DNA from: Fidelibacterota bacterium
GTDB lineage: Bacteria; Fidelibacterota; Marinisomatia; Marinisomatales; UBA1611
NCBI GenBank assembly: GCA_018658715.1
Contig: JABHUQ010000035.1
Coordinates: forward strand, 1-40,818
DNA: 40,818 nucleotides
Reading direction: 5' to 3'
Shown here: positions 1 through 40,818 of the stretch, piece by piece
How positions within the stretch are numbered: position 1 is the first letter of the stretch
Layout: each line of letters begins with the position of its first letter
Program-made: the position numbers and the translations under genes
Notes under the pieces: generated by a model
The model's database searches: none
What the model was told of the DNA's origin: nothing
What the model saw: the letters and a program-made list of their open reading frames with translations, nothing else

Positions 1-253
1 AATCAGAGAATAAATTCTCAATACTGAGTCTACCGTCTTTTAATTCATTGACACGGCTGACATTGTCACCGTCTTTAGCGGAATGGTCTCTAAGTTTATC
101 ATCAGAACGGCGCTCATCTCTTTCAATATCTTTTTGGGATTTAACACGGGCGGGTTTCTCCTTCCCTGATTTTCTTGGATTATCATTGGTACTAATTGCA
201 AAAATAATATTAATTCCCATAATAAATATAAATATATATCGTAGTATGCACAT
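1..253 (-). CDS. Secreted protein of unknown function, N-terminal part only
   Basis: The first 84 codons of a minus-strand gene that runs off the left edge of the window. It starts at an ATG (251-253) preceded by AGAGAGG about 8 bases upstream. The protein opens with MCILRYIFIFIMGINIIFA, a plausible signal peptide with cleavage before ISTND. What follows is a strongly charged, probably disordered stretch rich in Lys, Arg and Asp (KEKPARVKSQKDIERDERR). I do not recognise the family, and the diagnostic part lies outside the window. The second Met (residue 12) is a less likely start because it would leave a very short signal sequence. A plus-strand open frame over the same bases is antisense noise. 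Confidence 0.6.
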   Translation of the reverse strand, partial: MCILRYIFIFIMGINIIFAISTNDNPRKSGKEKPARVKSQKDIERDERRSDDKLRDHSAKDGDNVSRVNELKDGRLSIENLFSD

Positions 254-273
254 TAGGAGACCTCTCTTCTCTT

Positions 274-348
274 TTATGTATTTAAGTAGCATATTACCGC
301 TTTTACACCTACACGTCTATCAAGCTCCGCGGTAATTGTGTCTAACAT
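274..348 (-). CDS. Possible short ORF between ppc and the left-edge gene
   Basis: A 24-codon frame beginning MLDTITAELDRRVGVKAVIC, 20 bases before the start of the left-edge gene. The same frame is open all the way back to the ppc stop codon at 439-441, and the extra codons read NPWNIQANYYN just before the Met, which looks protein-like rather than random. No convincing ribosome-binding site precedes the ATG; AGG lies about 14 bases away. It may be a small coupled ORF, the remnant of a decayed gene, or chance. Confidence 0.2.
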   Translation of the reverse strand: MLDTITAELDRRVGVKAVICYLNT

Positions 349-438
349 ATTATAATAGTTAGCCTGTATGTTCCAAGGATTAATAATGTTTTTTTTATTG
401 TTTTTAGGTTGGGTGGAATGGCTGGCTTTATAGTGTTC

Positions 439-2967
439 TTATGCAGAATTTCTAGACGCATTGATGTTTCCAAATAAAGTTCGAATTATGATTTTTTCTA
501 ACGTTTGTTTTTGTTTTTCATTTAAATCATTTTCTCTTAACCTCATGAGAGCGTATTGCTGAATAACCAAAAGAGGTAAAACGGTTTCTTCTCTTAGGGC
601 GATGGATTCTTTAATGTTTTGGTTGTTCTGTAATAATTCTTTTTGACCTGAAATTGTTAATATTAATCTTTCGGTTAGGTCGTATTCTTCTTTCAGCCTA
701 GACCAAAATTCACCATAGGTCCGGTCGTGCTTCATATAGTCTGTTAATGGAAAATATGTTTTACACATACTTTGCATAGAATTTCCAATAAGGGCGCGGA
801 AAAACCGAGACTCAGAATAAAGTTGTATTATATCATTTAGTTTCCCGGAATCTTCCATCTCCTTTAGCGCTGTCCCTAAACCATAAAAACCGGGAATGTT
901 TTGTTTTATTTGTGACCACGCGCCTACAAACGGTATGGCTCTTAATTGTTGAAATTCCACTTTGTTGGATTCGTTTCTTTTATCTGGTCGAGACCCAATA
1001 TTGGTTCGACTATAATATTTTAATGGAGACATATCAACCAAGAAAGACGTAAACAGTGGGTGGTCTTTTAAATCTGTATATGTCCTTAAGGCTGTTGTGC
1101 TCATGTGTTCTAATAGGGCATGATTTTCGCTTGTAAGTTTTTTATGTTTATCTTCAAACAAAAGATTGTCTAGCCCGGCTGTCAGTAACTGTTCTAGATT
1201 TAGTTTTGCAGATTCTTTTGTTCCGAATTTGCTGGAAATGGTTTGACCCTGAACGGTGAGTTGGATTTCGGTTGAAGCAATTTTTGACCCCAGGGATGCA
1301 TAATAGTTGTGGGTATTTCCTCCACCGCGAGCAGGAGGCCCTCCACGCCCATCAAAAAAGATAATTTTTATTCCTCCTTTTTTTGATAAATCTGATAGTT
1401 GTTCTCTTACTTTATATATATTCCAATTTGCGCTTAAATAACCGCCGTCTTTGGTGCCATCAGAAAACCCCAACATAACGGTTTGCTTATTTCCGCGTTG
1501 CGATAAATGGTCTAAATAATCTTCATTACATAAAAGAGTTGTCATGATTTGTTCCGCATTATTTAAATCATTTATTGTTTCAAATAGCGGGATAAAGTCG
1601 ACCGGAATTGGTTCGTTTTGAAAGGTGGTCTGTTTTGCTATATAGAATACGCTCGCCACGTCTTTATCGCTTTGGCAATTTGAAATAATGTATCGATGGC
1701 TTCCTTTTTCTCCGTTTGTTTCTTGAATATTTTTCATGGTTTTGAATGACTGGAGCGTGTCGTCAATGCGATCATTTGGTGCTTTGGGTATGCTGGTTAA
1801 TAAATTAGATGAGAAGAGTGCTTCGGCTGTGCTTTTTTCATCACTGTCTGGTAGTAAATATTTTATAGTTTCCCTTATTATGCTACTGTCCTGCCTAAAA
1901 TCCAGTGTGGCAAAATGAAAGCCAAATAGAGATACTCGATCAATATAATCTTCAATGATCTCTTTAAATACACCGTTATGATGTGTGTTGATATCATTTA
2001 GAATAGAGTGCAATTCAATCAATAGTTCTGGGGCAGACCAAGAATCGTAACCTCGGATACATTTTAAGATTTTTTTTTCAATCTTAAGTAGGTGTTCATA
2101 AATGCCAGAAAACGAAATACGACGACGAATTGCCCGGATGTCCGTATAATAACATTTTAAAATTGTTTCTTTCAATCGGCGAGCAACATCGAGTGTGATT
2201 GTTGTATTCACAAAAGGATTGCCGTCTCTATCTCCGCCAGGCCAGAACCCAAGTTGTATTGATTGTATGGCGCCCGGTTCTTTTAATAAATATTTTCTGA
2301 GAGACGTGACAATGTTTCCGGCAGAACTATAAAAAATGTTTTGTAAATACCATGTAAGATTTACCGCTTCGTCATAGGGTGATGGTTTTTTCTTTTTAAA
2401 GAAAGGGGTCATGCCTAGTTGCATTAAATAAGTATGAATTAAGTCAACATCGTTATTAGCAATCGCATCAGTTAAATCTGTTATAATGGCTAATACGCGA
2501 CCCGGGTAAAATTGTGTTGGGTGGGCGGTTAAGACGGGGCGGATAGAAAATTGATTTAAACTTTTTTCAAGTATATCTTTTTTGTTTTCCCCGTTGGTTC
2601 GGAAAAATAAATCTGCAAGAGATCCATCCCCATCAAGGTTGTTTAGCGCTTCGAAAGTTGCGTCTTCTAAGGCGTCAATAAGAACGACTTGTCGTTCTAT
2701 AAATTGAATAACGCGAAATAAATAATCAAAATGGTCGGCTTCATTTTTATTTATAAACTGTTCCTTTAAAAATGTTTCTACAATCTGTTTTGGCGATTCT
2801 CCGCGGGATAATTTATCTCGACAAATATCTGTTAGTATTGGAATAAGAACACCGACATCCTTGATGCCGCCTAAAGGAAGTTTAAGAAATATTGAATTAT
2901 AAAGTTGATATTTTAAGCCGACTGTTTGTTGGTAGTCAGATAGTGACTTATGTTTTGATGAATTCAA
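439..2967 (-). CDS. ppc: Phosphoenolpyruvate carboxylase
   Basis: Catalyses PEP plus bicarbonate to oxaloacetate plus phosphate, the anaplerotic feed into the TCA cycle, in the cytoplasm. At 842 aa it is close to the usual 850-950. Family signatures appear in order: LTAHPTQ around residues 146-152 with the catalytic His149, GFWPGGDRDGNP at 240-251, the MLGFSDGTKDGG block near 498-509, FFDGRGGPPARGGG at 537-550 and LRAIPFVGAWSQ at 675-686. HPTQ (usually HPTE) and DGRGGPPARGGG (usually HGRGGxxGRGGG) point to the Bacteroidetes-like branch. The C terminus is RNSA instead of the classic RNTG. The start overlaps the stop of the upstream lytic transglycosylase gene in an ATGA, so the two are probably translationally coupled. 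Confidence 0.95.
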   Translation of the reverse strand: MNSSKHKSLSDYQQTVGLKYQLYNSIFLKLPLGGIKDVGVLIPILTDICRDKLSRGESPKQIVETFLKEQFINKNEADHFDYLFRVIQFIERQVVLIDALEDATFEALNNLDGDGSLADLFFRTNGENKKDILEKSLNQFSIRPVLTAHPTQFYPGRVLAIITDLTDAIANNDVDLIHTYLMQLGMTPFFKKKKPSPYDEAVNLTWYLQNIFYSSAGNIVTSLRKYLLKEPGAIQSIQLGFWPGGDRDGNPFVNTTITLDVARRLKETILKCYYTDIRAIRRRISFSGIYEHLLKIEKKILKCIRGYDSWSAPELLIELHSILNDINTHHNGVFKEIIEDYIDRVSLFGFHFATLDFRQDSSIIRETIKYLLPDSDEKSTAEALFSSNLLTSIPKAPNDRIDDTLQSFKTMKNIQETNGEKGSHRYIISNCQSDKDVASVFYIAKQTTFQNEPIPVDFIPLFETINDLNNAEQIMTTLLCNEDYLDHLSQRGNKQTVMLGFSDGTKDGGYLSANWNIYKVREQLSDLSKKGGIKIIFFDGRGGPPARGGGNTHNYYASLGSKIASTEIQLTVQGQTISSKFGTKESAKLNLEQLLTAGLDNLLFEDKHKKLTSENHALLEHMSTTALRTYTDLKDHPLFTSFLVDMSPLKYYSRTNIGSRPDKRNESNKVEFQQLRAIPFVGAWSQIKQNIPGFYGLGTALKEMEDSGKLNDIIQLYSESRFFRALIGNSMQSMCKTYFPLTDYMKHDRTYGEFWSRLKEEYDLTERLILTISGQKELLQNNQNIKESIALREETVLPLLVIQQYALMRLRENDLNEKQKQTLEKIIIRTLFGNINASRNSA

Positions 2968-3782
2968 TCTGTATCACCTTCACTCCCATTGGCGCGCTTT
3001 TTAATTTCGTCGGCAAGCTCTAAAACCGCCATTACATAATTGTCTGAGTGGTTATAGGCTCGAATAGATTTATAAATACTTCCTGTTTTAGAATAATCAT
3101 TACTGTCTTTTTTATATCCGTGACGAACCAAGTAATTTGCAATACTTCCTAATACGTCTGGCCAATCATAAGGGCGGCGTACACCATCCTCGTCAAAGTC
3201 GACTGAGTAAGCCACAAAACTTGATGGAATAAATTGACCAAACCCAAATGCTCCAGCGTAAGACCCTTCAATGGAGTGAGGATCTACATGGTCTTTATAG
3301 CAATAATTTAAATAGGATGCTAATTCTTTAGATGCCCACTTTGCTCGTTTAGGCATTTCATGAATTTGTGTATAGAGAGAATTAAAAACCGTAAACCCTT
3401 TGTGGTGTGTTCCATAATTACTTTCAATTCCTGCAATGCTACACACAATAAAAGGATCAATATTATAACGCTCAGTTACTTGGTTGAATAATGCTTTGTT
3501 TTCGTTATAGAATTTGGCGCCAGAGATAATGCGAGATTCTTTGACAAATATTTTGCGATATTGTTCCCATGTTTTCTTTTCCCATGGGCGGGCAAATCGT
3601 TCGGGAATTTCTTGATGTGCGGTAATAAGACTATTGGAAAATGCTTTTTCAATAAAAGCTAAAGGAATATCTTTCCCTTGTAAACGATCCTTAACCATTC
3701 GATAGGCCAGGTCAGCTTCTATGTCATCCACCGCTAATAATCCAGTTGTTAAGCTGGTGAGTATAATTAGTATTTTTTTCAT
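2964..3782 (-). CDS. MltB-type lytic murein transglycosylase (GH103-like)
   Basis: Cleaves the MurNAc-GlcNAc bond of peptidoglycan with formation of 1,6-anhydro-MurNAc, in the periplasm. The 272-aa protein begins with a signal peptide (MKKILIILTSLTTGLLA, cleavage before VDD). No lipobox Cys is present, so unlike E. coli MltB it is probably soluble. The catalytic glutamate is Glu120 in AGIESNYG. Family hallmarks follow: GSYAGAFGFGQFIPSSF, AVSVDFD-like text (YSVDFDEDGVRRPYDWPD), and GSIANYLVRHGY. The start is the ATG at 3780-3782 with a weak AGG upstream. It is the first gene of a two-gene unit with ppc, sharing an ATGA overlap. That pairing has no obvious functional logic. Confidence 0.88.
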   Translation of the reverse strand: MKKILIILTSLTTGLLAVDDIEADLAYRMVKDRLQGKDIPLAFIEKAFSNSLITAHQEIPERFARPWEKKTWEQYRKIFVKESRIISGAKFYNENKALFNQVTERYNIDPFIVCSIAGIESNYGTHHKGFTVFNSLYTQIHEMPKRAKWASKELASYLNYCYKDHVDPHSIEGSYAGAFGFGQFIPSSFVAYSVDFDEDGVRRPYDWPDVLGSIANYLVRHGYKKDSNDYSKTGSIYKSIRAYNHSDNYVMAVLELADEIKKRANGSEGDTD

Positions 3783-3914
3783 GAACGCCTAAATTAGTTT
3801 GGGGAATTTATTATACTGCTGAAAAGATTAGAAGCGCTATTGATGTTATTTTTTACTTATTATATAAAAATCCTTATGGGTAAGGTATTGTTCCAAAAAA
3901 GGGGGGCGCCTAAA

Positions 3915-3944
3915 CATCAAACCCCACGGATGTGGGGTTTGATG
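3915..3944 (-). terminator. Perfect 13-bp hairpin after the 3962-6034 gene
   Basis: CATCAAACCCCAC, loop GGAT, GTGGGGTTTGATG. It sits 17 bases after the stop codon of the minus-strand surface-protein gene. On the minus strand it is followed by TTTA, a C run and then TTTTTT, so the U tract is offset from the stem. It probably stops transcription before the mltB-type gene. Confidence 0.6.
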
Positions 3945-3961
3945 CCGGAGAAAGGTTCGGG

Positions 3962-6034
3962 CTATTTAAGCAATATCATTTTTTGTGTTTGAGAAAAAGA
4001 ACCGCTTTCAATTCTTAAAATGTAAACACCGCTCGGCTGGTGTTTACCATTCCACTTTATTATATGTTGGCCTGGTTCTAGTTTTTTATTCAAAATAGAT
4101 TCTACCATTCGCCCCGAAAGATCGAAAACTTGTAATGATGTGTTTTGGTTTGATTTTCCGGTTGGGATATTAAAGCGTACCGTCGCGGTTGGATTAAAAG
4201 GGTTGGGGTAAACGGGATACAACCTATAGTCGTTGATAATAATGTTTACATTATCATTGTTTGAGGCTGTACCAACCCAACTCGCGGACCTTTCTGAGTA
4301 AACTCGAAATCCTTCCACATCCGTAAAGTTATCTAAAAACATAAAATCTGCGTCATAGAAACATTCTTCATATGAGTTATAATCTTCTTCACAGGGATAA
4401 AAATACCCTCCAGCAAAAAGCGTGTCGTTTATAATAGCATATTCTAGTTCTATCTCTTCTTCGTCTTCGTACATTAAATATAACGTATCGGGTGTTGCGC
4501 TCCATTCGAAATAACTCGTATCAGACCATGTTTCGTGGGATTCTTCATCAAATTCAACATAAAGTTCCATCCCTGTTGAGTCACTATAAAAATAGGTATA
4601 TATATCTGTATTGTCGTCATCTGTTCCTTCGTCGAACAATTCGTCGGGGAATTCAATTAATGTTTCCACTCCCGCTAAATATTCTACCATTTCTGGGCCA
4701 AACGTTCCGGACAGCGCCATAGAAAGTTCGTCTGTTTCATCCACAAGAACTAAGTCTGAAAAAGTAATGGTGTGGTTCGTTGTATCAATGGACGTGAGAG
4801 AGAGTGCTGTTTCTGTGTCAGCGCTAAATTCTATCATTTCATTATCAATGAGAGTTATGCCTTCCACCATGTCAATTTGCTCATTATCTGTAGAAGAGCC
4901 AAATGCAATTATCGTTGGGTTCTCCACCAGCGTTTCTTCCCCAAATAAGAACATAAAAAATTCCATAAAATTCATATTCATAATAAATCCATAGGGAGCG
5001 CCTTCTTCTTCGCCTGTGTCTTCTAGTTCAAAAGATATTCCGTCATTTGCGCCTCCGTCGGCAATAGTTTCATAGTTGGAGTCATATAATGTCCACGAAA
5101 TTTCATCATCTGTGTCTGTTCCGGTTCCAATACAATTGAAAGTATAATACCCGGGTTCTAAGCAAATATCAACATCGCCGAAACATGCGTCGTCCCACAG
5201 TGAGCCATTTTCCACGATGTCGCCACTTCCGTCTACAACAGTCCAGTAAGCATCACCCCATCCGTCGCATTCAGAGTCAAACATTTCAAGATAAAAACAG
5301 ATATCATCGTCATTTCCGCCTCCAGCCCAATCGCCTTCTAGCTCTTCAGCAACAAATCCGTATGTTTGATCAGAATAGTAATCGAAAAAGCACCCTACGC
5401 TTCCTCCTTCATAAATGACATATTCAGAAACAAAGGAATAAACGGCGGCTTTATAGGGGTCTGTGGGCCAATTTATTTCACAATTATCGGGATTGTTTCC
5501 TCCAAGCCCACCTGAAACATTCTCGCCATCTACTGTTAAGTTAAATTCACCTGTTAAATCAAAAATGCTTTGGCCTTGGTTTTCTGCGTTATCGTTCACA
5601 TAATTTTGCGCGTACTCTAGAGCATAAACATTTCTATTGTTTCTTGCGGCTTCATCTTCAAAAATATAACCATCTAAAAAATATGTTAAGTCCGCTTCGA
5701 AAAATTCAGTTGATACATGAATACTTCCTTCGCCTTCTTCTAGGGCCATCATTTGAGATACATTCGGGTGGGATTGGTCTGTTGCAACCGTGATATACAT
5801 ATCTTGCGATTCATCTTCTACAAGCCATTCCCCCACGATATCGCTCATGTCTCGGTTTGACCTTTGGTTTGGATTCATTACCTGACTCTCTATGCTTTCT
5901 TGGGTAATGTTTGGATATTTGCTTTTAATTTGCTTCGCGGCTTTTTTTAAGCGCTGCGTTACTGTTAAGTCACCGGCAAATAGTGCGCTTAACATAACAA
6001 TAACTAATAAGCTGATAGCGGTTGGTTTTCTCAT
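3962..6034 (-). CDS. Secreted surface protein with C-terminal sorting domain
   Basis: A 690-aa exported protein. It has a signal peptide (MRKPTAISLLVIVMLSALFA, then GDLTV) and a YPVYPNPFNPTATVRFNIP block about 85 residues from the end, closing in KMILLK. That layout is typical of type IX secretion sorting domains of the T9SS type A kind. The middle is very acidic (many Asp, Glu and Tyr) and holds one module resembling the DGWGD/EISWxLxD module seen in the 1764-aa protein at 17281-22575: DSECDGWGDAYWTV, then DEISWTLYD. No enzyme motif is visible. A good AGAGAGG ribosome site precedes the ATG at 6032-6034. It is probably displayed on the cell surface. It lies far from the sprA operon, so it would use that system in trans. 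Confidence 0.8.
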   Translation of the reverse strand: MRKPTAISLLVIVMLSALFAGDLTVTQRLKKAAKQIKSKYPNITQESIESQVMNPNQRSNRDMSDIVGEWLVEDESQDMYITVATDQSHPNVSQMMALEEGEGSIHVSTEFFEADLTYFLDGYIFEDEAARNNRNVYALEYAQNYVNDNAENQGQSIFDLTGEFNLTVDGENVSGGLGGNNPDNCEINWPTDPYKAAVYSFVSEYVIYEGGSVGCFFDYYSDQTYGFVAEELEGDWAGGGNDDDICFYLEMFDSECDGWGDAYWTVVDGSGDIVENGSLWDDACFGDVDICLEPGYYTFNCIGTGTDTDDEISWTLYDSNYETIADGGANDGISFELEDTGEEEGAPYGFIMNMNFMEFFMFLFGEETLVENPTIIAFGSSTDNEQIDMVEGITLIDNEMIEFSADTETALSLTSIDTTNHTITFSDLVLVDETDELSMALSGTFGPEMVEYLAGVETLIEFPDELFDEGTDDDNTDIYTYFYSDSTGMELYVEFDEESHETWSDTSYFEWSATPDTLYLMYEDEEEIELEYAIINDTLFAGGYFYPCEEDYNSYEECFYDADFMFLDNFTDVEGFRVYSERSASWVGTASNNDNVNIIINDYRLYPVYPNPFNPTATVRFNIPTGKSNQNTSLQVFDLSGRMVESILNKKLEPGQHIIKWNGKHQPSGVYILRIESGSFSQTQKMILLK

Positions 6035-6063
6035 GGTCTTTCCTCTCTTTTCTTTTTTTTATT

Positions 6064-6087
6064 AACACAGGAACCCCTTTCTGTGTT
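6064..6087. repeat. 7-bp inverted repeat in the leader of the surface-protein gene
   Basis: AACACAG, a 10-base spacer, then CTGTGTT, in the 85-base gap between the regulator gene and the surface-protein gene. On the minus strand no U run follows, so it is not a convincing terminator for the regulator. On the plus strand TTTTGTTT follows. It could be an mRNA leader hairpin or a binding site. Confidence 0.3.
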
Positions 6088-6119
6088 TTGTTTGTCCTAA
6101 TTTTCTATGCTATTTAAAA

Positions 6120-6818
6120 TTAATTCATCTCGCTGTCTTGACCCAAAAATGCGTCAATTGGTTTGCATACGACATCCACTTGATCTTTTTCGACATCCAC
6201 ATACCAAACCATACTCAATAATATATATTCGCCAGTCATGCCATGCTTCCAGCGTTGAATGGTGCTGAATTTCGTTTCTCTAATCCCCTCAGAGTAACGA
6301 ATGGTATTTTGATGTTTTTTCGTTTTTTCAAATTCTTCCGGGTGAATTAAATCTTCCCGATCGTACCGATGGCCTACTAATTGATCTTTGTTATACCCCA
6401 TAAACTCAAACCACTTTCCATCAATACTTGTTATCATACCATCGGAAGCCCTTCCAGAAATTAATAAAGACTCAGATACAATTTTATCAATTAAGTGGCC
6501 TTTTTTGATATTTTGTTTCTCGTGTACTTTTGTCGATTTAAGAGATTGTAATTCTTTTTTTAATGCTACATTTTCTCGCATTAGATAATTAATAACTGTT
6601 TGTGTTTCTTCCGATGTTTCGGGTGTTGCGGTTTGGTTTACGGGATGCTCGTTTTCTTCTCTCGTAAATTTTAATACATGTTTTGCGGGAATATCGCCTT
6701 TGGAAAGCCAAATACTTAACGCTTGCGGGGATACGCCAAAATATTCCGCCACCTCTCTTTTTCGGCGAAACCCCTTTGTATCCATTATAGAGTTTATTAT
6801 TTCTAAAGCTTTTGTCAT
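6120..6818 (-). CDS. HTH-PAS transcriptional regulator
   Basis: A 232-aa cytoplasmic protein. Residues about 18-50 (REVAEYFGVSPQALSIWLSKGDIPAKHVLKF) form a helix-turn-helix of the phage CI-repressor or XRE type. Residues about 70-98 look like a short coiled coil. Residues about 112-222 resemble a PAS fold: SDGMITSIDGKWFEFMGY, LVGHRYDREDLIHPEE, FSTIQRWKHGMTGEYILLSMVWYVD. It is therefore probably a sensor-regulator that dimerises, binds DNA, and reads a small ligand or redox signal through PAS. It is divergent from the envelope cluster starting at 7087, and an imperfect palindrome lies between them. The ribosome site is weak (AAAGAA before ATG); Met12 is an alternative start. Confidence 0.75.
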   Translation of the reverse strand: MTKALEIINSIMDTKGFRRKREVAEYFGVSPQALSIWLSKGDIPAKHVLKFTREENEHPVNQTATPETSEETQTVINYLMRENVALKKELQSLKSTKVHEKQNIKKGHLIDKIVSESLLISGRASDGMITSIDGKWFEFMGYNKDQLVGHRYDREDLIHPEEFEKTKKHQNTIRYSEGIRETKFSTIQRWKHGMTGEYILLSMVWYVDVEKDQVDVVCKPIDAFLGQDSEMN

Positions 6819-6871
6819 TTCTTTAATTTTTAGTTTATTATTTTCTTGTTTTTTAAGTATTGCCTAATCTA

Positions 6872-6890
6872 AATTAAGCTTATCTTAATT
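6872..6890. promoter_or_regulatory. Candidate operator in the divergent intergenic region
   Basis: AATTAAG, spacer CTTAT, CTTAATT: a 7-bp inverted repeat centred about 63 bases before the HTH-PAS start codon. The embedded string TTATCTTAA (6880-6888) recurs in the other orientation as TTAAGATAA at 6979-6987, on the way to the divergent gene at 7087. Two related sites in a 268-base divergent region suit an autoregulator. Binding by the adjacent HTH-PAS protein is inference only. Confidence 0.35.
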
Positions 6891-7086
6891 CAGATGCAAG
6901 TCAAACAGAGATGGTTTACTGGTTTGTCAAAAAATTATTCATTTTATTTTTTACAGTTCTTAATCGCAAGGTGGGGGGTTAAGATAAAAATGGTTAATAA
7001 AATAATAAGTTACTCTTAGGGGGTGTGTTTTGGGTGCTTCTGGTATATTTTCTATTCTAATTAATTAATACATAAGGACAATCGCT

Positions 7087-8556
7087 ATGACAATAACTAG
7101 ATACATTACAATTATTCTTTTATCTGTTTTTCTCTTTGCTCAAGACGGGACCATTCTTCCTGGGCAGAAATCAGCCATCCAATCCCTGTCTGCGACTGCA
7201 GGATTCACTGATGCTGATCTGAGTGCATACTTAGTTCAGATGTACGGAAAGTCCATTGACAATCTTAGTCAAGCAGATGGAGTTGGTGTTATCAAGGCTT
7301 TTCAGGCTGGGACTGTCGTAAAACAACAGTCTGTCGAAACAAAAATAGAATTGCGGGAGGCGGACTTGCTTGAGCCGGGCATGAAGAAGCTTTTTCATTT
7401 TCTTGATGGTACTGTTCGGCAGGGCGAAATACTATCTATTGAAGGTGGTGATATTGTTCTAAAAACGGGTAGCGGTACTTTTAATATCCCTTCTGATCAA
7501 TTTCTATCAGAGACCGCAGAAATCACAAACAAAAAAGGCGAGTTGTTTAAGGGGGTTGTACTTGGTGAAACATCTGAAGAATTTATACTTCGCACAACCT
7601 TTGGTGACGCTGTCATTCAAAAACGAGATATTCGTACCATGAAGCGGTACCATGGTGGCGTCTTAGATCGTCAATACGAGGATCTGAAAAAATTCTATCA
7701 AGGCGAGGCACAACTTATAGGGGTTTTTATGGATCCAACCGCGTTCCCTTTAGCCGGAAACACATTTTATTTAAGTGGCCTGTCTGTGGGGTATGGTCTT
7801 ACTGACAGGTTTATGATAACAACAAAATTTGGGTCAAATTTCAGCGGTGATTTAAACTTTCATCCTCGAATGCGGTTTTATCATCGCAAATCGGCAGAAA
7901 AAGAAGTTGCCGCAACCTGGGGAATTGGCTTACACCGCGCCGCCAGTATTGAAAGTGTTGTTGGAAGGTATTCCCACGCCGTCAATATTACCACGGGAGA
8001 TAGTACAAAATCTTTAAACCAACTCGATGATATTCGCGTAGCTGATTTGGTGAAAGAGAGCCAGGATGATTTTCTCTACGCTGAAGCGTATCTTGTTTTT
8101 TCATCTCGTAGGGTGAACCCAACCGGTCGGGGGAAAGTGGGTTGGTCTGCTGGGGTTAAGGCCAACAACGCCTTTATCAACCGCGACGATTGGCTTAAGT
8201 CTAGTTTTTCCGCTGAACTTGATACAGCAGCGCAGGTAAGCTGGAGCAACGATAAAAAGTATTCGGTTCCGTTTAGGTGTTGGTTGTCTCTAGAATACGA
8301 CCTAAGGAAAAATTTGAAATTTGTAGGTTCAGCTTGGATTGATAACGGTTACAAAACAATGGATCTTGCAGCTACTGTGGATGATTATTTTGGTGATGAT
8401 GGTTCTGACAGCTTTTCTCTAGATTCACCAAGGGGAGACGTCAGTATGATCGATTTTGATTTTGGTCTTCTCTATGCTGTAAATGAGTCTTTCCGCATAG
8501 GGATACACTTCCAGCAACCCTACATTGATTTTTATTGGGAATTTTTTGAATTCTAA
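7087..8556 (+). CDS. Exported protein with helical, Sm-like and barrel-like parts
   Basis: A 489-aa protein of unknown function. The signal peptide is MTITRYITIILLSVFLFA with Gln predicted at mature +1. Residues about 25-77 (QSLSATAGFTDADLSAYL...MYGKSIDNLSQADGVGVIKAF) resemble a small three-helix domain. Residues about 103-185 hold two short beta-barrel-like repeats of the form G-x-hydrophobic-LKT-x-x-G-x-x-IP. From about 215 to the end, alternating hydrophobic and aromatic segments (FYLSGLSVGYGLTDRFMITTKFG) and a terminal Phe suggest an outer-membrane beta barrel. AAGGAC lies 8 bases before the ATG. It is first in the plus-strand envelope cluster and divergent from the HTH-PAS regulator. Confidence 0.7.
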   Translation: MTITRYITIILLSVFLFAQDGTILPGQKSAIQSLSATAGFTDADLSAYLVQMYGKSIDNLSQADGVGVIKAFQAGTVVKQQSVETKIELREADLLEPGMKKLFHFLDGTVRQGEILSIEGGDIVLKTGSGTFNIPSDQFLSETAEITNKKGELFKGVVLGETSEEFILRTTFGDAVIQKRDIRTMKRYHGGVLDRQYEDLKKFYQGEAQLIGVFMDPTAFPLAGNTFYLSGLSVGYGLTDRFMITTKFGSNFSGDLNFHPRMRFYHRKSAEKEVAATWGIGLHRAASIESVVGRYSHAVNITTGDSTKSLNQLDDIRVADLVKESQDDFLYAEAYLVFSSRRVNPTGRGKVGWSAGVKANNAFINRDDWLKSSFSAELDTAAQVSWSNDKKYSVPFRCWLSLEYDLRKNLKFVGSAWIDNGYKTMDLAATVDDYFGDDGSDSFSLDSPRGDVSMIDFDFGLLYAVNESFRIGIHFQQPYIDFYWEFFEF

Positions 8557-8570
8557 TTTTAGCGAATCTA

Positions 8571-9041
8571 ATGAATAAGTTGATCTTGAGTCTTTTGCTG
8601 GGTTGTGCGGTACTACAGGCACAGCCCGGGATAAACACCCGGGCTGTTAGGGATATTCGACTTGAAAATCTTAAGCACGACTATTCTGGAACGATAATTC
8701 GTTTTGTGGATTCAAACTCTAGGTCTTGCCGGGGTGTGTTGCTGGATGTCACGGAGAAAAATATAATCGTTTCCGAGCTTGGGTCTCCTGTTTCATATGA
8801 ACATTCCGGGATTAATTACGTTTTTGTTGATCCTGGATTCAAAGATCTAATTGTGGTGTTTGGCTTGTGTGTCTTGGGGGGCGCTTCGGGATATCTTGGG
8901 GTAATCGTTGGCCGATCAAACCCCGACGCCAGCATGAAGGGTGTGGCTTTATCGCTTGGTTTGGCTTTGGGAGGAAGCATAGGGTTTAAGACATTTTATA
9001 AACCAATTAAAATTGATATATCAGGAGTGGCGCGTAAATAA
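8571..9041 (+). CDS. Small exported protein with Sm-like part and glycine-rich membrane segments
   Basis: A 156-aa protein I do not recognise. The signal peptide MNKLILSLLLGCAVLQA is followed by Gln at mature +1. Residues about 38-85 (GTIIRFVDS, CRGVLLDVTEKNIIVSEL) look like the short beta module repeated in the 7087 gene. Then come two hydrophobic segments with small-residue zippers: LIVVFGLCVLGGASGYLGVIVG and VALSLGLALGGSIGF. Similar glycine-zipper segments occur near the C termini of the lipoproteins at 9479 and 10918. It begins 14 bases after the previous gene with no clear ribosome site, so it is likely translated by coupling in the same operon. Confidence 0.65.
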   Translation: MNKLILSLLLGCAVLQAQPGINTRAVRDIRLENLKHDYSGTIIRFVDSNSRSCRGVLLDVTEKNIIVSELGSPVSYEHSGINYVFVDPGFKDLIVVFGLCVLGGASGYLGVIVGRSNPDASMKGVALSLGLALGGSIGFKTFYKPIKIDISGVARK

Positions 9042-9090
9042 ACCCGGCACCTTGCTTGTATTAATGATTGATTAACTCAAGGATGTTAAT

Positions 9091-9450
9091 ATTAAAATAT
9101 TCAAAATAATTATTATTGTTTTTTGGGTTCTTATTCCCGTCAGGATAGTTAGTCAAAACTTCGATCCTGAGACCGGTAAGACCGTTTACTCTTCAAATAA
9201 ATATATTTCTGTTTATATGGGCTACGGTTTGGGGAAATTAGAGAATTTTTATGCCGAAAGTGCCTTCTCGTCCCCAGAGAATCCATCTGAACGGTTATGG
9301 ACAGCAAATGTGCTTGATGTTACAACGAAAAACAGCCTTCCTCAGTTGGGGTTTAAGTTTGGAGGGTGGAAAGGGTGGTTTGGATGCGAATTAGAGATGT
9401 CTTTTTTGAGGCACAAAACACCCAGCCAAATCATTTATTTAACATCTTAA
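9091..9450 (+). CDS. Short exported ORF with apparent ATT start; possibly a truncated gene
   Basis: From the in-frame stop at 9073-9075 this frame contains no ATG, GTG or TTG before residue 43. The best ribosome site, AAGGA at 9079-9083, sits 7 bases before an ATT codon at 9091. Starting there gives a proper signal peptide (IKIFKIIIIVFWVLIPVRIVS) with Gln at +1, then NFDPETGKTVYSS. Starting at the ATG at 9217 would remove the signal peptide. The ATG at 9082 is out of frame and stops after eight codons. The rest (GYGLGKLENFY, LGFKFGGWKGWFGCELEMSF) looks like the first strands of a larger barrel, yet the frame ends after 119 codons, so this may be a 5' remnant. FDPETG links it to the two lipoproteins downstream. 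Confidence 0.5.
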   Translation: MKIFKIIIIVFWVLIPVRIVSQNFDPETGKTVYSSNKYISVYMGYGLGKLENFYAESAFSSPENPSERLWTANVLDVTTKNSLPQLGFKFGGWKGWFGCELEMSFLRHKTPSQIIYLTS

Positions 9451-9478
9451 TCTTGTGGTGGGCCAACGAAATTCTATC

Positions 9479-9598
9479 ATGAACAGAAATATGCGCCACA
9501 GTCAAATAATTTTACTTTGCTCTATCCTGCTTGTGCTGGTTGGCTGCCACAACAATGCTCACCTGCGCACACAGAAAATATTGAAGCCCGGTGAAAAG
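9479..9598 (+). repeat. Direct duplication, first copy (paralogous 5' ends)
   Basis: The first 40 codons of the lipoprotein at 9479 match those at 10918-11037 with six differences in 120 bases, all synonymous (CAC/CAT, CTG/CTA, GGC/GGT, TTG/TTA, AAG/AAA, GGT/GGG). Beyond codon 40 the genes diverge, then become similar again around the FDPxTG region (10220-10414 against 11713-11907). Confidence 0.85.
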
Positions 9599-10903
9599 GC
9601 CTACTCTGCAAGCGGCGTGCTGGCCTTGGGCGGTGAGCCACGCGACATCGATTTGGATTATACTGGTGTACCCGGAGTGAGGGGAGAGATTTCCATGCTC
9701 ACGGGAAGTAAAGATTCTGAATCTGGCCCTTATTTGGGTTTTGGTTCTCATGAAGATGATTGGGGAAGTTTCATCGTGGGTTATGATTACAAAAAATATG
9801 TTGGGCTGGAGAGTGGCCTGCCAAAAAAACTCGGAATTCAGGGTGAATTAAATTATACCCCAAAAGAAGGCGGATACCGTGGTTTTGGATCCACATTTCA
9901 TTTCAGGCCATCCTTTACCACCACAACCACTAAAGAAGAATATTTTTACAGCGGTATTCACGGTGTGTTGGCTGTGGGTAGATTGAATCACACATCTGAG
10001 CGGGATGATTATATTGCTTATAATTTTAACAGTTTAGGTTTGGGTGTCACGGCGGGTGTGGAATTTTTGTTACCGTCATCGTCATCAATCCAGATTCAAA
10101 TTGATGCTTCCCTGCTTCAAAATGCTTACGCCTGGGATATCCCTTCTTTTGGTTATTATAAACATTATGATGAGAAAGATGCGCAATCGACTTTTTTACT
10201 AACCGGAAGCGGGGGGATAAGTTTTTTTAAGCCCGACCCCGCCAGCAAAGAGCCTTTTGAGCCTTTGCCCACTCCCAGTTATAGTACAACCCAGACACAG
10301 CCCATCTTTGATCCGAAAACAGGTGAAAAAATATCTGGCAATATGCGTTTTGATCCAGAAACAGGAAAAGAAATTCAATCTAATGATCAAATTATTTTCG
10401 ATCCAGAAACAGGAAAAGTTGTTGATGAAAAATTGTCAAGTGCAATTATTGAAGATGCTGGCAAGCCCACACCAGTTGCTCTGGATGTTGCTGATACTCT
10501 TACGCCCTTTACACATCAAGAAATAGTCTTTATGGCAAAACGGCTCGCAAAAAATAATCACTCTCCTCTTGGGTGGGCTCTAAGCGGAGGGGTTGCTTCT
10601 TTAGGATGTGGGTTTGTGGGAAGTATGGTGGGGCTCGCGGTGAACGATTCGGAATTTTTACCTTTTCTGGTTGGTGGGGGCCTCGGACTTGTGGTTGGCC
10701 CACCCTTACTAGTAAACTTGGCGAGCACCAAGGTTGTTTATCCTAAAGAATTAAATAATGCTAATTTTGAGAATACGTCACATTATGCTAGTATATATAA
10801 AAAGGAAGTTCGTTCTCTCCGAAGTAGGGATTCATATTTAATAATAAAAACCGCCGGTGTCTGTAGCGCTTTAATGTTCCTTTCTATAGTTTTTAGTTTA
10901 TAA
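9479..10903 (+). CDS. Lipoprotein with FDPxTG repeats, paralogue 1
   Basis: A 474-aa lipoprotein of unknown function. The start at 9479 is chosen over an in-frame ATG at 9455 because MNRNMRHSQIILL is identical to the start of the paralogue at 10918. The lipobox is VLVGC with the lipidated Cys23. Residues about 45-245 are rich in aromatic beta-strand pattern (GPYLGFG, FIVGYDYKKYVGLESG, GLGVTAGVEFLL) and may form a barrel or beta domain. A proline-rich linker follows, then three FDPxTG units (IFDPKTGEK, RFDPETGKE, IFDPETGKV). The C-terminal third has glycine-zipper hydrophobic segments and ends in a hydrophobic helix after YKKEVRSLR. A lipid anchor combined with membrane-like segments is odd. 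Confidence 0.7.
   Translation: MNRNMRHSQIILLCSILLVLVGCHNNAHLRTQKILKPGEKAYSASGVLALGGEPRDIDLDYTGVPGVRGEISMLTGSKDSESGPYLGFGSHEDDWGSFIVGYDYKKYVGLESGLPKKLGIQGELNYTPKEGGYRGFGSTFHFRPSFTTTTTKEEYFYSGIHGVLAVGRLNHTSERDDYIAYNFNSLGLGVTAGVEFLLPSSSSIQIQIDASLLQNAYAWDIPSFGYYKHYDEKDAQSTFLLTGSGGISFFKPDPASKEPFEPLPTPSYSTTQTQPIFDPKTGEKISGNMRFDPETGKEIQSNDQIIFDPETGKVVDEKLSSAIIEDAGKPTPVALDVADTLTPFTHQEIVFMAKRLAKNNHSPLGWALSGGVASLGCGFVGSMVGLAVNDSEFLPFLVGGGLGLVVGPPLLVNLASTKVVYPKELNNANFENTSHYASIYKKEVRSLRSRDSYLIIKTAGVCSALMFLSIVFSL
10307..10414 (+). repeat. Three FDPxTG coding repeats, paralogue 1
   Basis: The units IFDPKTG, RFDPETG and IFDPETG are spaced about 14-16 residues apart after a proline-rich linker (LPTPSYSTTQTQP). 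The array is mirrored at 11806-11907 in paralogue 2. Confidence 0.8.
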
Positions 10904-10917
10904 AAAACAATTATATT

Positions 10918-11037
10918 ATGAACAGAAATATGCGCCATAGTCAAATAATTTTACTTTGCTCTATCCTACTTGTGCTGGTTGGTTGCCACAACAATGCTCA
11001 CCTGCGCACACAGAAAATATTAAAACCCGGGGAAAAG
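10918..11037 (+). repeat. Direct duplication, second copy
   Basis: Partner of 9479-9598: 114 of 120 bases are identical and the encoded 40 residues are fully identical. Confidence 0.85.
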
Positions 11038-12267
11038 GTCTATTCCGGAAGCGGTGTGCTGGCTATAGGTGGCGCAGAGGAAGATTGGGACAATATAGGC
11101 AATACGGGCGTGATGGGTCTTCGCGGTGAAGTATCTATGCTTAAGGGCAGTAAAGACTCAGAAGCTGGGCCTTATTTTGGCGTAGGTATTGGAGACGATG
11201 GTCTGGGCTTAATTCTTGGCTATGATTACAGAAAATATACTGGTCAAAATAGCGGCTCACTAAAAAAACTGGGAGCACAGTTTGAAGTCAATATTGGCGA
11301 AGCAGGCCAAGCGTTTCACCTTCGCCCATCTCTAACAAGCACAACTAAAAGAGGAAAGCCATATTATGGCGGGATACATGGACTTTTGGCCGCGGGAAAC
11401 TTAGAGGGTCGTCTTGAATGGGAAGCTTATGCTAGTAGTGAATATGGGTATGTATATTATGAAGAATGGATTGATTACCGTTTTAAAAGCCTTGGTGCCG
11501 GCCTTACCGCCGGGGCAGAGTTTCTAACATTCAACAATAATTCGATACAGTTACAGGTGGATGTGTCCCTGGTAAAAAATTCTTTTAGCGCTGATGATGA
11601 GCCGCCCGATATTGATATGGAAAACGTTAACTGGACATCGTGGCATGAGTTAGAAAATTGGGGAACCCATGATGATGAATTAATGCCTATGGTAACCGGC
11701 AGTATTGGTGTGAGTTTTTTTAAGCCCGACCCCACCAGCAAAGAATCTTTCGAGCCTTTGCCCACTCCTGGTTACAATACAGGCCAGACACAAACACAAC
11801 CCATCTTTGATCCTGAAACAGGTGAAAAAATATCTGGCACTATCCGTTTTGATCCAGACACGGGTGAAAGAACATCAAGCGCTGTGCGGTTCGATCCAGA
11901 AACGGGTTTACAGGCCGATGCTGTACCATCAAAAAAAGAGTTGACCTATGGTGAAATTGTGCATGAAGCAAAAGGTGCAGCGGGGCGCGCACACAATATA
12001 AACAACCATCAGTATTGTGGCGCAGGGTCATGTTTGTTTAGTTGGGTTGGAGTTCCTGCTGCCTTTTTATATGTGGAGAGCGGGGTATTGTCAACTTTAA
12101 ACCCTTACGACCCTTTTTATGCTGAGCTGAACCCTAATCAAAAAGCTGTATATAGGGGCGCTTATAAAAAAGAGGAAAAAAAGCTTCGCCGAAAAGGGGT
12201 TTACGGTTCTCAGTTGTTTTGTGTGGGTGTGTTCTTTTTGGGTAGTATGTTTGGCGGTGCTTTGTGA
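10918..12267 (+). CDS. Lipoprotein with FDPxTG repeats, paralogue 2
   Basis: A 449-aa tandem paralogue of the gene ending 14 bases upstream. It has the same 40-residue start with lipobox VLVGC and lipidated Cys23, then a diverged beta-rich region (GPYFGVGIGDDGLGLILGYDYRKYTG), a conserved stretch SFFKPDPTSKE, a proline-rich linker and three units IFDPETGEK, RFDPDTGER, RFDPETGLQ. The C-terminal part is shorter than in paralogue 1. It keeps a hydrophobic segment, a conserved Y-KKE-LRR-Y pattern and a final hydrophobic helix (LFCVGVFFLGSMFGGAL). Function is unknown; it is presumably tethered to a membrane facing the periplasm or surface. It belongs to the envelope cluster 7087-12709. Confidence 0.7.
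   Translation: MNRNMRHSQIILLCSILLVLVGCHNNAHLRTQKILKPGEKVYSGSGVLAIGGAEEDWDNIGNTGVMGLRGEVSMLKGSKDSEAGPYFGVGIGDDGLGLILGYDYRKYTGQNSGSLKKLGAQFEVNIGEAGQAFHLRPSLTSTTKRGKPYYGGIHGLLAAGNLEGRLEWEAYASSEYGYVYYEEWIDYRFKSLGAGLTAGAEFLTFNNNSIQLQVDVSLVKNSFSADDEPPDIDMENVNWTSWHELENWGTHDDELMPMVTGSIGVSFFKPDPTSKESFEPLPTPGYNTGQTQTQPIFDPETGEKISGTIRFDPDTGERTSSAVRFDPETGLQADAVPSKKELTYGEIVHEAKGAAGRAHNINNHQYCGAGSCLFSWVGVPAAFLYVESGVLSTLNPYDPFYAELNPNQKAVYRGAYKKEEKKLRRKGVYGSQLFCVGVFFLGSMFGGAL
11806..11907 (+). repeat. Three FDPxTG coding repeats, paralogue 2
   Basis: The units IFDPETG, RFDPDTG and RFDPETG are spaced about 14 residues apart, matching the array at 10307-10414 in paralogue 1. Confidence 0.8.
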
Positions 12268-12292
12268 TGAGCCTATCTATAAAAAATGAAAG

Positions 12293-12709
12293 ATGTGTAC
12301 ATTGAAAAATTTTCTATTTTTATTATTAATCATATTTTCGGGGTGCAGTCAAAACATTGCAAACTTTGCATTGGTCAGCACAAAAACATCAAGTTTGAAT
12401 AATGAGTATGAGTCTCTTGGACAAATCGAGGGTGTTGATATTGTTTATATAGTCATTGTTGTCCCTCTTGGGACCCCCAGAATAGACAGGGCAGTAAATA
12501 ATGCCCTTTTGACCAACAATGCAGACTATATAACAAACACAACCATAAATATTGAATCGTTTTATTTTCCCTATATTGGAGGGTATTCTAGGTATAAAGT
12601 TAAAGGTGAGGGGTGGAGAGTTGTTAGTGGTGGCGTATCCCCGGAAAATAAATTCCAAAAAAAGATTAAGGGGTATAAACCTGAAACGGGCGAACCCATT
12701 TATGAGTAG
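12293..12709 (+). CDS. Small lipoprotein ending in a PETGE motif
   Basis: A 138-aa protein with signal MCTLKNFLFLLLIIFSGC and lipidated Cys18. The core (GTPRIDRAVNNALLTNNADYITN, then SFYFPYIGGYSRYKVKGEGWRV) resembles the small Bacteroidetes lipoproteins in which a repeated-call residue pattern (IxRAxxxAL...aDxxxN...V.G) forms a compact alpha/beta fold; the function of such proteins is not established. The C terminus reads GYKPETGEPIYE, echoing the FDPETG units of the two preceding lipoproteins 25 bases upstream. That suggests common origin or shared context. The ATG at 12286 is in another frame and is not used. Confidence 0.6.
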   Translation: MCTLKNFLFLLLIIFSGCSQNIANFALVSTKTSSLNNEYESLGQIEGVDIVYIVIVVPLGTPRIDRAVNNALLTNNADYITNTTINIESFYFPYIGGYSRYKVKGEGWRVVSGGVSPENKFQKKIKGYKPETGEPIYE

Positions 12710-12779
12710 ATATTAAAAGCGTTTGCTGTTTGGGTTATTAATCTTTTTTTGATGATATGAATAAAATGACATTTATACT

Positions 12780-13583
12780 ATGTTACAAAAAATACTAGTT
12801 TGGTTTATCGGCTTCTCCCCTTTCACAAAACGCTGGTTTTGGAAAAAGTGGTATAATGTTTTTGCTGACCGGGCAAAAAACTCTGATTTTAAGTTCATGA
12901 ATTATGGCTTTGATGAAAACGGGTTTTTTCCAGACCTAAAAACTGAAGACAAACAAGAAAGATATCCTATTCAATTATACCATCATGTGGCGTCCCAAAC
13001 AGATTTGAGCGGTAAGGTTGTGTTGGAGGTTGGGTCTGGTCGTGGCGGCGGCGCATCCTATGTGTCTCGCTACCTTCGTCCGTCTTCTGTTCTTGGGGTA
13101 GATATATCTGAATCTGCTGTAGAATTATGTAACTCAATTCACGCTGTTGATAATCTGTCTTTTACGGTTGGTGATTCTGAAGATCTGCCTTTTGATGCTG
13201 GCTCATTCGATGTGGTGTTGAATGTTGAATCATCCCATTGTTATGGAAGTGTAGACCAATTTTTAAAAGAAGTAAATCGCGTATTAAAGCCCGGCGGTCA
13301 TTTCCTTTGGTGTGATTTGCGACCACCCGGTAATATTAATGACACTTATAGTCGATTTGAAAAAGCGGGTTTTAATATTGTTCAAAAACGCGATATAACA
13401 AAAAATATTTTATCCGCCTTAAGTAAAATGACAGCTTCAAGAAAAAAAGCTATACAGGAAAGAGTTCCCGGTCTCTTCCAAAAAGTATTTGAGTCATATG
13501 CGGGCGTTGAAGGAAGTAAGGTATATGATTCGTTTGAAGATGGGTCTCTTGTTTATATTAGCGCCGCTTTAATAAAAAATTAA
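12780..13583 (+). CDS. Class I SAM-dependent methyltransferase
   Basis: A 267-aa cytoplasmic enzyme transferring a methyl group from S-adenosylmethionine. Motif I is VLEVGSGRGG (residues 81-90), the acidic residue binding the SAM ribose lies in VDIS (107-110), the acidic DSEDLPF loop follows, then FDVVLNVESSHCY and RVLKPGGHFLWCD. The GRGGGASYVSRYL and H-C-Y pattern resembles lipid, quinone or polyketide methyltransferases of the phthiotriolone or tocopherol methyltransferase type, so a lipid-like acceptor is plausible but unproven. The N-terminal FTKRWFWKKWYNVFADRA is amphipathic. No ribosome site is visible before the ATG, and an in-frame stop at 12762 rules out a longer start. Confidence 0.82.
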   Translation: MLQKILVWFIGFSPFTKRWFWKKWYNVFADRAKNSDFKFMNYGFDENGFFPDLKTEDKQERYPIQLYHHVASQTDLSGKVVLEVGSGRGGGASYVSRYLRPSSVLGVDISESAVELCNSIHAVDNLSFTVGDSEDLPFDAGSFDVVLNVESSHCYGSVDQFLKEVNRVLKPGGHFLWCDLRPPGNINDTYSRFEKAGFNIVQKRDITKNILSALSKMTASRKKAIQERVPGLFQKVFESYAGVEGSKVYDSFEDGSLVYISAALIKN

Positions 13584-13694
13584 GTGTCTCATTGTATTTA
13601 ATAAGTGTGTATATCCGGTGAGAATAAAATAATCCCTTTGTAAATTTTACTTATTAAATAATAATTATTTTACTCCACTAAGCTCGGAACTCAC

Positions 13695-15095
13695 ATGAAT
13701 AACGAACACTTAAAAAACTACTTAAATAATTTTTGGGACAACAATATTACCCCCACTCTTATTGATTATATTAAAATACCCAATAAGTCGCCAGCCTTCG
13801 ATTCCAACTGGGAAGCTAATGGTCATATGGATCGCGTATTAGACCTAGCTGTTTCGTGGACAAAAGAACATATGCCGATGGGTGGAAAATTGACCATAAA
13901 ACACACTGTAGGAAGAACTCCACTTATTCTTGTGGATATCCCAGGAGAAAAAGATGGAAATGTTCTTATGTATGGTCATTTGGACAAACAACCTGAAATG
14001 GAAGGCTGGGATGAAGGTTTGGGGCCGTGGAAACCTGTATTAAAAGATGAAAAACTATATGGTCGTGGTGGAGCAGATGATGGTTATGCGCTTTTTGCAT
14101 CTATTGGGGTGGTTAATGCGCTTCAAGAGCAGAATATTCCTTTACCGAGAATTTTGATTTTGATTGAGTTTTGCGAAGAAAGTGGCTCTCCAGATTTGCC
14201 TCATTATATTGATTTGTGTTCTGAAACAATTGGTTCGCCTAACTTGGTTGTTTGTCTCGATTCGGGCGCAGGGGATTATGAGCGTTTTTGGACCACTACA
14301 TCCTTACGAGGTTTAGTTGGGTGTACAATGCGGGTTGATGTATTAAGCGAGGGTGTCCATTCTGGGTCCGCAAGCGGTTTGGTGCCATCTTCATTTCGCG
14401 TGGCAAGAGAATTATTATCTAAAATTGAAGACCCAAAAACGGGTTCTGTGCTGGTGGATACTCTCCATACAGAAATCCCCGAACATCGCATTAAAGAAGT
14501 TGAAAAAATGGTATCCATTTTAGGAAGTAGTGTCGTTGAAGATTTTCCCTTTGTTGATAGTATGAAGCCGTCAACGGGTGATTTAGTAGAAGCTGTGCTC
14601 CGAAGTACATGGCGCCCCGCCCTTTCCGTTGTTGGCGCAGACGGGTTACCTGAAGGAGAAAAAGCGGGAAATGTGCTAAGGCCTTATACATCATTAAAAT
14701 TATCCATGAGGATTCCTCCGATGGTGGATGCGCCAAAAGCTCAAGATGCTTTGGTAAAAGTTCTTACTGATGCCCCCCCCTACGATGCTAAGGTAAAGAT
14801 AGAAACAGAAGAGGCCGCTTTAGGTTGGAATGCACCAAAAACAGAATTGTGGCTAGAATCAGCCATCGAAAAAGCTTCTACTGAGTTTTATGGTCATAGC
14901 GCAAGCGCATTAGGAGAGGGCGGAACTATTCCGTTTATGGCTATGTTGGGTGAAAAATTTCCGGATGCGCAGTTTATTATCACGGGTGTCTTGGGCCCCG
15001 CTTCAAACGCCCATGGCCCGAATGAGTTTTTACATATTCCTTATGCAAAAAAACTATCTTGTTGTGTTGCTTCTGTATTAGCTGAACATCCATAA
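13695..15095 (+). CDS. M20-family metallopeptidase (dipeptidase-like)
   Basis: A 466-aa di-zinc hydrolase of the ArgE/DapE/CNDP group, probably cleaving dipeptides or acylated amino acids. The metal-site pattern is complete: GHLDKQP with His95 and Asp97, RGGADDGYA with the bridging Asp128, CEESGS with the Glu161/Glu162 pair, LDSGAGD with Asp189, and a C-terminal HGPNEFLH with the last His ligand. The dimerisation (lid) domain lies roughly at residues 205-330. The GGADDGYALFAS form is typical of the carnosinase-like branch. No signal peptide is seen, so it is cytoplasmic. GGA lies 8 bases before the ATG. The next gene follows after only 3 bases. Confidence 0.88.
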   Translation: MNNEHLKNYLNNFWDNNITPTLIDYIKIPNKSPAFDSNWEANGHMDRVLDLAVSWTKEHMPMGGKLTIKHTVGRTPLILVDIPGEKDGNVLMYGHLDKQPEMEGWDEGLGPWKPVLKDEKLYGRGGADDGYALFASIGVVNALQEQNIPLPRILILIEFCEESGSPDLPHYIDLCSETIGSPNLVVCLDSGAGDYERFWTTTSLRGLVGCTMRVDVLSEGVHSGSASGLVPSSFRVARELLSKIEDPKTGSVLVDTLHTEIPEHRIKEVEKMVSILGSSVVEDFPFVDSMKPSTGDLVEAVLRSTWRPALSVVGADGLPEGEKAGNVLRPYTSLKLSMRIPPMVDAPKAQDALVKVLTDAPPYDAKVKIETEEAALGWNAPKTELWLESAIEKASTEFYGHSASALGEGGTIPFMAMLGEKFPDAQFIITGVLGPASNAHGPNEFLHIPYAKKLSCCVASVLAEHP

Positions 15096-15098
15096 GGC

Positions 15099-15965
15099 GT
15101 GCCTGTTAGAATAATTTTTTTGGTGGTGGTTGCGCTTTTTTCTGTAAGCACGTCATCTCTTGTTGTTCGCCATTTGGCGGATGTGCCTGCGGTTGTTATT
15201 GCCTTTTGGAGAATGGCGATTGCTTCTGGACTTTTGTGGATATACAGTTTTTCCCATAAAAAGGCTCTTTCATCATTAAATCGAAAAAGAGTTTTTTATT
15301 CTGGTGTTTTTTTGGGGTTTCATTTTGCCTTATTCTTTGGTGCTGTAAAATTAACATCGATTGCGAATGCAACGGTATTAGGTACGCTGGCTCCTGTTTT
15401 TACCTTATTTGTAGAAAAATTCATTTATCGCCGATCTTTCAACGGGGTTCTTGTTCTTGGTTTGCTCATCAGTCTTCTTGGCGCTTTGGTTATAAATGGA
15501 AATCAATTTTCTTTTAATAATGAACCTTTTATCGGAAATCTTATGGCTATTTTATGTTCGCTGTGTATAGCGCTTTCTTGGATGGTTGCTGAAAAAGTAA
15601 GAGAGTCGTCTGGTGCCATTACTTATAGCCGAAGTGTATTCTTTGTGGCGGCGTTCGTTTTATTTCTGATTTCAATTTTTCGTGGCGAATCTATCTTTTT
15701 TGTTAGCCTGGGGCATATGGGTTGGTTTGTTTTTTTAGGGGTAGTTCCAACTATTTTTGGACACGTAGTTTTAAGTTTTATTCTCAAGTTTGTTTCGCCG
15801 ACAATGGTGGCTTCTATTCCGTTAGGTGAGCCTATTGTTGCCTCTGGGTTGGCGTTGATTCTTTTTAATGAATCCTTGTCTTCTGTTACGTTGGTTGGTG
15901 GGGCTTTAACGCTTATTGGTTTATATTTTATTATTCGGGAACAGGTAAATCATATTTCTTCCTAA
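15099..15965 (+). CDS. EamA/DMT-family transporter
   Basis: A 288-aa inner-membrane protein with about ten hydrophobic segments arranged as two EamA repeats, the usual size for drug/metabolite transporters. Recognisable text includes VVIAFWRMAIASGLLW in repeat one, FHFALFFGAVKLTSIANATVLGTLAPVFT, and FVSPTMVASIPLGEPIVASGLALILFNE in repeat two. The substrate cannot be read from sequence. The start is a GTG 3 bases after the stop of the M20 gene, with AAGG very close, so translation is probably coupled. Its last 35 bases overlap the convergent acyltransferase gene on the other strand. Confidence 0.85.
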   Translation: MPVRIIFLVVVALFSVSTSSLVVRHLADVPAVVIAFWRMAIASGLLWIYSFSHKKALSSLNRKRVFYSGVFLGFHFALFFGAVKLTSIANATVLGTLAPVFTLFVEKFIYRRSFNGVLVLGLLISLLGALVINGNQFSFNNEPFIGNLMAILCSLCIALSWMVAEKVRESSGAITYSRSVFFVAAFVLFLISIFRGESIFFVSLGHMGWFVFLGVVPTIFGHVVLSFILKFVSPTMVASIPLGEPIVASGLALILFNESLSSVTLVGGALTLIGLYFIIREQVNHISS

Positions 15966-16656
15966 TATCAGAAATGCGTTTGTCGCCGAAAAAAACACCA
16001 TGCCTGTCGTCTGGTAGTGATGCTGCAATTTGGTGCATAATCTCTTTCCCTATCAATTCAATTCTTCGTTTCTTTTCTTCTTTTTCTCTTGGTAATTCAA
16101 ACGGCCCAAAAGGTTTGCCTATTCGTATTTCTATATCTGGGCGTAACCCTTTTTTAAGACCCGAGAGAGCTGTTTCGGCGCCCCAAATAGATACAGGAAC
16201 AATGGGAGCGTTTGTTAGGGTGGATAAAATAACCACACCACTTCTCGCCGGCCTTAAAACCCGTTCTCCAAGATGACCTTCTGGATAAATACATAATATT
16301 TCTCCATTCTTGAGGGCCTTTGATGCCGTTTTTATGGTGGATGGGGCAACGTTTTTTCTGTTGACTGGAATAAACCCGTATAAAATAGGAACCCACATAT
16401 AATACCATTTAATAACTTGGTCGCTAGCGCCAATAAAATTAATTACTTTACACATAGCATAAACAATCATCGGGGGGTCAATATAACTAAAATGGTTTGA
16501 TGCTATTATAAAAGGGCCTTCTTTTGGAAGGTTGTGTTTCCCTCTGATCCTGACTTTAGCCGCCATAGCCCCTATGAGCATTCCAAGGAAAGTTGATAAA
16601 TACCGTATGGCGTGCGGTTGAGGTGAAAATTTATTTAACTTGTTCGGGTCAGCCAT
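15931..16656 (-). CDS. plsC: PlsC-type 1-acylglycerol-3-phosphate acyltransferase
   Basis: Acylates a lysophosphatidate-like acceptor at the inner membrane during phospholipid synthesis. The 241-aa protein has the acyltransferase motifs in order: SNHFSYIDPP (His55 and Asp60 of HxxxxD), FIPVNRKN near 95-102, YPEGHLGE at 124-131 and APIVPVSIWG at 150-159. A hydrophobic N-terminal stretch (STFLGMLIGAMAAKV) anchors it. No clear ribosome site precedes the ATG at 16654-16656. The gene is downstream of ssb on the same strand and ends inside the convergent EamA gene. The true acceptor could differ, for example an ornithine- or glycolipid precursor. Confidence 0.88.
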   Translation of the reverse strand: MADPNKLNKFSPQPHAIRYLSTFLGMLIGAMAAKVRIRGKHNLPKEGPFIIASNHFSYIDPPMIVYAMCKVINFIGASDQVIKWYYMWVPILYGFIPVNRKNVAPSTIKTASKALKNGEILCIYPEGHLGERVLRPARSGVVILSTLTNAPIVPVSIWGAETALSGLKKGLRPDIEIRIGKPFGPFELPREKEEKKRRIELIGKEIMHQIAASLPDDRHGVFFGDKRISDIRKKYDLPVPE

Positions 16657-16667
16657 AGGATAGAATG

Positions 16668-16698
16668 TGGAGGGCGGAAAAGCCGCCCTCCATTTTTT
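16668..16698 (+). terminator. Rho-independent terminator, plus-strand orientation
   Basis: TGGAGGGCGG, loop AAAAG, CCGCCCTCCA, then TTTTTT. The U tract lies on the plus strand, although both flanking genes (plsC and ssb) are on the minus strand. It would end plus-strand transcripts coming from the EamA gene through plsC. On the minus strand the same hairpin lies between the ssb stop and the plsC start. Confidence 0.75.
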
Positions 16699-16705
16699 GT
16701 TTTAT

Positions 16706-17113
16706 TTAAAAGGGGAGATCGTCATCTGTGGGTGCGTCTGATTTTGGTGTACCTTGAGATGTCCCTCCTGTATCTCCTTTTTTTCCTAGCATTGTGAAAT
16801 TGTCTACAAGTATTTCTGTAGAATATTTTTTCACACCATTATTATCTTCCCAGGAACGTGTTTGTAAACGCCCCTCTACATAAACGAGACTACCTTTTTT
16901 CATATACTCGTTTGCTGTTTCAGCCATTTTCCCAAACATAACAGCGCGATGCCATTCCGTTTTTTCTTGGATTTCGCCATCTTTTCCTCTCCAAGATTCG
17001 CTTGTAGCGATACTTAGGTTGGAAACAGCTGTTCCTTGTGGGGTAAATCGTCCATCTGGGTCTTGTCCTAATCGACCAACAATAATGACTTTATTGACAC
17101 TGCTTTTTTGCAT
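16706..17113 (-). CDS. ssb: Single-stranded DNA-binding protein
   Basis: A 135-aa protein with one OB fold that coats ssDNA and recruits replication and repair proteins. The fold begins [18 protein letters not shown] and continues through [27 protein letters not shown] and [16 protein letters not shown] short Gly/Ser/Thr-rich linker leads to the acidic tip TDDDLPF, the docking site for partner proteins. A strong AAGGAG lies 8 bases before the ATG at 17111-17113. The protein is shorter than E. coli SSB (178 aa) because of a short linker. Confidence 0.95.
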
Positions 17114-17177
17114 AGTTCAACTCCTTATTTACTTTGATTACATATTAGTTAATGCCATGTTTTTACATGCGCATTAT

Positions 17178-17207
17178 TATTTACACATAAATATTAAAAC
17201 AGCGCAA
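17178..17207 (-). promoter_or_regulatory. Candidate sigma-70-like promoter of ssb
   Basis: On the minus strand, TTGCGC (17202-17207), an 18-base spacer and TAAATA (17178-17183), upstream of the ssb ribosome site. It is a weak match and other AT-rich -10 choices exist nearby. Confidence 0.3.
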
Positions 17208-17230
17208 GAACTTTTTTTCTTAAAACAAAA

Positions 17231-17251
17231 CAGGGGCCCATAGGGCCCCTG
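17231..17251. terminator. Strong bidirectional terminator hairpin
   Basis: CAGGGGCCC, loop ATA, GGGCCCCTG. Followed by CTTTTTTTGTTTTTTT on the plus strand and by TTTTGTTTT on the minus strand. It ends the long minus-strand operon 30 bases after the stop codon at 17281 and insulates ssb from it. Confidence 0.85.
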
Positions 17252-17280
17252 CTTTTTTTGTTTTTTTGTTTACTTCTGGA

Positions 17281-20200
17281 TTATTTCATAAATATCAGCT
17301 TCTTCACATTCGTGAAGTTGTTTGCTGATATTTTATAAATATACATACCTGAAGCTAATCCAACACCAGCATCGTTTGTTCCGTTCCACATTATTTTATG
17401 GAAACCAGCATCTATGTTTTGGTTAACAAGCGTTTTAACACGCTGACCTGTAACGCTATAGATTTCAACCAATACATCTGATTGTTCTGGAACATCAAAT
17501 GCAATAGTTGTAACTGGGTTAAATGGGTTTGGATAGTTTTGGTGTAACGCAAACTCTTCTGGAATACCGAACTCATCAATGGACAGCATTGCGCTAATAT
17601 CCCAAGTAATGTTCATATATTCTGGAGTTGAGACTGTCGTGTCCACACCGTCAGATGCTTGCACAAGCCACCACCAAGTACCTTCGGTATCGCCGTGAGA
17701 AGTGATTTGCTCATAAACATAAGAATAAGGCATTATGAGAGAGTTTGATGTTGTAACTGAATCATCACCATACCATGCTTCTGGCTGTACCCACTCAAAG
17801 GTGTATTCTACCACATCCCCATCTGCGTCTGCGGATGGTGTCCACATAAACATTGCTTCTCCTGTTGTGACGTTGTCTGGAGTGATTGAAATCACCGCAT
17901 TGTCTGCTGGAGAAATAAGGTTAAATGCTGTTGGGGGAGTATTTTCCAACGTAACGCTAACTGTGTTTGTTGGGCCTGATTCGCCTTCGTCATATACAGC
18001 CGTAACATAATACTCATATGGTGTGTTGTATTCTAAGCCCGAATCTTCAAAGCTAGTCGTTTCCATATCAACAGACTGAACTAATCCTTCGTTTCTATAT
18101 ACATTGTATCCAGTCATGTCGCGACTGTTGTTGGATGTCGCTCTCACGAGGCTTAGGATTGGTTCTGTGTCGCTGTCGGCGTTTCTGCCTCCAATACAAT
18201 CTACCATTGCCGTTTGTGGTTGTGATGAAGTTCCATCATCAAAGTCCATTACGAAAGTGTCTTCAGTCCCTGGGTCAAACCCATAGAAGTAGAAACCATC
18301 TACAAAGCCATAACTTGAGATGTCCATGCCGTCGGGAGCGCCACTAAAATAGATCATAGTTGCTATACAGCCTCCGTCCCAACTAAACCAAAAATAACCA
18401 GTGCCGTCTTCATAACAATCTCCGACTTCTGGGTCTGATCCTAAGACAAGAAATGAGCCGTCGCAAGGACCTCCAGGTCCGCCTCCGCCTCCTGCTGGAT
18501 CCCAAGATAGAAAGACTGTTGTGCCAACCGCTTCAGCCACTAAGTTGGTAGGTGGAGATAAAACAAACATCACTTCAACATCAACTGTGTTGCTTGGTTC
18601 AGATTCACCATATACGGCATAAGTCGCAGTCACGGAGTATGAGTGTGTGCCAACTAACTCTTCGCCCACATAATCGGTGAAACTAACGGCATCTCCTGGA
18701 GCATTCCCAACCGCTTCTCCGTCTCTATAAACAGTGTATCCTAAGAGCGGGCTTGGCACGGTAATGCTAATTTCATATTCACCAGCGCCACCACCATATC
18801 CATCAACTACGATATAATATGTATTACCGGCCGTCATGTATACGCCACCTAGAAAACTCAAATAATTTGTTGTTGAGTTTGAGCAATCATCATCATTACA
18901 CGCATCAAAACCATCCGCAGTTTGCGCAAGCGTTCCTGCGGTATTTTCGTAAACGTATACTTTTGTATCATAGCTTGTGCCCTCGCCACAAAGACTTATG
19001 TCCATTGTGCCGTTTTCTGTTGCAGTATAACTATAGACAACGTCAGGTGATGTGCTTCCAGTGTAAGGACACGCCTCATCATAATCATCAGTATATCCTA
19101 CGGTTGTTCCTGTGTTAGAATAAGGAAGTGACTCAATCATGGTTGCGTCATCAACTGTATCGCCACCTTGACGGCTTCTGTCTGGATAGTCTGATTTATT
19201 ATAAATCGGATAATCTGCAGGGTTGTCTATCTTTTCTGCTGTGACAGCATTGTTGTTCGTGTTTGTGCTCGAGAGTCCTAAACCGCTTAGGTCTGGAGCT
19301 GTCCAACTTAACATTACTTCCCAGTTTGCATATTCTCCAGCTAAATCTGTTGGTGGAGGTAGGTATACTGCAGTAATTGGAGTTGCGCATGCTGTGTTGG
19401 ACTCAGTGGATTCTGATGCACCCGGTGTGTTTACCTGTGTAACATAGTAGCAATATTCAACTTCGCCTGTTACGCTTTCATCAACAAAGCTCATAGCGTC
19501 AACACCATCGCCTACAGATACAAAGTCAGCGCCCGCATCTGAACGATAAACATTCCATGTAACTGCTTCAAATGGATCTTGAATTTCAAAGTTTATTGAA
19601 ATCGTATTATCAGTTTCGTCGGTTTCATCCACCGTACATCCCCAATCTATAAACATACCTATATCAAAGGATCCATAACCAAGGTAGTATGATGCAGGTT
19701 CAAGTATGGTATAAGTGAACGATGTGCCTGGATTTAGATATTCAGCCATATCCAGACCATCATATAGGTCGTTCTCACACTCGCCAGATGTTGGATTAGT
19801 GCCATAAACAGCTACGTAAAAACCATATGCGGTTGTACCGCCTGTGTTGTTTATTGTTACCATAATGGCATCCGTACCAGCGTCATAGTGAAGGTCGCTA
19901 ATATTTAGGTTGGCTAGTTCTGGAGGCGTATCGCTCATGGTAAACTCTGTGGTTGCAAAGTCGCCTTCTGTTAGGGTAAAGCTGAGCCATGGTGCCCCAT
20001 CTGCTGCTCCAGTCACAGTTAAAACATTACCGTTCCAGCCGTCCCCATAAGAGTCAAAACCGTTGACAGTATATACGCCATTATCTAGTGATGCTGTTAA
20101 CTCGCCACTAGGGGCGCCACCAGACGCAACAACACTACCTGCCGCATCTAAAATTTCCCAAGAGACTTCTTCCTGCCAGGATCCGCCATCGCACTCAATT

Positions 20201-22575
20201 ATAACATCTGTAGATCTTGAGTTTGATATATAGTCTGGGCTGACAACACCAAAAATATGTGTTTCTGATGTTTCGCTTCCTTTTAGTAGTGTCGTTTTGG
20301 TAAGCATTTCTTCGTTAATTTGCTCAAGCGTTCTTCCAAAATCATTATTACCTCTGCTTGATGCGCTTCGGCCGGTTTCTGGATTTGCACCCACCCAGTT
20401 TAGGGTGACTGATTCCACGCCAGCGTAAGCTACAAGTTCTGATGGTCCGGTTGGGTCTTGCCATCCTGTAATCGATAATGTGTAGTTACCAAAATTTACA
20501 CTATACCCAAGTACTTTTGCGTAGTAGGTACCGGCTGCAACATCAGTCAAATCAACCTGAGAATTGAATGCGCCACAGGCTGCGTCGTCGTTGTATCCAA
20601 GGTATTCCGCGTCATCACATGCGGCCCACACTTCAAGTTGTGTGTCAAACTCAGAACCACAAAGCGAAACGGAAACATTTTCATAGTCTGTGTCCACGAC
20701 AAAGCTGTACCAGTCTACATCGTATGCTTCGGTTGTTGAGCTCACTATTGGGTCTCCATTTATAGTACCGCCATCAAGCGCTACGTTACAACTGTCACCC
20801 AAATAATAACAAGAACCATCACTCACTGTGGCTTCTGGGTTGTAGTTCACAGCATCAGGATCCATACAACCGAGAACATCAGTTGTTTCTCCTATTTGAA
20901 GTACGCCTTCATAGGGTGCGCCACCTTCAAGAAGCGGGACACCATCTGCGCCAAGAATAGCCCAGGATACTTCACCCTGGAAAGAGCCGCCGTCACATGT
21001 TACTGAATACAGCCCGTCTTCTAAACAAAGTTCAGCAAAAGCATAGTCACCGGCTTCTATGGTGAAGGATTCTGTTCCAATTGTTAGTACATTTCCATTC
21101 CAACCATCACCCCACGAATCATACATATTAACAGATACGGGTGTGTTTTGACATGGTTCAACGCAGGTTACTTCACAGGAGAGAGCACAATGTGCCATTT
21201 CTACATCAGCGCCTGCAACAGTGAAGCCATAGTTTCCATATTCGTCACCCGGCACATAATCACAATCAGAATCTAGTGGTGCGTTGAACACAACACCCCA
21301 ACCAGAATAACCATCTGCTTCGCCAGTTACTGCAACAACATATTCAACCACTCCATCAACGAGGCCCCCTAATGAGCCAGTGAAAATTCCATCGCCATCG
21401 GCGTCAGTAAGTTCGAGACCCCACGCTCCAAAGTCATTCCAACTGCCGTTAATAACGACAGATGAATATGATGCGTCTGGATAGCCAGTATAGTTCATAT
21501 CAATCGCAAAATTTGCCGTATAAGTTGGTGGTGGATCATTACCCGATACAGTCACATTAGATAGCGTAACTGAAGCACCCATATTCAAGTATAATAAGAA
21601 TGAACTAAATGTATTTGCGCCCTGTGGAGGAATTTCTACAGAGTAACCTGTGGCTTCTGTTCCACTAATTTGTACTGCTACTGTTTCAAAGCTTGGCTCT
21701 GTGTCGGGGTAAGGGTTGTATTCAAACCTGAACCACACAGCCGCTTCTGGATCTTCGTTTGCGATTGCACCCGCAAAGGTGATTTCGCCACCATCTGGGA
21801 AGCTGAACGGATAGAGACCTGTGTCTTCGTTGGCAAAGCCCGCCCATGGTTCAGTCCCTATTGGAATAGTATAAGTGTTTCCTTCGTCAATTGCGCCGCC
21901 AAATTCACCTGAGAATACGACTCCCATAATGTGAGCACCAAGTGTTGGTGGTGTATAATCAGCTGATGGTTTATCTGCAACAATCCATTCAGAATTATCT
22001 GCATCTGTACCGGCTGATGCAGCCCAATCGCCGCCATTACCAGATGTTACTCCGTTTTTTCTGACAAGAGTATAATCTTTTGTTGCTGCGCTTGTCCCTG
22101 CCACGTCAAAACCGCCGCCAGGATCATCTTCTGATCCTTCTCCTTCAACGCCATCTCCGTCTCCGTCAAGAGTTCCTATAATATCCAAAATCGTGGTGTC
22201 TGCGCCTGAAACATGTGCAAGCGCTCGAACGTCGTCACCGTTGAAGGACGTAGTATACCACGGGTCAGCATAACCAAGCAGTTCGTCAGCAAGCGCTTGA
22301 ATTCCATCAGACGCGTCAGAGCTTGCAACAACGTATACGTCGCCTGCGGCAAGCATTGCGCCTGCAGCAAAGGTAAATGCCTCACTGAAAGGGTTTCCAT
22401 TATAGTTGCCCATAATGACATAGTCTGCAAGGTCAACACTGGCATTGGAACCATTATAAATTTCTAAATATTTATTGCTGCTTGTCCCTTCTGCATATTC
22501 TGAAAAGAATAATGTGGTTGTCTGACCAAAAGACACAGCCATAAAAAGAATCAACGAACTGATTAGTTGTTTCAT
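17281..22575 (-). CDS. Giant multidomain surface protein with sorting domain
   Basis: A 1764-aa exported protein. The signal peptide is MKQLISSLILFMAVSFG with Gln18 at mature +1. In order: lamin-tail-like domain (about 20-210, SEYAEGTSSNKYLEIYN); a beta-sandwich region (about 215-465); DGWNG module (481-555); GCMDPDAVNYNP...DGSC motif (569-590); pre-peptidase C-like domain (594-704); three FN3 domains each split by an insert (708-1066, 1073-1336, 1340-1544), with a second DGWNG module and a CARDB-like part in the first insert and another pre-peptidase-like domain in the second; a further FN3-like domain (1548-1650); and the sorting domain from QNYPNPFNPVTTIAF to IFMK. No catalytic site is seen, so an adhesive or structural surface role is likely. 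GGAG precedes the ATG. It is the last gene of the long operon. Confidence 0.85.
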   Translation of the reverse strand: MKQLISSLILFMAVSFGQTTTLFFSEYAEGTSSNKYLEIYNGSNASVDLADYVIMGNYNGNPFSEAFTFAAGAMLAAGDVYVVASSDASDGIQALADELLGYADPWYTTSFNGDDVRALAHVSGADTTILDIIGTLDGDGDGVEGEGSEDDPGGGFDVAGTSAATKDYTLVRKNGVTSGNGGDWAASAGTDADNSEWIVADKPSADYTPPTLGAHIMGVVFSGEFGGAIDEGNTYTIPIGTEPWAGFANEDTGLYPFSFPDGGEITFAGAIANEDPEAAVWFRFEYNPYPDTEPSFETVAVQISGTEATGYSVEIPPQGANTFSSFLLYLNMGASVTLSNVTVSGNDPPPTYTANFAIDMNYTGYPDASYSSVVINGSWNDFGAWGLELTDADGDGIFTGSLGGLVDGVVEYVVAVTGEADGYSGWGVVFNAPLDSDCDYVPGDEYGNYGFTVAGADVEMAHCALSCEVTCVEPCQNTPVSVNMYDSWGDGWNGNVLTIGTESFTIEAGDYAFAELCLEDGLYSVTCDGGSFQGEVSWAILGADGVPLLEGGAPYEGVLQIGETTDVLGCMDPDAVNYNPEATVSDGSCYYLGDSCNVALDGGTINGDPIVSSTTEAYDVDWYSFVVDTDYENVSVSLCGSEFDTQLEVWAACDDAEYLGYNDDAACGAFNSQVDLTDVAAGTYYAKVLGYSVNFGNYTLSITGWQDPTGPSELVAYAGVESVTLNWVGANPETGRSASSRGNNDFGRTLEQINEEMLTKTTLLKGSETSETHIFGVVSPDYISNSRSTDVIIECDGGSWQEEVSWEILDAAGSVVASGGAPSGELTASLDNGVYTVNGFDSYGDGWNGNVLTVTGAADGAPWLSFTLTEGDFATTEFTMSDTPPELANLNISDLHYDAGTDAIMVTINNTGGTTAYGFYVAVYGTNPTSGECENDLYDGLDMAEYLNPGTSFTYTILEPASYYLGYGSFDIGMFIDWGCTVDETDETDNTISINFEIQDPFEAVTWNVYRSDAGADFVSVGDGVDAMSFVDESVTGEVEYCYYVTQVNTPGASESTESNTACATPITAVYLPPPTDLAGEYANWEVMLSWTAPDLSGLGLSSTNTNNNAVTAEKIDNPADYPIYNKSDYPDRSRQGGDTVDDATMIESLPYSNTGTTVGYTDDYDEACPYTGSTSPDVVYSYTATENGTMDISLCGEGTSYDTKVYVYENTAGTLAQTADGFDACNDDDCSNSTTNYLSFLGGVYMTAGNTYYIVVDGYGGGAGEYEISITVPSPLLGYTVYRDGEAVGNAPGDAVSFTDYVGEELVGTHSYSVTATYAVYGESEPSNTVDVEVMFVLSPPTNLVAEAVGTTVFLSWDPAGGGGGPGGPCDGSFLVLGSDPEVGDCYEDGTGYFWFSWDGGCIATMIYFSGAPDGMDISSYGFVDGFYFYGFDPGTEDTFVMDFDDGTSSQPQTAMVDCIGGRNADSDTEPILSLVRATSNNSRDMTGYNVYRNEGLVQSVDMETTSFEDSGLEYNTPYEYYVTAVYDEGESGPTNTVSVTLENTPPTAFNLISPADNAVISITPDNVTTGEAMFMWTPSADADGDVVEYTFEWVQPEAWYGDDSVTTSNSLIMPYSYVYEQITSHGDTEGTWWWLVQASDGVDTTVSTPEYMNITWDISAMLSIDEFGIPEEFALHQNYPNPFNPVTTIAFDVPEQSDVLVEIYSVTGQRVKTLVNQNIDAGFHKIMWNGTNDAGVGLASGMYIYKISANNFTNVKKLIFMK

Positions 22576-22593
22576 GTTTTACTCCATTGTTGT

Positions 22594-24735
22594 TTATTTG
22601 ATGATTAAAAATTTGCCTTCTTTCACCTGACCTGAAGATTTATCTTCAACGGAAAATAAATATAATCCTGTTGCAGCTGCCTGGTCATGCATGGTTATTA
22701 AATCCCAAGCATGTTCTCCTCCGGACATTTGCGGTGATTTTTGATTATCGATATTTTGGACATCTGCTCCTTGATAGCTTTCATCATGTTCTATAATGTT
22801 AACTAAGTCTCCGGCAAGCGTGAAAATACGAATTTCTGCGGTTTGTGGGAGGTTTTGAAACCAAATTATTTTATTCCTACTACCAAACCCATCCCAATGG
22901 GCTTGACCTTTATATGGATTTGGATAAACAGTTGGTGTGCTACTCCAATTCCCATGTTGAGATGCGGGTTGTCCTGGATAAACATATGTACGATTAGAAT
23001 AAATTGAACTTTCTAAACTTTCAAGATTTGCGTCCGGATCACCTTGGTCATAAGCAGTAATTGCATAATAATTAATCCAACCATTATTTACACCATCATT
23101 GATGAATTTATAATGATAATAATTCCCATCAATCAAAATGCTATCAGGATTTCCATATTCATCAGTAATACGGATTAAATCAAAATCGGTATTATACCCA
23201 ATATTATTCATAGAGTCGAATTCTCCAAGTAATGTGAATTCCCCTAATAATTCATTTTGCGTTTTACGAGCACCATAAATACGATATCCTTCGAAATCTT
23301 TTTCTTGGCTGATTGGATCTTTAAAATATTCTGCATTATTCTCCCAGTAAATAGTAACTCTTTGCGACTCCACCATTAATTTCATATTTGGGGATGGAGG
23401 GGGAGCAGGTAAAATATATCGGTCTATTACATTATTATTATTTGTGTCTTCGTCTTCATCAAGGATGTTGTTTCTATTTTTATCTTCTCCATCAAATGCT
23501 TTTTGAGCCCAATCATAATTCACAATCAAATTTTCTCTTCTTTCCGGAGAGTCTCCAGAGCCATTTCCCCATAAACCACACACAACAGTAAATGAAATAT
23601 TACAACTTTCGCCTGGTGGCAATATCCATGATGATGAATCTGCATTGCTAGGCAAACTACCAAGAGGGCCTGCAGATAATAAAAATAACCAACTATCTGG
23701 AGATGCAGGGTAACCATCTTCTGTATAATCTGGTGCTCCTGGGCCTTTTTGTACATTTGATTTTAGTTTTGTATATCTCTCAAAATCATCAAGTGGCATA
23801 CCAAAACTTGGATAATCTGCATTATTTGAATTTGTCCATGCCCATTGTTGGTAGTATGATTTTAAATAGGGTTGAGGCACATTCCCACCCAATACAGAAA
23901 CTCCAAAATAAGACTCTGCCCATCCATCATCTCCGTCAGCATCATATTGGTACCCAATGTCACGCGAAAAGCCTGCAGCATCATTAGTTTGGTCATATCC
24001 ATCTAAATTATCTGTCCAAGTAAAACCACCACCCGGTTCATATTTATTTGTATAATTAAAATTAGCTATAGATGCATCTGCCCAAATACCCGAATAAATA
24101 TTCTTTATTGTATCTTCGCTCATATTTGTAATTGTATAATTTAAAATAGTAAACGCATCGGCATAAGAATAATTCCACGCATATGCTTTTAATTCGACAT
24201 CTATTCCTAATGGATTATGATTAATAATATTTTGGCCATCACTTGGGGAATCACCATAATCTGAAAAGGTGGCTACCATATCTTGATGCGATACAGCATC
24301 TGGAGAATAATATTGTGCCATTGAATCTTGTGTTGTAGAAGCTATGGATGACTTTATATCAATCGATGATTTTGAAAAAAACTCAAACCCTTCTTCCCCG
24401 GAATCAAATACACCATCTACAATTGCAGTTGATACGCGTCTTTGACCATTTACGAGTCCGCCAATCCATAATCCCGCATAAGAAAAATGTTCAATTTGCT
24501 CTCTTAATACTTCTGTGTTTTGCTTATAAACACATGATGGATTAATACTACCATCTTCCATACGATTCCAACCGTTTCCAAGAATCCCAAAATTGGTAAT
24601 TGTAAGACCTAATTGTCCAACGGAAGTATATTTATCAAATTCATCATTTACGCTTATCGCGCGTGAAAGTTGCCTGTCAGATTGGCCCACAGCGATAGAA
24701 ATAGTAAAAATAGATAGTAGTATAATATTATTCAT
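22594..24735 (-). CDS. Large secreted surface protein with sorting domain
   Basis: A 713-aa exported protein. The signal peptide MNNIILLSIFTISIAVG is followed by Gln18 at mature +1. The N-terminal two thirds (SVGQLGLTITNFGILGNGW, FSYAGLWIGGLVNGQRRVST, AYAWNYSYADAFTILNYTI) form a pattern common in secreted proteins of this bacterial group, with no assigned function. An acidic DKNRNNILDEDED segment near residue 415 looks like a calcium-binding loop pair. An FN3-like stretch follows (VESQRVTIYWENNAEYF, FEGYRIYGARKT). The C terminus, from VYPNPYKGQAHWDGFG to GKFLIIK, is a sorting-type domain. The start codon shares one base with the stop of the upstream nuclease gene (TAATG). Probable T9SS cargo. 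Confidence 0.75.
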   Translation of the reverse strand: MNNIILLSIFTISIAVGQSDRQLSRAISVNDEFDKYTSVGQLGLTITNFGILGNGWNRMEDGSINPSCVYKQNTEVLREQIEHFSYAGLWIGGLVNGQRRVSTAIVDGVFDSGEEGFEFFSKSSIDIKSSIASTTQDSMAQYYSPDAVSHQDMVATFSDYGDSPSDGQNIINHNPLGIDVELKAYAWNYSYADAFTILNYTITNMSEDTIKNIYSGIWADASIANFNYTNKYEPGGGFTWTDNLDGYDQTNDAAGFSRDIGYQYDADGDDGWAESYFGVSVLGGNVPQPYLKSYYQQWAWTNSNNADYPSFGMPLDDFERYTKLKSNVQKGPGAPDYTEDGYPASPDSWLFLLSAGPLGSLPSNADSSSWILPPGESCNISFTVVCGLWGNGSGDSPERRENLIVNYDWAQKAFDGEDKNRNNILDEDEDTNNNNVIDRYILPAPPPSPNMKLMVESQRVTIYWENNAEYFKDPISQEKDFEGYRIYGARKTQNELLGEFTLLGEFDSMNNIGYNTDFDLIRITDEYGNPDSILIDGNYYHYKFINDGVNNGWINYYAITAYDQGDPDANLESLESSIYSNRTYVYPGQPASQHGNWSSTPTVYPNPYKGQAHWDGFGSRNKIIWFQNLPQTAEIRIFTLAGDLVNIIEHDESYQGADVQNIDNQKSPQMSGGEHAWDLITMHDQAAATGLYLFSVEDKSSGQVKEGKFLIIK

Positions 24736-26474
24736 TATTTAATAAGAATCAACTTTTTAGAAAATACTTTCCCTTGAATGTTATAGTATACGAAGTATAT
24801 CCCGGAAGGAAAAGTGGAAGCATTCCAATTAAATTTATGACTCCCCAGACCTAGGCTTCCTTTATAAATATTTGATGTTTTTTCTCCAACAATATTGAAG
24901 ATAGAAATATCAACATCAGATTTTTGATATATTGTTAACCAAATATTTGTATTTGGATTAAAAGGGTTGGGGTAAGGGTTAAATATTTGAAATGATTCAG
25001 GAAATATATCTTCATCAGAAATAGATAAATTATTCCAAAAAGTTCCCGGTGTACCATTATCTCCAATTCCATAAGTTTCCGTTGCGCTATACCAACTACT
25101 TTCTAAATCATTATTTGATTCTATATCATGGATTTCCATGGAATACCCACTACCAAAAGGGAAACTACTCGTATAATTCACTTCATCCACAATGGCTCCT
25201 TGTGCATCTGTTAGTATAGCTTCATCTTCATTGTTAGACAAAGAGAAACCATCATAATCATAATCAGACTCAACGCCTCCATTTAGCTCATAATCAGAGT
25301 TTCGACAAAATACTAAGTATTGCCCAGGTTGGATTAATAGGGTAGAACTTTCGGTTGTAATTGTATGATCATCAATATCGCTATCTTTGATATGCCATCC
25401 ATTTAAATCGACAATATCTTGACTGAGATTATAAATTTCAAACCATTCACCATACGAATCAGAAACCTGCGAAGGGTTTGGCATTATTTCAGTAATAACA
25501 ATTCCAGCATCTGAAAAAACCAAATCATTAAACCAGACATCCATATACACGGGTAAATGATCTGATGCATTATGGAGCGCATCTGCAATCTCATCATTGA
25601 CGGATGTGTTATTACCATTATTAATGGCATTATTGAAATGGTTGCCATCATTACCAACCGCCCAATAAGTATCTTCTACATAGTGCATATCAGATGAATT
25701 ATCCAAAATAGTACTAGATACAAAGAGCCAGTCAAAGCGGTCATCCATGCCTCCATTTGCTCCGCCACCAAAGCTAGATGTTCTAGGTGATTGGGTGTGG
25801 ACGTCTGAATAAGAACTATTATTATGCCAATAACCAATACGATCAATAGGATCAAATAATCGACCGTCATTATCGTCTGAATCACCTGTTAACATATCAA
25901 ATGCAGGTTCGGATGTTGGACTATGAGAATAAATATTAAAATCACCTGCTACAATAAATTCACTACCGGCAGGCAACGTATTTAAGTAGTCTCTTAATAT
26001 GGTTGTTTCGGCTAATCTTTGTTGGGCGTTTTCATCTCCCGAGCTTGCTTTCAAATGGACGCCATAAATTCGAAATTCTATTTCGGAGTCATTGTGCATC
26101 ATAACCCATTCTACAACATCGCGTGTTCCGGATGATTGGGCTGTGTTAATGGTTGATGTGGAAATAAATGTAAATAAATCATGTTGATAATAAAGGGCTA
26201 TATCTTGACTCGCACTTTGATTAGTAAAAGTCGCTCCAGACCATTCATTGGGGTTAGCTACATCTAAAACATCTGACTTAAAATGGCTATAACCCGTTTG
26301 ACTCTGAACTTCTTCAGCCACAATTATATTTGGGTTTACAAAATTAATAATAGTTATGAAATAAGTTTCTCTAGAATTATCATCATCATAATTCAGTAGA
26401 TTATATGTCATAACTCTTGCAGATGATGCAAATATACATGTAAACAATAGCCCAATAATTATACCCTTTTTCAT
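24735..26474 (-). CDS. Secreted endonuclease/phosphatase-fold enzyme with lamin-tail and sorting domains
   Basis: A 579-aa exported hydrolase, most likely an extracellular nuclease. The signal peptide is MKKGIIIGLLFTCIFA. The EEP (DNase I-like) domain at about 19-315 keeps the active-site pattern: MTYNLLNY with Asn25, AEEVQ with Glu55, GVHLKASSG with His140, AGDFNIYS with Asp178 and Asn180, DDRFDWLF, and ASDHLPV with Asp305 and His306. A lamin-tail domain (about 320-455, EWFEIYNLSQDIVDLNGW) follows, then the sorting domain (FNPYPNPFNPNTN to KKLILIK). Lamin-tail plus EEP is a known extracellular nuclease architecture. It could serve phosphate or nucleotide scavenging. TAATG overlaps at both ends imply coupled translation. 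Confidence 0.88.
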   Translation of the reverse strand: MKKGIIIGLLFTCIFASSARVMTYNLLNYDDDNSRETYFITIINFVNPNIIVAEEVQSQTGYSHFKSDVLDVANPNEWSGATFTNQSASQDIALYYQHDLFTFISTSTINTAQSSGTRDVVEWVMMHNDSEIEFRIYGVHLKASSGDENAQQRLAETTILRDYLNTLPAGSEFIVAGDFNIYSHSPTSEPAFDMLTGDSDDNDGRLFDPIDRIGYWHNNSSYSDVHTQSPRTSSFGGGANGGMDDRFDWLFVSSTILDNSSDMHYVEDTYWAVGNDGNHFNNAINNGNNTSVNDEIADALHNASDHLPVYMDVWFNDLVFSDAGIVITEIMPNPSQVSDSYGEWFEIYNLSQDIVDLNGWHIKDSDIDDHTITTESSTLLIQPGQYLVFCRNSDYELNGGVESDYDYDGFSLSNNEDEAILTDAQGAIVDEVNYTSSFPFGSGYSMEIHDIESNNDLESSWYSATETYGIGDNGTPGTFWNNLSISDEDIFPESFQIFNPYPNPFNPNTNIWLTIYQKSDVDISIFNIVGEKTSNIYKGSLGLGSHKFNWNASTFPSGIYFVYYNIQGKVFSKKLILIK

Positions 26475-27457
26475 TAAATATCCTCTATAATTACCTTAAT
26501 CTCACCTATATGAATTCCTTGGTGGTTTTTCATAATTTTGGTCCGGAATTTACTGAGAGAATTCAACTCATCCTTAGATAATAATTCCAGTTTTTCCAAT
26601 AATGTTAATACAGCAATCGGCATAACCCGAGCGTTCCCGTCTAATACTTTTAAAGCAATTCCCCAATTTTCAGTTTCGAATACTTTTAAGGAAATTCCTC
26701 GTACAGCTTCACCGCCGCCTTTTGTAAGCCCTCGCCCTCCTAAAGCTTCTGTAAATAAGGAATCAAAATTATTTTTCCCCGCGATCATATAAGGGTGGTT
26801 ACTCATAGCATTATATGCTCGTGTCAATTCTTCATATTCTCCAGACCCCAATTTTTGAAATAAACGTGCAATCGATTCTAGAGTAAGAAATGGAGTTGGC
26901 GCAGAACAACCATCTGTACTAAAGGGGATATCACCCAGCTGTAGATATTCTTTTACTTGCTTAATAATTGTTTGCTGGACAACATGATCTTTTTCTATAT
27001 ATCCTTTCGGGTCTACATTTAAATACTTACAAAGGGATAACATTCCTGCATGCTTCCCGCTACAATTATTATGGTACGGGATAGCTTCATTTCCTTTTTG
27101 GATTTCGTAGTATCGGGATTCTCTATCTGCTGGGTAATGTGAACCACATTCATAATGATCCATGGTGTAGCCCAATTTTGAAATCATACTTTTTGCAGTT
27201 TCTACATGAGTTTTTTCACCTAAATGGGATGCACACATTAATGCTATTTCTTTTTCTGTAAAACTGGCAGCATCAACTGCTCCTGCCTTTATACTTGTGG
27301 CAGCTTGAAATGGTTTTAATGAGGATCGAATACAAGTAAAATAGTATGGGTCTCCGAAAGAATGAATTAATTCACCTTGCCCATTAACGATTGCTCCAAA
27401 AACCACATGTATGCTTTCAGTAAAATCGCCTCGTGTAACTCTAGAAAGAATAGCCAT
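26474..27457 (-). CDS. Asparaginase II-family protein (PF06089-like)
   Basis: A 327-aa cytoplasmic enzyme resembling the Rhizobium-type asparaginases that hydrolyse L-asparagine to aspartate and ammonia. Supporting text: RSSLKPFQA near residue 45, LMCASHLGEKTHVE, HNNCSGKHAGML at about 149-160, DGCSAPTPFLTLESIARLF, and the glycine-rich TEALGGRGLTKGGGEAVRG. The serine/lysine pairs in SSLKPFQ and CSGKH are the conserved catalytic-type residues of this group. No signal peptide is present. It lies 5 bases after the deacetylase-like gene and overlaps the nuclease gene by TAATG. Its place between envelope genes is unexplained. Confidence 0.85.
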   Translation of the reverse strand: MAILSRVTRGDFTESIHVVFGAIVNGQGELIHSFGDPYYFTCIRSSLKPFQAATSIKAGAVDAASFTEKEIALMCASHLGEKTHVETAKSMISKLGYTMDHYECGSHYPADRESRYYEIQKGNEAIPYHNNCSGKHAGMLSLCKYLNVDPKGYIEKDHVVQQTIIKQVKEYLQLGDIPFSTDGCSAPTPFLTLESIARLFQKLGSGEYEELTRAYNAMSNHPYMIAGKNNFDSLFTEALGGRGLTKGGGEAVRGISLKVFETENWGIALKVLDGNARVMPIAVLTLLEKLELLSKDELNSLSKFRTKIMKNHQGIHIGEIKVIIEDI

Positions 27458-27462
27458 TTAAA

Positions 27463-28335
27463 TCAATGAAGCAATGAAGAAACAAATCGAAATTTATATC
27501 CGCTTTTTTCCAATTCGGGGATGCGCTTTTTTAATACAGCTAATGTATTTTCCTTCACGTGACCAATTCCAATAGCTACACCATCTTTTTTTGCTGAATT
27601 TGCCAACTCATCTACTTGGCGATTAATATCATTTAAATTGTCACTATTATCTAAAAAGACTTTTCGCCTTGCGGTTGATACACCCAATAAAGACATTGTT
27701 TCTTCCGCAATCGTATTTTTCGTTGTTCTACTATCTAAAAAATATTTCGATTTATCTTTTAAAACATTTCCAACTGCTGTCATAACTCGCCGATCTTCTG
27801 TTGCTTTAGACCCTTGATGATTATTCATTCCAACAGCTTGCGGGATTTGTTTAAACGCATTATTTACACGAGAAGTGATTTCTTCATCTGATTGCGATGT
27901 CATTAAAATAAAATCTTCTTCACCTTTAGTAATAATGTGAGTTTCCATTGGCATATGAATTATAACTTCAAATCCAAACTTTTTAGCCTCACCTCCCATC
28001 AAACTACTATATTGGTGCCCCGGAATTACAGCATAAGTCATAGGTGTTTTGAACCCTAAGAATCCTTCAGATACAGCATCGTTTCGATAACCAAAATCAT
28101 CAATAACTAAACCAATTGTTCCTTGATACTTTACTTTCTTTGTTCGTTTTTTTACTGATTTTTTTTGTTTTTGTGATTTGATTTTTAATGCATCGTCAAG
28201 CTCTATGAGTATTTGTTCTTTTTCCTGTTCCAATTGATTAATTGTTTGATTTTTATTTTGCAGAATATTTAATAAAAATCCCGCTGAAAAAATAAGCGCA
28301 ACAATAATACCTAATTTGAAATCAAATTTGTTCAT
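27463..28335 (-). CDS. YibQ-like divergent polysaccharide deacetylase
   Basis: A 290-aa membrane-anchored protein. It has one N-terminal membrane helix (KLGIIVALIFSAGFLLNIL), a short coiled coil (about 25-55), a very basic KKRTKKVK linker, then a polysaccharide deacetylase-like TIM-barrel fold of the divergent (DUF610) type. Diagnostic motifs are GLVIDDFGYR (76-84), IIHMPME (125-131) and NNHQGS (171-176), which would supply Asp and His metal ligands. The family is usually found beside cell-wall hydrolases and its substrate is unsettled. It overlaps the PorQ-like gene by ATGA, so it is in the same operon, and probably faces the periplasm. Confidence 0.82.
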   Translation of the reverse strand: MNKFDFKLGIIVALIFSAGFLLNILQNKNQTINQLEQEKEQILIELDDALKIKSQKQKKSVKKRTKKVKYQGTIGLVIDDFGYRNDAVSEGFLGFKTPMTYAVIPGHQYSSLMGGEAKKFGFEVIIHMPMETHIITKGEEDFILMTSQSDEEITSRVNNAFKQIPQAVGMNNHQGSKATEDRRVMTAVGNVLKDKSKYFLDSRTTKNTIAEETMSLLGVSTARRKVFLDNSDNLNDINRQVDELANSAKKDGVAIGIGHVKENTLAVLKKRIPELEKSGYKFRFVSSLLH

Positions 28336-29195
28336 GGTAATAAAATATAAAAGTCGAGAATTTGTGGAGTGCCGATATTTTGAGAGCCTACTTGAATAGC
28401 ATATTGGATTCCATACAACCCTGATCGCATACCAATACCGCTTGAAAATGATTTTTCATTTTGAGATAATTTTACACTTGTTTGAAACGAAATATTTTTC
28501 CAACGAATTTCATTACCAATATTAAATAAAACTGATTCATGTATTAATGCATATTCTATATTGGAGAAAGCTGTATTAGAAAATGACCTAAAATTAGACT
28601 CCCAAGATAATCCGCCAAGAAATCGAATAGGTAGTGATGGTTCTTTTGATAAAAAGGTATTCATTTTACCAATATTCAATAAAGATAAACCAATTTTACC
28701 TTTTTTATTAATAGATCTCCAATAGCCAAAATCCATCGCGAAACCATTGGAGTTTTCCATATATAATGATATGTCAACCCATCGAACTGTTACGCCAAAA
28801 TGGTTCTCTTTTGATTGAAAAGAAATGGTCCCATCTAAAGATAACCCGCTGGCTGTATAAAATGCGATAGGGTCACTTTGTGGTTTATTTTCTCTTAACT
28901 CTAAATCATTAAGCCCTGAATAACGAAGGTTGAAGGATCGAGTAGTTTTCCCTTTTGAGTAAATAAAATTAATACTTGTTAGATCTAAATCTCCCAACCC
29001 GTTCCCATGAGAAAAATAAACTTCGGACCCAATTGGTTCTGCCTGTAATAAGGCTGGATTCCATAATCCATTTCTATTTAATAATGGATTCATTCCAAGC
29101 CCAAGATCTGAAGCAGTCATTGGAATGGATAAAAATTGTGTCCCCATACCAAATAGGTAGGATACAATAATCAGTATCTTAGAAATGAAACGCAT
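28332..29195 (-). CDS. PorQ-like outer-membrane barrel protein
   Basis: A 287-aa exported beta-strand-rich protein. After the signal sequence, QFLSIPMTASDLGLGMNPLLNRNGLWNPALL matches the PorQ pattern of FLxLPxSAR, ALGG, then NPALL. In Porphyromonas gingivalis PorQ is part of the PorU-PorV-PorQ-PorZ attachment complex on the outer membrane. Strand patterns such as TTRSFNLRYSGLNDLEL and SFSSGIGMRSGLYGIQYAIQ continue to the end. The gene starts 17 bases inside the PorV-like gene and ends in an ATGA overlap with the deacetylase gene. The PorQ assignment rests on the N-terminal motif and on context. Confidence 0.62.
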   Translation of the reverse strand: MRFISKILIIVSYLFGMGTQFLSIPMTASDLGLGMNPLLNRNGLWNPALLQAEPIGSEVYFSHGNGLGDLDLTSINFIYSKGKTTRSFNLRYSGLNDLELRENKPQSDPIAFYTASGLSLDGTISFQSKENHFGVTVRWVDISLYMENSNGFAMDFGYWRSINKKGKIGLSLLNIGKMNTFLSKEPSLPIRFLGGLSWESNFRSFSNTAFSNIEYALIHESVLFNIGNEIRWKNISFQTSVKLSQNEKSFSSGIGMRSGLYGIQYAIQVGSQNIGTPQILDFYILLP

Positions 29196-30111
29196 AAGAC
29201 ATTATATGAGCCATTTGTCCGGCTATATCCATCGAGAATGCATAATCTAACCGAGAATCATGAGATTTCAATAATTTATAATCCATACCAATACCAGCAG
29301 AAAAGCGATTATTGCCATAACCACCTCTTACATAATATTGATCCATTAATACATACTCTAAACCAGCCCTAGGTAAAATATCCATAAATGTTTGATGGTT
29401 TGTAATAAATCCAAGATCACCTACAAATAAGAAATTATTAAATATATATTTTGTGCCAATTCTATATAATGTTGGAAACTCATCTTTATAGGGGCGCCCT
29501 TCATCATAAATATCACCTGTATTCCATTGGTAATTAGAACTCATATCTTGAATCATTAAACCAATGGTTTGACCTTTACCAGATTTTATTAAAATACCAA
29601 TATCAAATCCTAATCCAGAACCTCTTAGGTCTCCATCATTCGTTGGGAGTTGATTGCGTAATATTTTAAAATTTGCCCCAACACTTAACCACGGTTTAAT
29701 TCTTTGAGAAAAAGTAATGAAAAAGGCATCTTCACTTGTATTCATTATTTCAGTTTTTTCACCTGATGAACTTCTCCCCTGAATGTCTGTGACTCCTGCA
29801 CTAAGCCATGCAACACCAACACCAGCTGTCGGAGGTAAAGGAGCACTAAAACTTGAGACTGCTAATCGACGATCTAAAGATAATGTTTGATAATTGAATC
29901 CCACTTGCTTGTCAGTGTTAAAAGCAGCCCATGCCGGATTATGGTACGCAGAAAAACCATGATCCATTTCTGCCGTAAATGCGCTTCCCATTGATGTAGA
30001 TCTTGCAGATGTTCCAATCCGTAAAAATCCACCAGATAGTCCAGCATAATTCTCAGCAACAATTGATGTTACAAATAGGAATAAAATTAAAATATGTTTT
30101 ATTGATTTCAT
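29179..30111 (-). CDS. porV: PorV-like outer-membrane barrel protein
   Basis: A 310-aa outer-membrane barrel of the PorV/PorQ family. PorV shuttles type IX cargo from the SprA translocon to the attachment complex. The start is placed at the ATG at 30109-30111 rather than 27 bases upstream, because this gives a clean signal peptide (MKSIKHILILFLFVTSIVA, then ENYAG) and a TAATG overlap with the upstream stop. The family signature is LRIGTSARSTSMGSAFTA followed by AYHNPAWAAF. Later strands include WLSVGANFKILRNQL, GSGLGFDIGIL and YYVRGGYGNNRFSAGIGMDY, ending in a terminal Phe. The exact subfamily (PorV against a PorV paralogue) cannot be settled by eye. Confidence 0.78.
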   Translation of the reverse strand: MKSIKHILILFLFVTSIVAENYAGLSGGFLRIGTSARSTSMGSAFTAEMDHGFSAYHNPAWAAFNTDKQVGFNYQTLSLDRRLAVSSFSAPLPPTAGVGVAWLSAGVTDIQGRSSSGEKTEIMNTSEDAFFITFSQRIKPWLSVGANFKILRNQLPTNDGDLRGSGLGFDIGILIKSGKGQTIGLMIQDMSSNYQWNTGDIYDEGRPYKDEFPTLYRIGTKYIFNNFLFVGDLGFITNHQTFMDILPRAGLEYVLMDQYYVRGGYGNNRFSAGIGMDYKLLKSHDSRLDYAFSMDIAGQMAHIMSYAFHF

Positions 30112-31757
30112 TATTTCACCAATATCAGTTTGGTCCAATGATTTTTAGGTGAACTATTTTGAGATGCATAATTTAAATTAATAAAATAAACACCATTAGA
30201 TACAACACCGCCTGCTTCATCTCTTCCATTCCATTTAATAGCTCCAACATCTGTCCGCTTATCGTGTGAATAGGAATAAACTTTTTCCATCGCAAAATTG
30301 TATACAGTGACTTGAATAATATTATTCACAACTGTCCCTAAATGGAATCGAACATATCCATCATTCTCCAGCTGATTGTGATTGTATGGTGAAAATGGAT
30401 TTGGATAGGCATACACTTCAGATGAATCATATTCTGCGCGATGAATAACCCACGATTCTCCGTGTAAATCCCCTGTATAGGCAACACCATCAGGCGTCCC
30501 AACCCACAACATCGTTGAATCTCTAAGGTCTAAAGCAGATGTGTATACTATATTGGACAAAATTTGCTCCATTGATAAATATGTTTTATCAATAGCGGGA
30601 GAAAAGCACGCCCAATTTTCACCATCTAAACTTTTCCATAATCCATTGGATGTAGAAGCAAGAACAAGTGAATCTTGAGCCGTTACATTATAAACACGTT
30701 CTCCAAGTAAAACTGCGTTCCACGTTTCACCACCATCACGCGTATAACTTAATCCTCTTTGTTCGCCCGGATCTTCTGCATTTACAGTTGAAGCCCATAC
30801 TGTAACCATTCCATTCCAATATTGTTTAGCAATACTTACAACAAAGTTACCTGATAGACCATCTTCAGGATAAGAATAATGATCCCAATTCACACATCGA
30901 TAACTCACATTATCAACAACTTCATCAATAATAATTCCACGATTAATTCCATTAGCTGTCCCAGCCCAAATAGTATCTCCATATGCCAAAACAGAAAAAG
31001 CTTTATGGTTATGATTCCCCCCATCAAGAGGATCCCTCGGGTTTAAATAATAATTTCTTAAAATTGATTTCCCAGCAACAACATCAAAGGAGTCGCTCTC
31101 GCAAGTTGATAAATAAACTTGATTGTCTTGAGGTAATGGGACATTTGCCCAAACTTTATTAGTTAGATCATATCTCCTAAGACCGCCTGCCCAACTTGTA
31201 ATCCATACATATTTATTTCCATTATTGGAGTGAAATGAGGCATCATAAGTCACATTTGCTTGCGGAACAGTAACGGGTAATTGATAAAAATACCCTTGAC
31301 CAAAAGGAACCAATGTATCAGCTTGTTGATCAACAGGTTGAGATAAATATTCCCACTGAATTCCATTTGTATCTTGAGCATTTGATGAAAATACTAACCC
31401 ACCACCCATTTGAATAGTACCATCATCCGTGGCAATTGCTGCAAATAAACTATCGCCCATTACACTAATTGCTGAAATACCGCCACTTGGGATAGTTAGT
31501 GTAGTTGCGCCGTTTGAAAGAGTATCTGTTGCCGATTGATAGGTATACATTGAATGGCCATCAAATATAGCTAGACCGCGCCCTGTACCAAGCCACACCA
31601 ATGAATCACCTTGAAATTTAATTTCAGCTACAACATTACTTGTTAAGCCATCTTGGGTAGATGAATCATTTTGAGCTGTTCTTAAGACAAATCGATTTGG
31701 GATATCTCTCTGTCCAAACAGGATTGCAAATAGAAAAAGGAAGATATATTTTCTCAT
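30111..31757 (-). CDS. Beta-propeller protein with sorting-type C terminus (PorZ-like)
   Basis: A 548-aa exported protein. The signal peptide MRKYIFLFLFAILFG is followed by Gln16 at mature +1. Repeated propeller-blade strings follow: GLTSNVVAEIKFQGDSLVWLGTG, GNKYVWITSWAGGLRRYD, GDTIWAGTANGINRG, GLSGNFVVSIAKQYWNG and LWVGTPDGVAYTG. They resemble the regulator-propeller (Reg_prop) and BNR types. The C-terminal ~95 residues (YPNPFSPYN to LILVK) are a sorting-type domain. P. gingivalis PorZ has this layout with two propellers and works with PorU, PorV and PorQ. Here there is one propeller set, lying directly before PorV- and PorQ-like genes. It overlaps its upstream neighbour by ATGA. Confidence 0.7.
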   Translation of the reverse strand: MRKYIFLFLFAILFGQRDIPNRFVLRTAQNDSSTQDGLTSNVVAEIKFQGDSLVWLGTGRGLAIFDGHSMYTYQSATDTLSNGATTLTIPSGGISAISVMGDSLFAAIATDDGTIQMGGGLVFSSNAQDTNGIQWEYLSQPVDQQADTLVPFGQGYFYQLPVTVPQANVTYDASFHSNNGNKYVWITSWAGGLRRYDLTNKVWANVPLPQDNQVYLSTCESDSFDVVAGKSILRNYYLNPRDPLDGGNHNHKAFSVLAYGDTIWAGTANGINRGIIIDEVVDNVSYRCVNWDHYSYPEDGLSGNFVVSIAKQYWNGMVTVWASTVNAEDPGEQRGLSYTRDGGETWNAVLLGERVYNVTAQDSLVLASTSNGLWKSLDGENWACFSPAIDKTYLSMEQILSNIVYTSALDLRDSTMLWVGTPDGVAYTGDLHGESWVIHRAEYDSSEVYAYPNPFSPYNHNQLENDGYVRFHLGTVVNNIIQVTVYNFAMEKVYSYSHDKRTDVGAIKWNGRDEAGGVVSNGVYFINLNYASQNSSPKNHWTKLILVK

Positions 31758-32596
31758 TCTATCACCTCTAATACTTCAGTTTTTGTTATAAACAGTCCAT
31801 CCCAATCTTTCACCCAAAATGTAGCTTCATATGTACCAATAGGATTATCATATCCAATAGTAATTAATCTAGAATAAGTGCCATCACTTAATTGAGAATC
31901 CCAAATTGACGGATTATCTGTATCGTTAGGATATTTTACACCATCATCATAAAGTAGAATAGGATCACCATTGTTTGCATAATTTCCATCGGGTTTTTTA
32001 AATAATAAAAAACATGATTGAATATCATTTAATCCATTTGGGTCGTGGGCAGTTACAAAAATGCTATCAATATGATATAAATTTTGTTCGGTTGGGCGGA
32101 GCATAGTATCTGGGAAAGAAATTGAAATAATTGCTGGCATGAGATTGCCCAACTCAGAAGAATCAGAAATAGATACCCATTCGCTCCCATATTTAGCGAT
32201 AATTTTATAAAAAACTAACCCAGAATCCGATTGGGTAATTACATTGGATATTACCATTGAATCATTTGCGGTTTTTATTCCATAAATACCATCATATGAT
32301 AATATATCGCCATGCAATCCTTCATCATTAAGTGCTATTGAATCTGCGGCTCTTGATGAATCTGTCCCAAACCATATGACATTCACACTTGATAAAGAAT
32401 TTCCACCATAACTTTCAGTAATGGTGGATGAAAAATATAATTTTTCAATATCTTGATGGAAAGTAAACTGAACATTTGAAATAGGGTCACTATCTTCAAT
32501 TATCGGATCCGTTCCTGGACACCCAATAAAAAGAAGAAGCATTGTTAAAATTATCAGAACTCGCATAGCCCTGAATTTAAGGGCATGGCCCATCAT
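31754..32596 (-). CDS. Lipoprotein with immunoglobulin-like repeats
   Basis: A 280-aa lipoprotein. The lipobox LFIGC gives lipidated Cys26 counting from the first Met. Met11 (MRVLIILTMLLLFIGC) may be the true start, but the ATGA overlap with the upstream M28 gene favours the first. Two Ig-like segments end in similar acidic turns: LNDEGLHGDILSYDGIYG and YDDGVKYPNDTDN...LSDGTYSRLI. These are typical of surface or periplasmic beta-sandwich proteins. No enzymatic motif is seen. Its position between the glutaminyl-cyclase-like and propeller genes suggests an accessory role in the export cluster, but this is inference. Confidence 0.68.
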   Translation of the reverse strand: MMGHALKFRAMRVLIILTMLLLFIGCPGTDPIIEDSDPISNVQFTFHQDIEKLYFSSTITESYGGNSLSSVNVIWFGTDSSRAADSIALNDEGLHGDILSYDGIYGIKTANDSMVISNVITQSDSGLVFYKIIAKYGSEWVSISDSSELGNLMPAIISISFPDTMLRPTEQNLYHIDSIFVTAHDPNGLNDIQSCFLLFKKPDGNYANNGDPILLYDDGVKYPNDTDNPSIWDSQLSDGTYSRLITIGYDNPIGTYEATFWVKDWDGLFITKTEVLEVIE

Positions 32597-33531
32597 GAAC
32601 CACCTTCGGTTTCTTCAGAAAAACTATATATATAATCTGTTAACAATATTCCAACTTGCCCAAGACTTTCTGCTGAACAATTTTCAGGTAAATCAGAATG
32701 TGTGTGCCAATAGTTTGCGTATGAATTAGGATATTTAAAATCAATAATGTCGATGGATGGAATTCCAGCATGTTGATATAATGGAACATGGTCATCATAA
32801 ATTGCATATCCGATTTTAGATTGAAATGCAGAAAGATCTAATTCGTGAGCTCTATTCCAAAGCCATTTTACCAATTCTCGATTTTGATTATAAGAATATC
32901 GTTCCATTGGCAATGTTAATTGAGCATCCCCAACCATATCTACAATAATAGCTTCATCTAGTTTTGGGATAGGAAGGTGTTTTGCAAAATAGTGTGCTCC
33001 TTGCCCAAAGGATTCATTGATACCGGGCACTCCTAAATCTTCACCATCAAGAAATACAATATTAACACCCACGGGAGGTGCATTTTTACTCATTACTTGC
33101 ATCAATTCTAATAAAACTGCAACTCCGCTTGCGCCATCATTTGCGCCAACAATAGGTGTCCTTCTTTTAAATTTATCTAAATCTTCTTCTGCCCACGGGC
33201 GCGTGTCCCAATGAGCTCCTATCATAATTTGAACATCAGATTCTGTATTAAATCGAGCAATAATGTTTACTAAATCATATGTTTGATGATCTTTTTGTTC
33301 CGTATATGTAAAAGGCTGTAATACAACATCATCGGCATGATTTTCAGATTCATCAATTATAAACTGCTTACAAGCTTCATACCCATCTGACCCGGGATTT
33401 CTTGGACCAAAATCACATTGTTTAACTAAATATTCAAAAGATCTATCTTGATCAAAGGTCGGACCATTTCCACCACAAGTCTGAATGGAACAACTAAAAA
33501 TAATTAAAATTAAAAGTATGTTTAATTTCAT
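32593..33531 (-). CDS. Glutaminyl-peptide cyclotransferase-like M28 enzyme
   Basis: A 312-aa zinc enzyme expected to convert N-terminal Gln of exported proteins to pyroglutamate. The zinc-site pattern fits glutaminyl cyclases with a single metal: VGANDGASG with Asp132, FLDGEDLG with Glu164, and YWHTHSD with His276. The signature GAHWDTRPWAE (105-115) is also typical of the QC branch rather than M28 aminopeptidases. The N terminus MKLNILLILIIFSC suggests a lipoprotein with lipidated Cys14; a second Cys19 is possible. It starts 4 bases after the sprA stop and overlaps the next gene by ATGA. M28 aminopeptidase activity is the main alternative. Confidence 0.82.
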   Translation of the reverse strand: MKLNILLILIIFSCSIQTCGGNGPTFDQDRSFEYLVKQCDFGPRNPGSDGYEACKQFIIDESENHADDVVLQPFTYTEQKDHQTYDLVNIIARFNTESDVQIMIGAHWDTRPWAEEDLDKFKRRTPIVGANDGASGVAVLLELMQVMSKNAPPVGVNIVFLDGEDLGVPGINESFGQGAHYFAKHLPIPKLDEAIIVDMVGDAQLTLPMERYSYNQNRELVKWLWNRAHELDLSAFQSKIGYAIYDDHVPLYQHAGIPSIDIIDFKYPNSYANYWHTHSDLPENCSAESLGQVGILLTDYIYSFSEETEGGS

Positions 33532-33535
33532 TTTA

Positions 33536-36500
33536 TTATCCTGAAATACTCATATTAACATCAAACCCAAAATCGCGATCTATCTTTTTACCGGTGGTTT
33601 TATTTTCATTCTCTCTATACTCATAAATAATACTTCCACTTACCTTTGTGCTAAATTGATATGAAGCTCTAATGCCCGCCTTCCAACTGGAGCTAAAAGC
33701 ACCCTCTTCTAGGTTGATTTTATCTCCCGATTTAAATTCTTTACTATTATTCATATCTAAATTCAGAGTGAAATTCATTGTGTTTTTCAAATTTAAATCA
33801 CCATAATATGGAACAGGAATTCGCATACCTCCACGATGGCTGTATGTGGTAGAAGATGTAACACTCCAATTCTGTCGAATCGTTAACCCTTCCGGTTTTT
33901 CTTCCAGTGACTTATCTCTATTATGCCTAATATTCATAGATATACCTTTTTTCAAGGTCATATTCATCCCAATTAAAGGTGAAAATCCTGTCTGAATTTT
34001 TGAATTTCTTTCATATTCTTTATAATCATCCGCAAAGGTACCGAACTGAAAGAAATTCATATCTGAAGGTAATACATTTTCAAACTGCCAAGAGCGTGTT
34101 TCTTTTCCTGAATAATTATGTTCTAATGATGCTGATTTGGTGAGCCAATTAAATATGGGGAATTTTTCTATACCAGAAATTCTAAAACTCCAACCAACAA
34201 AAGGGAGTCCATTTTCTAGGCGATCACCATAAGCAAAATAGTCTCTTGTCATAGAACGTGTTTCAACTCCAGATCCCGCTCTCGTTGTTGTCATATTCTG
34301 GCCGAAATTCATATTAATGGTTAAATTATTAGTTACCTTTAATCCTGACCGAATAGATCCATCCACTTTATGGTCCCAATTACCCAAATTGGTTCCAACT
34401 TCTGATGATTGTTCAAGGTCATGATTGGGGAGCCACCCAAACTTATAACCGGTTGGAACTTCTCCTAAAATTTTATTAGCAGAACGATTTAACGTTTCTG
34501 AATAACTCAAACTAATTGGATTAACTTTTCCAAATAAACCATGAATAAAGGTAAGTGGTTTGTTTTCTTTTCTTTCTTTTTTAGGCTCTTCCTTTTTTTC
34601 GGGTGTTTTAGCCCTAGAACTAGTTCTTCGCCTTCCCGCTGATCTTTTTGGTTTCTTTTTGGATGGCGGTTTATATAAAACTTCAAAAAGCTGAACAGGG
34701 GTTAATGTTATATTTGATGAAAACCTTAATCCAGTTGAAATGTCTTGGCCTTCTAATGATAAATTATCGTTCCATCTATAATTGGCTGAATAATTAAAGC
34801 TTGGCCTTAACCAAGAAAAAAGGGTTGGGGAAAAGGAAGTATTCATATTTTCTGTAATACTGGTAACATCGCCGGGGTCTAAGGCTTTTACAGCTGAATA
34901 TATATATCCCCTATAATCGTTCAATTTACTTTTACCCGTCCAGCCATATTTTGTTGAGAGGCTATTAGTCAATTTATAATCTAGATTCATTGTTCGATCT
35001 AATCCAAAACTATAAGCATCATCCGAACGCACACCCCTTCTTGTTTCATTCCATGATAGTTTTTCTGAAAAACTCATATTCGTCTTAAAACTAGATGGTG
35101 TATAATACAATTGAAAATCACTGATCTTTTCACCAATTATTGGTGTTTTTTCCATCCATTTAAATGGGCGAATATAATTATCTCTTCCAAAGGGAATATT
35201 ATACCCAATATTACCAGAATATGTTTCGCTTTGCTTATCTAAATATGTAATGTCAGATGACTGGGATTTTGCTGCATTAAATTTCCCTTGTAATTGATCA
35301 ATTGTATATTTTACTAATTTATTATCTGATTTATTCGTTTTTGATAATGAAACTCCTAACGACATGGATTCTGATTCTGAGATGATAGAATCGGGTGTGC
35401 TATTTTCTCCAACCATAATATCTTCACCGGGGAAATATTTTGGTCGGTCTACACTTTTACTTACTGATGCATTTAGAGGTAATGCGAATCCCCAAGATTT
35501 TGGTAAAAACCGGTGAAGATCTAATCGCCCAGAAAAAGTTAAATCTTCAGCATTATTTGTACTCGAACTTAAACGTTCTTGAAGGCGATGATAGTCAGCA
35601 TCTTGACGACTATAAGTCATGGTGGCGCTAGCCAAATCAGCTAATTTCAAAGATGACTGAACGCGCATTGCAACACCTCTGTCTTTTTTAACACCACTTA
35701 AGCGCAATTCGTCTAGCCAAACTTCACCTGATATATCATATTCTGTTTTATTTTTAATCCCTACTGTAAAATATTGAAGTCTGTTGAGGGCTGGTTTACC
35801 TTTAATTTCCACTTTTTTGATTGGTAGACCATTCGCATCAGTAAATACATAACGTTTTACATCGGCAGAATCCAAGAATATGTCTGTCTCGCTAAATTTT
35901 TCAATTGTGGTAGAATCTTGTTTTTTTAATGTAGAAAGCCAATCTAAGTCTAACTTAACCTCATTACGTTTTAAATCTTCATCCCAATCCTTAAAAACAG
36001 GTTGTGTAATCTCGTAATAATCATCCCCAAGACCAAATTTGATAAAAAAGTCGATATCACTTGTTTCTGAATATTGATTCCATCCAATTCCAGGATTGCC
36101 ATATAGGTAAAGCTTTAAGAAGTCATAAGAAAGAAAGCTTCGTTTTTGACTATCATTTAAATTGTACAATACTTTTGTTGCTGCACCGCTATTGCGTGCT
36201 GGTAATTGATCAAATTTTAAAACTAATGATTGTTCTTTAGATCTTATTTCGTTGATACGATCATATTCCCCTTTTACACCAACGGGTGGTACATAATCTG
36301 CATTATCTTCTGTATTAATAACAGTAATAGCAAACACACTGTCCGCATTTTCTACTGAATACCCAGTTGAATCTGTTGCTACACCCAATTCTCGCCAATC
36401 ATTCCCAACCATTTCAATTTTGGCAATTTCTATTGCGTGTAATTCTGAATCAAAATCTGAAACAGAAATACGCATATTTCGAATATCATTCCATTCAATG

Positions 36501-39500
36501 TTTTTTACTTTTCTAAAATGAGATAAAGGAACTCGAAATAATTTCCAACCTGTAAATTGGCCATCTTTTACTGTTTCCCCTGCAAGATAAGTTGTATCTG
36601 TTAAACCGAAGGTAGTTGAAAAATAATCATTTGTTTTGTCGATTAATTTCAATCCATCTAAATCTTCTGTATCTGGATATTTCCCACCTTCTTGAATACG
36701 TGAACCCGTTCCATTCCCTTCTGAACCATTTACTTTTGAATAATCTGTGCTACCTTCTTCATAATGCCAATTATCTCCATTCGGATCAGACGGGTCTACA
36801 TCCGATGCACTATTAATAAATACAGTATCATTTATGGATAAATAATAATCATATGATTCTGCTTCAAGGCATCCACCCCAGCCATCTTCTATTTCATCAA
36901 AACAACCATCTAAGCCGGTATCTTCTTCTTCTTCTAAAAAACCATTTCCAAATTGAAGTCCTGCTTCTGCTATATCCTCCGTATTTAGAACTCCGTCACC
37001 ATCTCTATCTTCACTTATTTTTCCTAAATCAATTGTTATATCACCCGATTCTCCACGAAGCCATATTTCAAAAAATTTACTTTGTGTTTGATCATAATCT
37101 CCTGAATAAAGAGAAGTCGTAATCCCCGACCAAATTGAATCTTGAGAAATACCATCTTGGTGAGGGCGCTTTTGATATCGCAAAACCAATACATCTGTTG
37201 TTTCATTGCCCGCTCGGATCGATGTGGATTGATTCGGCCAAATATCGCGAGTTCTATATTGAATATATGGATTATACCAATAGAAGTGTGCTCGATTTCG
37301 TTGCCCAAATTGACGAGACCAAGTACTATCTTGAAAAATAAGTGGAGCAGAAGATTCTTTCCAAAATCGCCTTTGAATAGATGGGGATGTGGTACGTTTT
37401 GATCCTTCAAAATCATCAATGAAGGCTACGCCATTTTCATCTCCCGTTTCAGGATTACTAATTGAATTAGGATTGGGCATCACCTGAGCAATTTCTCCCT
37501 CTACGCTAAAGTTTGAAATTTTCTCCGTTTCAATTAATGGTAGTTTGTCTAAAAATCGTGTTAATCCGTTTAAGTCTTTTTCAAACCGACCATTCATATC
37601 CCAAATAAAGTTACGCGTAGGCTCATAACCCACTTCTACTTTCTCATTAATAATCGACTGATTATAATAAAGGGCTGTGGCTCCAATAAAAGATTTTTCG
37701 CCCAAATCCATTTGTGCGCGTGTTCCCACAATCGTCTTTTTATCAAATGATACAATTTCATGTCTATCGTATAAAATCTTCAATTTTGCATTTGGATTAT
37801 CTGCCGCATCTCCGAGTAAAAATATAGTTCCAGAAAAATAATCTATTTGATAATCAATACCTCGTTTTAATGTAACGCCATTTTGAATAACCTCTTCACT
37901 CCCATCCACAAGCATAAATCCTAAATTTATTGTAGAACTTTGGTTGCTATATTTTGCTTCTAATGCAAATCGGTGGTCTTGATTAATGAGGTTTCGATCG
38001 GTTGTAGTATAAGCTGCTCCTGACCCTAAATGAGATTGTAGTGATGGCATATTATTCCCACCATCTAATGAATCAGAAGATACAAATGGATGTAAAGCTG
38101 GGAATAATATTTCACCATCTCTCAGATTAACAATATTGCCATTTTCAACATCAATTAACTCATCTGAAACCCGTTCCTGAGAATCATTCAAGCTATCCAA
38201 TCCAAATAAAGTGATGTATGGTATACTCGTATTAGGATCTCGATCACTTTCAGGTGTAACACGCTTATTAATTATTCTAAATTCAAATCCTTCAGGCTTT
38301 ATATTGGTTGTGCCAAGATAATATACATTTTTAAACATTAAATCCCATGTTGGATTATTAGGGTGAGGAGACCTTGGTTTTAACATTTGAAGCGATAATT
38401 CCGTTTGTGTTGAATCCGCTCCTCGGCCAACAACCAGGACTGTATCCCCATTTTGGTCAGCTAATACATAAGTACAACCCAGAATTTCTGTGGTAAGCAT
38501 TTCTCGAAGTTGAATATATCCCAAATCATTATTAATGAAATATTGTACATCTCGTTCCATTCGAATAAAACTACCTTCTTCATTATATTCAATATTAGTT
38601 GAATCTGAAATATTTGTTGCATCCACATATGCTGTTCCAACATTAGCACCGGGATCATTCGTTTGATCCAATTTATACAATTCAAAGTTTTTAACAGTAA
38701 CACTACCTTCACCACCATTTATCCGATGAAGCCCATTAAACAATGGATAAAAAGATGGAATTGAAACTGGGCGGTATTGCGTTCCATCAAATGCAACTGT
38801 ATCAGTACCATTCCTAAACCAAGGATGAATAAAGAAATACCTGTTTTTGATATAATCTGTATCTTTTATTTGTTGAGAGTTTGATTGAGACCCACCTTCA
38901 TATTCTAATCGCTCTTTTTTAGTTCTTTCAATAGATGCAATCGTTGTTATATCAATAGGTCCCAGTTTTGAAATGGCTTTTAATCCGAACAACCCCTGAT
39001 TCTTACCTGAGAAGGTCACATATTTTGTGGATGGAAGAGAGAGTGAAATATTTCCAGCTTCAATTTTTTGAACAATATCATCTTCTGCACCTTCATACGA
39101 AATACGAATATTATTTTCCCAATCAAAATCACGTTCTGAATCTTGATCCATGGATACTGTAATTCGATCTCCAATTTTCCCCTGGACATTTAAATTTTGT
39201 TTTTGATCAAATTCTAAATGCGTGTTTTGAGTTTGATTCAAACTTGAGCGAACCAATTCTTGATCTTGAAATACCATTTTACCTGATACGCTTACATTAC
39301 CGCTTAATCTGAGTGAGGCACGACCTAGTGCACCCAAATCAACGCCAACAACTTCAATCATTTGTCCACGTTTTTTGCGATCATCCCCTTTTTTATCATC
39401 GTGGATAGATTCTATAAATTTGATATACCAGTTTCGGTAAAACATTTTTTCTAAATACCATTCAACTGACATAGTTTGCGGGAGGCGAACTTGTTTGCCA

Positions 39501-39820
39501 TCTACATATTCCGAAACAGTAATTGTATCCCAATTACGATCCAACTCAACACTTAAAGCATATTCATCATATTTAATATTGAGTATTCCTAGTGGAGATG
39601 TTAATGAATCATATGCAAGGGCATAGAAAGGGAAAACTTTGGGAAATGGGTTTGACACATATGGGGAGCTAGGGACAAATCGCGCTAAATGTGCGCTGTA
39701 ATCATCAGAGCGTGTGGAATCTAAAGATTGAGCAATGAGCCCATTTAGACATAAAAAACCCGCAAATCCTAATTGAAGGATCCGTCGGGTAAGTAATATT
39801 TTTTTGTTTATTATTTTCAA
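33536..39820 (-). CDS. sprA: SprA-type type IX secretion translocon protein
   Basis: A 2094-aa outer-membrane protein forming the giant barrel through which type IX cargo passes. The signal peptide ends LNGLIA with Gln31 at mature +1. Family text includes FFIHPWFRNGTD, FYPLFNGLHRINGGEGSVTV, long periplasmic-plug-like beta regions, and an acidic segment at about 935-1045 (DRDGDGVLNTEDI, DPNGDNWHYEEGSTDYSKVNG) typical of SprA. The C-terminal half alternates strands of a barrel. A very basic linker lies at about 1710-1750 (KKKPKRSAGRRRTSSRAK). The length is a little below Flavobacterium SprA (about 2400). The start appears to be TTG at 39818-39820 with no nearby ribosome site; no in-frame ATG is available. 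It heads the export operon after rdgB. Confidence 0.88.
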   Translation of the reverse strand: MKIINKKILLTRRILQLGFAGFLCLNGLIAQSLDSTRSDDYSAHLARFVPSSPYVSNPFPKVFPFYALAYDSLTSPLGILNIKYDEYALSVELDRNWDTITVSEYVDGKQVRLPQTMSVEWYLEKMFYRNWYIKFIESIHDDKKGDDRKKRGQMIEVVGVDLGALGRASLRLSGNVSVSGKMVFQDQELVRSSLNQTQNTHLEFDQKQNLNVQGKIGDRITVSMDQDSERDFDWENNIRISYEGAEDDIVQKIEAGNISLSLPSTKYVTFSGKNQGLFGLKAISKLGPIDITTIASIERTKKERLEYEGGSQSNSQQIKDTDYIKNRYFFIHPWFRNGTDTVAFDGTQYRPVSIPSFYPLFNGLHRINGGEGSVTVKNFELYKLDQTNDPGANVGTAYVDATNISDSTNIEYNEEGSFIRMERDVQYFINNDLGYIQLREMLTTEILGCTYVLADQNGDTVLVVGRGADSTQTELSLQMLKPRSPHPNNPTWDLMFKNVYYLGTTNIKPEGFEFRIINKRVTPESDRDPNTSIPYITLFGLDSLNDSQERVSDELIDVENGNIVNLRDGEILFPALHPFVSSDSLDGGNNMPSLQSHLGSGAAYTTTDRNLINQDHRFALEAKYSNQSSTINLGFMLVDGSEEVIQNGVTLKRGIDYQIDYFSGTIFLLGDAADNPNAKLKILYDRHEIVSFDKKTIVGTRAQMDLGEKSFIGATALYYNQSIINEKVEVGYEPTRNFIWDMNGRFEKDLNGLTRFLDKLPLIETEKISNFSVEGEIAQVMPNPNSISNPETGDENGVAFIDDFEGSKRTTSPSIQRRFWKESSAPLIFQDSTWSRQFGQRNRAHFYWYNPYIQYRTRDIWPNQSTSIRAGNETTDVLVLRYQKRPHQDGISQDSIWSGITTSLYSGDYDQTQSKFFEIWLRGESGDITIDLGKISEDRDGDGVLNTEDIAEAGLQFGNGFLEEEEDTGLDGCFDEIEDGWGGCLEAESYDYYLSINDTVFINSASDVDPSDPNGDNWHYEEGSTDYSKVNGSEGNGTGSRIQEGGKYPDTEDLDGLKLIDKTNDYFSTTFGLTDTTYLAGETVKDGQFTGWKLFRVPLSHFRKVKNIEWNDIRNMRISVSDFDSELHAIEIAKIEMVGNDWRELGVATDSTGYSVENADSVFAITVINTEDNADYVPPVGVKGEYDRINEIRSKEQSLVLKFDQLPARNSGAATKVLYNLNDSQKRSFLSYDFLKLYLYGNPGIGWNQYSETSDIDFFIKFGLGDDYYEITQPVFKDWDEDLKRNEVKLDLDWLSTLKKQDSTTIEKFSETDIFLDSADVKRYVFTDANGLPIKKVEIKGKPALNRLQYFTVGIKNKTEYDISGEVWLDELRLSGVKKDRGVAMRVQSSLKLADLASATMTYSRQDADYHRLQERLSSSTNNAEDLTFSGRLDLHRFLPKSWGFALPLNASVSKSVDRPKYFPGEDIMVGENSTPDSIISESESMSLGVSLSKTNKSDNKLVKYTIDQLQGKFNAAKSQSSDITYLDKQSETYSGNIGYNIPFGRDNYIRPFKWMEKTPIIGEKISDFQLYYTPSSFKTNMSFSEKLSWNETRRGVRSDDAYSFGLDRTMNLDYKLTNSLSTKYGWTGKSKLNDYRGYIYSAVKALDPGDVTSITENMNTSFSPTLFSWLRPSFNYSANYRWNDNLSLEGQDISTGLRFSSNITLTPVQLFEVLYKPPSKKKPKRSAGRRRTSSRAKTPEKKEEPKKERKENKPLTFIHGLFGKVNPISLSYSETLNRSANKILGEVPTGYKFGWLPNHDLEQSSEVGTNLGNWDHKVDGSIRSGLKVTNNLTINMNFGQNMTTTRAGSGVETRSMTRDYFAYGDRLENGLPFVGWSFRISGIEKFPIFNWLTKSASLEHNYSGKETRSWQFENVLPSDMNFFQFGTFADDYKEYERNSKIQTGFSPLIGMNMTLKKGISMNIRHNRDKSLEEKPEGLTIRQNWSVTSSTTYSHRGGMRIPVPYYGDLNLKNTMNFTLNLDMNNSKEFKSGDKINLEEGAFSSSWKAGIRASYQFSTKVSGSIIYEYRENENKTTGKKIDRDFGFDVNMSISG

Positions 39821-39832
39821 GATTAAATCTTG
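39818..39832. repeat. Inverted repeat spanning the sprA start codon
   Basis: CAAGAT, TAA, ATCTTG on the plus strand. The presumed TTG start of sprA is the last three bases of this hairpin on the minus strand. AAGGAG occurs about 30 bases further upstream, beyond normal spacing, so folding may bring it closer or may occlude the start. Confidence 0.4.
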
Positions 39833-39870
39833 TTTAATTGATATCTATTTTTTATTCAGACTCCTTTCTG

Positions 39871-40476
39871 TTAATCTTCAAATTCATTTTTTAAAATGGT
39901 TATTATTTTTTTTACCGCTCTTCCGCGGTGACTAATTTCATTTTTTTCTTCACTAGACATTTCAGCAAAAGTTTTATCTAACCCTGGAACATAAAAAATG
40001 GGATCATATCCAAATCCGTTTTTCCCTACAGGAGAATGTGTAATATTTCCTTGTATGAATCCATCAACCCATTGTTCCTTCTCAGATGTAACAAACGCAA
40101 TAACTGTTCTAAAGGTAGCTACACGTTTTTTACTTTCAACTCCATCTAATTCAAAAAGCATTTTATTAACATTATCAGCAACTGTTGCATTTTCACCCGC
40201 ATAACGAGCGGAATAAACACCAGGAGCTCCATTTAATGCTTCCACTTCTAAACCTGTATCGTCAGCAATGGCTGGAAACCCTGTTATATTATGCACAGTT
40301 TTTGCTTTTAAAAATGCATTTTCAAGCAATGTTTTTCCTGTTTCTTCAATTTCGCCCACCTGAGGAAAATCATCTAATGTTTTAATGATTAAACCCAATC
40401 CACCCAAGGCCGAAGACAGCTCTTCGACTTTATGACTATTATGAGTCGCCAAAATAAGTGTTTTCTCGTGTGACAT
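39871..40476 (-). CDS. rdgB: XTP/dITP (Ham1/RdgB) nucleoside triphosphate pyrophosphatase
   Basis: A 201-aa house-cleaning enzyme that hydrolyses dITP, XTP and ITP to monophosphates to keep damaged purines out of DNA. Motifs: LILATHNSHKVEEL at the start, ETGKTLLENAFLKA, PAIADDTGLEVEALNGAPGVYSARYAG, GFGYDPIFYVP and EKNEISHRGRA. The start at the ATG 40474-40476 matches where the family begins. A longer form from 40527 adds 17 residues (MLESPYVSRQFSLSDPR) that do not look like this family. Neither start has a well-spaced ribosome site; GAGG directly abuts the shorter one. It is upstream of sprA with a 50-base gap and may head the operon. Confidence 0.93.
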   Translation of the reverse strand: MSHEKTLILATHNSHKVEELSSALGGLGLIIKTLDDFPQVGEIEETGKTLLENAFLKAKTVHNITGFPAIADDTGLEVEALNGAPGVYSARYAGENATVADNVNKMLFELDGVESKKRVATFRTVIAFVTSEKEQWVDGFIQGNITHSPVGKNGFGYDPIFYVPGLDKTFAEMSSEEKNEISHRGRAVKKIITILKNEFED

Positions 40477-40584
40477 CCTCGGATCACTAAGGGAAAATTG
40501 CCGGGAAACATAGGGTGATTCTAACATTAGAACAAGGAGAATTCACATTAAACTCATTTCTTATACTTTAAGATAAGTTTGCGT

Positions 40585-40613
40585 TTGCTTCACCGATTTT
40601 GGGCAAGTAATTT
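40585..40613 (+). promoter_or_regulatory. Stable-RNA promoter for the tRNA gene
   Basis: TTGCTT (40585-40590), a 17-base spacer and TAATTT (40608-40613), followed by the GC-rich stretch CCACGCGC. A GC-rich discriminator is typical of stringently controlled tRNA promoters. The tRNA starts 36 bases after the -10. Confidence 0.45.
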
Positions 40614-40649
40614 CCACGCGCTTTTTTAAAAGCAACCTAAGCCTTATGG

Positions 40650-40690
40650 GGCTCGGTAGCTCAGTTGGTAGAGCAGTGGACTGAAAATCC
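40650..40690 (+). tRNA. tRNA-Phe(GAA), interrupted 5' part
   Basis: GGCTCGG acceptor strand, TA, D arm GCTC-AGTTGGTA-GAGC, A, anticodon stem GTGGA, loop CTGAAAA with anticodon GAA at 40683-40685, then TCC. The 3' side of the anticodon stem should read TCCAC, but from 40691 the sequence becomes TATTCTTC. No variable loop, T arm or acceptor 3' strand is found before the window ends. The 5' half is perfectly tRNA-like, so the break is abrupt and looks like an insertion junction rather than slow decay. Confidence 0.85.
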
Positions 40691-40818
40691 TATTCTTCTC
40701 CTTTATATCTAACAATAACAACATTTAACTCCTGTCTTGTTTATAGTGTAAAGATAGTGTAATTTCATAGTGTATGAGACATCAATACGAGAGTAATTTA
40801 ACGACCAAGACAATAGGA
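40691..40818 (+). mobile_element. Putative end of an element integrated in tRNA-Phe
   Basis: AT-rich sequence unrelated to tRNA begins immediately after the anticodon stem break and runs to the window edge. It contains three short direct repeats (40743-40774). It ends with AATAGGA, which could be the ribosome site of a gene, perhaps an integrase, just beyond the window. No coding region is visible inside it. An assembly misjoin is the main alternative. Confidence 0.4.
40743..40774 (+). repeat. Three ATAGTGTA direct repeats
   Basis: ATAGTGTA at 40743-40750, 40754-40761 and 40767-40774, with 11- and 13-base periods, close to one helical turn. They lie 53 bases beyond the tRNA break. Short helically phased repeats near an attachment site resemble arm-type binding sites of tyrosine integrases or excisionases. 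Confidence 0.55.

What the first reader, a model, noticed from the sequence alone, without database searches (positions are those of the whole stretch)
32593..39820. Glutaminyl cyclase next to sprA, with Gln at +1 of many exported proteins
Seven exported proteins in this window are predicted to begin with Gln after signal peptidase I cleavage: SprA (LIA|QSL), the propeller (LFG|QRD), two surface proteins (AVG|QSD, SFG|QTT), the 7087 barrel (LFA|QDG), the 8571 protein (LQA|QPG) and the 9091 ORF (IVS|QNF). A glutaminyl-cyclase-like M28 enzyme starts 4 bases after sprA. A 'Q-rule' with N-terminal pyroglutamate is known in Bacteroidetes. Here it appears in a probably different phylum, with the cyclase wired into the type IX operon. 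Exceptions in the window (FA|GDL, FA|SSA, LA|VDD, VA|ENY) show it is not universal.
Basis: partly seen in the sequence, partly recalled or inferred. Interest (0 to 1): 0.66.

Follow-up and report, generated by a model that had tools for sequence, protein, structure and literature searches.

The report
Glutaminyl cyclase beside sprA, Gln-first exports
In the uncultured marine bacterial phylum Neomarinimicrobiota (SAR406), many exported proteins start with glutamine once their signal peptide is removed, and the enzyme predicted to seal that glutamine into a protective ring sits directly behind the gene for the type IX secretion channel in every genome where the two could be compared, so a trait named after Bacteroidetes reaches well beyond them.

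Summary
The finding holds. The window is a contig of a Candidatus Neomarinimicrobiota genome, not Bacteroidota. The M28 gene (32593-33531, -) starts 4 bases after sprA, and by sequence, predicted fold and active-site residues it groups with bacteroidal type II glutaminyl cyclases (QCs), not two-zinc aminopeptidases. In 114 of 114 Neomarinimicrobiota genomes with both genes on one contig, sprA lies directly upstream of QC on the same strand. The pair also occurs in Calditrichota, KSB1, Zixibacteria, Eisenbacteria and Krumholzibacteria. Using a signal-peptide scan blind to glutamine, Gln at +1 is enriched 4- to 12-fold and is the most favoured residue in the single-genome samples (43% in own genome plus genus, 57% in an order relative, against 11% in E. 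coli and 4% in Zixibacteria after model fitting). It is present in 25 of 25 orthologues of the window's propeller protein. Two limits: high Gln values outside Bacteroidetes (Ignavibacterium, Chloroherpeton) were already published, and Gln is not confined to type IX cargo. Zixibacteria keep the sprA-QC pair without a Gln bias, so the gene link and the Gln rule can come apart. Cyclisation itself is inferred; no pyroglutamate has been measured.

The parts
32593..33531 (-). Type II (M28-fold) glutaminyl cyclase, predicted membrane-anchored lipoprotein (Cys19, IQTC|GG)
   Evidence: PF04389 106 bits; best PDB sequence and fold matches are bacteroidal QCs (6qro, 6qql, 3tc8, 4fuu; TM 0.84-0.93); D132-G133, E164-D165, D198, W275-H276 conserved
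33536..39820 (-). sprA/sov, T9SS outer-membrane translocon; itself LIA|Q
   Evidence: TIGR04189 763 bits, cut-off 200; PF14349 105 bits
31754..32596 (-). g280: conserved predicted lipoprotein (LFIGC) between QC and propeller, overlapping the QC stop by 4 bases; function unknown
   Evidence: syntenic in most Neomarinimicrobiota loci; no Pfam or NCBIfam match
30111..31757 (-). PorZ-like beta-propeller with T9SS-type C-terminus; LFG|Q
   Evidence: C-terminal matches to PorU/PorZ models, below their cut-offs; Gln at the cleavage site in 25 of 25 orthologues
29179..30138 (-). PorV/PorQ family outer-membrane protein (VA|E, an exception to the Gln rule)
   Evidence: NF033709 102.7 bits, cut-off 90
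28332..29195 (-). second PorQ-like beta-barrel
   Evidence: NF033711 34 bits, below cut-off
39871..40527 (-). HAM1/RdgB nucleotidase, conserved upstream neighbour of sprA
   Evidence: PF01725 222 bits; synteny
17281..22575 (-). T9SS cargo surface protein with Por_Secre_tail; SFG|Q
   Evidence: PF18962 36.8 bits; N-terminus
22594..24735 (-). exported surface protein; AVG|Q (n-region without K/R)
   Evidence: sequence; predictor
7087..8556 (+). exported protein; LFA|Q
   Evidence: predictor

Best explanation
The window carries the phylum's version of a general periplasmic N-terminal capping pathway. Exported proteins pass through Sec; signal peptidase I cuts after a small residue and in about half of its substrates exposes Gln; the QC encoded behind sprA, lipid-anchored or itself a Gln-first periplasmic protein, turns that Gln into pyroglutamate. 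The cap most likely protects the N-termini of outer-membrane, periplasmic and type IX-secreted proteins from aminopeptidases. The sprA-QC-PorZ-like-PorV order probably keeps cyclase supply in step with the T9SS export load; it is not a sorting signal. Shown: phylum, gene order, enzyme family, Gln enrichment and its conservation. Inferred: catalysis, pyroglutamate, protection, co-transcription.
For: Phylum from named relatives. QC in 145/149 phylum genomes and SprA in 147/149; same strand with sprA directly upstream in 114/114 with both on one contig. HAM1-sprA-QC order in deep families, with propeller and PorV following in most. QC identity by sequence, AF2 model pLDDT 90 with top hits among TfQC, PgQC, BtQC and a Parabacteroides homologue, QC-type residues in sampled relatives while the own genome's other M28 protein has aminopeptidase-type residues. 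No plant-type QC (PF05096) in the own genome, so this is the likely sole cyclase. Gln at +1: own+genus 21/66 (p=5e-13), Neomarinimicrobiota 71/244 against 5-8% at +2 to +7 (p=3e-43); fitting gives Q=0.43 (own+genus), 0.57 (G036), 0.33 (a Bacteroides MAG), 0.11 (E. coli), 0.04 (Zixibacteria), whatever the starting residue. Gln in 25/25 propeller orthologues with varying flanks. QCs that lack a lipobox mostly have Gln at +1 themselves (about 10 of 13, read by eye). The genome has about 77 CTD proteins above cut-off and three C25 peptidases. Protection and essentiality are known for P. gingivalis QC (PMC10653852).
Against: No activity or N-terminal proteomics. The signal-peptide predictor is home-made, with visible false positives that dilute the Gln fraction; 43-57% is below the Bacteroidetes mean of 71% from SignalP. 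In the own genome alone the blind first-choice value is only 21%. Zixibacteria have the sprA-QC pair and intact active-site residues but 1/24 Gln at +1. The E. coli contrast on first-choice counts alone is not significant (p=0.08-0.11, small sample), though its observed/expected ratio is 1.0. Pooled Neomarinimicrobiota loci contain orthologues and are not independent.
Confidence: 0.8

Rival explanations
1. The sprA-linked cyclase is a dedicated part of the T9SS: it caps cargo or the translocon subunits (SprA, propeller, PorV) for translocation or surface attachment, and the wider Gln bias is a by-product.
For: Adjacency conserved in 114/114 Neomarinimicrobiota and in several further phyla, including Zixibacteria that lack a general Gln bias; linked QCs are spread over the QC tree rather than forming one clade; propeller Gln invariant in 25/25.
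Against: Gln-first proteins in the sample are not mainly T9SS cargo. QC genes of this family occur in Armatimonadota and Bacillota genomes without SprA. In the Bacteroidota, Ignavibacteria, Cloacimonadota, Fibrobacterota and Poribacteria loci the genes are not adjacent. In P. gingivalis pyroglutamate does not act as a generic sorting signal (PMC5837995).
Confidence: 0.15
2. The M28 protein is a periplasmic aminopeptidase that trims exported proteins; the Gln bias is unrelated.
For: The M28 family is mostly aminopeptidases; weak PRK10199 aminopeptidase match.
Against: PDB ranking, fold ranking and the D-G, E-D and W-H residues all fall on the QC side; the own genome's other M28 matches Vibrio-type aminopeptidase with D-N/E-E residues.
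Confidence: 0.04
3. The Gln excess is an artefact of signal-peptide prediction or composition.
For: No standard predictor was available and false positives are visible in the lists.
Against: The same script finds A-first sites in E. coli (OmpA, OmpC correct) and G-first in Zixibacteria; Gln peaks at +1 only; the fit converges to Gln from any seed; 25/25 orthologue conservation.
Confidence: 0.03

Closest known systems
Bacteroidetes Q-rule (Bochtler et al. 2018, PMC5837995; Szczesniak et al. 2023, PMC10653852)
   Same: Gln at +1 is the dominant residue of SPI substrates; periplasmic, often lipid-anchored animal-type QC; not restricted to T9SS cargo
   Different: Different phylum; QC directly downstream of sprA (not so in the Bacteroidota loci seen here); Gln fraction about 43-57% by our scan versus 71% mean; pyroglutamate not measured
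PgQC / TfQC / BtQC type II glutaminyl cyclases (PMC7948796; PDB 6qql, 6qro, 4fuu)
   Same: Fold (TM up to 0.93), Zn ligands Asp-Asp-His, Asp-Gly after the first ligand, Trp before the His, lipoprotein signal
   Different: 31-34% identity; Tyr271 where PgQC has Phe294; activity untested
T9SS core (SprA/Sov, PorV, CTD cargo)
   Same: TIGR04189 SprA, PorV/PorQ family, Por_Secre_tail cargo, C25 peptidases
   Different: Operon layout HAM1-sprA-QC-lipoprotein-propeller-PorV is characteristic of Neomarinimicrobiota
High-Q species outside Bacteroidetes (Ignavibacterium album 77%, Chloroherpeton 55%; PMC5837995)
   Same: Gln-first SPI substrates outside Bacteroidetes
   Different: There isolated outliers with 'no obvious pattern'; here Gln enrichment recurs in several families of one phylum and is tied to a conserved gene pair

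Membership tests
Bacterial type II glutaminyl cyclase | Single-zinc ligand set Asp149/Asp183/His299 (PgQC numbering) | tested here: met
   D132, D165, H276; invariant in alignment A1 and in the cross-phylum set, residues from PMC7948796. That only one zinc binds was not measured.
Bacterial type II glutaminyl cyclase | Asp-Gly after the first ligand and Trp before the His ligand, unlike two-zinc aminopeptidases | tested here: met
   D132-G133, W275-H276; own-genome aminopeptidase-like M28 shows D-N and E-E
Bacterial type II glutaminyl cyclase | Catalytic Glu and Asp (HsQC E201, D248) | tested here: met
   E164, D198 aligned and invariant
Bacterial type II glutaminyl cyclase | QC fold closer to QCs than to aminopeptidases | tested here: met
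   all top 50 Foldseek hits are QCs or their structural-genomics homologues
Bacterial type II glutaminyl cyclase | N-terminal lipid anchor | tested here: inconclusive
   Cys19 aligned with clear lipoboxes of relatives, but own lipobox (I-Q-T-C) is unusual; other families of the phylum have an SPI signal with Gln at +1 instead
Bacterial type II glutaminyl cyclase | Cyclises N-terminal Gln in vitro | not testable with these tools
   needs enzyme assay
Q-rule | Gln at +1 strongly enriched and most frequent in SPI substrates | tested here: met
   O/E 4.0-11.8, top residue in own genome, genus and order genomes
Q-rule | Gln in the majority (>48%) of SPI substrates, as in Bacteroidetes | tested here: inconclusive
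   43% own+genus, 57% G036 by a home-made predictor; a Bacteroides MAG scores 33% with the same script, so values are probably underestimates
Q-rule | Pyroglutamate at mature N-termini | not testable with these tools
   needs mass spectrometry
Type IX secretion system | SprA translocon, PorV-family protein, CTD cargo | tested here: met
   TIGR04189 763 bits, NF033709 103 bits, 80 PF18962 matches in the genome

The most novel reading that the evidence does not exclude
The sprA-QC pair is an ancient functional unit of the FCB superphylum: the cyclase first served the T9SS translocon and its cargo (as still in Zixibacteria, which keep the pair without a general Gln bias), and the proteome-wide Gln rule of Bacteroidetes, Ignavibacteria, Calditrichota and Neomarinimicrobiota grew out of it.
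Probability: 0.2. Interest if true: 0.72.

Novelty: new variant of a known kind. Interest (0 to 1): 0.56.

Why it matters
The Q-rule is described as exclusive to Bacteroidetes and its link to T9SS as a phylogenetic co-occurrence without a mechanism. Here Gln-first export is found across several families of an uncultured marine phylum, and the responsible type of enzyme is next to the T9SS translocon gene in at least six phyla. That gives a direct handle on two open questions: when the rule arose, and whether QC and T9SS are functionally coupled. It also predicts pyroglutamate N-termini that can be sought in existing ocean metaproteomes, where standard searches may miss them.

Tried and rejected
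A first, stricter predictor missed most real signal peptides and over-called lipoproteins; it was loosened, then rebuilt with strict filters and a symmetric test over all residues. A Porphyromonadaceae positive control gave only 4 signal peptides and was dropped. Restriction of Gln to T9SS cargo was tested and rejected. An aminopeptidase identity was rejected. Literature searches for a published sprA-QC link found none in the held library; subscription journals are not covered.
Full report
What the window is. The window is contig C87 of a 2.46 Mb genome, 96% complete. A scan of named genomes with the M28 protein family of this contig returns Candidatus Neomarinimicrobiota (Marinimicrobia, SAR406) as nearest relatives (58% identity and falling), then KSB1, Ignavibacteria, Calditrichota, Zixibacteria, Poribacteria, Cloacimonadota, Bacteroidota and others. 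The phylum is therefore not Bacteroidota. The genome has a full-looking type IX system: SprA (TIGR04189, 763 bits), a PorV/PorQ-family protein (103 bits, cut-off 90), 80 matches to the Por secretion tail (77 marked above cut-off) and three C25 peptidases of the PorU/gingipain type.

The gene pair. sprA ends at 33536 and the M28 gene starts at 33531 on the same strand, a gap of 4 bases; the M28 stop overlaps the start of a conserved small lipoprotein gene. In 149 genomes of the phylum QC is found in 145 and SprA in 147. In the 114 genomes where one contig carries both listed matches, sprA is directly upstream of QC on the same strand in all 114; in 12 further genomes they lie on different contigs, many of them at contig ends. 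In 20 stretches from deep families the order HAM1-sprA-QC recurs, with the propeller and PorV following in most. Among named genomes of other phyla, a sprA homologue lies immediately upstream of QC in Calditrichota (L094, L106), KSB1 (L095), Zixibacteria (L104, L107, L130, L146), Krumholzibacteria (L118), Eisenbacteria (L124, L133) and three unplaced or oddly named records (L096, L109, L138); it does not in the Ignavibacteria, Bacteroidota, Cloacimonadota, Fibrobacterota, Poribacteria and Armatimonadota loci seen. In the QC tree the sprA-linked members are scattered, not one clade, which fits an old linkage kept in several lineages and lost in others, or repeated gain; the deep branches are weakly supported.

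The enzyme. phmmer ranks bacteroidal QCs first (3gux, 6qro, 3tc8, 4fuu, 6qql; E down to 1e-50) and Vibrio-type aminopeptidase last (E 9e-4). The AlphaFold2 model (pLDDT 90) matches bacteroidal QCs at TM-scores up to 0.93, then human and fly QCs; no aminopeptidase enters the best 50 other than QC structures deposited under that name. PMC7948796 gives the residues that separate bacteroidal QCs from two-zinc aminopeptidases: Asp instead of Glu as zinc ligand, Gly after the first Asp ligand, Trp before the His ligand. The window protein has D132-G133, E164-D165 and W275-H276, and nearly all relatives across phyla share them (Cloacimonadota have Asp-Ala). The genome's other M28 protein aligns with Vibrio aminopeptidase with Asp-Asn and Glu-Glu. 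No plant-type cyclase family (PF05096) was found in the own genome.

The Gln rule. No standard signal-peptide program was available, so I wrote a scan that uses the n-region charge, h-region hydrophobicity and the -3/-1 rule, ignores the +1 residue, and removes lipoproteins and membrane proteins. Q at +1 (first choice) is 7/34 in the own genome sample (p=1.2e-3), 14/32 in a same-genus genome (p=4e-12) and 8/22 in another genome of the order (p=9e-8), against 3-5% in the mature part; pooled Neomarinimicrobiota give 71/244 with 5-8% at +2 to +7 (p=3e-43). Pooled loci share orthologues, so the single-genome values carry the argument. When the +1 preference is learned from the data, starting from no preference or from any of seven residues, the result is the same: Q 0.43 in own+genus, 0.57 in G036, 0.42 in the phylum, 0.40 in Calditrichota, 0.39 in Ignavibacteria, 0.33 in a Bacteroides MAG, 0.11 in E. 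coli (top residue A, as expected), 0.04 in Zixibacteria (top residue G, 0.44). The Bacteroides value suggests that the script underestimates, since published Bacteroidetes values average 71%. Several group samples are small (9 to 24 signal peptides). Orthologue comparison does not depend on the predictor: in the propeller gene of 25 genomes of the order, mostly one family, Gln is present at the cleavage point in all 25 while neighbouring residues vary.

Not a T9SS signal. Gln-first proteins include cargo with the CTD motif and many without it. QC proteins of the phylum are either lipoproteins or, in about 10 of 13 non-lipoprotein cases read by eye, themselves Gln-first. P. gingivalis work found that pyroglutamate is not a generic sorting signal (PMC5837995) but stabilises exported proteins, and that QC is essential (PMC10653852). 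The most economical mechanism is thus general N-terminal capping of exported proteins, with the gene placed in the T9SS operon for matched expression. That last step, and cyclisation itself, are inferences.

What is new. The 2018 paper limits the rule to Bacteroidetes but lists outliers (Ignavibacterium album 77%, Chloroherpeton 55%) and argues against a mechanistic link to T9SS despite the co-occurrence; the 2023 paper repeats 'exclusively'. Neomarinimicrobiota are not mentioned in the main text of the 2018 paper. The phylum's Gln enrichment and the sprA-QC pair across phyla are, as far as the held literature shows, not described. Zixibacteria, with the pair but no Gln bias (1/24; Fisher p=0.007 against the phylum), indicate that linkage and rule are separable and leave open an older, T9SS-centred role for the cyclase.

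Noticed in passing
L104, L107, L130, L146, L167-L173: Zixibacteria have sprA-QC with intact QC residues but show Gly, not Gln, as the favoured residue after predicted signal peptides (9/24 first choice, 0.44 after fitting).
   Followed up: partly
L048, L053, L055-L059, L061, L062, L065: In several Neomarinimicrobiota families the QC lacks a lipobox and instead has its own SPI signal with Gln at +1, so the cyclase may be its own substrate.
   Followed up: partly
L095, L109, L112, L117, L123: QC is followed by a gene resembling ribosomal protein L11 methyltransferase (prmA) in KSB1, Ignavibacteria and a Bacteroidota-labelled locus; KSB1 and L109 carry sprA-QC-prmA, linking the two arrangements. 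The identity is from sequence inspection only.
   Followed up: partly
L088, L090, L092, L108: Cloacimonadota QCs have Asp-Ala instead of Asp-Gly after the first zinc ligand and nest among Neomarinimicrobiota QCs in the tree, which suggests transfer or shared ancestry.
   Followed up: no
window 31754-32596: Conserved small lipoprotein (g280) between QC and the propeller in most of the phylum, no family match; a candidate T9SS accessory protein.
   Followed up: partly
window 9455-10903 and 10918-12267: Tandem paralogous lipoproteins with identical signal peptides and repeated DPETG stretches.
   Followed up: no
L137, L139, L126, L129, L135, L145: QC-type M28 genes in Armatimonadota and Bacillota-labelled MAGs; no SprA was found in the three such genomes tested (those of L114, L126 and L137), so the enzyme also occurs apart from T9SS.
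   Followed up: no
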